A stretch of 46,496 nt of DNA, taken from a virus. How positions within the stretch are numbered: the stretch's first letter is position 1; every line of letters begins with the position of its first letter. The stretch lies in IMG/VR virus record IMGVR_UViG_3300044699_000101, positions 1 through 46,496 of that record; one strand, given 5' to 3'. Below the pieces are notes generated by a model. It made no database searches. It saw only the letters and a program-made list of their open reading frames with translations, and was not told the origin of the DNA. Below, in pieces: positions 1 through 46,496 of the stretch. A program made the translations under genes and the position numbers.

Positions 1-274
1 GGGCCGTCACCAGCCGGATGGCCACGTCTTCGGGGGTGGCCGGGGGCCTAGGTCCAGGTGGGCCGCGCTGGCTGCTGTGTTGTCCGGGAGGTAGGCTCCT
101 AACCAGACCAGACGCGACAGCGCGACCCACATGAGCGAGAGACGAGCTGTCTCGTTAGGATCTAGACTCCGCGCCTCGCTGCGTCTCTTAACCATCGTTT
201 CGACCCTGATGAGACGCAGATTGTGTCTCACCGTCCTCGTATGTCCGGGGTATACCGCAAGCGAGACGAAGCGG

Positions 275-885
275 TTACTCAGTCTTCCGGCATAGGCAAG
301 ACGGCGGGTGATCGGTGCAACCGGCACCAAACTCGATCCTCGTCACGATCGGCGCATCAGGTTGTGCCGACTAGCTCTTGAGTGACTTTGTCGCCGTACT
401 GTTTCGGCAACAGCCTCGACAGCAACCACTTACGACTATCAACCTGCAGCCGCTGCTTCTGAACCAAAGCATTGTCCGCTTCGCCATTTAGAACCAGTGC
501 ACGGTGCACATCGCTGATTGCTTGATCACGACTTCAATCCCGCCAAGCCGTTCAAGTCCGCATAGCTCGTTCGCCGCGCGCGTAACCGTTAGCACGGCTT
601 ACGGTGTCGCGTCACTGCGATTTCTAACCACGGTTCCTCCTCTCAATGAGCCCTGCGAGACGCTCGCACTGTCTACTGCGCGGCGCGTGCACAGATGCAC
701 CTCGCGACACGCATATCCTTGCCGAGCCCCGTATCGCCCGGACACGCCACCTGTACGAGTATCTATTCCCGGCTTATTTCTCTTCCGAGAACTCGCACGT
801 GCCCACTGCCCGGCCGCGTACTGCGTTTTGTGGTGGCGGTCGTCGATCGTGCGTCAGCGATACGACGACGCGTTTCACGCTGCAA
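275..885 (-). pseudogene. Degraded copy of the terminase small subunit gene
   Basis: This is the counterpart of the intact gene at 43187-43714. Translation in shifting frames recovers the same fragments, such as VPVAPITRR near the C-terminus. Insertions break the frame in many places. It is most likely a sequencing-quality artefact of the left terminal copy and not a second gene. Confidence 0.85.
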
Positions 886-2431
886 GGTCAGCGTCCGCTG
901 CTAGCCCCCTCCCGTCCGCGCGCACGAGCGCGCACACGATTCCTTTAGGTAGCGCGATAATGGCATCTCGAGCTGTGGCGAGCTATCGCGCACACCTCCG
1001 TTTCACACCCGTCGCGCATCGAGCCTGTAGTCCACACTTCCGGGCAATCCCGGTGAATAAACCACATCCGCGCACTCACCGGATGCCTGGTGTCGCACCG
1101 CACCAGCAATCCCGGTGACTCGCAATGTGTTTCCCGACCGTGCAAACTCCGTCACCGATTGCGCGGAGCGCACTCTCGCTGGCGCCAGCGTGCGTAGCAC
1201 TGCGGCACTCTCGTGTCCCCCGCGACATAGCCCCCCTGACGCGCAGCGCGCGCAGCTCTCGTCCGCCCGGGCGAGCAGTATACCCGTACCCGACCGCGCG
1301 TGCCGCAAGCTGGGCGACGGCTGGGGCGGGGTTGGTGCATCCGCCAGATACGCCGGTGCCGGTGGCAAGCCTCGCCAGACCGTATTCCCGGCTTTTGCCC
1401 ATCTCCATGGCTTCCTACTAATCGGCTAGGAAGCCCGCTGAGTGGCCTGAGGACCTTTTCGGCTACCAGGGTGACGGCCGACCCCCGTTCCACCACCCCA
1501 CTGGCAGCCACAGGCATGCCGATTTCATGAGGCATCCTTGCTCGGCGGACGGGCGATCGGGCTTGAGGATGGGCTGATATGGGGATCCATCGAATCCGCC
1601 CGACCCGCCGCCGGCATGGTCGCAACATGCACTAATCCCTATCTGGTGTGATAACTCGGCCGCGTCAAGCCGAAATGTAGCGCCAGCACTGGCAATGTGG
1701 ACCATCAGACACGCCTATTAGCGGCGCCGGTGCCGCGGCCGCGACCGATCCAGTTTTGCCGCTGCGCCCCAAGGCGGACAGGCTTTCGTCCCGCCCGAGG
1801 ACATCCCAGGCAAGACTGCCCATACGGGCTGCCTGAGAGCCACCGTGCAGAGCGCATCGAGGGCGCGACCGCAGTTGATGAACGGTCGCGTACGCGGCCT
1901 GACTGCCGACTCGCGAAGCTGCCCGCCGCTGCGACACCCGCAGCATGTCGGCTGCCTGCAGGGTCGGCACGGCGGCTCTGCGGGCGATCTCACCAAACTG
2001 CAGCAGCCCGGCGGCGTGTTCCTGCGGGACCGAACTCGCGCCGGGCAGCAGGTTGTCCAACACGCTGCGGCAATCGCCAGGGTGGCCGATCTCGCACCAG
2101 TTGCTGTCGGCGACAACCGGGCTGCGACACGATGTTGCCATGCTGTCGGCGCGCTCCGTGTGGGGTTGAGGGTTCGCTGTCATTCCGCTCCACCCACTCG
2201 TATTGTTCGACCAAGGGCGAACCTTGTCTCGTAACCGCAACGATTTCTGCCCCTGGCCACAGCACCTTGTACTCGAACCACAAGCGCCTGCTGCCAGCCC
2301 CGCATATCGCATCGCCCTGCCGCCAACACCTCCCCTCGTCGTCGTCGCCGAGCAACGCCTCCCGTAACAGGTCGAGCGCTGCTCGACCAGCCGCACGTGC
2401 AAGCCCGGGTTGTGGCGACGCAAATGTTCCA
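886..2431 (-). other. Noisy copy of small hypothetical genes upstream of terS
   Basis: This region corresponds to 43715-45134 of the right copy. Fragments of the same proteins are seen: a Cys-Trp-Cys small protein ending in FIHRDC near 1050, the helical protein with SVLDNLL and PTLQAADMLR near 1900-2100, and the small protein ending WVEQYEWVE near 2200-2430. No frame stays open for a full gene because of insertion errors. The long open frames on the plus strand here are antisense shadows. Confidence 0.75.
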
Positions 2432-5304
2432 TACCGCGCCGCCGGCATTTTCGACCCGGGTGACTTGGTGACGCTGGTGACGCTAATCCGCATCTCCCTC
2501 GCACGAGGCGTATATGTATGGAAATAACCTGGAAGTGGCGCTCACCCAGCGTCACCCAACGTCACCCGTGCCCTCCGTCGTCGTCTATAGCCGCTGGGAG
2601 CCGCCTGGTCCCGACATTCTTGTGTAAGATCAAGAGCCTTTGCGCAATCTCTCCCGTTTGGAGCGTGCCCCCGCCGGAAATACCCGCTCGTCGAGGTCTT
2701 TCCGAATTGCGCTTCGCAATCGCCTCCTCATCATTTTCCGAGCACCAAATTTCGTAGCTGGACTACAAAAGGCCGACCGAGCAACTCACCCCCGCTGGAC
2801 ACGTGACAGTCTGTCTCTGATAAATGCACAGACACGTTATCCTGGCTCTCTTGATAAACTAAAGTTGCATCGATAACAGCGGCCGGAGGCTGCAATCCGC
2901 CCCCTTGCCATGCCTTGCAGCCCCGATCATCCACGCCAGGATGCCCGGGTACTCATTGAACGAGTTTGCTTTTCAAGTCAGGGTCCTTGACCTTTTGCCC
3001 GTCAACCGCCTTGTCGCCGTCGACAAAAGCTTACGGCAAACGCAGCAATAGAATGCGTCGCCAGATGGCATAATCCGACCTCTGATGCGCGGTTTGTGAT
3101 TGGTGGCGAGCCCACAATTTAAACCTGGGAGTGAACTCGAACCACTCGTTGTGGAGGAACTGGCGGTCATCCGATCGCCGCCCGGTAGCCTGTTTGACGA
3201 CCCTTCAGCCAGGTTCCTTTCGTGTTCCGTTTCCGACAACCGAAACGAATCTGGCACCGGGCGAGGCGGGCAACGTCATGGGGATACGAGACCCTTTTTC
3301 TTGTGAAATAAATGTTTCTGACGGGCACTGTTTCGCATAGTCGCCAAGCACCGCGGCAACCGTTTCGATCAATACGACTACCGTTGGACCGGAGCCGTGC
3401 AGGAATGAACACGACTTGTTCGGTGGTCAGTCCGGTGAGGGAGTAGCCAGGGCGCGTATGGACAAACGTCACTAGTTCCCTGTCATGTCGAATATGTCGA
3501 GGATAAATTGTTTACCCAGATCGGGCAGGTGGCAGCCGGAGGTCGTTAAACCCGTACCGGGCTAATTTTAGTCAGTAGATCCTCCTGAGTGTGTTTGTGC
3601 ATGTTGCGCTCCGTGTAGGTCGACTGTGTGCCGTTTAAACAGTTTAGGGCAGCCATGGGGTCACGGGTCGAAGATCGGTCGGCGGCAACCACGGGATGGC
3701 GGCTCGTGGCTTGTGACAACACATGCCGGTGGATGCGGTTGGCGAGTTGCCGGACTGGACGGCGCAAATTTAATGACAGCGGGCGCGCATCTTCGTCACG
3801 CGGCCGGGTGCGAGAGGGAGAGGCATGGTGCGAAAGCTTGGGCGCAGCGTTAGTGCGTGACACGTTGTTCCCGCGTGTTGCCAGTCAGCCGCCCGGCCGG
3901 GGTAGGCGTTTGTCGATCTCCGGGATTCGACGAGCGTAACGCCTGCGCTATCCCAGGACGTGCCAGGCCGAGGATGCCGACGACTTATTCGCAGTGCGCT
4001 CAGTGCCGATGGTTGAATGCGATATATCCGCATTGGCATTGCCCGAGACTCGAGTTGCAGGGGGGGAGCAGCCGCGCGAGTGATGGGCGCCGCTGGTCGT
4101 CGCCCGGTTGGCGTCGCGAGGGCGCCTGTCGGCGGCACGGGTTCCAGGGGCGGCGCCGGATCTTGTTGTTGCGGACCGCGTAATTGGCTCACCGGGGCCG
4201 GACTGCCGCGGTGGGCGGGCTTCTCCGCCACCGTGGCTTCTGTCGCACAGTCGGTGATCATTCCCGGCGCAGAATTGCCTGCCTCAGCGCTGAGCCAAGT
4301 TCCATCCCGCCTCGCCCGGCGCCAAGACCCAGCGCGCGCGGTGTGTTACGCGTCTTAGAGACTTGGGCGCTCCGATGTCGCGTCGTCGTCGACGCCCGGC
4401 TCGGCGCCAGCCGTGGCCTGAACACCTGCGAGCTGTGTCTCGGGTGGATCGCCGCTATCATCCCTGGCCCGCGGCTAATCCATTGCTTCCAGGCGTTGGC
4501 GCACCTCGAGCGTGCCTTAGTGGCGAACCGGCGGGCAAAATTCGGGTGTACGGGTTGTCTAGTGTGCCTCACGCGTGGACGGGCCGCTGCGGGAAGCTCG
4601 ACAACCGGCCTGTGCCAGTCGAGCCATCTCTTGCAGGTCGCGCCACTCGTAGCGTGCCCAGGACGCTGCCAGCACATGGCAGGAGACGAGGTTTGCCCGC
4701 CTTTGCTGTTGTGCGTCCCGGGCAGGCGCATAACGCGCGCCAGGTCGCACACCGCGAGCGGGGTCGCCTGCGACAAGGCCGGAGAGGGCTTCGTAGTGCC
4801 GGCCACCAGTTCGGCTTCCAGGGCTGTACGCGCCGGGGGCGCTCGATCGATACGTCCAGGTGTTCGGTGGACAGCCAGCGACCGTGGATGCCGTAGCCGC
4901 TGTCAATGATGATCGATGGTGGCAGGTTGCAATTTGCTGCATCGGGACGGCGCTGACCCGCCGCCTTATCGAGACGCGAGCTTGACGCAGTCGGTGTCCG
5001 GTCCACAGCGAGACCGCATTCTGCCAGATGCCTCGCGCCGGCCGGTGGCGCGGCCGGTGAGACGGGTTACCTCGCCGTAATAGACGGCGCTGGGCCTGGC
5101 CCGTCCCAGCGGCGTGCAGTGCAGTTCGATGTCGAGGGGATCGCGGGGTGAACAGCGAGGCGGTGCGGTCCGCTTCGCGATTTCCATTCGGGAACCGAGC
5201 CGCAGTTCAACGGCGTGCTCGCTTACCTCACCGTACAAGGCGTGCCAGGTAGGACGCTGGCCGGTGCTGTAATTGTTTGTCGCGCACAACTCAGCGCCCT
5301 CCAT
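2432..5304 (-). pseudogene. Primase-polymerase / SF3 (D5-like) helicase, full length but frame-broken
   Basis: Reading leftward, fragments in changing frames rebuild one phage primase-helicase. The start near 5304 gives MEGAEL...HALYGEVSEHAVELR. Then come PPSIIIDSGYGIH (about 4930-4880) and CDLARVMRLPGTHNSKGG (about 4755-4700), which are hallmark motifs of archaeo-eukaryotic primase (Prim-Pol) domains. Next is LLNCLNGT near 3640, then the SF3 helicase region with ETEHERNLAE and LATNHKPRIRG near 3260-3080. The last part is the winged-helix-like C-terminus rich in SVTSVT/GDAGDA. The family makes primers and unwinds DNA for phage or plasmid replication. Insertions break it throughout; the right copy at 45134-46496 repeats the helicase half more cleanly. 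It follows the hypothetical gene at 5336-6091 on the same strand. The family call is firm; exact codons are not recoverable. Confidence 0.85.
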
Positions 5305-5335
5305 GGCTGGGGTTTTCTCAGGCGGGGTTTGGGAT

Positions 5336-6091
5336 CAGAAGCGGGGGAACACGCTTGCCGGCTGGCGGCGTGGCGGGTGGCGGTAGAAGCGGGCTGCGCT
5401 TTACCGGCGCCGGTTTTGGCTCGGGACTGGCGCTAGTGTTCGCGAGACCGGGGAAGTCCGTCGTCAGCAGCTCAGCCTCGGGCGCGGCCAATCGACCAGT
5501 TCAAACCGCGGCCACATAAGTACTTCCCGTATTCCGGGTGATATATAATAATCTCATTGCCTAAGGGTGAGGATCGGCGTCAGACCCGGCTTTTGCCGGT
5601 ACTAGCTTGCCATGCATTCGGCCGTACAAAGCGGCGATGGCGCCGATCCCGCCTTTGGAGCCGGGTGCTGTAGATAAAGGTCTGACCGTCAGCGTCGGCC
5701 AGTTCCATGGAGTGTTGAGTGAATTGCCTACGGATCGCGTTCCTTGCCATCGGTGCCGGCGATCCCACAGACTACGGTCGTTGTCGCCGAGCGCATTGCG
5801 GGCCTCGACCGGGCGCCGTTCCACCAGGGGCACGGTCAGGTCGTCTTCCAGGGTGCCGCCGCGCCATTTGCGCCAGCCGACCCGCAGACCAGCCATATTG
5901 GCGGCGAGCCTGGTGCCGAGCGGCAGGACGCTGGCGTTCTGGCCGTAGAGGAACTCGCCGTTCTTGAAACTAAGGTATTGCCCGCCGGCTGTGCCGGCCT
6001 TGAGACCGTAGGCAACGTATGGGTCGATGTCGGTTTGGGTGGTGAGGGCGCTTCGGGCCTGTTCGATGATATCGCTCATGTCGATGCTCAT
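5336..6091 (-). CDS. Conserved phage hypothetical protein, frameshifted
   Basis: The start at 6091 gives MSIDMSDIIEQARSAL. The first frame reads YVAYGLKAG, then GGQYLSFKNGEFLYG, RLAANMAGLRVGWRKW and RRPVEARNALGDND. The sense continues in a second frame as FTQHSMELADADGQTFIYST, returns to another as GSKGGIGAIAALYGRMHGKL, and after a further shift gives LGNEIIYHPEYGK. At least three single-base shifts (about 5775, 5690 and 5575) are therefore present in what reads as a single gene. I recall this kind of protein, with a central GGIGAI motif, from phages and prophages of alphaproteobacteria; its function is unknown to me. It sits between the Cas4-like nuclease and the primase-helicase, so a role in replication or recombination is plausible but inferred only from position. 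The 3-prime end is approximate. Confidence 0.65.
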
Positions 6092-6126
6092 TGTGATGGT
6101 TATCGTCACTGTTTGGTTGTCTGGTT

Positions 6127-7167
6127 CTAGGTCACTGTTAGTCGCTCTGCTGGCTTTCCTTCCTTTTTGAACTCGTCGATTTGGATGCCTGCGTCGGCTG
6201 CAGCTTCGAGCAAGGCTGCTTGGTCGATTGACTGCCGCCCTTTCGTGACGGTCCACTGGACCGACCAGTTGTCGCCCTTGTGGCCGCGCACGCCGGCGGT
6301 GCGCAGAAATTGCTTGATGGCTTCCTGAGTGGCGGCGCGGGTGTATTCGGTGGCTTCCGCTGAGGCCGCCAGTGCGCGTTCAGCATCGCGCAGGCTTTTT
6401 AGTTCGGCCGCGGCGTTTGCGCCGAGCCGGGCGCCCCCGGGTGGCATGCTGGCCAAGGTCGTTCCGACGCACTGCTGACCCCAGGCGCAATATCGGCATT
6501 CACCGCCGCCCGCTATCTTGCCTTCGGGGGCGAGATCGCCGGGGTCGGTTGCCGCCATGATGCTGCGGGCGCGCTCGATCGCGGCGTCGTAGACGCGTGG
6601 ATCAAATCGGACGGGAAACTCGGTGATGTGGTCCCAGAACGAGGCGTCGATATAAGACAAGATGGCATATTCAGGCTGGTGGTCGGTCGCCCGGCGCACC
6701 AACCCCATGCCGACATGCATCTGGAAGACGTGTTCCGGTTTTGGTTGGCGCAGATTGGCGCGCGGGTCGATCGATTTGCAGTCGAGGAGCAGGCTTGTCT
6801 GGCCGATGTCGGGGACGCCAAGGTCGGAGAGACAGTCGCGCGCAACACCGACAATCAGCCCATCGGGTGTGGCCGATAGAAACCCGTCGACAAAAGTCTG
6901 CTGCTCCTCGCCGGCATATAACAGTGTGGCGCCCGGTGGCAGGTTTGCGCGCAGGCCGGGCACCCAGAAACTGTCTTCGATCACCGAGCCGCGCAGTGCG
7001 GCCCCCCAACCTTCGACAAAGTCGGGGTCGGGCGGCACTTCCAGTTTGGCGAAGGCAGATGCTCGGGCGCACCGCCCCGCTTCGCTGGAGCCCAGCGTGT
7101 TGAGGCGATCGTGCGCGAACTGGCGGCGCAGATTGCTGCCGTAGGCGTGGAGCAATTCGCGGATCAT
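6127..7167 (-). CDS. PD-(D/E)XK exonuclease with Cas4/AddB-type Fe-S cysteines
   Basis: This is a predicted 346-residue nuclease. The catalytic core is visible as PDG at 101-103 and D-C-K at 129-131, with a QMHVG stretch near 149-153 where the family usually has the helix after the catalytic lysine. One cysteine lies near the N-terminus (C33, in SSEAGRCARA) and three near the C-terminal side of the core (C224, C227, C233 in ECRYCAWGQQC). That is the four-cysteine pattern of 4Fe-4S nucleases such as Cas4 and the AddB nuclease domain. Such phage enzymes probably resect DNA ends for recombination or replication. It overlaps the upstream gene by 4 bases (7164-7167) and precedes the hypothetical gene and the primase-helicase. 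No CRISPR genes are nearby, so a CRISPR role is not suggested. Confidence 0.85.
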   Translation of the reverse strand: MIRELLHAYGSNLRRQFAHDRLNTLGSSEAGRCARASAFAKLEVPPDPDFVEGWGAALRGSVIEDSFWVPGLRANLPPGATLLYAGEEQQTFVDGFLSATPDGLIVGVARDCLSDLGVPDIGQTSLLLDCKSIDPRANLRQPKPEHVFQMHVGMGLVRRATDHQPEYAILSYIDASFWDHITEFPVRFDPRVYDAAIERARSIMAATDPGDLAPEGKIAGGGECRYCAWGQQCVGTTLASMPPGGARLGANAAAELKSLRDAERALAASAEATEYTRAATQEAIKQFLRTAGVRGHKGDNWSVQWTVTKGRQSIDQAALLEAAADAGIQIDEFKKEGKPAERLTVT

Positions 7168-7544
7168 GCTGAACCCACGGGATCGACTGGGCCGAAAACT
7201 CCGCAGACCGCGAGGAATGCGGCAAAATCGTTTTGTGCCTTTGCCAGTTCGACTGCTCTGTCCGGCGGGATGACCGGCACTGCGGCAAGAGCGGCGGCAG
7301 TGGCATTACCATCGACCCCGGCTTGTTTTGCCCAGCGTCGGATATAACGGCAGACCTCCGGAAATTCCCAAAGTTCACGCTCGTCGTCATCGTACCCGTA
7401 GACCGCAATCGCAATCGGCGTATCGGGGTGTTGCTGCCTAGCCAGGCGCCAGGCCGTCGCTGCGTAATCGGCTTCTCGTTTTGTAAGCCGGTCACGATGC
7501 CCGATGACCATGAAGATATTGTCGAATTGTTTGTCGTTGCTCAC
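7164..7544 (-). CDS. Hypothetical protein, 126 aa
   Basis: I do not recognise this family. The protein starts MSNDKQFDNIFMVIGHRD and contains YGYDDDERELWEFPEVCRYIRRWAKQAG, then an alanine-rich C-terminus ending in GPVDPVGSA. It appears soluble, with no membrane segment or metal motif. It overlaps its neighbours by 4 bases on both sides (7164-7167 and 7541-7544), which indicates translational coupling within the early operon. Its position immediately upstream of the nuclease gene suggests a replication/recombination accessory, but nothing in the sequence shows that directly. Confidence 0.75.
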   Translation of the reverse strand: MSNDKQFDNIFMVIGHRDRLTKREADYAATAWRLARQQHPDTPIAIAVYGYDDDERELWEFPEVCRYIRRWAKQAGVDGNATAAALAAVPVIPPDRAVELAKAQNDFAAFLAVCGVFGPVDPVGSA

Positions 7545-7906
7545 GACAATTCCCGCCGACAGAGTTGAAAGACATCGTCAGGTTCACCTGGCAGCGGGTC
7601 GTCGAATGGCACGAGTCCGGCCTTTGCCCTGATGCGCCGGATGCGCTGCCCGACCATTTGTAGCGCCGCGAACCGGATGTCTTCCGGCGCGTTACGCAGC
7701 CAGGTGTAATTCTGGTCGCGCACATAGGCGACCATCCGACCGCTGTCTGCGATGCCGAAGTGGCCGAGAGTGGCATTGAAGCGGCGCAGCCGGTCGCCGT
7801 ACTCGGGCAGCGCGAACAGGGCCTCGTGTTCGGCTGTCTTAGCGACGCGGTAGTGGCGGTATAGCTGGTTGCGGTCTTTTAGCGCCTCGCGCGCCGGCTC
7901 GCTCAT
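7541..7906 (-). CDS. Hypothetical protein, 121 aa
   Basis: This is an unrecognised soluble protein rich in Arg, Glu and Leu, beginning MSEPAREALKDRNQLYRHYR. It contains a central GDRLRRFNATLGHFG segment and ends FDDPLPGEPDDVFQLCRRELS. Predicted helices dominate. Four-base overlaps link it to the genes on both sides, so it belongs to the same coupled early operon as the nuclease and zinc-ribbon genes. No catalytic motif or signal peptide is visible. Confidence 0.75.
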   Translation of the reverse strand: MSEPAREALKDRNQLYRHYRVAKTAEHEALFALPEYGDRLRRFNATLGHFGIADSGRMVAYVRDQNYTWLRNAPEDIRFAALQMVGQRIRRIRAKAGLVPFDDPLPGEPDDVFQLCRRELS

Positions 7907-8139
7907 GCGAGCACCATGGCGGCAGCGATATAGCTATGCTGGGCGTGCCGCAGGGGGATCAGCCCCTGCGGCGTACCAAGGAGAAGAGGATGAGAATCCA
8001 TCTTCTCCTGTCCCTCGGACGGCTGCGGCTGCGGTTTAAGCTCCGCATCCGCCTGTAGGGACAGGGCGCCGGGGGAGTGTAGCAGCTTCCCCGGCTGCCC
8101 TTGGAAGATAGGAGAGAGCAGGACGATTCGCAACATCAT
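7903..8139 (-). CDS. Hypothetical protein, 78 aa
   Basis: I chose the start at 8139 because the ATG overlaps the TGA of the zinc-ribbon gene in an ATGA junction and a GGGAGG lies just upstream. A TTG two codons later is better spaced from that ribosome site. The product begins MMLRIVLLSPIF and has a charged, Gln/Pro-containing middle (KPQPQPSEGQEK). I do not recognise it. It ends in a 4-base overlap with the next gene. Confidence 0.6.
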   Translation of the reverse strand: MMLRIVLLSPIFQGQPGKLLHSPGALSLQADAELKPQPQPSEGQEKMDSHPLLLGTPQGLIPLRHAQHSYIAAAMVLA

Positions 8140-8702
8140 GCCTCCCACGGTCCGATGCGCGAAGCTTTCGGGCGCAAGCACGTGCGGGCGGCCTCGCGTA
8201 GGCGGCGGGCGAGCACGTCGGTGATGACGTATTGGGCCAGCAGCGGCAGGAGCGCGGCGAACCGCTCGCGCTGGTGGAGATGCGGCATGTCGCGCCACAG
8301 GCTAATCGCCTCGTCGACGGCGCGCTCATCGCTGAATGCCTGGTAGATTGCCTCGGCGAGGTCGCGGTCGGCGCTAAGCCGGCCGCGGCCCTGCGCCGCC
8401 GCCGCTACGGATCGCGCTTTTGCTTTCGCTGTGAAAGCCTCCTGTGCCTCGCGATGCTTACAGCCGCAGGAGACATACCTGCCGGACACAACCCGGGCCA
8501 CTCTTTGGACGCAGAAAGTTCCGCAGTCGCAACGGAATTGCCAATGTAGGGCAGTTGACCCCTTCCTTGGGGGTGTGGGACGTATTGCAACGAGCCTGCC
8601 GAAACGCTGGCCGGCAGCGATTGGGGTTCCGCGCAGCCGCCTCCTATCGCGCGACAGGGGCTCGGGGAACTCCTCGGCGAGGTCGCGGTCGTGCTGGCTC
8701 AT
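8136..8702 (-). CDS. Zinc-ribbon protein related to phage HNH-associated domains
   Basis: The ATG at 8702 overlaps the previous stop in an ATGA junction, giving a 188-residue protein beginning MSQHDRDLAEEF. Residues about 29-80 contain GQRFGRLVAI, then WQFRCDCG, then SGRYVSCGCKHREA. These two Cys pairs (CDCG and SCGC) form a zinc-ribbon-like module often found at the N-terminus of phage HNH/AP2-type homing endonucleases. The same module occurs in this genome in the HNH gene at 28980-29861. Here no HNH motif follows; the rest is helical with an Arg-rich end. It is probably a nucleic-acid-binding protein; its role is unknown. The frame extends upstream to 8936, but that part overlaps the next gene and has coding character only from 8702. 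Confidence 0.7.
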   Translation of the reverse strand: MSQHDRDLAEEFPEPLSRDRRRLRGTPIAAGQRFGRLVAIRPTPPRKGSTALHWQFRCDCGTFCVQRVARVVSGRYVSCGCKHREAQEAFTAKAKARSVAAAAQGRGRLSADRDLAEAIYQAFSDERAVDEAISLWRDMPHLHQRERFAALLPLLAQYVITDVLARRLREAARTCLRPKASRIGPWEA

Positions 8703-8911
8703 GGCGCCTCGCCTTCCAGTGGCAACATGGCCTCGTGTGTGGCACGCAGCCGGCGGCGCCGCAGGTCCTGCTCGCGTTCGATGACCAGCGCGTCCGCCAC
8801 GACATCGGCGAGCAGCGCTTCCAGTGCCGGTGTCGTCACCAGCCCGCGGCTGTGCGCCAGGTGCGCGATGTCGGCGAGGGCTTGGCGATAGCCATCGGTC
8901 CACTCGCTCAC
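8699..8911 (-). CDS. Hypothetical protein, 70 aa
   Basis: This is a small helical protein beginning MSEWTDGYRQALADIAHLAHSRG and ending LRATHEAMLPLEGEAP. It has ATGA overlaps with the RuvC-like gene upstream (8908-8911) and the zinc-ribbon gene downstream (8699-8702). The family is not recognised. The tight coupling supports it being expressed. Confidence 0.7.
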   Translation of the reverse strand: MSEWTDGYRQALADIAHLAHSRGLVTTPALEALLADVVADALVIEREQDLRRRRLRATHEAMLPLEGEAP

Positions 8912-9483
8912 GCCGCTTTCCCGCGAGCGATGGCATTGACTGATCTAATTCCGTAAAGCCCGATCAGCGCAGCCTCGGCGCGACCGATGGCGCGGGCCCG
9001 GGTGCAGTAGCCGCGGCGCGCGGTCCACAGGCCGGAATCTTCGGGCAGGAGGCGCCCGGCGCAATCGAGGGCCAGGGCCTTGTCGGCGGCGATGCTGAAG
9101 TGCCGCTTCCACTTGGCTGCGCTGACGATTTCGATCGGCCAGCCGTGGCAGGCGGCGATGGCTTTAATCGCCATGTACCTTTGGCCCAACGCGAAGGCGC
9201 TGCTGGCCCCGATGCGCCGCTCGCCGCCGGCCCACGGTGCCTGCCGCTCGATCCACAGATGGCCGCAGCGGCGCTCGTCAAGGGCGGCGAGCAGCTCCAT
9301 CGCGAGGTCGCGCACGCGCAGTTCCCCGGCACTCATCGGCATGTCGACGATCGCCAAGACACGGCGGGTCTCGGCGTCGATGAAAGCGACCGCGCCATCG
9401 GCGCCGGGATCGCAGCCGGCGACAATCACTGCCACCCCCGCTTGCGGCGGAGCCGCTTCACGGCCGGCTCCGGGGGAGGTCAA
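8908..9483 (-). CDS. RuvC-like Holliday junction resolvase
   Basis: The protein has an RNase H-fold start, VAGCDPGADGAVAFID, with the first acidic residue at D25. A second acid follows in LWIERQAPW (E79), and the C-terminal RAEAALIGLYG carries E170. Between them lies FALGQRYMAIKAIAACHGWPIEIV, characteristic of phage and mitochondrial RuvC-like resolvases. The predicted role is cleavage of four-way junctions during replication or before packaging. The usual aspartate just before RAEAA is replaced here (AIGRAEAA), so catalytic detail is uncertain. The listed start is a TTG at 9483 inside a hairpin; a GTG at 9435 (VAVIVAGCD) gives a more typical length of about 175 residues and may be the true start. 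It has an ATGA overlap with the next gene. Confidence 0.8.
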   Translation of the reverse strand: MTSPGAGREAAPPQAGVAVIVAGCDPGADGAVAFIDAETRRVLAIVDMPMSAGELRVRDLAMELLAALDERRCGHLWIERQAPWAGGERRIGASSAFALGQRYMAIKAIAACHGWPIEIVSAAKWKRHFSIAADKALALDCAGRLLPEDSGLWTARRGYCTRARAIGRAEAALIGLYGIRSVNAIARGKAA

Positions 9484-9504
9484 CCCGCCCGAAGACGGGT
9501 TGAC
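9479..9504. other. Perfect 9-bp inverted repeat before the resolvase gene
   Basis: The arms GTCAACCCG (9479-9487) and CGGGTTGAC (9496-9504) flank an 8-base loop. The hairpin lies between the 23-residue ORF and the resolvase gene, and covers the TTG start candidate. It could be a translational control hairpin or a weak terminator; no T-tract follows. Confidence 0.5.
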
Positions 9505-9516
9505 CCCCTTCGCCCG

Positions 9517-9588
9517 CTACCGGATGATCTTGACGCGGATGCGCAGGATCACCACGATAATGAGCGAGATCTTGCGATGAGCTACCAT
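9517..9588 (-). CDS. 23-residue basic hydrophobic peptide
   Basis: ATG at 9588 is preceded by GAGGAG at good spacing (GAGGAGAACTGCGATG). The product starts MVAHRKISLIIVVILRIRV and ends with KIIR. It is a single hydrophobic stretch with basic residues at both ends. It lies between two hairpins (9604-9631 and 9479-9504). No family is known to me. The strong ribosome-binding site is the main support; it could instead be a leader peptide. Confidence 0.5.
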   Translation of the reverse strand: MVAHRKISLIIVVILRIRVKIIR

Positions 9589-9603
9589 CGCAGTTCTCCT
9601 CGG

Positions 9604-9631
9604 AAACGCCGGCCGGCACTGGCCGGCGTTT
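9604..9631. terminator. 11-bp perfect hairpin downstream of the J-domain-like gene
   Basis: The arms AAACGCCGGCC and GGCCGGCGTTT enclose a 6-base loop. The hairpin is GC-rich with an A3/T3 edge, and sits just after the stop at 9658 in the direction of transcription. It is consistent with a short intrinsic or bidirectional terminator or an RNA-processing hairpin. Confidence 0.55.
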
Positions 9632-9657
9632 CATTATAGCGGATGCCTGCTTGGCCA

Positions 9658-10584
9658 TCATCGATGGCGGCGCCGCGCCATAAGCTCAGCGGCCGTTGTT
9701 GGCAGCGGCGGGCCGCGGTAAATTGGGTCGTCCGGTTTAACGAGTACTGATTCTAATTCGCTGAAAGTCTGCAAGGCCTCGGCAGCAAACTTGAAACTGT
9801 TATGATCGGGATGCAGGCACGCCCTGATTTTGCGAAAGGCGTCTTTGCTCATCACGCCCTTAAAATTCTGGAGAACCCGATCGGCCCGATCGGACCGCTC
9901 CTTGACGCGCCGCACGAGCCCGTCGAGTTCCCGGTAAACCTCCTCCTTCAACTCCTCCCGGATCTCCAACCGCGCTTTACGGACGGCGAGTTCGTACCGC
10001 TTCTGCATCGTCGCGCGCATTTCGGCCGGCGTGAGCGGGTCGAGCTTTGCCTCCTCGCTCTTTAGCGCGAAGACCCTTCGGACAGGCGTATCGCTGACCT
10101 GGGCGCGGTCACGAATGGCCTTCGCGGTTATGGGCTCTTCCTTGGCCGCAAGTTCGTCGTAAGCGTTCAGCGCCCGTTGCATTGCGGGCGATGGCGTTAG
10201 ATCGAGCTTTGGTTTGCGGCGGGTTGGCGGTTTAGAAACGGTTATAAACCCGCAAAATTCTTTACGGTAAATAGTTAGAAGCGATCTTCGTTCTGTTGCT
10301 CCCAGGCACGAACGCAAAACCTCTGGATTGCGCCCCATTGCAATAGCGGCAGCACGCGTTTCGTGTCGCAGAACACTCTGGCCGAAACCATTGTCGTCGC
10401 ACCATTGACCAAACTCGATGTCGGCGGGAAACTGTCCACGAGCCTCAGCCAGCGTTAGGCAGATGCCCTCCTGTATCTCGATCCATTCGTTACGGTTCGT
10501 GGTGTCGCGCTTAAGGTAGGCTCTTAGCTTGTCGGCAAGCCGCTCCAGCAGCGTCGGAAGTTGTACAACATTTTCGTCAGCCAT
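9658..10584 (-). CDS. DUF3102-like / J-domain-like phage protein, 308 aa
   Basis: The N-terminal part has IEIQEGICLTLAEARGQFPAD followed by FGQWCDDNGFGQSV, resembling the DUF3102-like region of phage and plasmid regulators. The middle is a long charged helix (about 190-245, rich in Arg, Glu and Lys), probably a coiled coil. Near the C-terminus, AFRKIRACLHPDHNSFKFAAEALQTFSELESVL carries an HPD tripeptide in a J-domain-like setting. The combination suggests a DNA- or complex-binding early protein. J-domain mimics can recruit host Hsp70, but that is inference. A strong terminator precedes it (10607-10628) and a hairpin follows it. No membrane segment is present. Confidence 0.65.
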   Translation of the reverse strand: MADENVVQLPTLLERLADKLRAYLKRDTTNRNEWIEIQEGICLTLAEARGQFPADIEFGQWCDDNGFGQSVLRHETRAAAIAMGRNPEVLRSCLGATERRSLLTIYRKEFCGFITVSKPPTRRKPKLDLTPSPAMQRALNAYDELAAKEEPITAKAIRDRAQVSDTPVRRVFALKSEEAKLDPLTPAEMRATMQKRYELAVRKARLEIREELKEEVYRELDGLVRRVKERSDRADRVLQNFKGVMSKDAFRKIRACLHPDHNSFKFAAEALQTFSELESVLVKPDDPIYRGPPLPTTAAELMARRRHR

Positions 10585-10606
10585 TCGGCATTCCCCGGCT
10601 CAAGAA

Positions 10607-10628
10607 AGGGCGGGCCGAAGCCCGCCCT
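10607..10628 (-). terminator. Intrinsic terminator with CTTCGG loop
   Basis: On the minus strand the arms AGGGCGGG and CCCGCCCT enclose a CTTCGG loop and are followed by TTTCTTG. The hairpin stands in the gap between the 10641-11015 gene and the 9658-10584 gene. It is the best-formed terminator in the early region, and implies a separate promoter or read-through control for the downstream genes. Confidence 0.75.
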
Positions 10629-10640
10629 CTAGGTTATTGC

Positions 10641-11015
10641 CTAGTCGGCAGCTTCCTGCCTCATGTGGACCGGCTCGCCCCCAACGGACTGCTGACGCTC
10701 CCTACGGCTCATCCCGGTAAACCGGCGGTGAACCACCCCGAGCGAGCGCGTGATTGACGCTATCTTGGCGGTGGCAGCGATAGGAAATTGATTACCTTGG
10801 GCGTACTCACGAACCATCCGAGCCGCCTCGTGCTCGTCGTCGTGAAACGTGCCCTCGATGGTGTCGGACGGCCAAAGTGCTTCAAACCATCTCCGGTATC
10901 CGGGGTCCTCCCAGAGCCGCGTATTGATATCGTCCACTTCATCGTTGAGAGAACGCGTGCGCGCCGATTTGCGAAGCGATGCGAGTTCGGCGATCGTGGT
11001 TGGTAGGTTGTTCAA
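10641..11015 (-). CDS. Hypothetical protein, about 124 aa
   Basis: I prefer the TTG start at 11015 because GGAGG lies five bases upstream (GGAGGTTAACTTG); a GTG at 11027 lies before that site. The product begins MNNLPTTIAELASLRKSARTRS and continues through LWEDPGYRRWFEALWPSDTIEGTFHDDEHEAARMVREYAQ. It is acidic to neutral, helical and without a recognisable domain. It is bounded by hairpins at 11079-11096 and 10607-10628, so it may form its own transcript unit within the early operon. Confidence 0.6.
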   Translation of the reverse strand: MNNLPTTIAELASLRKSARTRSLNDEVDDINTRLWEDPGYRRWFEALWPSDTIEGTFHDDEHEAARMVREYAQGNQFPIAATAKIASITRSLGVVHRRFTGMSRRERQQSVGGEPVHMRQEAAD

Positions 11016-11075
11016 GTTAACCTCCACTCATTGAGGCGCGTTTTTGAAGGCCGGAACGCGCGTGTTAAACCGGCG

Positions 11076-11147
11076 TTAAGGGGCGATTGCGCCCCTATCT
11101 CGTAATTTGCAGTTGAATCCTTCGCAGGCTGGCGTGCGGCCGGTCAT
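11076..11147 (-). CDS. 23-residue ORF overlapping the preceding gene
   Basis: ATG at 11147 overlaps the TGA of the upstream gene (ATGA) and the product starts MTGRTPACEGFNCKLRDRG. It is coupled by position only and has no other support. A hairpin covers its last codons (11079-11096). Confidence 0.3.
   Translation of the reverse strand: MTGRTPACEGFNCKLRDRGAIAP
11079..11096. terminator. Short GC hairpin in the early operon
   Basis: The arms AGGGGCG and CGCCCCT enclose a 4-base loop. There is no T-tract on either side, so it may be an attenuator or processing hairpin rather than a full terminator. Confidence 0.4.
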
Positions 11148-11317
11148 CGATCCGCACCCTCGAGCCAGGCGTGCTCCAACGCCTCGGTCAGCAGCCGGAC
11201 GACATCAGGCTCGGCAGGTGTTTCGAGATTGCGGTGATCGTCGAAGGCCAGTGCCAGGATGCGGGCCAGCGCGTTGGCCTCGGCGGCGAAGCTCGGCATA
11301 TCGCGGCGGTCGGTCAC
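11144..11317 (-). CDS. Hypothetical protein, 57 aa
   Basis: GTG at 11317 overlaps the stop of the HTH-like gene (GTGA). The product reads MTDRRDMPSFAAEANALARILALAFDDHRN and ends with ALEHAWLEGADR. It is a small helical acidic protein and not recognised. The overlaps on both ends support translation as part of the early operon. Confidence 0.6.
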   Translation of the reverse strand: MTDRRDMPSFAAEANALARILALAFDDHRNLETPAEPDVVRLLTEALEHAWLEGADR

Positions 11318-11655
11318 GAGTCGCCGGCCACGGCGCAGGGCACGTCGCCGGTGGGGGCGGGGCTGCTGTCGTCATTTGGGAGTTTGGCCCGGTTGGCGTG
11401 GCGCGAGACAAAGGCTGGTACTCGGGATCGCGGCTTGCCCGGGATGCCTTCCGGCCATTCGGCGTTTTCCGGCCAGTTGCTGCGCAGCCAGCGCTCTGCG
11501 ATCTCCGCGGTACGTTGCGTGATAGTCTGGCCGCGAGTGAGGCGCAAAAAGGCTTTGTCGTTGGCGCAGGCGCGCTTGCCGATCCCGGTTAGGGTCAATT
11601 TGGTGGCGGCAGAATAGGCTTGAGCTAGTCGCAGAAGGGAGGCGCTATCGAGCAT
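11314..11655 (-). CDS. Small HTH-like regulator, first gene of the leftward operon
   Basis: A 113-residue protein begins MLDSASLLRLAQAYSAATKLTLTGIGKRACANDKAFLRLTRG. This resembles the short DNA-binding proteins that phages of alphaproteobacteria place opposite the repressor (a Cro-like position), in which the first 45 residues form the helix-turn-helix and a WLRSNWPENAEWPEG segment follows. The C-terminus is Pro/Ser-rich and looks disordered. It is divergent from the repressor-like gene at 11846-12319 across a 190-base AT-rich control region. The role as an early regulator comes from position and similarity of pattern; confidence in the exact function is modest. Confidence 0.6.
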   Translation of the reverse strand: MLDSASLLRLAQAYSAATKLTLTGIGKRACANDKAFLRLTRGQTITQRTAEIAERWLRSNWPENAEWPEGIPGKPRSRVPAFVSRHANRAKLPNDDSSPAPTGDVPCAVAGDS

Positions 11656-11845
11656 ATCCCGAAGGCTACAGATATTTTGATCTCGCCGGAAGATTAAAAG
11701 ATTGCCATCCGCGCTTTATCTCATATTGCCAGGGAAACTCCGGGTATTGTCGGGTTGAAGGGAGATTTTTTTCCCCCATAGTAGGCGTTGGGTGTGATAA
11801 AAAACGTCTGTTCCCCGTGGCAATTTGACAGAGAGTGATTGTGAG
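11656..11845. promoter_or_regulatory. Divergent control region between early operon and repressor-like gene
   Basis: This 190-base gap is clearly more AT-rich than its surroundings and contains A- and T-tracts (ttttttt near 11767, aaaaaa near 11800). Promoter-like elements can be proposed leftward (TATGAGATAAAG) and rightward (gtgataaaaaa, TTGACA at 11825). None matches both consensus boxes at ideal spacing. By position it should hold the operators for the lysis-lysogeny decision. Confidence 0.55.
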
Positions 11846-12319
11846 ATGATGGTGGGCGATGCGCAGCAGGAGGCTGTAGGGCGAAAGCCCAGGCGGGCAC
11901 GCCGGCAATATTGGGATGATCTGGCCTTTAGAAAGCGTGTGGCTGCACTTGCCGAGGCGCGGGGGCAAACGGTGCGCGAGGCGATGTTAGGCGCGGGCTT
12001 GGCGGTCGACTATGTCTCCAAGCCGCAATCGTCGCGCGGCATAAATCAATTGATGACGATCGCCAAATATTTTGATGTGCCGATCAGCGTGATACTGGGA
12101 ACGGAAGAAGCCGAAGCGTGCCCACCGAAGCTGGTTCAAGGCGACGATGTTCCGGTTGGGGCTCCGGTTGAGGCGGTGATTAGCGAGAAAGCCTTAAGAG
12201 CCGTGCTGCATCATGCCGAGCGCTGGCTGTTTCTGGCGCTGATGCTCAATCGTCCCGATACCGATCCCCAGATGGTGGCGAGCGCTTTGCGAATGGATTT
12301 GGAGGAGTTAGTCTCGTGA
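11846..12319 (+). CDS. XRE/CI-like phage repressor
   Basis: A 157-residue protein if started at the ATG at 11846; a TTG at 11825 is also in frame. After a basic N-terminus (RKPRRARRQYW), residues about 25-90 form a lambda-repressor-like HTH: FRKRVAALAEARGQTVREAMLGAG, then VDYVSKPQSSRGINQLMTIAKYFDVPISVILG. The C-terminal half is helical, with HHAERWLFLALMLN, and has no LexA-type Ser/Lys protease motif, so it is not an autocleaving repressor. It is divergent from the leftward early operon, the expected position for a lysogeny repressor. Its 3-prime end overlaps the convergent gene 12246-12548 by 74 bases. Confidence 0.75.
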   Translation: MMVGDAQQEAVGRKPRRARRQYWDDLAFRKRVAALAEARGQTVREAMLGAGLAVDYVSKPQSSRGINQLMTIAKYFDVPISVILGTEEAEACPPKLVQGDDVPVGAPVEAVISEKALRAVLHHAERWLFLALMLNRPDTDPQMVASALRMDLEELVS

Positions 12320-12548
12320 CCAGATCGGCTCTCTGTTCCTGATCAATATCTATAGCCTCGGCCCAGCAGCAGGGCTCGAAAGGGTCGCCGTTTTCCAGCA
12401 CGAAACCAAACCCGTCCCAGTAACCCCGCAGGATGCTCGGGTCGCCTTCCATCCGGAAATACCATGTGGATGATTTTTCTCCGGGGATTATCGGAGCGGC
12501 GTCAATCACCTGGAAGTCGAGCAAAACTGCTGAGCACGGGTGCCGCAT
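12246..12548 (-). CDS. Hypothetical protein, 100 aa, convergent with the repressor
   Basis: I chose the ATG at 12548 because GGGAGG lies eight bases upstream. The product starts MRHPCSAVLLDFQVIDAAPIIPG and continues TWYFRMEGDPSILRGYWDGFGFVLENGDPFEPCCWAEAIDID. It looks like a compact beta-rich domain followed by a Pro/Arg tail. The family is not recognised. The last 74 bases overlap the end of the repressor-like gene in antisense, so expression of one could affect the other. It may be transcribed from the divergent region at 12549-12753. Confidence 0.6.
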   Translation of the reverse strand: MRHPCSAVLLDFQVIDAAPIIPGEKSSTWYFRMEGDPSILRGYWDGFGFVLENGDPFEPCCWAEAIDIDQEQRADLVTRLTPPNPFAKRSPPSGDRYRDD

Positions 12549-12753
12549 CCTCATCGCCTCCCATTCAACAATTATCAGCCCCGCTCTTTTGGTGGGGGCC
12601 TCACCTACGATCTTGCCAACCAATATAGGTTAATAAGCGCCCGACGGCTGGCGCAAGCGGCAATTTCGCAACGATTAAAATCTCTCATGGACGCGCGATT
12701 ATAATATCGCTAGCTTACGCTGAAAGCGTGCCCAGGGAGACGACAGACCTGCC
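12549..12753. promoter_or_regulatory. Divergent promoter region with a TATAAT box
   Basis: The gap has an AT-rich core with a perfect TATAAT at 12700-12705 on the plus strand, about 50 bases before the 12754 gene. A -35 box is weak (ttaaaa about 17-18 bases upstream). The same region must drive the minus-strand gene at 12246-12548. No tRNA or other gene is seen. Confidence 0.5.
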
Positions 12754-12942
12754 ATGAGCATATTCACAATCTGGGACGGCGGCAAATCGATCACCTGCCA
12801 CACCTGCGGCCTGACCAGCCACAATCTAAGTGACGTGACCCGGCACTGCGGCTGCTTTCGCTTGCTCCAGGGTCCGCGGCAGCCCCGCATAGGACCGGAA
12901 CACGATATCAAACCGGAAGGTCGCGTGGAGGCTCAAGCATAG
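12754..12942 (+). CDS. Small zinc-binding phage protein, 62 aa
   Basis: The protein begins MSIFTIWDGGKSITCHTCGLTSHNLSDVTRHCGC. The CxxC pair followed by HCGC and a conserved TSHN-x-DV motif matches a small single-zinc protein family common in phages and plasmids of alphaproteobacteria; its function is not known. It is the first gene of the rightward integration module, 10 bases before the excisionase-like gene. The C-terminal third is basic and looks unstructured. Confidence 0.7.
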   Translation: MSIFTIWDGGKSITCHTCGLTSHNLSDVTRHCGCFRLLQGPRQPRIGPEHDIKPEGRVEAQA

Positions 12943-12952
12943 GAGAATGCCG

Positions 12953-13474
12953 ATGGCTGCCCCCACAGCCAACATCGACGCCGACCTCTGGGAGCGGATC
13001 GTGGATCTGACCCAGGGGCGGCTCCTGATCCCGCAGACCGAGGTCTGCCGCGCCTTCGGCATCACGTCGGAAACGCTGACCCAGGAGATCGAGGCGGGCC
13101 GGCTGCGCTATGTGCTGGTCGGCAGCCGCCGCAAGTTCAAACCATCGGATCTGGCGAACTACCTCCAGCAACAGGAGCGCGGACCTTGCGGCGAAAATCC
13201 CTCGTCAAGCAGCGGCCAGGCCGAGATGGCTGGTATTGCAATTTCCAAATCCGAGGTCGTCGATTTCGCGACCGCCTTGGCGCGGACACCCGCGAAGCCG
13301 CCGAGGCCGAAGCCGCCGCCGTCTTCGCCGCCGCCCAGGCTAGTCGAGACGCGGCTGCGGCGCCCAGCCAGGCGGCGCAGTTCACGCTCGGCGAAGCCCT
13401 CGGGCGCTATTGGGAAATCCGCGGCGCGCATGTCAGGAGCGCCGGCGACATCAAGCGACACAGCCAAACGCTGA
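12953..13474 (+). CDS. Excisionase-like HTH protein overlapping the integrase
   Basis: The ATG at 12953 is best placed relative to AGGAG; an ATG two codons earlier is too close. Residues about 1-78 form a MerR/Xis-type HTH: LWERIVDLTQGRLLIPQTEVCRAFGITSETL, then GRLRYVLVGSRRKFKPSDLANYL. This is typical of a phage excisionase or integrase-partner DNA-binding protein. The frame stays open for a further 289 bases inside the integrase gene, giving ISKSEVVDFATALARTP and a Pro/Arg-rich tail. Similar SKSEVVDF-type tails occur, as I recall, on related HTH proteins, so the overlap may be real dual coding. It could also be a GC-rich shadow frame. Confidence 0.65.
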   Translation: MAAPTANIDADLWERIVDLTQGRLLIPQTEVCRAFGITSETLTQEIEAGRLRYVLVGSRRKFKPSDLANYLQQQERGPCGENPSSSSGQAEMAGIAISKSEVVDFATALARTPAKPPRPKPPPSSPPPRLVETRLRRPARRRSSRSAKPSGAIGKSAARMSGAPATSSDTAKR

Positions 13475-14340
13475 TTCGCGAGCTTGGCAACGAGACGCCG
13501 CTCGCCCGTCTCGGCACCCGCGACCTGGAGGATTACGTCGCCCGTCGGCGGGTCCGTCGGGCCCGGAACCAACAGACCGGCAAGATGGAGTTGCGCGACC
13601 GCGCCAACGCCTCGATCAACCGCGAGATCGGCCTGCTGCGCTCGGTAATCATCGCCGCCCGCCACTGGCGCGTCGCGGTCCCCGACATCGCCTGGGCGCG
13701 GGTCTTTCTGCCCGAGCCCGACAAGGCGCAGACGATCCTGTCGCCGGAAAAGGAATCCGAGCTATTCGAGGCGCTGCGGCCGGATTACTGGCCGCTGATC
13801 GAGTTCGCGCTGATCGCCGGGGTGCGGCTCGAAAACGCCATCGGATTGCGCTGGGAGCAGATCGACTGGCAAGGCCGCACGCTGACCTTCCGGGTCAAGT
13901 CGCGCCGGCCAGGCGGCAAACTCCTGGTGCTGCCGCTGACCGAGACCTTGGCGCTGCTGTTGGCTCGCGAGCAGGGGCGGGACAAGGAGTTTGTCTTCAC
14001 TTATGTCTGTCGCCGCAATCGGCACGACCCGCACCACAACGTGATGCAGGCGAAGGGCGCCCGCTATCCCTTCACGCACGATGGGTGGCGCAAGGATTGG
14101 ATGGCCGCTCGCGCGGCGATCGGCCTGCCGACGATGCGCTTCCACGATCTGCGCCACACCGCGGCCACCCGCACCTTGGCTGCCTGCGGCAACCTTAACG
14201 TGGTCAAGGAAATGCTCGGGCACGCCGACATCGCGACGACCGCGCGCTACGCCAATTCGGACACCGCCCAGGTGCGCGCTGCGATGGAGGCGGTGCAGCC
14301 GCGACCAACGCTACGGCCAGTTCAGATAAGGGGAGGCTGA
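13186..14340 (+). CDS. Tyrosine-family site-specific integrase
   Basis: A 384-residue tyrosine recombinase. The start is a TTG at 13186 preceded by AGGAG at 8-base spacing. The N-terminal arm-binding part (WYCNFQIRGRRFRDRLG) and core-binding domain lead into the catalytic domain. Active-site residues are visible: R214 (AGVR), a candidate Lys at 238 (RVKSRR), H320 and R323 (HDLRH), H346 (LGHAD) and nucleophile Y355 (TTARY). It recombines phage attP with the bacterial attB. The putative attP core, derived from a tRNA-Pro gene, lies 234 bases downstream, the usual arrangement. The first 289 bases are also open in the frame of the excisionase-like gene. Confidence 0.95.
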   Translation: MRRKSLVKQRPGRDGWYCNFQIRGRRFRDRLGADTREAAEAEAAAVFAAAQASRDAAAAPSQAAQFTLGEALGRYWEIRGAHVRSAGDIKRHSQTLIRELGNETPLARLGTRDLEDYVARRRVRRARNQQTGKMELRDRANASINREIGLLRSVIIAARHWRVAVPDIAWARVFLPEPDKAQTILSPEKESELFEALRPDYWPLIEFALIAGVRLENAIGLRWEQIDWQGRTLTFRVKSRRPGGKLLVLPLTETLALLLAREQGRDKEFVFTYVCRRNRHDPHHNVMQAKGARYPFTHDGWRKDWMAARAAIGLPTMRFHDLRHTAATRTLAACGNLNVVKEMLGHADIATTARYANSDTAQVRAAMEAVQPRPTLRPVQIRGG

Positions 14341-14344
14341 CGCA

Positions 14345-14539
14345 ATGGAATCGATCGGGCTTTCTGGTGCCAGTGGCACGATGATCTGGACCTCGTTGCC
14401 GGGGCAGCCGGGCAAGGATCGCCTACAGGTGGACTGGGTAATCCCCTGGAAACTCGCCAGCCAGATTTTTCAGATGATCATGGCAGCCGAAACGGCACCA
14501 AAAGTGGCACCAGAGTCGATGTCAGGGGGAAAAACCTAA
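14345..14539 (+). CDS. Hypothetical protein, 64 aa, between int and attP
   Basis: It begins MESIGLSGASGTMIWTSLPG and continues RLQVDWVIPWKLASQIFQMIM, ending in a short polar tail. It starts four bases after the integrase stop, so it is probably co-transcribed. The family is not recognised. The middle segment is amphipathic rather than a clear membrane helix. Confidence 0.55.
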   Translation: MESIGLSGASGTMIWTSLPGQPGKDRLQVDWVIPWKLASQIFQMIMAAETAPKVAPESMSGGKT

Positions 14540-14573
14540 GATAATTGAGAGACTTGGCATGGATACCCGGTAT

Positions 14574-14614
14574 CTTCCCAAAGCAGGCGCTCTACCGGAC
14601 TGCGCTACGCCCCG
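14574..14614 (-). other. attP: Putative attP core: 5-prime half of a tRNA-Pro (TGG) gene
   Basis: On the minus strand this reads CGGGGCGTAGCGCAGTCC, then GGTAGAGCGCCTGC and TTTGGGAAG. That is the acceptor strand, a complete D-arm (GCGC...GCGC) and the anticodon arm through the TGG anticodon of a bacterial proline tRNA. Homology to a tRNA then stops: there is no matching 3-prime anticodon strand, T-arm or acceptor. It is therefore not a functional tRNA. Located just after the integrase, it is the obvious attP core for integration into a host tRNA-Pro gene. Carrying the 5-prime rather than the 3-prime half is less usual. Confidence 0.75.
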
Positions 14615-14753
14615 CACGGCAGAAACCCGTTGGTTTCCTTGGGCTTTTCTAGTCCTCCGCCGGGATCGCCGCAAGAGCAAAAACGAACGGCTTGGCAACC
14701 AAACCCGGTTTTTACGGCACCAAAGTGGCACCAGATTTTCCTGCGTTTCATCT

Positions 14754-14996
14754 CTGTTCCTCGCCGCTGCCCTCGCCTTCGACCCGCACGTCTTGCTGCT
14801 GAGCTGGTCGGCCGAGCGTCAGGAGACGGTTGCCGCCACCAGTCGTGCGACGTGCGAGGCCGCCGCCACTGCAATCCGCGAAGGCCGTTGGCTGGCCGAC
14901 GACCCGCCAGCCGCGATGCGCTGCCGGCAGGGGAATGCTTTCGCGCCGGGATCGGATTGCATCCAGGGCTATTCCTGCCCGAGGCGGCCGCAATGA
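14754..14996 (+). CDS. Hypothetical protein with Cys-rich C-terminus, start uncertain
   Basis: The frame gives LFLAAALAFDPHVLLLSWSAERQ, then TSRATCEAAATAIREGRWL and MRCRQGNAFAPGSDCIQGYSCPRRPQ. The conserved-looking C-terminus with three cysteines resembles small phage proteins I have seen in alphaproteobacterial phages. The hydrophobic N-terminus could be a signal or anchor. No ATG/GTG/TTG lies at a sensible place: the open frame reaches back to 14559 through the attP core, which cannot be its natural start. The listed start is a CTG; an indel may have hidden the true one. It has an ATGA overlap with the next gene. Confidence 0.5.
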   Translation: MFLAAALAFDPHVLLLSWSAERQETVAATSRATCEAAATAIREGRWLADDPPAAMRCRQGNAFAPGSDCIQGYSCPRRPQ

Positions 14997-15136
14997 GTTC
15001 GCCGCTGCCAAAGTCGAAAGCCGAAGCAGAGCAAGTTCACCGTGAGTTGGGAGGATGGCCGCTCATGACGTCGCGGGTCGAGGCGTTCCTTGTCGGCCTG
15101 CTGCTGGCCGGCCTCGCGATGGCGCTGGCGATATGA
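14993..15136 (+). CDS. Small membrane protein, 47 aa
   Basis: ATG at 14993 overlaps the previous stop. The product is MSSPLPKSKAEAEQVHRELG, followed by a C-terminal hydrophobic helix VEAFLVGLLLAGLAMALAI. An internal ATG at 15065 behind GGGAGG would give only the membrane helix. The function is unknown; the single membrane span at the C-terminus is the only feature. It has an ATGA-type overlap with the next gene. Confidence 0.5.
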   Translation: MSSPLPKSKAEAEQVHRELGGWPLMTSRVEAFLVGLLLAGLAMALAI

Positions 15137-15342
15137 TGACGCCAGAACAAAGAGAAAAACGTATGGCACCGGCTGACGGGATCTGGGTCTGCGCTGCCTG
15201 TGGCAAGACCGCAGAGGACCGCTATGGGATAGAGGGCGTCCATTCGCCCGGTTGGGATGAAAGTTGTATGCTGAAAGCCGTACTGTGCAAGCGGCATGGT
15301 ATCGTCCCGGGTAGTCGGATCACTAACGCTGACCCTTACTGA
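15133..15342 (+). CDS. Small Cys-rich phage protein, 69 aa
   Basis: It starts MMTPEQREKRMAPADG and contains WVCAACGKTAEDRYG and GWDESCMLKAVLC. The CxxC pair and the GWDESCML motif match a conserved small protein of phages and prophages of unknown function, probably zinc-binding. It is the last gene of the rightward block, ending 14 bases before the convergent 15356-15598 gene. Confidence 0.65.
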   Translation: MMTPEQREKRMAPADGIWVCAACGKTAEDRYGIEGVHSPGWDESCMLKAVLCKRHGIVPGSRITNADPY

Positions 15343-15355
15343 CAACCCCGCGAAA

Positions 15356-15598
15356 CTAGCGGTTCGCGGCCCCGATCAGCTTTAGTACGGCATCGCAGGA
15401 TTCGGCGACGGCGAGCCGCGTCCCGACGAGGTCGAGGATGCAGCCGGCTTTAGCGGTGAACAGTTTGTTTGCGCCCCGGCCAGCCGACCCCAACGTGACC
15501 TGTAGGGCGACAATGTGCTGGGGGCTAACCGCAATCTCGACGCCGTCCGGCCGGTGCAGCACGATCAGTAGGCCGATCGCTGCAACGGCCGGCGACAT
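15356..15598 (-). CDS. Hypothetical protein, 80 aa
   Basis: The start at 15598 gives MSPAVAAIGLLIVLHRPDGVEIAVSPQHIVALQ, then TAKAGCILDLVGTRLAVAESCDAVLKLIGAANR. The pattern of an IVLHRPDG strand, a surface loop and a C-terminal VAES-x-D-x-V helix is that of small beta proteins common in phages of alphaproteobacteria; no function is assigned. It lies 8 bases after the Pro-rich gene, so the two are probably one transcript. Confidence 0.55.
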   Translation of the reverse strand: MSPAVAAIGLLIVLHRPDGVEIAVSPQHIVALQVTLGSAGRGANKLFTAKAGCILDLVGTRLAVAESCDAVLKLIGAANR

Positions 15599-15606
15599 CA
15601 AGGTGC

Positions 15607-16042
15607 TTACGTTTTGGGCTGCGCGCCAGGTGGCAGCGGGCGCGGCTTGCCGCCACCAACCGGGTCCATCACCCAGCCGTACTGATCGGTGTAAACCCAC
15701 TGGAACCCCGGATCGGCCGGCTGCTCCGGCGGCAACTCGATCGGGTGTGACGGGTACACCGGTAGGAAAATCGGATGCTCGGGGTGCTCGCCGTCGATGG
15801 CACCAGGCGGGATAATGACGATCGGGTGCTCAGGGTGGGGCTGCGGCCCGGGCCCGCCGATATCCACATAAGGTGGCGCCCCGCCCCAGATACCCGGCGG
15901 CGGCTCAGGCAAGCCAATATCGACATAAGGCGGCGCACCGCCCCAGATTTTCGGGGGTATCGGCGACGCCGGTGAACTTCACCTCGACCGGCTCGCCGCC
16001 GCCGATGCTCATCATGCCGGTAAAACGCATTGAAATAGGCAT
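15607..16042 (-). CDS. Proline-rich repeat protein with an apparent +1 frameshift
   Basis: ATG at 16042 follows AAAGGAG at good spacing and gives MPISMRFTGMMSIGGGEPVEV, then KFTGVADTP. The frame would stop at 15905. The sense continues one base over as PPKIWGGAPPYVDIGLPEP, PPGIWGGAPPYVDIGG, then PEHPIVIIPP, HPIFLPVYPSHPIELPP and a C-terminal GGGKPRPLPPGAQPKT. The two IWGGAPPYVDIG units differ only at third codon positions in this second frame, which shows selection on it upstream of any start codon. The switch lies in ACCCCCGAAAA. This could be a sequencing indel or a programmed +1 shift at CCC-G. The protein is probably a virion or surface protein; its role is unknown. Confidence 0.65.
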
Positions 16043-16124
16043 TCACGTCTCCTTTTAGGACAAACGGCGGTCCCGCTTTGTCATTGCGTAAATATCCTCC
16101 GCATCGAGCGGCGAATTATCTTTC

Positions 16125-16205
16125 AGAACACCCGGCCGATCCAGGTGTTCTATGGTCATCGCTGGTCCCGGTGTATCCAAACACCGGGCTCGTCCTCCGC
16201 AGGAC
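16125..16205. other. Three consecutive hairpins
   Basis: Three inverted repeats follow each other: AGAACACC/GGTGTTCT (16125-16132 and 16144-16151), CCCGGTGT/ACACCGGG (16167-16174 and 16181-16188), and GTCCT/AGGAC (16192-16196 and 16201-16205). They fill the gap between the HNH gene and the Pro-rich gene. No T-tracts are present. They may be processing or boundary structures of the mobile HNH gene. Confidence 0.5.
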
Positions 16206-16249
16206 GGCCAGGTAGGTGCCCGCCACCAAAACGGCGTATAATTTCCGGT

Positions 16250-16883
16250 ATGATCAATTGCACCTGCGTCATGTGCGGTGCCGCCTTCTCGGTTTACCCG
16301 GCAGAAATCCGTAAGGGTGGCGGCATTTGTTGCAGCGTCGTTTGTCGGAACCGGCGCCTCGCAACCAGACAGCGCCGGCCAGTGGTCGAGCGGTTCTGGG
16401 CGAAAGTTAAAAAAACCGATACTTGCTGGCTGTGGATCGGCGGAAAAAACCGTAGACGGTTACGGGCAACTGCGTAGAGGCGGACGAGCTAACCGATGTT
16501 CCTGGGAAATTCACTTCGGCCCTATCCCTGCCGGAGTGCATGTCCTCCACTCTTGCGACAATCCCTCCTGCGTGCGCCCGGAGCACCTCTTCCTCGGAAC
16601 CGACGCTGACAATGGGGCAGACTGCCGCGCAAAGATGCGCCATGCTTATGGCGAGCGCGGCGGGCAAGCCAAGTTGACAGACGCAACCGTTATCAGCATC
16701 CGTGCTGAATACGCTGCCGGCGGCATATCGCGCCGAAAGCTGGCTGAAAAATACAGCGTAAGCTACGGAGCTATTCAACACGTTATCGAAGGCAGGACGT
16801 GGAAGCATTTACTTCCTATCTCAGGGGAGACCCAAATATTCCAAAACCCAATAAGCCGATCAGGAGGAAGAATAGCAAGCTGA
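16250..16883 (+). CDS. HNH homing endonuclease, frameshifted
   Basis: The first part begins MINCTCVMCGAAFSVYPAEIRKGGG with two Cys pairs (a zinc finger-like N-terminus) and continues to FWAKVKKTDTCWLWIGGKN. The sense then moves one frame at the A6 tract near 16441-16448 to VDGYGQLRRGGRANRCSWEIH, FGPIPAGVHVLHSCDNPSCVRPEHLFLG (the HNH active site: H, N-P and the final H) and a C-terminal HTH, TVISIRAEYAAGGISRRKLAEKYSVSYGAI. This is the standard architecture of phage HNH homing endonucleases. It lies opposite to the neighbouring late genes and its 3-prime end overlaps a convergent small membrane gene. The shift at a homopolymer may be a sequencing error or real inactivation. Confidence 0.8.
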
Positions 16884-16986
16884 ACGGCCCGAATGCCACG
16901 AGCGTCGCCTGGTTGCGCCAGTACCAGCCGCCACCGAACACCAGCGAGATGACGTAGAGTATCCAGAACCAGATGCCAGCGGTCAT
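16816..16986 (-). CDS. Small two-helix membrane protein, 56 aa
   Basis: ATG at 16986 is preceded by GGAG at 8 bases. The product begins MTAGIWFWILYVISLVFGGG and has a second hydrophobic segment, FGPFSLLFFLLIGLLGFGIFG. Small proteins of this kind (two membrane helices around a WYWRN loop) are common in alphaproteobacterial phages near the end of the late region, without a firm function. A holin role is possible. The end overlaps the HNH gene in antisense. Confidence 0.6.
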   Translation of the reverse strand: MTAGIWFWILYVISLVFGGGWYWRNQATLVAFGPFSLLFFLLIGLLGFGIFGSPLR

Positions 16987-17145
16987 ATCACGATCTCCAG
17001 ACGCGGGCGGGATGCCGAGCCGCCAGGGTTAACCATTTATTCGACTAGACAGGAGCCGCGGTTGACCCCATAGACTAAAGCGGCGCCGAACGAGGGTTGG
17101 CTCCCCGCCCGACGCCTGACCACAACCGAACGTATGGGTTCGACG
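16987..17145. other. Short intergenic region
   Basis: This 159-base gap separates divergent genes. It must contain promoters for the plus-strand nest of small ORFs and perhaps the minus membrane gene. A TTGACC (near 17061) is visible without a convincing -10 box. Nothing else is recognised. Confidence 0.35.
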
Positions 17146-17253
17146 ATGGCTTATCAGACTTTAACAGCCACAATCACCGACCAATAGATGGCGATCATCA
17201 ACACGATCGGCATCCACGAAGTCGCGGCGCAGTTGCAAAAGCTAGAGCCATGA
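17146..17253 (+). CDS. Tiny ORF interrupted by an amber codon
   Basis: ATG at 17146 gives MAYQTLTATITDQ, then TAG, followed at once in the same frame by ATG: MAIINTIGIHEVAAQLQKLEP. Either the second part (17188-17253) is the gene, or the TAG is a CAG misread and the product is 35 residues. The TGA overlaps the next ATG (ATGA). The function is unknown. Confidence 0.4.
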
Positions 17254-17387
17254 GCATCATCGATCGCTTCCAACGGGTTGATGCGTGGTTGGCGAGCGCT
17301 CTGCCACAGTTCCCGGCGAGCCTGATTCTGCTGGTTTGGCTCTGCGTCGGTCTTGCTTTGGCGCTTCTGATCTTGGCGACGCAATGA
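17250..17387 (+). CDS. Small single-span membrane protein, 45 aa
   Basis: It starts MSIIDRFQRVDAWLASALPQ and continues with one hydrophobic helix, ILLVWLCVGLALALLILA. The ATGA overlaps at both ends tie it into the run of tiny ORFs. A lysis accessory (holin or pinholin-like) is possible but unproven. Confidence 0.5.
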   Translation: MSIIDRFQRVDAWLASALPQFPASLILLVWLCVGLALALLILATQ

Positions 17388-17479
17388 GCGACGATAGCGA
17401 AACAAGCCCGGCGGGGGCTGCAATTCCGCCGGGCTTCTCTTGCAGGGGCTTTAGACAGAGGGATTATATCACCCAGTGA
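17384..17479 (+). CDS. Tiny ORF, 31 aa, containing a strong hairpin
   Basis: It reads MSDDSETSPAGAAIPPGF and ends RQRDYITQ. It is coupled upstream by ATGA and downstream by GTGA. An 11-bp perfect hairpin lies inside it, so this stretch may be a transcription or translation control element rather than a protein. Confidence 0.35.
   Translation: MSDDSETSPAGAAIPPGFSCRGFRQRDYITQ
17404..17436. terminator. 11-bp perfect hairpin
   Basis: AAGCCCGGCGG (17404-17414) pairs with CCGCCGGGCTT (17426-17436) across an 11-base loop, followed on the plus strand by CTCTT. It resembles an intrinsic terminator with a weak T-tract, standing between the small membrane ORFs and the coiled-coil gene. Confidence 0.5.
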
Positions 17480-17706
17480 GCGACGACGCACCCAATCTCG
17501 TGTTGGAGCACCTGCGTGCCATTCGCGCCAGCCAGGATGCGATACGCGAGGACATCCGCGACATCAAGGCACGGCTCGTGGTTCTGGAGGCCGCCTTCGC
17601 GACACTGTCGGCTGCTTATGGCGGCGTCTCGTCGCGCCTGGATCGTATCGAAACCCGGCTTGACCGGATCGAGCAACGCCTCGGCCTGATTGAGGAGATC
17701 GCATGA
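17476..17706 (+). CDS. Coiled-coil protein, 76 aa
   Basis: GTG at 17476 overlaps the preceding TGA. The protein is a nearly continuous heptad-rich helix: LEHLRAIRASQDAIREDIRDIK, then RLDRIETRLDRIEQRLGLIEEIA with the RLDRIE unit repeated. Such short coiled coils are common in phages next to small membrane proteins. Here the next gene encodes one with a 4-base overlap, so the two may form a membrane-associated complex. The function is not known. Confidence 0.6.
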   Translation: MSDDAPNLVLEHLRAIRASQDAIREDIRDIKARLVVLEAAFATLSAAYGGVSSRLDRIETRLDRIEQRLGLIEEIA

Positions 17707-17918
17707 GTGACATTGCTCATCCGAGCGCTGAGCAGCAGCAGCGCGCCAAATGGGATTTACTGTTGCTGGATATCGAAATGCGCAGCGAACAGTTACGCCA
17801 GATCAGAGTCTATGAGCCGTGGCGGTTATGGTTTACCGGGATCGGCGCAGCGGCTGCCTTATTGGCCGCCGGCGGAGTTGTCGGTGGATTGCTGGTGCGG
17901 CTGGGCCAGCATATTTGA
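17703..17918 (+). CDS. Small membrane protein, 71 aa, holin-like
   Basis: It begins MSDIAHPSAEQQQRAKWDLLLLDIEMRSEQLRQIRVYEPW, a charged helix, followed by one membrane segment FTGIGAAAALLAAGGVVGGLLV and a short tail. This layout (cytoplasmic helix then one glycine/alanine-rich span) occurs in phage proteins annotated as holins or hypothetical. It is coupled by ATGA to the coiled-coil gene. The lysis role is only a suggestion from topology. Confidence 0.55.
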   Translation: MSDIAHPSAEQQQRAKWDLLLLDIEMRSEQLRQIRVYEPWRLWFTGIGAAAALLAAGGVVGGLLVRLGQHI

Positions 17919-17964
17919 CGGCGGCGCTATTTAAGGGCCGCTCCGGTATATTTAAGAGGAAATA

Positions 17965-18165
17965 ATGATCAGCACTATTATATTTGGTATGTTTTGTGCG
18001 TGGATGAGTATGATCATTGTTGATGGTTTGGCGTCGGCGACACCTTATTTGTGGGAACGATGCCGACGCCCGCTCCGCTGGGTAGTATCTATTATGCCGG
18101 TTTCGTTAATGCTTTACACCCTCGTCTATATCATCAGACATTTCTTAGATATACCCTGGCGGTAG
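17965..18165 (+). CDS. Small membrane protein, 66 aa
   Basis: ATG at 17965 follows AAGAGGAAATA, a good ribosome-binding site. The product starts MISTIIFGMFCAWMSMIIVDG and has a second hydrophobic helix, VVSIMPVSLMLYTLVYIIRHF. Two spans with a basic loop (RCRRPLR) resemble a class II holin, but no family is recognised. Base composition here is AT-richer than its neighbours, which suggests recent acquisition. The end overlaps the convergent virion protein gene by 21 bases. Confidence 0.6.
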   Translation: MISTIIFGMFCAWMSMIIVDGLASATPYLWERCRRPLRWVVSIMPVSLMLYTLVYIIRHFLDIPWR

Positions 18166-19618
18166 CTTTCTCTGGTAAACTGGCGGCTCTTCCAAAAGCC
18201 CCGGCATTAGCGACCGCATCACCGCTTGATCACGGCCAATACCAGGACTGTAGCTCAAGGTCTGCGCGGCACGCAGGCTTTCTGCGAGGGGGGAATTGGC
18301 CCGTACCAGCTCCTCCGCGAGGCGCGTGTTCCCGCGTGCTATCGCATTGGCTGCGGCTTTCGCTACGGCGCCACCCGCTTGCGATGCGAGCCCGGCTAGT
18401 ATTCCTTTCCAACCTATTCCGCCACTTCCTGCTCCGCTCATCAAAAGAGTATTAACTGCCGCATAGGCCCGAGACCGCTAAACCTTTTCGCTGCCCATTC
18501 CATAACATTCTGAGTTGCGGTGCCGTCTTGAACCTTTTTCAGTGCAGCGACTTCATCTGGCAGCAGAGAGCTAACGTCTTTATTACTCTCCAGAATTTTC
18601 GTCGCTCTATCAGCCAACTGGTCCGCTAGAAGCTTTCGGCCTGTCCCCGACCGCCCCTCGGCACGCTCGATAAATCCGGTCGCCGCTGGATCAAGTTCGC
18701 CGGATATCTTGTTTGCGTTCATCGCAGAGCGGGTGTTGGCGTTGGCGGTCTGTAATGTCGTACCGACATCTTCCGGCGCCATAGTCGGTGTCATCCCTGG
18801 GGTGGCTATAGTGTTACCCGCGCCCAAATCATTAATGTACCGCTCAAGAGATAGTTTGGCCTGAGCCGCAGCCGCGCCATCGGGGCCGCCTCCTGCAACG
18901 ATTTTGTTTAGCGCCTGATAGTGCGATAGCAGGTCGGCCATAGACGTGCCGCTGCGCGCCGGGTTTGCCATCAGATCAAGACGGGCAAAGGTTTGCTTGG
19001 CATCCTCCGGGCTAAAATTGGCGCCAAAATCGCGCGGATAGTGCTCGCCAGATCGCCCATTTGGCTGGATGGAGTGTCTAAGCCCGAGCCTCTGATCGCA
19101 TTATATTGGCCACCGCCGGCATCCTTGATTTCTTGTGCGCTCGGTGGCGTCAGTGGCGCCTTAGTCAGATTGCCACGCAGACCACCAAACAGAGCCTGAT
19201 CGCCACTGGCAAATGGATTGATTGTTGGTTCTCCCAATGGCGTTACCGTGCCAAAACGAGCGCCGGCTCGATAGCTGGGAGATATCGGGCTGAGGATGCT
19301 AGCCGTTTCCGCCGCGCGCCCTAACACGTCGGCGCTGGGCGCGGCACTAGCACCCGGCGAATAGGGGGTTGGGATGTTCCCCGCCAAGATATCGTATGGA
19401 GTAGTTATCGCGCGCAGTATCGATCCCAAGACCCCGGCAGTAGGGTCAAACTCAATTCCGGTGGCGCCTTTCCGCATCGGTGGGAGGCTGAATTGCTCTG
19501 GTGTCCGCGACGGGATCAGCGGGCCTCCCGTCGCTACCCCCGGTGGCAGATCAGTCAAAGTTGAACGCGGTGGCGCAGGGTCAAATACCGCACCATCCGG
19601 CAGATCAACGAGGGGCAT
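18145..19618 (-). CDS. Internal virion-type protein, split by two frameshifts
   Basis: Three consecutive open frames (18971-19618, 18441-18971, 18145-18444) read as one protein of about 490 residues. The N-terminus is MPLVDLPDGAVFDPAPP and a Pro/Gly-rich region follows. The sense moves frame near 19000-19040 (DLASTIR to FGANFSPEDAKQTFARLDL) and again at a GGG near 18465 (RFSGLG to AYAAVNTLLMSGAG). The C-terminus is Ala/Gly-rich (LASQAGGAVAKAAANAIARG) and ends SLMPGLLEEPP...LPPGYI. This domain order resembles the large ejected or internal virion proteins of podoviruses of alphaproteobacteria. It is the last gene of the late operon. Function is inferred from position and composition. Confidence 0.6.
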
Positions 19619-21856
19619 TTACTCCTCCACCTTCAGTGAACCGTTCGGCATCCTGAAGACTGGCTTCCCTTGGTAATATTGCCCGGTTGGTACGCCGCCA
19701 TGCGGTGCCACAGCAGGTCCGCCGGTTGACGGCGCGGCGGTGGACGCTCTAAGCCCACCACTCTCGGGCAACAGGCGCGACATACCGGGGCCGTGAACCA
19801 TATCGACATAGGCGTTCTTCAGGGTCTGCAAACGCTCTTTGAATTGCGCCTCGGATTGTGATTGGTCGAGATTGACCAGAGCCGTTCGCAGGACCGCCAT
19901 ATCGGCATCGGTAGTGTTGCCTAAAGCGGCGCCGGTCGGGCTGGCAGCCCGCATCGCATTAACCGTGTCCTGCGAAAGGCGCGAGTTCAGCGTTTCCACG
20001 TGCCACTCTGATATCGTTAGCCGCCGTACCGCCCAGGTTTTGCAATATCGAACCGGCAAATCCAGTGGTCGGGAAGGTAGCATCCTTCATCAGGGTGCCG
20101 ATGTTATCGACCTCTCGCACCACGACATCGCGGCTAACCAGCCGAGCCTGCTCCGCCTGCACTCTCTTATCGGCTGCATCCCTCGCCTTCTCTGCTTCCG
20201 GCGTGCCGGGAATTGGCTCTGCTCTGTAGGTGCCGTCTGGATTTAGGATCGTGCGATAACCTGGTTGCGGCGCCGCAAGCCCGGTGGGGGTTGCGACGAT
20301 ATCGCCCGGTCTGATTGTCGCGTCGCCACGAGCGATACGCTCGGCCTGTCCTTCTGTCTCATGGCGAATTCTAAGGCTGAAAGTTTTTTAACTCCTGGCT
20401 GGAGATCCTCGCCAGCAACAGTCACATCAACCGGGGTTAAAGCGGCATTTCTGTTTTGCTCTAGTTCTTTTGTGTAACGATCAATATCGGCTTGGGCCTG
20501 CGCACGCTCCTTCAGGATCGGGCTTTGGAGTTTTTGCACTGCTTCTTCTATTTTTGGCTTGTACTCAAGCTCTACTTTTGATTTTGCTATATCCGTTTGC
20601 GTTTGAATCAGCGGGTCCATCTTAAGCGCAACGTCTTTTTGCGCCTGCGCCTCGCTCCTGGCTTTTTCCGCCAGATACTCCGGCGTTTTGTAGTAACTAT
20701 CCAACAGCGAGCCGAACACGTCGCTTTTCATCCCACCCATTTTGAGGATGGCGTTCAACGCCGCCAGTTGTTGAGCGGTGACATTCGTGCCGGGGATCGT
20801 GCCGGATGGGGTCGCCGGTGCAGCTCCGGCTCCGGGTGGGGTTGCCAAAGGCCCGCCGCCGCCGGTATCGGCGACGCGTTGCAATGCACTGGCGGCGAGA
20901 CCACGTGGCCCCGACTTCGGCGGCAGCACGACGTCGCGGTTGTCGCTTGGGGTGGGCGTCCCGCCGCCTGGCAGAATGTCGCTCGGGTCTTGGCCGAACG
21001 GCACCTTGGGGGCATCGTAGGTAAAGCCCTGCTGCCAGGCGCTGGCCGGCTTGTTGGGATCTTGTATCGTCGGAAACGGCATATCGAGCCCGCCGCTGCC
21101 AGGGGCAGACACCAGCTTGAGCAATCCAGTCAGGGCATCGCTGCCCCCGCCATCTGACGGCAGCACGATATCGGCCGGCTTTTCGCCGCGCTGCGACGCA
21201 CCGGCATAACCAACCGCTCGCGCCACTGCCGGGTTGAAGTCAGCCCACGGCTGGATGCCGCGCTGCTGGTAGAGTTCCTGCGCCACCTGTTTCTGTATGT
21301 CCCGGGGCGCCGACATGGCGGTCGGGTATTTGTCGACATCGACCCCCGCCTTGGGTGCTACGTCGCGCCAGGTGCTGTTGGTGATCTGATAGTAGCCGCT
21401 GGCGCTGGAAACATTCGGCGAGACCACCTGCTGGTGGATATTTCGGTTGCCGCTTTCCAGCGGCGCCACGACCCGGTCGAGAACGTCATCATTCTCAGCC
21501 GCTGCCGCCCCAGCCATAGGAGTAGCCGCGGCGAGGCGGAAAGGGGGCGTGCGCGGTGCTTGCCCCCCATAGCTGGCAGGATTGAGAAGACCGGTATCGA
21601 GACTTGCCGTCTGGATGAGCTCGTCAGGCGGCGACAGGAGGCCGGTATTCTGCGGGCCGGGCGGTAAAGCAGGCGCCGCCCCCGGCATCGGCCGCGCCGG
21701 CAAGCCATACCGCGAGAGATTTTGCGACGGGACGCCAAAGGAGCCCGGCGTGAACCCGCCTGGCATTTCTGACGGTGCGGCGGGCGGCGGCGGTGCATTC
21801 GAGCCGGGTGGTGCGGCAGCAGGTGCTCCGGCGGCCCCCGGAGCAGCATCAGGCAT
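19619..21856 (-). CDS. Internal virion protein with lysozyme-like transglycosylase domain, two frameshifts
   Basis: I start it at the ATG at 21856 (MPDAAPGAAG); upstream frame to 21925 lies inside the previous gene. After a Pro/Ala-rich N-terminus, residues about 135-240 form a lysozyme/transglycosylase-like domain: VVAPLESGNRNIHQQVV, then ASGYYQITNSTWRDVAPKAG, then YPTAMSAPRDIQKQVAQELY. The SGNRN and QITNSTW motifs are typical of phage virion muralytic domains that open a path through peptidoglycan during DNA entry. A long coiled region follows (KMDPLIQTQTDIAKSKVELEY). The frame shifts near 20360 (ALEF to RHETEGQAERIARG) and near 20035 (GGTAANDI to SEWHVETLNSRL). The end, FRMPNGSLKVEE, precedes the next virion gene by one base. 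Confidence 0.75.
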
Positions 21857-22235
21857 GTGTTGCAGTACGGTTTGAAACCGGGACGCCAAGACCCGCCGCG
21901 ATGCGCTGCGCCATCGGCAACCCATACTTTTGCAATATCTCCCGCTCCTGCCGGGATTGCCGCACCTGCTCCGCCACCTGCATGGCTTTAATCATGCGCT
22001 CGGAAGCTTCGTCCTGCCCGCCGGCAGCCGCCGCCGCCGCCTGGCCCAGGGCGGCGCCGAACGGGATCGGCATGCGGGACGGCATGGCGGCCTGGGCAAA
22101 GCCCTGGCTCAGCTTCGCCAAGGTGTTGGTGAGCTGCTGACTGCGCAGCGCCTCCTTTTGCGCGTCGGTAAAGAGGTCGCCATAGATGTCTAGGCTGGAG
22201 CCGCCGCCGCCGAGCAGGCCGTCGAGAATGCCCAT
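21849..22235 (-). CDS. Hypothetical virion-region protein, 128 aa
   Basis: The protein begins MGILDGLLGGGGSSLDIYGDLFTDAQKEALRSQQLTNTLAKLSQGF and has an Ala-rich middle (FGAALGQAAAAAAGG) and a helical MIKAMQVAEQVRQSRQEREILQ. The N-terminal MGILDGLLGG-type start is common to small proteins encoded just before internal virion proteins in such phages. It overlaps the next gene by 8 bases. A minor virion or ejection-protein partner is plausible; no direct motif shows it. Confidence 0.6.
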   Translation of the reverse strand: MGILDGLLGGGGSSLDIYGDLFTDAQKEALRSQQLTNTLAKLSQGFAQAAMPSRMPIPFGAALGQAAAAAAGGQDEASERMIKAMQVAEQVRQSRQEREILQKYGLPMAQRIAAGLGVPVSNRTATHA

Positions 22236-22247
22236 AGGTAGTGTCCC

Positions 22248-22586
22248 TTACTTCTTGGGAGCCGGCTCGGTGTGCGGCGCTGCCGGGTGAGCAGCGGGCG
22301 AAGCTGGGGCTGCTTGTTGCTGGGCCTGTGCCGCTCGCTTTGCCGCCGCTTCCTCCGCCTTGGCGCGGCTCTCTTCTTTCTTCTTTGCGATCTCGGCCTC
22401 GGCCTTGATCCGGTCTTCCGGCGACATGGCGGCGAGCTTTTCCGCGAGCTTCTCCGCCTCTTCCTTCTGTTTCCTGGTCAGCCCGAGGCAAGCGGGCCGG
22501 ATCGCTTCCAATTCCGCCATCGTGCCCGGCGGCACTGCCGCTTCGAGTTGCAGGGCGTAATCGTAGACTGCGCCAAAATCTGACAT
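22248..22586 (-). CDS. Hypothetical Ala/Lys/Glu-rich protein, 112 aa
   Basis: It starts MSDFGAVYDYALQLEAAVPPG, contains RKQKEEAEKLAEKLAAMSPEDRIKAEAEIAKKKEE, and ends with an Ala/Pro-rich tail. The central region is a highly charged helix or coiled coil. The family is not recognised. It lies in the late operon between the Ig-like protein and the MGILDGLLGG protein, so a structural or assembly role is likely. Confidence 0.6.
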   Translation of the reverse strand: MSDFGAVYDYALQLEAAVPPGTMAELEAIRPACLGLTRKQKEEAEKLAEKLAAMSPEDRIKAEAEIAKKKEESRAKAEEAAAKRAAQAQQQAAPASPAAHPAAPHTEPAPKK

Positions 22587-22605
22587 GGCTTTCTCTCCTC
22601 TGGGA

Positions 22606-22932
22606 TCACGGTATCGCTATCGCGTTACTAGCCGGGGCGGCAGTGGTGCCGTTTGCGTTGGTGGCACTGACCACACAGGTGATGCTATTGGCGGCATCGC
22701 CGGCCACCACCGTGTAAGTGTTGACGTTGGTGCCGACATTGGTCACCCCGCGCTTCCACTGGTAGGCATACGATGTCGGCACACCAAACCAATTCCCCAT
22801 CGTGCAGTTAAGGACACTGCCAACGACAGCCGGCGGCGAGAGCGTATAAATCGCCGGGGTGTCGACGTATTGCGGCGAGATGCGGCCGGCCGCGACGCGG
22901 ACCTGTTCTCGTAACATGCCATAATCGGACAT
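22606..22932 (-). CDS. Ig-like domain virion protein, 108 aa
   Basis: After a short N-terminus (MSDYGMLREQVRVAAG), residues about 30-108 form a bacterial Ig-like/PKD-type beta-sandwich: PPAVVGSVLNCTMGNWFG, YAYQWKRG, then YTVVAGDAANSITCVVSATNANG. The GTW-like N-W and Y-x-W-x-R pattern is the hallmark of phage surface Ig-like decoration domains that bind sugars or surfaces. It is encoded behind the fibre-like gene and a 37-residue linker ORF, so it is probably a decoration or tail-associated protein. Confidence 0.75.
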   Translation of the reverse strand: MSDYGMLREQVRVAAGRISPQYVDTPAIYTLSPPAVVGSVLNCTMGNWFGVPTSYAYQWKRGVTNVGTNVNTYTVVAGDAANSITCVVSATNANGTTAAPASNAIAIP

Positions 22933-22933
22933 A

Positions 22934-23047
22934 TCACTTTCCTTTCCGAGTGGGTTTGGCCTTACCGCCCTTGGTGGGCCGCGGCGGCTTCGGCTTTGGC
23001 GGCTTGATACTCGGGCCGCCGAACGTGCCGTGCATGGCGTTATTCAT
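22934..23047 (-). CDS. Basic Pro/Lys-rich peptide, 37 aa
   Basis: ATG at 23047 overlaps the stop of the fibre-like gene (ATGA). The product is MNNAMHGTFGGPSIKPPKPK followed by a Lys/Arg/Gly tail. Its own 3-prime end carries the GGAAAGGAAAG ribosome site of the Ig-like gene. It is extremely basic, and could bind nucleic acid or act as a linker. The function is unknown. Confidence 0.5.
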   Translation of the reverse strand: MNNAMHGTFGGPSIKPPKPKPPRPTKGGKAKPTRKGK

Positions 23048-23613
23048 CGAGCTGCACCTTTGACTGCTTCCAAAGCCTCGACCCTGGCTGCCAGATCCTG
23101 CACCGCAGCAACCAGTTCTAACGGACTGCCGGTGACGATGAACGCCTGCGCCGTGACGGTGCTGGTGGCGACGATGGGACCGGTTACTTGGATGCCGCTA
23201 TTATTCAATACCACGGCCGGAACCGGCCCGCCGGGGCTGGAGGCGGTGCCGGCATTGAGGCTGCCGGCCGTGATGTTGCCGTCAGCCTGAATGTTTCCGG
23301 TGGAATGAATATAACCGGCGGTGACGGCGCCGCTGCTGGCCCAGATGTTATGACCAGAAGAGATGTCATTGCCGGCATTGATGTTGTTATTGACTATCAG
23401 GCTGCCGGTGACGGTGCCGCCGGAAAGCGGCAAAAACTGGCTTGGCAGCGCCGCAAATTGAGCGGTGACGCTGTCGTAGTTCCGCCGGATCGCCCCCATC
23501 ATGGCGCGAGCGGAGTTGTTTACCCCGCTCACCTGCATGTTCTCCGGCCAGCCATTTGGCGGCGCCGCAGTATTGCTCTCGTCTACCGGCGACCATGCGC
23601 TGATGTCTGCCAT
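23044..23613 (-). CDS. Tail fibre-like protein, 189 aa
   Basis: The N-terminus, MADISAWSPVDESNTAAPPNGWPENMQVSGVNNSARAMMGAIRRNY, is the conserved motif seen at the start of many podovirus and siphovirus fibre proteins. A beta-repeat region follows (FLPLSGGTVTGSLIVNNNI, then short G-N-I units), then a coiled-coil C-terminus, VAAVQDLAARVEALEAVKG, that would drive trimerisation. It is short for a fibre, so it may be a connector or short tail fibre. Neighbours on both sides are late structural genes. Confidence 0.75.
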   Translation of the reverse strand: MADISAWSPVDESNTAAPPNGWPENMQVSGVNNSARAMMGAIRRNYDSVTAQFAALPSQFLPLSGGTVTGSLIVNNNINAGNDISSGHNIWASSGAVTAGYIHSTGNIQADGNITAGSLNAGTASSPGGPVPAVVLNNSGIQVTGPIVATSTVTAQAFIVTGSPLELVAAVQDLAARVEALEAVKGAAR

Positions 23614-23627
23614 CAGTTCTCTCCGGA

Positions 23628-25372
23628 TCAGAGTATAAATGGCAGGAAGCTAGCCATAGCAGCACCGCCTCCGCCAAAATCAGCCCCCAATGCGCCCATG
23701 CCGATTGTACCGCCAAGCGTATCAAAACCGGCCATCGCGGCGGGGCCAGTCAGATTGCCAGCACCGATCCCAGCCAACCCGCTACCACCCAATCCGCCCA
23801 AACCGCCGCTACCAAAAAGACCAAACTGGTTGCCAAGACTGGCGGCGCCGGTCAGACCGGACAGGAGATTGGCGCCCTGGTTCTGGAAATACGGCTGGCT
23901 AACACTGCTCGAACCACCGGTTGGTTGACCAAACAGACCTGACATATTGGTTAAGGTATCCCACGGCGCCTTCTGCTGGCCGTAGAACCGGGCCATTTCG
24001 TCGGCGATGCGGGCCTGATCGACGCCGGCGAGACCCGTACCGGCCGCCACCTGTTGCTGCGCCCCGATATTCTGCGCCCCGGCCAGTTGCGGGTACATCC
24101 GCAAGGCGTCCATCGCCGCCAGATTGCCGGTGTTGAACATCGAGTTGAGCCCGCCGGCGCCGAACTGGCCGCCTTGGGCGTAATTATTGGCGGCGTTCTG
24201 AGCCGCGGTCTGCCCTGACCAATACTGGTTACCGGCCGCCTGCTGGGTACTGGCGGCATCGCGCAGCCCTGCTGCCGCCTGAGCCTGAGACGAGAGATAT
24301 TGGTTACCGGCTCCTGTCTGGGCCGCCGCAGCATCGCGCAGCCCGGCCAGCGCCCGGTCCTGAGACGCCAGAAATTGACTGCCGGCTGCCTGCTGGATAT
24401 TGGCGGCGTTCTGAGCGCCCTGCATACCAAGCCCAAGCCCGGAGTTGTACAGAGAGCCGTATTGCTGGGCGGCGGCGTCCTGCGCCTGCCGTTCCCGAGC
24501 GAATTGCTGACCGTAAAGATTGCCGCTGAGATCGCTCAAGCCCCGGACCAGATTACGTTGTCCGGTGTCGACCGCGCCCGCCATCGCCCCCGAACCATAT
24601 CGGCCGCCGCCGGAGAACATCGCATCGGTCGAAGGCGCAATCGAAGTCTGGTAGTTGCGGGTGACCGGGTCCATCGCCGCCTGGACCATTTGCGCCATGT
24701 ACGGGTTGGTGTTCGGGTCGAGGTAAGTGCCGGACGCGGTATTGCCCAGTTGCGACAGTCCGAGATTGTTATTGGCGGCGGCCTGCCTGGCGTATTGCAT
24801 CAGCGGATCAGAGTACTGTCCGATCTGCTGGGCGTACTGCCCGCCGACGCTGGCAGCATTGGCGCCTTGCTGCTGCATTGGAACGGCGTATTGCCCGATC
24901 TGCTGGGCGTACTGCCCGCCTACATTGGCGGTATTGGCGCCTTGCTGTTGCATCGGAGAAGCGTATTGCCCGACCTGTTGGGCATATTGCCCGGCCTGCG
25001 ACAAGCCTTGGTTGTACAGGCCTTGTTGCATCTGCTGCGACGGCCCACCACCGCTGGCATAGTCCTGGTAATAAGGGTTGGCCGGATTGATGCCCGCACC
25101 GTATCCGCCGGTAACGGCAGTGTTATAGGCAGCGTTAACAATCGGCAGGTTGGCGTTGGTGTTGTAGGCGTTGTTGTACATATTCTGATAGCCGGTGGTC
25201 TTTTCCGGCGTACCCCACTGCGACAGTGTCGCGTTGGGTAGTATTGCATCGGGTTGGTCTGCCCGAGCCCCTGAGTCTGGCCCCAAAGATCCTGCAGAAA
25301 AGGCAGTTGCGCCTGTTGCGTCGGGTTGATCGTCGTCGTCGTCGTGTTGCCGGCAGGCTGGGAGCCCTTCAT
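23628..25372 (-). CDS. Large Gln/Gly/Ala-rich virion protein with tandem repeats, frameshifted
   Basis: The ORF opens at 25372 with MKGSQPAGNTTTTTINPTQQ and AQLPFLQDLWGQTQGLGQTNPMQYYP. The sense then moves one base near 25245 to NATLSQWGTPEKTTGYQ and runs to a GGSGLAGIG-rich C-terminus. Three tandem 22-residue units of GGQYAQQIGQYA...PMQQQGAN type occur, then two or three looser units built on GNQYLSSQAQAAAGLRDAA. Such low-complexity, repeat-rich proteins lie beside the adaptor proteins in podoviruses of alphaproteobacteria. The role may be internal virion protein or DNA ejection. It overlaps the upstream gene by 4 bases. Confidence 0.65.
24812..24999 (-). repeat. Three tandem 66-bp repeats inside the Gln-rich gene
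   Basis: Units of about 66 bases encode the 22-residue repeat and are well conserved at DNA level, including gcgtactgcccgcc and attggcgccttgctg stretches. The copies diverge at third positions, so they are old enough to have been selected as protein. Confidence 0.75.
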
Positions 25373-26043
25373 CGCAGCTCGTCCTTTAGATCACGCACCA
25401 TCTGGATGTCCCCGGTCGGAACGGCTCCCCAAGCCCTGAGCCAACCCCGGCGGGCGGTGCTGGCGATATGACTGCACTTGCAGTCTCGGGCGTGCTGGTC
25501 GAGTGTCGTCTTCAGCGTCTCAATCCAATTTTCCATGTTGCCGCCACCGGCGGCGACGATCTCCAGCACCCGCCGCCGGGGGTAATCCTTGACCCAGGTG
25601 ACACAGACCGCGTCGATACCGGCGCGCCCCTCGCACAACCAAATCCCGACTTGTCCGGCGAAGGCCAGGCGCAGCAGGTCGAACGGCTCGTAGCAACCGT
25701 TGCGATCAGTCGCGCGCCGCAGGTGCGCCTCGACCTGCGGCCAGTGATCGACGATCTCCTCAAGTGGCGGCAGACGCACGGTCGCCGTCCACACCACCCG
25801 CACCATCAGGACCGATCCACTGCGGTAAATACCGCCGACCGGCACCCCGGCGGTCGCGGCAGCCGCGTCGTTGCCGGCGTCGACCGGCAATGTGGCGAAC
25901 TGGTCGCGTGCGCTGGTGCCGGCCCAGGCGGAGACAAGATTGATCGACTGCGCCATGTCCCTGAGCCACTGCGGCCAGCCTGAGAGCGGCTGGTCCGGCG
26001 CCACCGGCGGGATGGCGCGGGTGCCTTGGCTATGGGCGGCCAT
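25369..26043 (-). CDS. Apparent fusion of a structural N-terminus to a GNAT-like domain, 224 aa
   Basis: Residues 1 to about 83 (MAAHSQGTRAIPPVAPD, then GWPQWLRDMAQSINLVSAW and VPVGGIYRSGSVLMVRVV) look like a complete small phage structural protein. Residues about 88-224 (LEEIVDHWPQVEAHLRRATDRNGCYEPFDLLRLAFAG, then WVKDYPRRRVLEIVAAGG and RRGWLRAWGAVP) look like the acetyltransferase-fold protein that phages of this group encode as a separate gene. Here both lie in one uninterrupted frame. This may be a true fusion or a frameshift artefact; a GTG near 25787 could start the second part. The acetylation target, if any, is unknown. Confidence 0.6.
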   Translation of the reverse strand: MAAHSQGTRAIPPVAPDQPLSGWPQWLRDMAQSINLVSAWAGTSARDQFATLPVDAGNDAAAATAGVPVGGIYRSGSVLMVRVVWTATVRLPPLEEIVDHWPQVEAHLRRATDRNGCYEPFDLLRLAFAGQVGIWLCEGRAGIDAVCVTWVKDYPRRRVLEIVAAGGGNMENWIETLKTTLDQHARDCKCSHIASTARRGWLRAWGAVPTGDIQMVRDLKDELR

Positions 26044-26057
26044 CTAGGATGGCATCC

Positions 26058-27633
26058 TCATCTGCGGGTCGCCTCTGGCCGCAACTGCACATCGATCCCG
26101 TCGAGGCTGGTAAAATTCTGCCCCGCCGGCATCTGAAAACGAAATCTGAGATACCGCCCGGTGCACCGCTGCGGGCATTCGCCGATCTGGTTGATCGCTA
26201 CTGCCGGTTCCCAGGTGACGGGGTCGGTCTGACGCTCGCGGTGCCCGATCGCAATCGTCGCCGCGCCGCCATCGTGTAACGGCCGGGTGTTCTGCACCCA
26301 GGCCCGCCTGCCCTCCACTGGCTGGATCTCGCCGGTATCCAGGGTCGGTGCCATCGGCGGGCCGCCGGCAATATTCAATCGGTGGTCAGGCAGGAAAAAG
26401 CTGACCCGTGCCGCCGCGTTGCCAGACCAGAACGGATCGTCAAACGACGGCGTGATGGTGTCGAGGTCGCCAAAACTGTCGATGTGATCGAGGTCGTAAA
26501 CAACGCCGTAAGCCCCGGTGGTCAGCCACTCGATGTAGTGGTCGACGCGCTCCAATTCCGAGATTGTGGCGCGACCAAGCTCCCAGTTGTAGACCAATAA
26601 CTTGGTAAGCATCCCCTCGGAACCGGGGGTCGGGAACCCCCACATCACGATGCGGGTGCGCGGGTCGCGGATACCTTGAACATTGGCGATGTAGGCATCG
26701 TCGACCTGGTTATAAAACTCACGGTCGAATTTCTGGGCGCCGATCGGAAAACTGGTGTTGCCATCGAATGCCGCAAAGCCGTGCTCGGTCAGATAGTAAA
26801 CCACCGGCCGGATGGCCCCGGTGTTTGTCCTTAGCGAAGCTCTGCACAATCGAGAGCGGTGCCGTGCTGCCGGCCGCGCCCTGCGCCACCTTGAAATTGA
26901 AGATCAGCGGCAGGCTGGTATAGGAAGCGGTCCAGATGCCACGCTCACAGAAAATTACGACATCGCTGCCGGGAGCAAAACCTGAAACAAGGCCGGTAAT
27001 TTGCCCGAGATCTGTCTGTTGCAGATCCTGAAAGTCGCTCTGGGTCTGAAGGGCCGGCGTCGAACCCGGCGTGGGCCACGAAGCAGGCGAGTTAATGCTG
27101 CTCCACCACACCCTTTGTGGCTGCGACCCATCCACCGGATCGATCGTCCAGCCGAACATCAGAAAGTCTTTGACCACCGCGACGTATCTGGCGACTGGCG
27201 CATCGGCCGACAAATCGGCGAATTGCGGCGTCGCGCCAACCGGCAGAAGGATCGTCTGCGGCGGGTCAGCACCGTTGGTGGCGATGACGCGTGTGCCATA
27301 AGAAGTCATCGACCAGTGCCCGCCGCTGACCGGGCTTGGCGTATTGTAGGGGCCGGTGGCGCCGGTAACGTCGACAAAGTCAGTGGCGCTAGGCGGCAGC
27401 ATGTAGAGCTTCACGTGATCGCCGGCAAACAGGTAGACCGTATTATCCGCCGCCTTGATCGTGTAGGAACCCTGGCAGCGTTCGCCCAAGGTGTTGGTAC
27501 TGTGCGGAATAGCAGTCGGCATCGGGCCATAACTCGACGCCGTTATCGGCACGCAGTTCTTGATCAGCGGGCTGCCGGCAGTCCTGAAATCCGATAGGTC
27601 GGGCAGCCACTCGGCCCAGGGCGCGATGGTCAT
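26058..27633 (-). CDS. Tail stabilisation/hub-type virion protein, frameshifted
   Basis: ATG at 27633 overlaps the stop of the adaptor gene (ATGA) and gives MTIAPWAEWLPDLSDF. Motifs include SPLIKNCVPITASSYGPMP, RVIATNGADPPQ, FLMFGWTIDPVDGSQPQRVWWS, TQSDFQDLQQTDLGQITGLVSG and IFCERGIWTASY. These match the large conserved beta-rich protein encoded after the adaptor in podoviruses (P22 gp10-like position). The frame moves near 26825 (VQSFAKD to TGAIRPVVYYLTEHGF) and continues through FDREFYNQVDD and YIEWLTTG to a C-terminal beta domain ending DGIDVQLRPEATRR. Combined length is about 525 residues. It is predicted to seal the head-tail channel or form the tail hub. Confidence 0.75.
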
Positions 27634-28568
27634 TTCCAATAAATCCAGACGTCATCGACAAAGCGAAACTGCATCCCGGCGCCTGGGCCGTAGCCATTGG
27701 TCGGTTCAGCCAGAGTTGGCGAGCCGCTAGCATATTGGATCTGCAAAGACGTCACGGGGTTTTCGAATGAAATATCGACCACCATGCCATGCACCGGATC
27801 AGGCGGCAGGCGGATCGTCAGAGCCGCGTGCAGCGGGCCGGCAATATAAAGCCCCGGTTCCCGGGCAAACATCGCCACAGTGTCACCGCTGACCGGGCTT
27901 ACCTCGCGGAAAATCGTACTGACTTGGATTGTTGCGACAGTAACGCCGCCAATCACCCCGGCCGTGCCGGCGCCAGTATCGACCCGGATCTGTAGCGGCC
28001 CGGCCCAGCGCAGTTTGCGATCGGCCGCTTCGAGCCCGGCAAAAGCCGCCTCGCGCCGCGCCAGCCAGCCCTGCGCCCGCTGATCCTCGCCGATATAAAC
28101 CTCGGCCTCGACCAGCGCGCCAAACAGATAAGCGTCTGGCGCGGTATCAAGCAGCCAATTCGTCGGGGCTGTGTCGGATAGCGGCGGCACCCCGGACTGA
28201 TAGACCAAATTTACAATCTGCTCGCCGTTTGTGCCCGGCCCCAGCCACAGATCGCGACCGACAATTGAGTAGCTGTTGGTCTGGCCACCATTGCCAGCGA
28301 GTTGGGTTGGCGGCAGATAGTCCAAGGTAAGATCGCCAATCGCCACTTGGCGCACCTGCACGCAATCGGTGGGCAGGCTAATTGCGTTCGTGCCGGTAGC
28401 CGAGAGAGAGACAATCTTTTCCGCCCCGGCCGATTTCAGTCGCCGGTTGGCCTCGGCCTCAAACAGCCGGATCATGTCGGGCACCGCGGGCTGCACCAGC
28501 GGATCGGCCGGTCGCGCCAGCCACGACAAGATACTGGCCTGGAGTGCAGAATAACTATCGAGAGCCAT
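27630..28568 (-). CDS. Head-tail adaptor/connector protein, 312 aa
   Basis: The N-terminal 190 residues follow the phage adaptor pattern: LQASILSWLARPADPLVQPAVPDMIRLFEAEANRRLKS, then LPTDCVQVRQVAIG, then AYLFGALVEAEVYIGEDQRAQGWLARREAAF. This is typical of gp4-like adaptor proteins that bind under the portal. A C-terminal beta domain (TVAMFAREPGLYIAGPLHAALTIRLP, ending FRFVDDVWIYWK) is of the kind appended to several tail proteins in this phage group. It is coupled by an ATGA overlap to the following stabilisation-type gene, consistent with head completion. Confidence 0.8.
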   Translation of the reverse strand: MALDSYSALQASILSWLARPADPLVQPAVPDMIRLFEAEANRRLKSAGAEKIVSLSATGTNAISLPTDCVQVRQVAIGDLTLDYLPPTQLAGNGGQTNSYSIVGRDLWLGPGTNGEQIVNLVYQSGVPPLSDTAPTNWLLDTAPDAYLFGALVEAEVYIGEDQRAQGWLARREAAFAGLEAADRKLRWAGPLQIRVDTGAGTAGVIGGVTVATIQVSTIFREVSPVSGDTVAMFAREPGLYIAGPLHAALTIRLPPDPVHGMVVDISFENPVTSLQIQYASGSPTLAEPTNGYGPGAGMQFRFVDDVWIYWK

Positions 28569-28572
28569 TGAT

Positions 28573-28902
28573 TTACAGCCGCCGCGTGCTCGTGCGCAGA
28601 TAGCGCCAATCAGGGTCGTTCAGCAGACGGCGCACGGCCGGCCAGTGCTCCCGCCGGTACACGTCGACGCCGTAGCGCTGCAGCCAGAGCAAGGCCACGT
28701 CGACCGGGATGCGGGCTTCCAGGCGCATAGTCTTGTCCCGGGTGACCCAACCGTCACTGTGCAAATGCTGCGACTTGTTGATGTCGATCACCGGCTGCAC
28801 GTCACAACTGCGCTTAACGATCGCCATGTCGTCGTTTTCGTCGTAGTCGAAGGTCTCGACCGCGCCCGAGTAAGGATCGACATCGAGGATAATAGGTTTC
28901 AT
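28573..28902 (-). CDS. Conserved late-region protein, 109 aa
   Basis: It begins MKPIILDVDPYSGAVETFDYD and contains PVIDINKSQHLHSDGWVTRDKTMRLEARIPVDVALLWLQRYGVDVY, ending with DPDWRYLRTSTRRL. The C-terminal NDPDWRYLRT motif is recurrent in small proteins encoded beside the capsid and adaptor genes of podoviruses; I know of no assigned function. It starts just after an intrinsic terminator, so its expression may depend on read-through or a separate promoter. Confidence 0.7.
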   Translation of the reverse strand: MKPIILDVDPYSGAVETFDYDENDDMAIVKRSCDVQPVIDINKSQHLHSDGWVTRDKTMRLEARIPVDVALLWLQRYGVDVYRREHWPAVRRLLNDPDWRYLRTSTRRL

Positions 28903-28913
28903 GCGTTATCTCT

Positions 28914-28945
28914 AAATAAAACGGGCGGCCCGAAAGACCGCCCGT
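28914..28945 (-). terminator. Intrinsic terminator inside the late operon
   Basis: On the minus strand ACGGGCGG pairs with CCGCCCGT across a 9-base loop and is followed by TTTATTT. It lies between the HNH gene and the 28573-28902 gene, directly after the capsid-HNH block. It may lower expression of downstream genes relative to capsid. Confidence 0.75.
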
Positions 28946-28979
28946 GAATGAAAGCACCCAGCCTTTACAGGCGTGGGAT

Positions 28980-29861
28980 TTACGTTACAGAGCGCCAGTG
29001 CCTGCCGCTGCGAATGCTGCTGATGTATGTCGGGGCCAGCCCGAACATTTCAGCCAGGACCGCGCGCTTCGCCGAGCTGGCACGAATGAAGCGCACGTCG
29101 TCTTCAGTCAACATCGGGCGCGGCACGCGAATAGCGCGCGGTTCAACGGTCTTCGTAGACTTCGACGTTGCTTTCTTCTTCGGCAACTGAACGCCGCCTA
29201 ACAAAGCCCAATGCTGGCCGGATCTAAGAGTGCTGACATACGTCGGAGCTATCCCAAACATCTCTGCGAGAAGATCCCGCTTAGCCGAGCTGCTGCGGAT
29301 AAAACGCACATCGTCTTCTGTCAATTTCGCGCGACCGTTACGCTCACCCCGACGATCTTTCTCGCGGGTATTATTCGCCTGCTGAGCCCTGGTCGCCCAA
29401 CGCACGTTGCCAGGCTCATAATCGCCGTCATTGTTGATCCGGTCCAGCGTTAGCCCAGGCTCCGGCGGATCGCCAACATCGGCGTAGAACGCCTCGAAAC
29501 TGTTACGCCAGCGATCACAAACCTTGATGCCGCGACCGCCGTAGTTAGGCCACGCGGCCTCGTTTGGATTAGCGCACCGCTTTTTCATCCCCTTCCAGCA
29601 TTGGTAAATCTTAGTTCGTGCGCCAGCGTGCCCGTGTCTCCGCTTAGCCGCACTTACCATCGCGCCAGTCGCACACCCGCAGCTCTTCTTGTTCCCTTGC
29701 TGAAGCACGTTGCCGATAGCAATGACATCAGTGGCCCCGCAATCGCAGACACACCGCCACAGCGCCCGGCCTTTGGCGAACCCAGCCGGCTCTACGACTA
29801 GCAGCATGCCAAACCGTTCCCCCACCAATTGCCGTATCGGCTTGCCCGGACGATTAGCCAT
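28980..29861 (-). CDS. HNH endonuclease with zinc-ribbon and duplicated HTH domains
   Basis: I start at 29861 because GGGAGG lies just upstream; the frame is open to 29924. Domains in order are: a zinc ribbon ([20 protein letters not shown], then NKKSCGC); a middle region with [13 protein letters not shown] and [15 protein letters not shown]; an HNH-like active site ([21 protein letters not shown]); and two near-identical C-terminal HTH units of about 39 residues, each beginning [10 protein letters not shown] and ending RSGxHW, joined by a basic linker. This is the layout of a free-standing phage homing endonuclease. It sits between the major capsid gene and the 28573 gene, a common insertion spot. 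The tandem HTH copy is unusual. Confidence 0.88.
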
Positions 29862-29942
29862 AAATGCCTCCCTCAATGGCACTTGCCATGGTGCCATCGA
29901 AGGAGTAGAGTTGTCTAGTAACACAGCACTGTCAGGTGCAGA

Positions 29943-30899
29943 TTATGGGGACGTGAGGTCGTAGATTGCGCCGCTCGACTTCTCATTCTTAGCCGTCAAG
30001 GTGTACTCGGCGAGGATCATCCGCTTTTCGGCGTCGCCGGTCTTGGCGAGCGGCACTTGCGTGAACGGCCGCAAGTAATCCACCGACCAGTATGACCAGT
30101 TCAGGATCAGCGCGTCCCTGGTGCGCATAAAGCGGTTGGCGATGACATTCACCGTGTGGAAGTCGCCGACATACACGTCAACCGTGTTCACCAGCTTCTT
30201 CTCCATCACGTCGACTTGCTTTGTCGCGTTGCCGGTGAAAGCGCTGAACGCCTGCTTGTTGCCGGGGCCGAGCATGATGACGTCGACGTCTTCAGAGGAG
30301 TTGGTGAAGATCGACTTCAGCACCGTTTGGAACATCGCCTCAGTTATCGCGCGAGGCGTCCCGTCCACCCGGGCGTCGGTGCCGTCTCCCGTTGGATTAG
30401 TGCCGACGTGACTGACGTTGGTCAGTATCCACGACAGCACGCTAGCGAGCTTGGGAGCGGTGGCCGCGGCGCCTGTCACTTTCGCCTGGTTGGAAAGCAG
30501 GATGCTCTCCATGTCGATCTTCAACTCACGCCCGCGTTTCTGTAACTGGTAGGCCAGCTCGGTTTTTCTGCCCGCCTTGCTGACCGCGTCGAGCGTGCCA
30601 GAGATGATCACCTCTTTGCGGCTGATCTGGGTGCGGTTACCCAGGCGAGAGGTGATGCTCGCGGCGCTAAAGGTGGCAACGTCATCGCCCTGAAACTGGG
30701 CGTTTGCGAGGTTGGCCGCCGCCAGAGAGTCGACCTGCCACTCGTGCAGGACCGCGTCGGCAGTGCCGCGCCCGGCATTGGTCATAAACGGCGTGGTGGA
30801 AGGGCTGACCAAGTAGATGATGTCAGACAAGTCTTCGCGAAGGCCTTGCATTCCTGGCGAGCCGGAAAAGGTGGTCGCCGTACCTGTTAGTATTGCCAT
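29943..30899 (-). CDS. Major capsid protein, SU10/DUF5309 type
   Basis: A 318-residue protein begins MAILTGTATTFSGSPGMQGLREDLSDIIYLVSPSTTPFMTNAGRG. The early DLSDIIYLVSPSxTPF motif, VLHEWQVDSLAAA, NRTQISRKEVIISGTLDAV and the C-terminal DALILNWSYWSVDYLRPFTQVPLAKTGDAEKRMILAEYTLTAKNE are hallmarks of the SU10-type (DUF5309) HK97-fold capsid family. No protease or cleavage domain is fused. The scaffold gene lies directly upstream, and both are preceded by a shared hairpin block. This is one of the safest calls in the window. Confidence 0.93.
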   Translation of the reverse strand: MAILTGTATTFSGSPGMQGLREDLSDIIYLVSPSTTPFMTNAGRGTADAVLHEWQVDSLAAANLANAQFQGDDVATFSAASITSRLGNRTQISRKEVIISGTLDAVSKAGRKTELAYQLQKRGRELKIDMESILLSNQAKVTGAAATAPKLASVLSWILTNVSHVGTNPTGDGTDARVDGTPRAITEAMFQTVLKSIFTNSSEDVDVIMLGPGNKQAFSAFTGNATKQVDVMEKKLVNTVDVYVGDFHTVNVIANRFMRTRDALILNWSYWSVDYLRPFTQVPLAKTGDAEKRMILAEYTLTAKNEKSSGAIYDLTSP

Positions 30900-30908
30900 G
30901 ATGAGGGC

Positions 30909-30945
30909 TCCATCTGAGGGATGCCGGCGTCGTCCGACGCTGGCG
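30909..30945 (-). promoter_or_regulatory. Hairpin leader upstream of the capsid gene (copy 2)
   Basis: On the minus strand this is GCCAGCGTCGGAC followed by GACGCCGGC and CCCTCAGATGGA, ending ten bases before the capsid ATG. The first two parts form a 9-10 bp stem. Nearly the same block stands before the scaffold gene (32054-32092). It may be a translational enhancer, a processing site or a duplicated leader. Confidence 0.6.
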
Positions 30946-30982
30946 AGTGCCGCTGCCCAGGCGGCGTTTTACTAAGGCGTTG

Positions 30983-32050
30983 CTAGAGCAGGTCCATCAG
31001 GAGAGACACCGCGTCCTTTTCGGACCCGGTTCGCCGGAGTGTCGCCATCTTCTGCTGCCGCCGCTGGGCCGCAGCACTGTCGCTCCGCTGCCGTGGGGCA
31101 CCGGGTGGCTGTACTGGGGCTGCGGGTGGTGGCGTGCGCTTGGTTTCGGCCGCGCGGCGGGCTTCGGCAGCCCGATCGGCCAACATGGCTTTGTGCGCCA
31201 CAAGAATGACCCGGTGGTCGATCACCTGGCCGATCTCCTGTTCGCTAAAGCCGTGTTTCTGCAACCATTGCCGCATGTCGCCGGCGAGCCGCGGGCCTTT
31301 TTCGGCGTGCCCAAACTCGGGCATCGCCTCAATCAGCCGAGCCTGCTCAGCCTGCCGCAACGCATTCCAGTGTTGGAGTTGCTGCTGCTGGGCCTGCTGC
31401 GTGACACGCTGGATCTCGGCCTGAATACCGGCCACCCGACCACGCAGCGCATCGCGCTCCGCAGACAGGCGGACATATTCGGCCGGCTGCTCTGTCGCTA
31501 ATTGTTGCCAATTTATATCGGCAAATTTCTGCGCCTCGGGGGCTGCGACAAAGAGCAGTTGTTGCAGATTTTGCGCGTAGCTTTGACGCTCCTGCTGTAT
31601 TTCGCCGATCGTCGCCTGAATAGCTTTGCGATGCTCGGCGATCTCCTCGGTCTTCTGATGAAAAGCCTTGTCTCGCTCGCTCTCCCGCCGGGCAATGACT
31701 GCCTGGGCTTCGGGTGGGAGCTGCTGGAACACGGCCTTATCGTCAAGAGACCAACTCGTGGGCGGCTCAACCCTCTGATGATCGGTCTCGGCGTCCTCAT
31801 CGCCGCTGACCGGTTCGGTGGTTTGGTCGTCCTCATCATCGCTGGGGGCCGGCTCTTCCTCCGGTCCAGCATCCGGAGCCTGTTCGGGCTCGGACTCGGG
31901 GGCCGCGGGCGGGGCCGGCGGCGGTGTCTGTTGCGCGCGGCGCGGGCGCGGATCGAGCAAGCCCTCGATCGCTGCCGCTGCCTGGCTTTCGGATAGCTCG
32001 GTGGGCGCGTCTGCGCCATTGCTCAGCGGCGCGCCGCCTGCATCACTCAT
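30983..32050 (-). CDS. Capsid scaffold protein
   Basis: A 355-residue acidic, helical protein begins MSDAGGAPLSNGADAPTELSESQAAAAIEGLLD. It has a long disordered acidic region (PEEEPAPSDDEDD), followed by WSLDDKAVFQQLPPEAQAVIARRESERDKAFHQKTEEIAEH, coiled-coil segments rich in Gln, and a basic C-terminus ending GSEKDAVSLLMDLL. Composition, the PPEAQxVIxRRExERDK motif and position immediately upstream of the capsid gene identify a phage scaffold. It would template procapsid assembly and then leave the head. Confidence 0.88.
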   Translation of the reverse strand: MSDAGGAPLSNGADAPTELSESQAAAAIEGLLDPRPRRAQQTPPPAPPAAPESEPEQAPDAGPEEEPAPSDDEDDQTTEPVSGDEDAETDHQRVEPPTSWSLDDKAVFQQLPPEAQAVIARRESERDKAFHQKTEEIAEHRKAIQATIGEIQQERQSYAQNLQQLLFVAAPEAQKFADINWQQLATEQPAEYVRLSAERDALRGRVAGIQAEIQRVTQQAQQQQLQHWNALRQAEQARLIEAMPEFGHAEKGPRLAGDMRQWLQKHGFSEQEIGQVIDHRVILVAHKAMLADRAAEARRAAETKRTPPPAAPVQPPGAPRQRSDSAAAQRRQQKMATLRRTGSEKDAVSLLMDLL

Positions 32051-32053
32051 CTG

Positions 32054-32092
32054 TCCATCTCAAGGGCTGGCCGGCGTCATCCGACGCTGGCG
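32054..32092 (-). promoter_or_regulatory. Hairpin leader upstream of the scaffold gene (copy 1)
   Basis: On the minus strand GCCAGCGTCGGAT plus GACGCCGGC form a stem, followed by CCCTTGAGATGGA and, after three bases, the scaffold ATG. It matches the block at 30909-30945 at all but a few positions. Confidence 0.6.
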
Positions 32093-32095
32093 GGT

Positions 32096-32344
32096 TTACG
32101 GTTTGGCTGGCTTTAGATCTGGAGCCAGCGGCATCCCTTCGCGAGGTAGCTTTGGGCCCCGGCTATCAGTAGGCCTGCGCGGTCGCTTGGTGGCGGCGAG
32201 CGCGTACTGCGCGCGCTCCAGGGTCCGCTGTTGCACCAGGCCGCTCTCGACCTCGCGCACCAGATCCGCAAGCGCGGTTCGGATCAGTTCCTTGTTCGAC
32301 AGACCGCTGGTGTTGCCGAGGACGGCATCGAGTTCAGGCAGCAT
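32096..32344 (-). CDS. Hypothetical protein, 82 aa
   Basis: It begins MLPELDAVLGNTSGLSNKELIRTALADLVREVESGLVQQRTLERAQYALAATKRPRRPTD and ends with a Pro/Lys-rich tail. It is helical and basic. It overlaps the upstream gene by 11 bases and lies four bases above the scaffold hairpin. The family is not recognised; a head-assembly accessory is likely from context. Confidence 0.6.
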   Translation of the reverse strand: MLPELDAVLGNTSGLSNKELIRTALADLVREVESGLVQQRTLERAQYALAATKRPRRPTDSRGPKLPREGMPLAPDLKPAKP

Positions 32345-32672
32345 CCTGTCTCAGCGCGCGCTCGCGCGCCTCGATGGCGCGGGCGTCTCCCAGCATCAAC
32401 CTGAGTTCGTCGCGGAACAGCTCGCTAGCCCAATAGAGCCGATAAGCCGCCTCGCGGGCCTCACCCTCGCCGGGCGCGGTGTTGCGCCAGCTTTCGATCA
32501 ATTTCTGCTGCACCCGATCGAGCGCGGCGTGCAAGACCGGGTCGTCGAGCAACCGGCGGGCATTCTCGCCAAGCTGCATCTTGTCCTCGGGCGCCGGTTG
32601 GGTCGATCGCCAGCGCTGCGGCGGCACGTCCCAGTACTCGCCGAGCGTCTTTGCAAAGGCGCGGAATTTCAT
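32334..32672 (-). CDS. Conserved phage head-region protein, 112 aa
   Basis: It starts MKFRAFAKTLGEYWDVPPQRW and contains LLDDPVLHAALDRVQQKLIESWRNTAPGEGEAREAAYRLYWASELFRDELRLMLGD. The LLDDPVLxxALDRxxQ helix with a later W-x-ASELFRxEL helix is shared, as I recall, by small proteins next to portal genes in alphaproteobacterial phages. Its function is not known. ATGA links it to the ART-like gene upstream. Confidence 0.65.
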   Translation of the reverse strand: MKFRAFAKTLGEYWDVPPQRWRSTQPAPEDKMQLGENARRLLDDPVLHAALDRVQQKLIESWRNTAPGEGEAREAAYRLYWASELFRDELRLMLGDARAIEARERALRQDAA

Positions 32673-33873
32673 GGCTCGGATTGCCCCGCGCCGAGCAGAC
32701 CGGCGCCCGCCAACGGAGGCAGGAGGCCGTATTTGCGCAGGATCTCGATCAGCTTGTCGTCAAACATGACGTAGTTGCTGCTGGTATTTTGCCGCATCCA
32801 ATCTTGAGCACCCTGCTCAGTCGAGGTCTTTGCAACCAACTGACCGCGAGCATCGACAACTTTCCACTGATCGGCGGAGTAACGAGGGGCTCAATTTGAT
32901 ATTGGCGCGAGCCTTGATCAAGATAGCGAATACCGGGGATGCCCATCTCCCTCAATGCGGCAGAAGCTGCTTGCGGATCGCGATAAGCACCAGGAACCAA
33001 CTTTGAACTTTCATAAATCTCACCGCCTGTTTGGGTATTGGCTCTCGCCAACACCTCGGGAAATTCAGAGCGCAGATTGATGATGCCAGCCTTAGCCAGC
33101 GTTTGCTGAACACCCGGCTGCCCACTCAACGGCTTATCCCAATTTAGAAAAGCATTCGGGTCGGCGTGAATATCGACTTCGTATAATTTTGCCTTCGCAG
33201 CCTTCACCCGCTCCAACGCAGCCGCCGCCTCGTCAAAGGTATAGCCGCCAGACCGGGCCAGCTCGCCGAGCACGTCCATATCGGACGCGCCCCCGCGCAA
33301 CAGCCGCAGAATATCCCCCTCGCCTTGGTTAAGATCGTACTTGCCCAAGTTCTTCGCGGTGAACTCCAGGTCGTAGCTGCCGCGCGGGCCGCTTACGGCT
33401 GGACTTTCAGCAAGATACAACCCGTGCCCATAAGAGGCGGCCCCCTGCCCGGTGCCGATCTTGCTCAGGTCGAACTTGTCGAAATCGTAAGGGCTGGCGT
33501 GCCAGGCGCGGATCGCGCCCGTCTCGTCAGCCAAGAGCCCCGGCATTGCTGCCGCCGCCTCACGCGCCAAAGGCGCGCCGGCCCTGAGAGCCGCACCGCC
33601 GACCCGCAACGCCGGCGCAGCCATACTAGCAGCTTGCGCCGCGCCCCATGCGCCTTGGCCGAAGGCCGGCAGGTATTCGCCGCGCTGGTAGGCTTTGTAT
33701 GCCTCGGACATATCCTGCCCGCCCGACAGTTGATACAACGTGTCGAGCACGTCCGGTGCCGCCGGCGGCCTATAAGGACTGAACTCTCCCGTCTGCGGGT
33801 TCTGGGTCGCCATCGGCGCCCCCTCGTCCCTGGCGCCGCCCAGCAACTGCTGTAGCCAGTCGAGCACCGCCAT
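32669..33873 (-). CDS. ADP-ribosyltransferase-like (ART-PolyVal) head-module protein, frameshifted
   Basis: A protein of about 400 residues. After an N-terminal linker and an Ala-rich hydrophobic stretch (about 75-112), residues 120-160 read GAIRAWHASPYDFDKFDLSKIGTGQGAASYGHGLYLAES. This is the signature of the ART domain of phage polyvalent proteins: H125-A-S-P, F-DLSKIGTGxGA, then Y-GHGLY. It continues with LYEVDIHADPNAFLNWDKPLS and GIPGIRYLDQGSRQY. The frame shifts at the C4 near 32890, after which SADQWKVVDARGQLVA and NYVMFDDKLIEILRKYGLL complete the usual ART ending. Such domains transfer ADP-ribose to host targets, and as a head-region protein it could be injected. Enzymatic activity is inferred, not shown. 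Confidence 0.8.
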
Positions 33874-34346
33874 CAGGTAGGCGGCGATAGTTGACGCATT
33901 AACCGATCTAAGCTGGAGGGTTGTGGCGGCGGCGCAAACAACACATTGCCTTGCCGATCAATCAACCGGCCCTCCGGGGTCCAACGCGGCGCATCCGGGG
34001 TCGCCCACTGGCTGTCAGCCGAGAACGTCTGATGTAGAGGGGTCTTCCAATAATCGGGGTAATGTAATCGCCGGTCATGCGGGTCGATCGCAGAAACCGC
34101 GCGCGGGTCTTGATTTTGCAATCCCAGCCAGAACCCCCGCATGTCGTAGTCAGTAACCCCGGCCTCGGGATTGAATGGAACCTTATTCTGACCAATCCAG
34201 CCCCGGAACGCCTGCTCGGCCTCGGGCGTCAAAGGCGTGTTGTAGACATGCTCGCCGGGTTTGATATAGGCAGCGTTGACCCCCTCCATCGTAGCGAAAG
34301 GATCGCCACCGATCCGCGCCAACAACGCATCCAATACGTCCATCAA
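33873..34346 (-). CDS. Conserved phage protein, 157 aa
   Basis: It begins MMDVLDALLARIGGDPFATMEG and contains VTDYDMRGFWLGLQNQDPRAVSAIDPHDRRLHYPDYWKTPLHQTFSADSQWATPDAPRW. The YDMRGF and HYPDYWKTPxHxTFSxxSQWA motifs are highly conserved among phage proteins found near portal and ejection proteins. The function is not assigned. It is coupled to the portal gene by a 4-base overlap and to the ART-like gene by TGATG, suggesting the three are translated together. Confidence 0.75.
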   Translation of the reverse strand: MMDVLDALLARIGGDPFATMEGVNAAYIKPGEHVYNTPLTPEAEQAFRGWIGQNKVPFNPEAGVTDYDMRGFWLGLQNQDPRAVSAIDPHDRRLHYPDYWKTPLHQTFSADSQWATPDAPRWTPEGRLIDRQGNVLFAPPPQPSSLDRLMRQLSPPT

Positions 34347-36867
34347 GCGTTGCCGCCACCATTAGCCTCCGGCGGCCGGATGCCCTGCCCGGCGGCATAG
34401 GCCCCGGCGGCATATTTAAGGCGCACCTCCTGCAGCCGCACCTCGTTCTGCGCCTCCATCTGCGCCCGCGCGATCAAGATGTCGTTGGCACTTTTCTGCC
34501 GCTCCAGTTCCATCTCGTGGGCTAGGCGGCGCTCCTCCAGCATCAATTCGTGCTGCAGTTTCTGCTGCGCCAGCCCCGCCTCCGCTTGGGCCTGCTGCTG
34601 CTGTAATTGGGCCTCCAATTGAGCCTTCTGTTGGCTCTGCTGAGCCTCGGCCTGGGCTTTAAGCTGAAGGGCTTGGATGGCGGCCTGCGCCTTGATCATC
34701 GCCGGGTCAGGCTTTTGTGGGCCTCCCGGCGGCGGCGAACCCGGCGGCGGCGGCATGCTCGGGTCGCTGAAGAAGCTGGTTTTGAACCCCGCGTTCGTCG
34801 TCAGCTCGTGCAGTGCCGCATAAACATCCTTGGCGTAGACCAAGGGCCCGGTAACGCCGCCCTGCTGCTGCACGATCGTCCCCTGGATCTGGATGACCTG
34901 CATCAGGTGGGCGAGCACCTGATCGCGGTTGCCGGTGCCGAGCCCGACACTGACCGTCACCGGCATCTCGTCACGCCACTCGCGCGGGTCGACCGTCAGA
35001 TAGCCGCCGGTGACCCGGATGATCCGCTCCTGCTGCTGGTTTTTGCGCACCAACTCCATGACGCCGCGCATCAATTTTTCGACGCCGTGCGCGAAGATCC
35101 GGGCAAACAATTCGATACGCTGGCCGGCGGCCTGTTGCAGCATCGCGATCGAGCTGGCCGCCGTATTGTTCAGCGCGTCGGCGGTGATCATGCTGCCCTC
35201 GCGCGCCACGCCGGTGCGCAGTTCGGCCGTCGTGTCGAGGTACTGCACCAGCGGAAACGTCTTGTCCGCGGTGTAGGGAATCGCCATCGGCGAGATACCG
35301 CCGAGCCGCTTTGTCCTGACGATGCCACCGGGGCGCAGGGTTAAGAGATCGTCGTAAGTGTTTTCGTTGACTGAGTCGTCACCGACTTCGACGCGCGGCC
35401 AGTTGGAGAGGTACGCATTATCGAGCATCTGCCGCATGATGACCGATTTGACGTACTGCAGATCCATCACCAGATCCGCCAGGCTCATCCCGACCAGCCG
35501 GTGGCTCATCGGGATCGGCGTGACGCTGACAAACGGCGCCTCGTCAACGCAGTCGATACAAGGCTCGCCGTCGCGGGTCAGGATGACCCGACCGTTGCCG
35601 GCCGTCATCACCTTGTAGAGTTCGGTGGTCCGGCCAGCCTTGCCGTCGCGGCTGAGCTGAACGTAGTTCTCTTCGATCCAGAGATGCTCGCCGGCGTCGA
35701 TGCGCTCGTATTGCGGCGTATCGTCGTCAAGCCGGTGGCGCTCTACTCGCTCCTGGTTCCAATCCAGGCTCTCGTTGGCCGGGATATCCTCCAGGCAGTC
35801 CTCGTCGTAGCCCTGCTGGATCAGATCGCTGCGGGTCCAGCGGCGACGGTGGCACAGGTAGGGGATGTCGTCGCGCTTTGCCCGGCGGCTGAACAGGATC
35901 TCCTCCGGCGGCACGTTTTCGATAACCACCCGGCCGTGTTCGCGGGTAATCCTGAGGGTAACGTCGATCAGTTCAATCTGGGGAGGCGGCGGTGGCGGAG
36001 CGGCTAACAGAAGTTCAGGACGTTGTCCAAATGGCGATACAGCAGGTCCTGCGGGAAACGCTCCGGGAGGCTCAGACGGCAATCCGGGAGGCAATTCGGA
36101 CGCGGGCCGGGAGGCGGCACAGGAGGCAATCCAGGAGATCCAGGAGGCAATTCCAGCGGCAATCCAGGCATCCCTGGAGATGGTCCTGCACCGCCTAACG
36201 GGGGTGCCATACCCGGAGGCGGCATCGGAGGAGGCGGCGCAGGAGGAGGCACAAAAGGCCGATCCATGTTGAACTCGTCGGCGTCCTGGGTGTAACGCCG
36301 GATTTTCACCACCTCGACATCCGCGTCCTGGCCCAACAGCGCGTCGTATTGCTCCTGGGTCAGCCCGGTATAGGTCTTGCTTTCGACAGTTTTCTGGGTG
36401 TTCCACCAATATTTGACCCAACCGAGCTTTTCGAGGAGCGCATCGAACAGCCAGTCGTGCAGGATCATAAACCCGGGGTTGTCGCGGTAGAAAATGTGAT
36501 TGAGGTAATCCGTCGCCTGGGCGGCGCGCGCCTCCATCCCCGGCCGCGGCGCCTCGACGATGCAAATCTGATCCGAGGCGGTAAAGATCCGCAGGAGTGC
36601 CGGCAAGGCCCACTCGACGGCTTCCAAAACGGTCTTGAAGACCACCTGGCTGCGGCCCTCGACCTCGTTGCCGAGGGGCTCTCCGGCAAAGTATTTCTGC
36701 GCCTGCAATCGCTCCTGCGCCAGGCTTCCGCCATCCTGCCCGAGCGCCGCCTGCAATTCCTGCTGGACGACCTGTTTAACATCGTCCTCGTCCAGCCCGT
36801 AATCAGACAGGTCAAGCCCTTGCGCGATAGGCTGCTGGTAGTCGATGCCGAAATTGCCGATCATCAA
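34343..36867 (-). CDS. Portal protein, P22 type, frameshifted
   Basis: The N-terminal frame from 36867 gives MMIGNFGIDYQQPIAQGLDLSDYG, EGRSQVVFKTVLEAVEWALPALLRIFTASDQ, ATDYLNHIFYRDNPGFMILHDWLFDALLEKLGWVKYWWN and a Pro-rich loop. The frame moves near 36100 and continues as LPPGLPSEPPGAFPAGPAV, then IELIDVTLRITREHGRVVIENVPPEEILFSRRAKRDD, VMDLQYVKSVIMRQMLDNAYLSNWPRVEVG and MLQQAAGQRIELFARIFAHGVEKL. The C-terminus is a long Gln-rich coiled coil (LKAQAEAQQSQQKAQLEAQLQQQQ), typical of the portal barrel. About 840 residues in all, normal for large P22-type portals. It forms the dodecameric DNA channel at the head vertex. Confidence 0.9.
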
Positions 36868-37016
36868 CGAGCCTTCTTGCCAGGCTTCCGTTTGGCAGCG
36901 TCGGCCTTGTTAAACTCACGCGCGACGGATTGCGGAATACCGATCTTCTTGGCAAATGCCGGGTTATGCGCCGCCGCCGCCATCGTACGGCGCTGAGCCG
37001 GCGATTTTGACGGCAT
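36864..37016 (-). CDS. Small basic head-region protein, 50 aa
   Basis: ATG at 37016 overlaps the previous stop (TAATG). The product begins MPSKSPAQRRTMAAAAHNPA, continues FAKKIGIPQSVAREF, and ends in a Lys/Arg tail. This resembles the small basic proteins (SKSxAQ...FAKKxGIPQSVAxEF) common next to portal genes. It is probably DNA- or head-associated. It overlaps the portal start by 4 bases. Confidence 0.65.
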   Translation of the reverse strand: MPSKSPAQRRTMAAAAHNPAFAKKIGIPQSVAREFNKADAAKRKPGKKAR

Positions 37017-37243
37017 TAGGACACCACCCGCCGCCCGGTGCCGCGTCCGTACAATTCATTCTTCTCCTTGCGCGCTGCCGCGTGGTCCGGCGGTGGCCCC
37101 AGCAATTCTTCAAGGCTCTCCTGGTGCCCGTTAACGCGGCCCGCCAAATCGATGCAGCGCTCACGCAGATTATCGACGAGCACCTCCAGGCGCGCCACGC
37201 GCTCCTGCAGCTCAGTGAACATCACACTATCGCTTTGTGTCAT
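37016..37243 (-). CDS. Coiled-coil protein, 75 aa
   Basis: It begins MTQSDSVMFTELQERVARLEVLVDNLRERCIDLAGRVNGHQESLEELLG and ends with a basic tail. It is predominantly a heptad helix. Small coiled-coil ORFs between terL and portal are common in this phage group. The function is unknown. It ends at the start of the next gene by TAATG. Confidence 0.6.
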   Translation of the reverse strand: MTQSDSVMFTELQERVARLEVLVDNLRERCIDLAGRVNGHQESLEELLGPPPDHAAARKEKNELYGRGTGRRVVS

Positions 37244-37258
37244 TGATTTTTCCGTGTT

Positions 37259-39624
37259 TTAAACAATACCAAGTTGCGGGTACTTGATCGCCTTCGGCCG
37301 GCCGGCCGGAGTCTCGTACGCCACTGCCATTAATCCAAAAGCGTCAGACCCATGACTACTGAAATCGTGCTCGGGGCCTAACCCCACCTCGCGCCAATCA
37401 TCGCTGCGCTTCTCGTGATACCAGCCGAGTGCGTCCCTGCCGGCTTCCGTCGTCTCGGCGTTAAACCAGACGGCCGGAAATAGCCGGCGAGCCGCCTCGA
37501 TGCGGGCCTTCGCGGCGCCGCGACCCTGGTTGGGGATCACCTCGACGTTGAACCCGGCCGCCCTAAAAGCACTCTCGAACGACACGTCATAAACCCGGTC
37601 ATGGGTCGCGCCGTCATGGGGAGGAAAATCTGCGCCTTGCCCCAGCCGCGCTCGCGCAGCCAGTCGACATGCACGCCAAGGCTCTGTCCGACCGCCTCGT
37701 AATAGTCGAGCACCCGCACCTCGCGACCGACAAACTGGCAAACCCACATCGCGAACGCATCGCTGCGGGCGCCCGTGCCGCCCAAATCGCAATACGCCCG
37801 CACCGCCATCAGCGGGTCACGTGTGACCCGGCCAATGCGGCCCTCTTGGCTCGCATCCGACAGAAATTTGGCGTAGTAGGCGCCGGCATGGGCGATCGCG
37901 TACTCGCCCTCCCAGATATGCGGATACTGCTCCGGCCGCTTCGCCTCATCCTCGCGACGGATCTGGTCGAGGGTCGAGGGGAACCAGGCGTTATCACGCC
38001 AGTTCAGTTCGACAATCTTGCTGTTTTCCGGCGGGTTGACCCGGAAACGCTGGTTGGTCGCGCTGGCCCGCCGCTCGGGGTTCCAGGTCACCCAGATTTC
38101 CGCATTCTCCTCGCGGACGGTCGGGATCGCCTTCTGCCACGCCATCTCGCTGACCGGCTCGGCCTCGTCGACCCACAGAAGGCGTATCCGAGCGGTCGAT
38201 TTGACGCTCTCGATGTTTCTTCTAAGGCCGACAAAGGAGAAATCGATCCGCCCGTCGCGGGTGCGGATAAACTTCTCGCCGATCTCGTAATTGTCTCTGA
38301 GCCACGGCTCGGTCTCGATCGCCTGCTTGACTTCCGCCATGCTGCTTTCGTCGAGGCTGTTCTGAAACTCGCGGCCGCAGACGATAACCCCGCTTTCCTT
38401 CGCCAGGGCGCACCGCAGCCCGTGCACGGCGGCCATCTTGGCGAAGGATCGACTGTTATGCGTTACCGTTCCGTCAGCCAGCATAAAAAGGTGGTCGCCG
38501 TCGAGTTCAAAACCAAAATATGCACCGACGCCGATTTCCTCTATGTCAACCCGGGTGCGGCGCCAATCCTTGTTTTTAACGACGCGTGCGGCATCACGTT
38601 TGCGCGCAACCCTTAAAGGCAATCTGTCGATGTCTCCCCCGATCTGGCATTTCCAGGCGGCGCAAATCTTGCCGTTAAGCGGCACCGGGGTATAACGCTT
38701 GCTGGCCTTGAAGCCTAAACCGTGCGCGAGCCGGATAATGTCGTCCAGCATCGCCTCACGCGACTGCGCAATCGCGATACATCCTGTCGATACATGACCA
38801 TCCGTATCAACCAGGCCGGCCAGCAGCGCCAATCGCTGTTCCGTCGACGCGCCGAAATACTCTTCCGGTATATGCTTGTTCCTAAACACCCCGGCGACGC
38901 GCAATTGCTGCACGAAACTCCCAGCCCGCGAATACTCGCTGCCAATATAAAACCGAGATGCGCTCCTACCATTGCCCATCTCGGAAACAACCCAGTTCTC
39001 CTCCTCGGCATACGCATAAATAAATGAGATTATCTCTGGATCCGGATTGGTGATTTCCGACGCCTTCGCGGTGCCGTCTCCCAACCACAGCCCGAGGAAA
39101 TAAGGATCAACCGTAAGCGCCTTATGCATCCCAACAATCGGCCGGCGAAAGCCAAAATGCTGGGTCTTGAACCGCTCTGGTTTCTTGGCATAGTCAGCCG
39201 CGGTAATCAGCGAATAGCCTAGCCCTGTATCGTATCCGGCGTACCTGCCATTGACCCTTTGTGGGTTCCCAGCCAGGCTGATAGAGCCGAAATCCTCAGC
39301 GGCGTGTCGCGATCTCTCCAGCACCAGAATGTGGTCGCCGTTCACCACATAGCTCATGCCGGTCTTTTGCGTCACCCGGTAAAGCGGAGCAATCCCCTGA
39401 GCTAACCCACACACCCTGCGCGGCCGGCCATCCGGACCAAGAAGGCAATCCCCTTCTCGCACATCCTCGACCGCAACAAGCGACGCATCCGCCCGCAGAA
39501 CCTTGGTTCCCCGACCAAAACATTTGGCACTGCCGCGTCCGCCATACGCGCCGCGGTACAAGGCTTCGCCGGAGAACACCTCAACCAGCTTCTCCGGCAG
39601 CTCGATCTGGCCCGACTTCGCCAA
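37259..39624 (-). CDS. Terminase large subunit (PBSX type) interrupted by an intein; one frameshift
   Basis: The start MAKSGQIELPEKLVEVFSGEALYRGAYGGRGSAK leads to the Walker A site, which is interrupted after K34 by a 356-residue intein; SRSFAKMAAVHGLR resumes at 391. Walker B is LLWVDEAEP (D486, E487 in the unspliced numbering). Other family motifs are GVIVCGREFQNSLDESSM, EIWVTWNPERRASATNQRF, HIWEGEY and the nuclease region RAYCDLGGTGARSDAFAM. The frame shifts at a C4 near 37620 (AQIFLP to HDGATHDRVYDVSFESAF) and ends KAIKYPQLGIV. After splicing the enzyme is about 430 residues, normal for this family. It pumps DNA into the procapsid and cuts concatemers. Confidence 0.93.
38455..39522 (-). 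other. Intein with LAGLIDADG homing endonuclease in terL
   Basis: The 356-residue insert begins with Cys (C35, CFGRGTKVLRADASLVAVEDVREGDCLLGPDG, the block A splicing motif). It has a GDH block B-like site at 96-98 and two DOD motifs: FLGLWLGDG near 176-184 and LLAGLVDTDGHV near 267-278. It ends YFGFELDGDHLFMLADGTVTHN with the penultimate His and terminal Asn (389-390). Ser391 is the +1 nucleophile. All residues needed for canonical cis-splicing are present. The frame stays open through the insert, so it is protein-level, not an intron. The splice site cuts the P-loop between Lys and Ser (GGRGSAK/S). Confidence 0.95.
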
Positions 39625-39646
39625 GGCGCGTCACTCCGCCTAACTC

Positions 39647-39724
39647 TCAGGGCTTGGTATCGCCACCCGGCAAAGGCCGCGGCTTGCCGCCGCCAACAGC
39701 GACGCCATATGACTCATCCCGCAT
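39647..39724 (-). CDS. Small Gly/Pro-rich ORF, 25 aa
   Basis: ATG at 39724 lies inside the end of the beta-helix gene. The product starts MRDESYGVAVGGGKPRPLPG and ends GDTKP. The GGGKPRPLP motif recurs at the C-terminus of the Pro-rich protein at 15607-16042 (GGGKPRPLPPG), which supports it being translated. It lies between the secreted trio and terL. The function is unknown. Confidence 0.4.
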   Translation of the reverse strand: MRDESYGVAVGGGKPRPLPGGDTKP

Positions 39725-41594
39725 CCGTCGGGTAACAACCGCCGCCAACCAAAGCCGTGTTATTATTGAAAAACACATCGGTTAACGGCCCGCCGGCCGC
39801 GCCGGCCGGCGGGTACAACGAAAATGCCGACCCGGCAATCAACATCGCCGGCTCGACTCCACCCGTCAAACCGTTGAAATTCTGCCAATATGAAGCCTTT
39901 GCCGGAAAGTTTGCCCCGGCTATCCAGGAAACCGTCACCGGCAGCGGCAAACCGCCAACAACCGCCGCCCCGGTCGAGGTGCCTTTGCTCAATAACTGAA
40001 AGTTAAAATATGCACACGCCATCTGCCCGGTACGCCAGTACCGCCCGGCGTTGCTATTGTATGTCAGCCCCGCCTTGGCGCCGCCAAAAGTCAGATCCGG
40101 GGTCCACGCCACCTGCCCCGACTTGGTGTTATCCGTGTCAACAACCTGCGCCCCGGTGCCCTGATGAAAATACCGGGCGCCTGTGCCAACATCGAAATTA
40201 TTCCACAGGTATTTGCTGTTTGTACTGTTATCCCAAACCGTATTGATGTGCGTCGACCCGCGCAGGCTTTCACCCATCACCGTCGTATTGTTGGCTTGAG
40301 TGACATGATAGGCGCCGAACGTATCGGCCGGCGTTACGATGTTGGTATAAGTATTGCCCAGCAACAGCGTATTGGTCGGCGCGCCGCCGTTGTCAACACC
40401 CGCTGCCCCGTTGATATCGACCACCGTGCTACCGGCCCGACTACAGGTGTTGCCGATAAACCGGTTGCCGTCGCTTACCCCCGACACCCGCAGACATATA
40501 AAATTGTTGACGCCGTCGCCCTCGATCGCGTTGCCGATCACACTGACCCGGTCGGCGCCGTTGCCCGCCACCCCCAAACCGTTGAGCCAGATCGCCGCCC
40601 CGCCGCTTGGCCCGACCATCTGAAAGCGATTGCCGATAATCGTCCCGTCGCCGGCCTTCTTCTGCAGTGCGACACCGGCTGTGTCACTGCCGGTAACCAT
40701 CGCGCCGTAGAGGTAACCGACGCAGAAATTATTCTGGACCGACATCGCTTTCGGTCCCTGCCAGTGATCCCAGCAGACATTGTCGATGGCGCCGATCCCA
40801 AGCGTGGCGCCGGCCACAGTGGTGCTTGCCGCCGCCGACAGCGTCAGCGACGTCGGGCCGACCGCCGTCACATGCGTCAGGCGAGCCAGCCCCGGGCCAT
40901 CCACCCGATCGCCAACCGCAATCCCCTCGGTCGACAGAATGCCGTCTATCGTCGTCGTGCCGTGAGTATTACCGACGATCGCCAGACCCGCCTTGCTGCG
41001 AGTGACCGCCGTGTCGGTGGTGCCCAGCATCGCAGTACAATCGCCGCCGTTCATACAGGTGATATCGTCGATCCTGACCCGGTCGACCTCGCGCATCATC
41101 ACGATGTGCCAGTTCGGCAAACCGCTGGCGCCGCCGGAAACCGTCTCAGCCCCCGCCCGAAAACTACAACCCCCGATCTCGATGTCCTGGTCCCGCTGCG
41201 CGTTCGGCACATGACTGGTGATATTCGCCGCCGTGGTGTGCTCGTTGATCGCCACCAGCCACAGCCCGAGAGCCGTCGCCGGCCCACCCTCGCCGGCAAA
41301 ATCGCTGGCGTTAAAGGTGATCCATGTCCCCGGCTCGCACTGTAGTTTGGTATGACTGCTTAGCCGCAAGGTATTGGTAATGTGATAAGTGCCGGCCTGC
41401 ACAGCCACCACACCGCCGCCATTGGCCTTCGCCGCCGCTAATGCAGCCGCAATACTGCCGCCCGGCTCAACCGGAAAGGCCTGCCCGAGATTGCGGCTGG
41501 CCTCCGGCAGTTTCGCATTGCTGCCGTCCTGGTACATATCCGCCGCGGCCGGCAGAGCCAGCAGCAACAGCGGCAGCGACAGCCACCACCTCAT
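39714..41594 (-). CDS. Secreted right-handed beta-helix protein (tailspike or pectate-lyase-like), 626 aa
   Basis: The ATG at 41594 overlaps the stop of the upstream gene (TAATG). It starts MRWWLSLPLLLLALPAAAD, a clear Sec signal peptide with an AAA-D cleavage site. After a linker, GGSIAAALAAAKANGGGVVAVQAGTYHITNTLRL opens a parallel beta-helix of the pectate lyase/GH28 class, with repeats such as VSVIGNAIEGDGVNNFICLRVSGVSDGNRFIGNTCSRAG. The C-terminal part (ACAYFNFQLLSKGTSTG) looks like a receptor or trimer domain. Beta-helix proteins in phages are usually polysaccharide-degrading tailspikes, but these do not normally carry signal peptides. No catalytic residues can be assigned by eye. Confidence 0.8.
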   Translation of the reverse strand: MRWWLSLPLLLLALPAAADMYQDGSNAKLPEASRNLGQAFPVEPGGSIAAALAAAKANGGGVVAVQAGTYHITNTLRLSSHTKLQCEPGTWITFNASDFAGEGGPATALGLWLVAINEHTTAANITSHVPNAQRDQDIEIGGCSFRAGAETVSGGASGLPNWHIVMMREVDRVRIDDITCMNGGDCTAMLGTTDTAVTRSKAGLAIVGNTHGTTTIDGILSTEGIAVGDRVDGPGLARLTHVTAVGPTSLTLSAAASTTVAGATLGIGAIDNVCWDHWQGPKAMSVQNNFCVGYLYGAMVTGSDTAGVALQKKAGDGTIIGNRFQMVGPSGGAAIWLNGLGVAGNGADRVSVIGNAIEGDGVNNFICLRVSGVSDGNRFIGNTCSRAGSTVVDINGAAGVDNGGAPTNTLLLGNTYTNIVTPADTFGAYHVTQANNTTVMGESLRGSTHINTVWDNSTNSKYLWNNFDVGTGARYFHQGTGAQVVDTDNTKSGQVAWTPDLTFGGAKAGLTYNSNAGRYWRTGQMACAYFNFQLLSKGTSTGAAVVGGLPLPVTVSWIAGANFPAKASYWQNFNGLTGGVEPAMLIAGSAFSLYPPAGAAGGPLTDVFFNNNTALVGGGCYPTDAG

Positions 41595-42484
41595 TAAAAA
41601 CCCCAGTAATCGCGTTGGTTCTGGGTCAGCGCCGCGCGCTCGGCCGGCGCCAGAACATAGTTGTCCCAGACCAACGCCTCCACCTGGCTGCACACCGTGC
41701 CGGTATTGCCGCGCGCAACCAGCACACTCCCCGCCGCCGCGCTGCCCGTCACGTTCGTCCCCACCGTCTCCGTCGCGTCGATCCGACCGAGGCTCGCCGC
41801 CCCGTCCACGACCCCGATGCCGGCGTGCCACGCATTGTCGGCAGCGCTCAATGCAAAGTTGTTCGTCGTCTGATCCGACACGAGCCACTGGTTCGCCACC
41901 GTGTGGCTGCCGATCAAAGAAATGTGCTTCGAGGACAATGTGCAGTTGCCCGTCCCCGAGGTGCGGTTGCCGACCGCCGACAGCGTCGTCCTGGCCGCCG
42001 TCCACGCCACGCTCGCGCTGATCAAATACCCGTTGGGGTCGGCAACCGGCCGCAGGCACGGCTTGCCGGTGACGCAGCTCGCAATGTATTGCGGCTGATA
42101 TCCCGGCGTCGCCTGCGTGACGTTGCGCGCCTGGCCGCTCTGATCGTACCAGGTATCAACAAAACACGTCGTCGCATTGCAGAAACTCGCCGCCGCCGCC
42201 ACGTCCAATGGCGCCCCGGTGAACCCGGTAAACCCAAGAAAGTTGATGTCCTGCGTGGCGTTGTCGCTGGCCCGTCGCAATTTGATGCCCGGGCCGGCGT
42301 AGGTGCTCTTCAGCTTGCGCAGGCTGTATGCCGCCGCCGAGCTCGCAAACGCCCCGCCGCCATCCAACGGCGCAATCGCCCCCTGCAGCCGGTGCCCGGC
42401 ATGCAGCACGTTTGGCCCGGCATGCATCCGCGCCACCGCCGGCGATGCCGCCAGCAGCAGCGCGGCGGCCACCGCCGCCCTCAC
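41594..42484 (-). CDS. Secreted arabinofuranosidase B-like protein, 296 aa
   Basis: The GTG start at 42484 overlaps the preceding TGA (GTGA). The N-terminus MRAAVAAALLLAASPAVARM is a signal peptide with an AVA-R site. Residues about 49-300 resemble the catalytic/concanavalin-like domain of alpha-L-arabinofuranosidase B (GH54-type): AAYSLRKLKSTYAGPGIKLRRASDNATQDINF, then CFVDTWYDQSGQARNVTQATPGYQPQY, then KHISLIGSHTVANQW and EALVWDNYVLAPAERAAL. The TWYDQSG motif is strongly diagnostic of this fold. In phages it may bind or cut host polysaccharide as a secreted factor or tail component. The overlap pattern shows translation with both neighbours. Confidence 0.8.
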   Translation of the reverse strand: MRAAVAAALLLAASPAVARMHAGPNVLHAGHRLQGAIAPLDGGGAFASSAAAYSLRKLKSTYAGPGIKLRRASDNATQDINFLGFTGFTGAPLDVAAAASFCNATTCFVDTWYDQSGQARNVTQATPGYQPQYIASCVTGKPCLRPVADPNGYLISASVAWTAARTTLSAVGNRTSGTGNCTLSSKHISLIGSHTVANQWLVSDQTTNNFALSAADNAWHAGIGVVDGAASLGRIDATETVGTNVTGSAAAGSVLVARGNTGTVCSQVEALVWDNYVLAPAERAALTQNQRDYWGF

Positions 42485-42855
42485 AACCCGTCGCCCGGCG
42501 TTATATATAACGTCGCCGCCGTCCCCGCCGTGATGCCCGCCACGTATTGCTGGGCACAGCCCAGCACCTCCACCGTGCCAGGCGCGATCGGCAGGCTCGT
42601 CGTCAGCGACGCAACACTGGCAACATCACCACAAGCCACAAAGACCGCCACCGTGCCGCTGTTATAAACACGCATCGCCTTCGAATTCGGACCCGGCTGC
42701 ACCTGCACCCGCGAGGTCGTCCCGGTCGCCGCCAGGCTCACCGTGTTGCCGCCAGCGAGGAAAGGCACCTGGCCGCGCGCGTGCATATATATAGACGAGA
42801 AGACTAAAACGAGCGCGGCGACGGTTAGCGCCCGCAAAGGTTGTGGCGATAGCAT
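42481..42855 (-). CDS. Small secreted beta-rich protein, 124 aa
   Basis: I chose the ATG at 42855 because GAGG lies six bases upstream; an earlier ATG at 42897 lacks a ribosome site. The product begins MLSPQPLRALTVAALVLVFS, a signal peptide or anchor. A beta domain follows: VSLAATGTTSRVQVQPGPNSKAMRVYNSGTVAVFVACGDV, then LPIAPGTVEVLGCAQQYVAGITAGTAATLYITPGDG. Such compact VYNSGTxxVFVxxG proteins occur, as I recall, next to tail proteins of alphaproteobacterial phages. It is the first of three coupled genes with signal peptides and ends with a GTGA overlap. The family has no known role. Confidence 0.7.
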   Translation of the reverse strand: MLSPQPLRALTVAALVLVFSSIYMHARGQVPFLAGGNTVSLAATGTTSRVQVQPGPNSKAMRVYNSGTVAVFVACGDVASVASLTTSLPIAPGTVEVLGCAQQYVAGITAGTAATLYITPGDGL

Positions 42856-43186
42856 GCCGGGCCTCAAAAAAAATATTCGGGAGGGTGCGGCTGACATGGG
42901 GGCGGTGTGGGGCCGTCAGCCAGCCGGATGGAACCATCGTCTTCGGGGGTGGCCCCGGGGGCCTAGGTCCAGGTGGGCCGCGCTGGCTGCTGGTTGTCCG
43001 GGAGGTAGGCTCCTAACCAGACCAGACGGCGACAGCGCGACCCACATGAGCGAGAGACGAGATGTCTCGTTAGGATCTAGACCCGCGCCTCGCTGCGTCT
43101 CTTAACCATCGTTTCGACCCTGATGAGACGCAGATTGTGTCTCACCGTCTCGTATGTCTGGGGTATACCCAAGCGAGACGAAGCGG
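42856..43186. other. Non-coding or unresolved stretch between terS and the secreted trio
   Basis: A short frame (MVKRRSEAR... then LDPNETxRLSLMWVALS) is open in the left copy but broken here, so a small gene cannot be excluded. The stretch also holds a T8 tract (42866-42873 on the complementary strand), the GAGACG cluster and the equivalent of the contig start. No terminator or RNA gene is recognised. Confidence 0.45.
43054..43179. promoter_or_regulatory. Cluster of GAGACG motifs, possible terminase binding/packaging site
   Basis: Seven GAGAC/GTCTC pentamers lie in 126 bases (starting at 43054, 43064, 43097, 43125, 43139, 43147 and 43175); five extend to GAGACG/CGTCTC. Two pairs form hairpins: ACGAGA/TCTCGT (43057-43070) and TGAGAC/GTCTCA (43124-43144). 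About 0.25 pentamers would be expected by chance. The cluster directly follows terS, where many phages keep their pac or cos recognition site. The contig start falls within about 150 bases of it. The same motifs are present in the left copy near 130-270. Confidence 0.55.
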
Positions 43187-43714
43187 TTACTCAGTTTCCG
43201 GCATAGGCAGACGGCGGGTGATCGGTGCAACCGGCACCAACTCGATCCTCGTCACGATCGGCGCATCAGGGTTGCCGACTAGCTCTTGAGTGACTTTGTC
43301 GCCGTACTGTTTCGGCAACAGCCTCGACAGCAACCACTTACGACTATCAACCTGCAGCCGCTGCTTCTGAACCAAAGCATTGTCCGCTTCGCCATTAGAA
43401 CCAGTGCACGGTGCATCGCTGATTGCTATCACTTCATCCGCCAAGCGTTCAAGTCCGATAGCTTTCGCGCGCGCGTACCTTTCCGCAAACGGTGTCTCGC
43501 CATTTCTAACCGGTTCTCTCTCAATAGCCCACGATCGCACTGTACTAGCGGGTGGCGAGATGCACCTCGCGACAGATATCTTCGAGCCGTTCGCCGGCAG
43601 CCAGCTGTCGAGTATTTCCCCGGCTATTTCTTCCGAGAACGTCCACTGCCGGCCGCGACTGCGTTTGGGTGGCGGGTCGATCGCGTCAGCGATACGACGA
43701 ATTTCACGCTGCAA
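43187..43714 (-). CDS. Terminase small subunit
   Basis: A 175-residue protein starting at a TTG (43714), MQREIRRIADAIDPPPKRSRGRQW. Then come FSEEIAGEILDSWLPANGSKISVAR (DNA-binding HTH region), STVRSWAIEREPVRNGETPFAERYARAKAIGLERLADEVIAISDAP and the diagnostic C-terminus NALVQKQRLQVDSRKWLLSRLLPKQYGDKVTQELVGN. The QKxRLxVDxRKWLxSxLxPKxYGDK motif is characteristic of phage small terminases. It binds the packaging site and hands DNA to TerL. It is intact here but broken in the left copy. It overlaps a 40-residue ORF upstream and is followed by the GAGACG cluster. Confidence 0.92.
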   Translation of the reverse strand: MQREIRRIADAIDPPPKRSRGRQWTFSEEIAGEILDSWLPANGSKISVARCISPPASTVRSWAIEREPVRNGETPFAERYARAKAIGLERLADEVIAISDAPCTGSNGEADNALVQKQRLQVDSRKWLLSRLLPKQYGDKVTQELVGNPDAPIVTRIELVPVAPITRRLPMPETE

Positions 43715-43826
43715 GGTCAGCGTCCCGCTCCCCCTCCCTCGCGCGCACGAGCGCGCACAATTCCTTTAGTAGCGCGATAATGGCATCGAGCTTGGCGAGC
43801 ATGGCCTCCGTTTCACCGTCGCGCAT
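43704..43826 (-). CDS. Small helical ORF overlapping terS, 40 aa
   Basis: It reads MRDGETEAMLAKLDAIIALL, then KELCALVRAREGERDADLAA. A short amphipathic helix dominates. The stop lies inside the first codons of terS (11-base overlap), so translation is probably coupled. Tiny EAMLxKLDxIIxLL proteins are common just before terS genes. The function is unknown. Confidence 0.55.
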   Translation of the reverse strand: MRDGETEAMLAKLDAIIALLKELCALVRAREGERDADLAA

Positions 43827-43836
43827 CAGCCTGTGT

Positions 43837-44020
43837 CACCTTCCGCAATCCCGGTGAATAAACACATCCGGCACTACCGGATCTGGTGTCGGACCGCACC
43901 AGCAATCCGGTGAAGCAATGTGTTCCCGACCGTGCAAATCGTCACCTTGCGCGGAGCTCTCGTGCGCCAGCGCGAGCACTGCGGCACTAGTGTCCGCGAC
44001 ATAGCCCTCGCAGCGCGCAG
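43837..44020 (-). CDS. Small Cys-Trp-Cys phage protein (partial, start unclear)
   Basis: The C-terminus reads DDLHGREHIASPDCWCGPTPDPVV, then PDVFIHRDCGR and a stop at 43837. The pattern D-x-x-x-H...CWCGP...V-x-IHR is a conserved short phage protein of unknown function, possibly metal-binding. Upstream codons (VADTSAAVLALAHESS) lose the frame in this low-quality region, so the start cannot be placed. Confidence 0.55.
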
Positions 44021-44160
44021 CTCTCGTCCGCCCGGGCGAGCAGTAAACCGAACCCGACCCCGCCGCAAGCTGGGCACGGCTGGGCGGTTTGGCATCCGCC
44101 AGATACCCGGTGCCGTGGCAAGCCTCGCAGATCGTATTCCCCGCTTTTGCCCATAATGGC

Positions 44161-44887
44161 TCATAAATCGGCTAGGAAGCCCGCTGAGTGGCCTGAGACC
44201 TTTTCGGCTACCAGGGTAGCGGCCGACCCCGTTCCACCCCACTGGCAGCCACAGCATGCGATTTCTGAGGCATCCTTGCTCGGCGGACGGGTCGGGCTTG
44301 GAGGATGGGCTGATATGGGGATCATCGAATCCGCCCGACCCGCCGCCGGCATGGTCGCAACATGCACTAATCCCCTATCTGGTGATAACCGGGGCCGCGT
44401 CAAGCCGAAATGTAGCGCCAGCACTGGCAATGTGGCCATCAGCACGCCTTTAGCGGCGCCGGTGCCGCGGCCGACCGATCCAGTTTTGCCGCTGCGCCCA
44501 GGCGGACAGGCTTTCGTCCCGCCCGAGGACATCCCAGGCAAGACTGCCCATCGGGCTGCCGAGACCACCGAGCGCATCGAGGGCGCGACCGAGTTGATGA
44601 CGGCGCGTTCGCTGCCACTGCCATCGCGAAGCTGCCCGCCGCTGCGGACCCGCAGCAGGTCGGCTGCCTGCAGGGTCGGCACGGCGGCTCTGCGGGCGAT
44701 CTCACCAAACTGCAGCCCGGCGGCGTGTTCCTGCGGACCGATCTCGCGCCGGGCCAGCAGGTTGTCCAACACGCTGCGGCAATGCCAGGGGTGGCCGATC
44801 GCACCAGTGCTGTCGGCGACCAACCGGGCTGCGCACGATGTTGCCATGCTGTCGGCGCTCCGGTGTGGGGTTGAGGGTTCGCGTCAT
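44161..44887 (-). CDS. Helical early protein, DUF6456-like pattern, frame-broken
   Basis: ATG at 44887 overlaps the preceding TGA (MTRTLNPTPER). After frame changes the recognisable part is CRSVLDNLLARREIGPQEHAAGLQFGEIARRAAVPTLQAADLLRV, then MGSLAWDVLGRDESLSAW and VLMATLPVLALHFGLTRPR. The pattern of a short helix, an A-G-L-x-F-x-E-x-x-R-x-A segment, S-x-x-W-x-VLG-x-x-x-SL-x-W and ATLxVLAxHFG is shared with DUF6456-like proteins of alphaproteobacterial phages; the match is from memory and uncertain. The function is unknown, probably DNA-binding. The 3-prime boundary is not resolved; another small gene may lie in 44020-44400. Confidence 0.5.
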
Positions 44888-45134
44888 TCCGCTTCCACCC
44901 ACTCGTATTGTTCGACCCAAGGGCGAACCTTGTCTCGTACCGCAACGATTTCTGCCCCTGGCCACAGCTCTTGTACTCGAACCACAAGCGCCTGCTGCCA
45001 GCCCCGCATCATCGCATCGCCCTGCCGCCACACCTCCTCGTCGTCGTCGCCGAGCAACGCCTCCCGTAACAGGTCGGAGCTGCTCGACCAGCCGCACGTA
45101 GCAAGCCCGGGTTGTGGCGACGCAAAATGTTCAT
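44884..45134 (-). CDS. Small hypothetical protein, about 82 aa, minor frame errors
   Basis: ATG at 45134 overlaps the stop of the primase-helicase (TAATG). The readable frame gives SDLLREALLGDDDEEVWRQGDAMMRGWQQALVVRVQELWPGAEIVAVRDKVRPWVEQYEWVEAE. The N-terminal 25 residues are in a different frame because of indels. It is acidic and helical, and not recognised. It ends in an ATGA overlap with the following gene. Confidence 0.55.
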
Positions 45135-46496
45135 TACCGGCGCGCCGGCATTTTCGACCGGGTGACGTTGGTGACGCTGGTGACGCTAATCCGCATCTCC
45201 TCGCACGAGGCGTATATGTATGGAAATAACCTGGAAGTGGCGTCACCAGCGTCACCAACGTCACCCGTGCCCTCCGTCGTCGCTAAGCCGCTGGGCCGCC
45301 TGGTCCCGACATTCTTGTGTAAGATCAAGGCCTTTGCGCAATCTCTCCCGTTTGGAGCGTGCCCCCGCCGGAAATCCCCGCTCGTCGAGGTTCTTTCCGA
45401 ATTGCGCTTCGCAATCGCCTCCTCATCATTTTCCGAGCACCAAATTTCGTAGCTGGTATACAAAAGGCCGACCGAGCAACTCACCCCCCTGGACACGTGA
45501 CAGTTGTCTCTGATAAATGCAGACACGTTTATCCTGGCTCTCTTGATAACCTAAAGTTGCATCGATAACAGCGGCCGGAGGCTGCAATCCGCCCTCCTGC
45601 CATGCCTTGCAGCCCCGTATCATCCACGCCAGGATGCCCGGTACTCATTGACGAGTTTGCTTTTCAAGTCAGGGTCCTTGACCTTTTGCCCGTCAACCGC
45701 CTTGTCGCCGTCGACAAAAGTTACGGCAAACGGCAGCAATAGAATGCTGTCGCCAGATGGCATAATCCGACCCTCTGATGCGCGGTTTGTGATTGGTGGC
45801 GAGCCACAATTTAAACCTGGGAGTGAACTCGAACCACTCGTTGTGGAGGAACCTGGCGGTCATCCGATCGCCGCCGGTAGCCTGTTTGACGAGCCCTTCA
45901 GCCAGGTTCCTTTCGTGTTCCGTTTCGACAACCGAAACGAATCTGGCACCGGCGAGGCGGGCAACGTCACTGGGGATACGAGACCCTTTTTCTGTGAAAT
46001 AAATGTTTCTGACGGGCACTGTTTCGCATAGTCGCCAAGCACCGCGGCAACCGTTTCGATCAATACCGACTTACCGTTGGAACCGGAGCCGTGCAGGATG
46101 AACACGACTTGTTCGGTGGTCAGTCCGGTGAGGGAGTAGCCAAGGGCGCGTTGGACAACGTCACTAGTTCCCTGTCACTGTCGAATATGTCGAGGATAAA
46201 TTGTTCCCATATCGGGCAAGGTGGCAGCCGGATCGTAAAACCGTAACCGCAAATTTTAGTCAGTAGACCTCCTGAGTGTGTTTGGTGCATGTTGCCGCTC
46301 CGTTGGTCACTGGTGCCGTTTAAACAGTTTAGCAGCATTGGGGTCACGGTCGAGATCGTCGGCGGCAACCACGAGATGCGGCTCGGCTTGTGACAACATG
46401 CCGGTGATGCGGTTGGCGTTGCCGGACTGGACGGCAAATTTAATGACAGCGGCGCGCATCTTCGTCGCGGCCGGCGAGAGGGAGAGCATGTCGAAA
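45134..46496 (-). CDS. Primase-helicase, C-terminal half (partial at the contig end, frame-broken)
   Basis: This is the right-copy counterpart of the helicase half of the gene at 2432-5304. Readable parts are LAAATKMRAAVIKFA-like helices, LNCLNGT, CPIWEQFILDIFDSDREL, the Walker A loop FILHGSGSNGKSVLIETVAAVLGDYAKQ (near 46105-46020), ETEHERNLAEGLVKQATGGDRMTARFLHNEWFEFTPRFKLWLATNHKPRIRGSDYAIW (SF3 Walker B and motif C region), ILAWMIRGCKAWQEGGLQPP and a C-terminal winged-helix part with GTGDVGDAGDAT and ISVTSVTNVT. This is the D5/P4-type SF3 helicase C-terminus. It is cut by the window end; the rest continues at about 3836. Indels near 46330, 46110, 45960, 45720 and 45500 break the frame. Confidence 0.85.

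Follow-up and report, generated by a model that had tools for sequence, protein, structure and literature searches.

A probably active class 1 intein in the Walker A motif of a phage large terminase, and a candidate second intein at the nuclease active site of related terminases

A minus-strand insert in the large terminase (TerL) gene of a 46.5 kb IMG/VR virus record (the whole 46,496-nucleotide stretch is referred to here as the window) is almost certainly a mobile class 1 intein: by its sequence, its modelled fold and its likeness to characterized inteins, the TerL precursor would splice and the LAGLIDADG nuclease of the insert would home into empty terL genes. Relatives of this TerL carry inserts at another position, and terL of this phage group is likely to be a two-site homing target, with a LAGLIDADG intein at the Walker A motif and, in relatives, a second-site intein whose HNH_3 endonuclease would lie in the +2 frame over a stop-free shadow in the TerL frame. 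The features of the window are as follows.

39523..39624, minus strand: TerL N-extein, 34 residues, with a TTG start codon and Walker A GGRGSAK (39523-39543) at its C-terminal end; directly abuts the C-extein in 66 empty relatives
38455..39522, minus strand: predicted class 1 intein, 356 residues, with LAGLIDADG homing endonuclease (Pfam domains; PI-SceI by sequence and fold)
39520..39522, minus strand: Cys1, predicted first splicing nucleophile, block A; invariant in a 14-row alignment
39331..39333, minus strand: block B His64 of N61-G-D-H64; His invariant in the 14-row alignment
39067..39105, minus strand: first LAGLIDADG motif, block C, PYFLGLWLGDGTA, residues 140-152; D149 (acidic residue) and G150 invariant in the 14-row alignment
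38791..38835, minus strand: second LAGLIDADG motif, block E, RLALLAGLVDTDGHV, residues 230-244, D239/D241; D241 and G242 invariant in the 14-row alignment
38455..38460, minus strand: block G His355-Asn356; Asn invariant, His nearly invariant in the 14-row alignment
38452..38454, minus strand: +1 Ser, predicted splicing nucleophile and Walker A Ser/Thr; Ser/Thr in aligned empty relatives (contig L136 unaligned here)
37618..38454, minus strand: TerL C-extein in the N-extein frame, 279 residues, to a frame break; Terminase_3; 99% identical over the 279 residues to the empty allele L082
37262..37642, minus strand: C-terminal nuclease part of TerL, read in a different frame in this contig; 94% identical to its counterpart in L083/L084, where it is in a single frame
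37358..37363, minus strand: empty second intein site, between HDF and SSHGSD at the nuclease active site; relatives are interrupted exactly here

Translation of 38455-39522 (minus strand) yielded 356 codons without a stop, starting with CFGRGT and ending with GTVTHN, and the next residue was Ser. The Cys start, His-Asn end and following Ser of the original prediction were therefore exact to the base. The insert corresponds to residues 35-390 of a 695-residue minus-strand ORF (37537-39624) and is located between ...GGRGSAK and SRSFAKM... of TerL, so that the Walker A motif is split as GGRGSAK^S. The N61-G-D-H64 sequence fits what we take to be the NxxH pattern of PI-SceI, and with C1, H355-N356, Ser+1, a Hint fold, an in-frame position and an exact empty site it gives the insert the build of a class 1 intein. 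The two DOD endonuclease motifs that had been predicted were found as dodecapeptide motifs with acidic residues, and the insert matched the Pfam families Hom_end_hint (PF05203, 2.4e-19), LAGLIDADG_3 (PF14528, 1.4e-8) and Hom_end (PF05204, 1.6e-8), all above their curated cut-offs. PI-SceI was the best sequence match among solved structures (E 9.9e-19). An AlphaFold model built from the 14-row alignment (pLDDT 85, pTM 0.83) was aligned by Foldseek with PI-SceI over almost its full length (E 3.5e-26, TM 0.75). From sequence and model, the insert is a genuine class 1 intein that is probably active.

The host protein matched Pfam Terminase_3 (PF04466; E 1.4e-15; 57.8 bits, cut-off 23.2). Its description as a PBSX-type TerL was borne out to this extent; the TIGR01547 profile for that type gave E 1.2e-18 but, at 67.7 bits, stayed under its curated cut-off of 105; the empty allele L082 likewise fell under that cut-off, at 80.8 bits. 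As assembled, the TerL frame is broken near 37618-37642 when compared with several intact relatives by tblastn: the end of the 695-residue ORF is translated in the wrong frame, whereas the relatives continue in one frame. If the break is real, the window copy is without an in-frame nuclease C-terminus. The portal frame is also broken, near 36094-36109, with the N-terminal part in 36004-36867 and the remainder in 34343-36613. Assembly or sequencing error could also account for isolated breaks of this sort in TerL and portal genes that are otherwise conserved.

Related TerLs were gathered by a scan with the C-extein, which returned 70 contigs; 69 TerLs were readable across both flanks. In 66 of these 69 the insert was absent and the flanks joined exactly at GGRGSAK^S or K^T, which upholds the predicted insertion between the Walker A Lys and Ser. 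Some of the 66 are near-identical to one another. As so many TerLs are empty with an identical junction, chance is excluded as the source of the insert boundaries. The insert was present in the alleles of the window, of L002 and L095 (inteins 91% and 89% identical to that of the window) and of the truncated L003 (93%); searching with the intein alignment for further occupied alleles added none, leaving the total at four. In the TerL tree these four are scattered and close to empty alleles, and the contig names place occupied L095 and empty L098 in one and the same sample.

The intein has evolved under purifying selection. Its dN/dS was 0.047 between the window and L002 and 0.066 between the window and L095, and the values for the nuclease domain (residues 125-310) were 0.052 and 0.059, respectively. 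As dN/dS is in the range of 0.05-0.07 with the nuclease included, both the splicing and the nuclease functions appear to have been kept. The intein protein is less diverged than the host gene in these comparisons: intein dN was 0.057 (L002) and 0.068 (L095), compared with 0.165 and 0.142 for the C-extein. The patchy distribution and low dN/dS make it very probable, on sequence grounds, that this is an active homing intein that spreads laterally; the original prediction of spread by homing agrees with the distribution and with purifying selection on the nuclease.

The DNA beside the insert was also compared with that of empty alleles. Differences between the window and its closest empty relatives, L082, L085, L086, L088 and L090, were enriched beside the insert (odds ratio 2.4-5.4); against the more distant empty L092 the same near-versus-far comparison gave 1.8, and against L112 no enrichment. 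Control pairs of two empty alleles mostly gave 0.8-1.7, but two pairs gave 2.2-2.3, and the near-site DNA of occupied L002 and L095 was common to empty L108 and L098. General recombination therefore contributes to the flank signal. The flanks diverge beside the insert as co-conversion predicts, which has moderate support in a region that recombines anyway.

On the proposed mechanism, terL would be translated as a precursor containing the intein, which would be excised through an N-S acyl shift at Cys1, transfer to Ser+1 and cyclisation of Asn356, followed by extein ligation. Splicing would re-form the Walker A loop, GGRGSAKS. The LAGLIDADG domain of the free intein would then cut, at the empty Lys-Ser codon junction, the intein-free terL of relatives that co-infect the cell or reside in it, and repair would copy the intein, with some flanking DNA, into the cut gene. 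Because the gene is essential and the site is constrained at the codon level, the intein would be hard to lose. Mycobacteriophage TerL inteins splice and cut empty alleles in vitro (PMC5050341).

It had also been proposed that splicing could time DNA packaging; on such a reading, slow or signal-dependent splicing would delay the ATPase and the intein would be kept for that purpose. As the insertion cuts the P-loop, the unspliced TerL should indeed be inactive, judging by its sequence, and PMC6195587 and PMC5790916 report conditional splicing of ATPase inteins in other organisms. However, 66 of 69 related TerLs manage without the intein, its distribution is patchy, and no regulatory feature or hint of conditional splicing was found in the window sequence. 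In splicing tests on five of the seven types of mycobacteriophage terminase intein, all five spliced readily and quickly yielded ligated extein, and the two types tested for cleavage cut empty alleles (PMC5050341). A role as a timing switch is consequently very improbable.

A further alternative is that the intein is open but stranded in a decaying prophage or defective phage whose host gene has become a pseudogene. The single frame breaks in TerL and in the portal, relative to intact relatives, and the presence of an integrase gene at 13186-14340 are compatible with this; but the intein motifs are intact, dN/dS against occupied relatives is 0.05-0.07, the C-extein is 99% identical to intact alleles, and isolated breaks in conserved genes have the other explanation given above. 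A dead-end intein is therefore unlikely, though less so than a timing switch. The single open frame through the insert would also be expected if the insert were a normal domain of this TerL branch. Alignment with intein-free homologues had been suggested as a check on that reading; the 66 empty alleles with exact joining rule it out, and the fold of the insert is that of PI-SceI. The mobile, self-splicing intein is thus strongly preferred over all three.

The insertion point had been singled out for attention, but it is not unusual. The TerL1-a inteins of mycobacteriophages lie between the Walker A Lys and the Thr/Ser nucleophile, the classic P-loop site (PMC5050341, Kelley et al. 2016), and thus at the same point as the window intein; their host protein is terminase_1, however, whereas that of the window is Terminase_3. 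Mycobacteriophage inteins were found only in terminase_1, terminase_6-like and one terminase-like protein (PMC5050341), and those sampled from TerL are distant from the window intein (about 28-37% identity over parts). The TerL inteins of Salmonella phage ST44 and Vibrio phage pYD38-A, phages with near-identical TerLs of the Terminase_3 type like that of the window (profile run on ST44), have Hom_end_hint and LAGLIDADG domains and are about 35% identical to the window intein over the whole length, but they are inserted three residues upstream in Walker A, at GGRG^SGK. The intein of Klebsiella phage JD001 (36% identical, full-length) is inserted at the same P-loop point, GGGK^T, but in a helicase rather than a terminase. 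PI-SceI, the yeast VMA1 intein, combines the whole-length fold match with the best sequence match among solved structures, yet it is about 21% identical, has 454 residues and resides in a V-ATPase subunit. A GK or comparable P-loop position is likewise the point of interruption in further terminases (T4-like, N4-like, Gordonia and others). As the P-loop site and related inteins were already known, the window intein is a further case of a known sort: a new allele at the Lys-Ser point of a Terminase_3 TerL. With its near-identical intein-free alleles, it offers a good natural pair for studying homing in uncultured phages.

The assignment to an alphaproteobacterial phage is plausible in that TerLs of Paracoccus, Rhizobium and Sulfitobacter phages are 59-61% identical, but the best isolate match was a Microcystis phage (64.5%). 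A search for the host by scanning bacterial genome contigs returned only two distant Haemophilus matches (59% over part of TerL), and no tRNAs were found in the window. The integrase gene at 13186-14340 (plus strand; phrog_1, 2.9e-53) implies that the phage is probably temperate. An ORF just upstream of terL (39714-42059) has weak tail-spike similarity (phrog_2234, 1.8e-5) and is poorly conserved among relatives with a good terL match. Another ORF, at 8136-8936, is HNH endonuclease-like (phrog_374, 4.2e-11), and in Paracoccus phage KLEP18-1 a free-standing HNH endonuclease gene (L159 461-1069) lies between the small and large terminase subunit genes.

The second insertion site is in the nuclease domain. 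Eight related TerLs (L002, L093, L099, L103, L104, L109, L123 and L124) are interrupted right after HD(W) and before SSHG(A/S)D or a close variant, a position that presumably adjoins the third catalytic Asp of the TerL nuclease. These inserts and further examples are as follows.

L002 7164-7883; L093 4096-4815; L099 3233-3958: putative second intein HDW^C...SN^SSHG, HNH_3 in +2
L103 4099-4818; L104 4096-4815; L123 2435-3154: the same
L124 3695-4414; L169 284-1003; L172 2325-3044: the same
L109 1173-2000 (= L189); L190/L191 2501-3334; L192 882-1742: different splicing-domain group, nuclease site, HNH in +2 (HNH_3 profile run on L109)
L177 2115-3068: Tetrasphaera phage TJE1 (HQ225832.1), putative nuclease-domain intein DHI^C...SN^CDAGEY, HNH in +2
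L187 2501-3454: distant relative of the TJE1 element, with the same build
L002 4911-7982: TerL with both putative inteins (Walker A and nuclease site), 1024-residue reading frame

The second-site inserts are 240-276 residues long and have N- and C-terminal splicing blocks in the TerL frame. The Intein_splicing profile matched the L109 insert over its curated cut-off (1e-11), and Hint_2 matched the L002 insert just under its own (1.6e-5). No nuclease was found in the TerL frame of the inserts in the eight contigs. In all seven inserts of 240-242 residues, however, the +2 frame of the middle part was open for about 190 codons and contained an in-frame ATG whose position is conserved; HNH_3 was matched in the +2 frame of L002 (2.5e-15), L104 (3.9e-15) and L109 (8.7e-14). 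The pattern of substitution followed the same division: the third position of the TerL frame was the most variable in the splicing parts, that of the +2 frame in the middle, and the pattern reverted at the end. This switch was also seen when L109 was compared with L190 and L192. Protein identity of the middle part was 0.51 in the TerL frame versus 0.79 in the +2 frame, and higher in the +2 frame in 21 of 21 pairs. When the HNH sequences were resampled with synonymous codons, the TerL frame was free of stops in just 8-9% of trials per sequence. In a model of the in-frame protein the ends fold (pLDDT mostly 77-94) and the middle is disordered (26-51), and the ordered part matched intein splicing domains.

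The same arrangement of splicing halves in frame and an HNH in +2 was seen in TJE1, an isolated phage in which the putative intein lies within the annotated terL, and in L187, L190/L191 and L192, so that several unrelated phages share it. By these sequence comparisons and the model, it is likely that the second-site class is real and combines in-frame splicing halves with an HNH_3 endonuclease encoded in +2. As L002 has both putative inteins, splicing would be needed twice in its TerL, to restore the packaging ATPase and to restore the nuclease.

In mycobacteriophages every TerL intein lies in the ATPase domain (PMC5050341), and hidden HNH insertions in phage genes have been described without splicing domains (PMC11855218). 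Among the latter, the ShiLan domain is like the second-site inteins in being an out-of-frame HNH endonuclease within a phage-gene insertion, but it lacks a splicing domain and is inserted in a DNA methylase, whereas the inserts of the relatives carry Hint splicing blocks and interrupt TerL. A literature search for inteins with an out-of-frame HNH returned only a genome note on a methylase and the ShiLan work; a 2025 bioRxiv paper on actinobacteriophage inteins of ‘non-canonical architecture’ lay outside that search. The second-site inteins of the relatives are a stronger find than the Walker A intein of the window. If their reading is correct, an intein can gain a homing nuclease by overprinting while its splicing protein is unchanged, and whether hidden nucleases are translated, as has been asked of the ShiLan domain, would become testable beside a splicing host.

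Follow-up and report, generated by a model that had tools for sequence, protein, structure and literature searches.

Three coupled genes with conserved signal peptides among the structural genes of tailed phages: a candidate exported receptor-binding or depolymerase module

Introduction

Tailed-phage virions are taken to be completed in the reducing cytoplasm, and to our knowledge the known tailspikes are made without signal peptides. In a viral contig from IMG/VR (virus record IMGVR_UViG_3300044699_000101; 46,496 bases, GC 62%; the whole stretch is called the window here), three adjacent genes between terS and terL each appear to encode an export signal, and the third resembles a spike. What are exported proteins doing inside a run of structural genes? 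The original prediction offered two answers: the proteins are secreted before lysis and act on surface polysaccharide, or they belong to the virion and reach it by an unusual route of assembly.

Results

A coupled gene triplet within the structural gene run

On the minus strand of the window the structural genes follow each other in the order terS, SB, ABF, third protein, TerL, portal, scaffold and major head protein. Downstream of terS (43187..43714; PF20901), the module comprises SB, a small beta protein of 124 aa with two mature cysteines (42481..42855), ABF, an arabinofuranosidase-B-like domain protein of 296 aa with a GTG start and six mature cysteines (41594..42484), and a spike-type third protein of 626 aa with ten mature cysteines (39714..41594). 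The SB stop overlaps the ABF start in GTGA, and the ABF stop overlaps the start of the third gene in TAATG. These coordinates and junctions confirm the predicted translational coupling of the three genes. TerL (37537..39624) contains an intein and a frame shift near 37790, which may be a sequencing error.

The TerL intein is of the Hint/LAGLIDADG type (window 37259-39624); it is also present in the relative L002 and absent from most others. An HNH endonuclease (phrog_374 and others; window 28980-29924) is encoded directly after the major head protein gene, and two overlapping ORFs at 26058-27639 match successive halves of phrog_3287, likely owing to another frameshift. Positions 1-3835 and 42910-46496 are copies of each other with 90.3% identity and 249 gap openings over 3.87 kb. 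From its sequence, the genome looks terminally redundant or circular with about 42.7-42.9 kb, and the left end looks like an uncorrected noisy read. A terS-like fragment at 357-533 is explained by this duplication of the contig ends.

Similar portal and head proteins are present in PaP3-type Pseudomonas podoviruses, Pelagibacter phage HTVC106P and Bradyrhizobium phage ppBeUSDA76-2. A prophage was rejected as the source is a viral contig and not part of a bacterial genome. A host search in GTDB genome contigs found no ABF relatives, and the two matches to the third-protein motif described below were chance hits in unrelated frames. A pilus-protein gene in the relative G010, also annotated in a Bradyrhizobium phage, only hints at an alphaproteobacterial host. 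In the module-bearing contig L118 (5908-6360), a signal peptide precedes a protein with a Pilus-formation N-terminal domain (PF13629), and a gene of like name is annotated in ppBeUSDA76-2.

All three proteins carry conserved signal peptides

Every start codon in all six frames of the window was scored with a simple n-region, h-region and AxA rule. The three module proteins ranked 1, 2 and 3, and among the 44 called genes they were the only ones with a score above 5, in agreement with the Sec-type signal peptides of the original prediction. Each displayed the n-region, the hydrophobic h-region and the AxA-type cleavage site of Sec substrates. On the minus strand, the signal peptides span residues 1-28 of SB (42772..42855; cleavage between HARG and QVPF, in relatives between ARA and QVPF), residues 1-18 of ABF (42431..42484; PAVA and RMHA) and residues 1-18 of the third protein (41541..41594; PAAA and DMYQ). 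Since the score is home-made and not SignalP, independent support was sought.

Relatives were collected by using SB, ABF and the third protein as queries and by a pattern scan for the third-protein motif. Complete relatives keep signal peptides on all three proteins, while the leader letters diverge. Sequence conservation begins at the cleavage site, with Q-x-x-F..GG.TVTL in SB, RMHAGPN, RMHAPYRGHRI or KAGPN in ABF and DMYQD in the third protein. Among the distinct viral matches to the third-protein pattern, the signal peptide ends exactly at the conserved motif in all except L061, where the motif lies in a different context.

Given the simplicity of the prediction method, the hydrophobic N-termini might instead be membrane- or virion-buried segments or artefacts of start choice, on proteins that fold in the cytoplasm. 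This is very improbable, because a short charged start, a hydrophobic core and small residues in front of a conserved mature start recur in dozens of relatives despite their divergent leader letters. The cysteine content of the proteins argues in the same direction.

Mature cysteines occur in even numbers

Proteins folding in an oxidising compartment are expected to have their cysteines in pairs. The mature cysteine count, ranging from 4 to 14, was even in 43 of 44 third proteins. As proteins within a cluster share ancestry, the fairer figure is that 15 of the 16 unrelated clusters of third-protein bodies were even throughout, the exception being L069 with five cysteines. Control proteins from the same contigs (89 in all, 68 of them containing cysteine) had an odd count in 34 of the 68. 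All 30 complete ABF proteins had an even count, and all 36 exported forms of SB had exactly two mature cysteines. The number was kept even where positions changed: SB still has two cysteines in L022 and L041, where the second of them has shifted along the chain, and L015 has lost two ABF cysteines together.

Such pairing was not seen in relatives lacking a signal peptide. The signal-less SB relatives L051, L054 and L055 are devoid of the pair at the SB positions, and L052 has three cysteines elsewhere. Signal-less ABF domains in four cultured phages have no or one cysteine and lack the FC..TTC pair, which is retained in the secreted fungal AbfB. Taken together, the conserved signal peptides, the cysteine parity and the absence of the pairs from signal-less relatives make a predicted Sec export of all three proteins well supported, and cleavage of the signal peptides and formation of disulfides would be expected to follow.

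A constant N-terminal tag precedes unrelated spike-type bodies

The only part common to all third proteins is a mature N-terminal tag, DMYQDGSNAKLPEASRNLG in the window (41484..41540, minus strand). Its consensus, DMYQD(G/A)SNAKLPxARxNLG, directly follows the cleavage site and is nearly invariant in 39 proteins. Behind this tag, the bodies fall into the 16 clusters and are of the tailspike, tail fibre, EPS depolymerase, pectate-lyase-like or pre-neck appendage type. Pect-lyase_RHGA_epim was matched by 13 of the 39 members and the tail spike family phrog_2234 by 9, the others matching tail fibres or EPS depolymerases. The third protein thus combines a constant N-terminus with a variable body, and across the 39 members this body is beta-helical or depolymerase-like. 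For the window protein alone the assignment is weak (tailspike PHROG match at 9e-6; AlphaFold2 pLDDT 37.7 from three sequences). The predicted length of 626 residues was correct, and the predicted beta-helix depends on this weak match and on the relatives. The usual place of synthesis and folding of tailspikes is the cytoplasm; for the proteins described here, the signal peptides and the even cysteine counts indicate export instead.

EPS depolymerase or pectate-lyase families are among the matches of several third proteins. Together with the export signals on all three proteins, this would also suit a module that acts free of the virion, its soluble depolymerases or lectins degrading or masking extracellular polysaccharide round the dying cell and thereby aiding progeny spread or blocking superinfection. 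Such free action is the main rival of virion attachment and a serious one, although we judge it to be the less likely of the two, one reason being that a free enzyme needs no N-terminal tag common to unrelated bodies.

SB and ABF families are tail-associated elsewhere

SB was modelled confidently as an all-beta protein of eight strands (AlphaFold2 pLDDT 94.8). Foldseek found no PDB structure matching it at E below 0.001, and a fold search revealed resemblance to many small uncharacterised phage proteins. The fold search also listed a protein of Pseudomonas phage tf, although the SB sequence profile detected nothing in this phage. Signal-less SB relatives in two Manatee Spring phages reside in tail or fibre gene neighbourhoods, in one case directly preceding a gene for a chaperone of endosialidase.

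The arabinofuranosidase label of ABF goes back to a match to PF09206 over about 81 residues (E 1.3e-14). The ABF profile covers no more of AbfB than residues 15-89, and the remainder of the protein is not recognisable. As the match ends at residue 89, short of a whole catalytic domain with its catalytic acid residues, identity as a GH54 arabinofuranosidase B was rejected and enzyme activity is unsupported; of the original label, the domain was upheld and the enzyme was not. Elsewhere, signal-less ABF domains are found in virion or minor tail proteins. The tail or virion association of both families is a further argument against free action.

The module is conserved as a unit at three structural-gene positions

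Module genes were detected in about 50 IMG/VR viral contigs with the order SB-ABF-third protein preserved; the module is known from environmental contigs and from no cultured phage. It is located between terS and terL in, for example, L002, L012-L018, L026, L031, L041 and L046, between terL and portal in L019, L032, L039 and L042, and beside tail-type genes in L003, L024 and L067. The last three contigs are without recognisable relatives of the window portal and head proteins, and in G001/L024 the terminase, portal and head proteins come from other families. The position between the terminase genes had originally been considered odd for morons. A stray insertion is contradicted by this conservation at three lineage-specific structural-gene positions. 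A moron or lysogenic conversion gene was likewise rejected, since about 50 contigs with coupled junctions inside structural gene runs do not fit sporadic insertion. That the module travels whole between phages whose virion genes differ speaks for free action.

Further proteins with export signals are encoded in the operon of relatives, namely a second tagged protein, a protein of about 390 aa, a coiled-coil type protein of about 76 aa (with a CGxxC pair at its end in two of three seen) and WbsX-like proteins. An unbroken run of seven genes with export signals lies between terS and terL in G006. The WbsX-like proteins (L109:8078-9253 and L107:8078-9298; PF14307 below the curated cut-off) are encoded directly after tagged spike genes and have Tat-type leaders (ITRRA...LIRPRP). 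Their presence in the same operon fits a secreted EPS-acting set, which favours free action and counts against virion attachment.

Signal-peptide proteins were also noted in four module-bearing contigs (L111:1741-2514, L106:15383-16114, L115:1-635 and L118:12212-12970). Ends resembling those of PEP-CTERM exosortase substrates were present in L111 (PF07589 confirmed) and in the two of these proteins with a complete C-terminus in the sequences covered. Exosortase substrates encoded by phage would be unusual.

A C-terminal domain on virion proteins tracks the module

In the window, a connector-type protein without signal peptide (28568..27630, minus strand; phrog_2941) terminates in a domain of about 95 aa ending in WIYWK (27630..27917, minus strand). 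The same domain occupies the extreme C-terminus of phrog_2941 proteins, phrog_1084 proteins, tail-fibre type proteins and others, and in L003, L024 and L067 the gene of the tail-fibre type carrier runs into the beginning of the SB reading frame. Sixteen of the 18 module contigs of at least 22 kb have the domain, against none of six relatives that lack the exported module; the two module contigs lacking it, G015 and G016, are possibly incomplete. A DNA pattern search followed by profile confirmation, in which the long-contig matches L132 and L143 were unconfirmed and dropped, yielded 13 contigs of at least 15 kb, 12 of which encode at least one module protein. Both searches began from module-bearing contigs, so the association is inflated by shared ancestry.

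Speculatively, this domain may be the socket of the module on the virion, and its co-occurrence with the module counts against free action. Among 50,697 phage records, its only occurrences were at the ends of tail-fibre-type proteins from Klebsiella jumbo phages, and for this reason it may instead be a glycan-binding tip. Also at odds with free action, the sole conventional fibre-like gene noticed in the window is short (189 aa; 23613..23044).

Discussion

Of the two answers originally proposed, export as such is strongly supported by the signal peptides and cysteine parity, and the tailspike or depolymerase nature holds across the relatives. As to the destination of the proteins, we lean towards virion parts that are assembled by an unusual route over free polysaccharide-acting proteins, because unrelated bodies share one tag and SB and ABF relatives lacking a signal peptide are associated with tails. 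The sequence data suggest that the compartment in which tailed phages are held to be assembled is not where all of this virus is made.

The reading we put forward, with about even confidence, is a receptor-binding or depolymerase module that leaves the cytoplasm by Sec, is oxidised in the periplasm and becomes part of virions at lysis. Sec would send SB, ABF and the third protein to the periplasm, where the signal peptides would be removed and the paired cysteines converted into disulfides. The N-terminal tag of the third protein probably docks the unrelated bodies to a complex of ABF and SB. Lysis would mix periplasm and cytoplasm, allowing the finished complexes to join the virions and to complete the receptor-binding apparatus. 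The socket for these complexes might, speculatively, be the C-terminal domain on the different virion proteins of module-bearing phages. We know of no mechanism that delivers periplasmic proteins to cytoplasmic heads before lysis, which counts against virion attachment. In the open-access literature, no precedent was found for exported or signal-peptide virion proteins of tailed phages or gene transfer agents, which is weak evidence of absence.

More tentatively, and with clearly less than even confidence, we propose that a widespread group of tailed phages uses such periplasm-oxidised spikes, attached at lysis to a mobile socket domain on whichever exposed virion protein the lineage provides, as a plug-and-socket host-range system. 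If true, this would be a two-compartment assembly route for tailed-phage virions, with unusually stable receptor-binding proteins travelling as one cassette.

The mosaic adhesive trimer (MAT) fibres of Bdellovibrio are an analogy for a fibre with an export signal. They are phage-fibre-like proteins with a conserved beta region immediately after the signal peptide (PMC10769870), and they demonstrate that a signal peptide is possible on a fibre-like protein. The third proteins share the phage-fibre-like character and a conserved region directly behind the signal peptide. As MAT proteins are surface displayed (PMC10769870), the module proteins might similarly serve as adhesins or decoys, exported to be shown on the surface of the infected cell or on released membrane. 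Such display is improbable: no surface-anchoring signal was seen in SB, ABF or the third protein, and from their position in the structural gene run they would be expressed late, only shortly before lysis. Unlike the module, MAT fibres are bacterial, chromosomally encoded predation adhesins, and the portion of the source covered here reports no SB or ABF partner (PMC10769870).

Signal-peptide endolysins are late phage proteins that use the host Sec pathway (PMC8951688), and in this respect the module is similar. They are peptidoglycan hydrolases, whereas Pfam and PHROG searches revealed no peptidoglycan hydrolase domain and no lysozyme or peptidase match in the module, and a signal-peptide endolysin was rejected as its identity. 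With GH54 alpha-L-arabinofuranosidase B (PF09206), ABF has in common the N-terminal portion of the fold together with the FC..TTC pair of cysteines, but not the enzyme beyond residue 89. Close in architecture are the tailspikes and depolymerases of P22-like and PaP3-like podoviruses, which share with the third proteins a short constant N-terminus, a swappable beta-helix or depolymerase body and matches to tailspike and fibre PHROGs. In contrast to these tailspikes, the module protein has its constant part immediately behind a Sec cleavage site, and its cysteines are paired.
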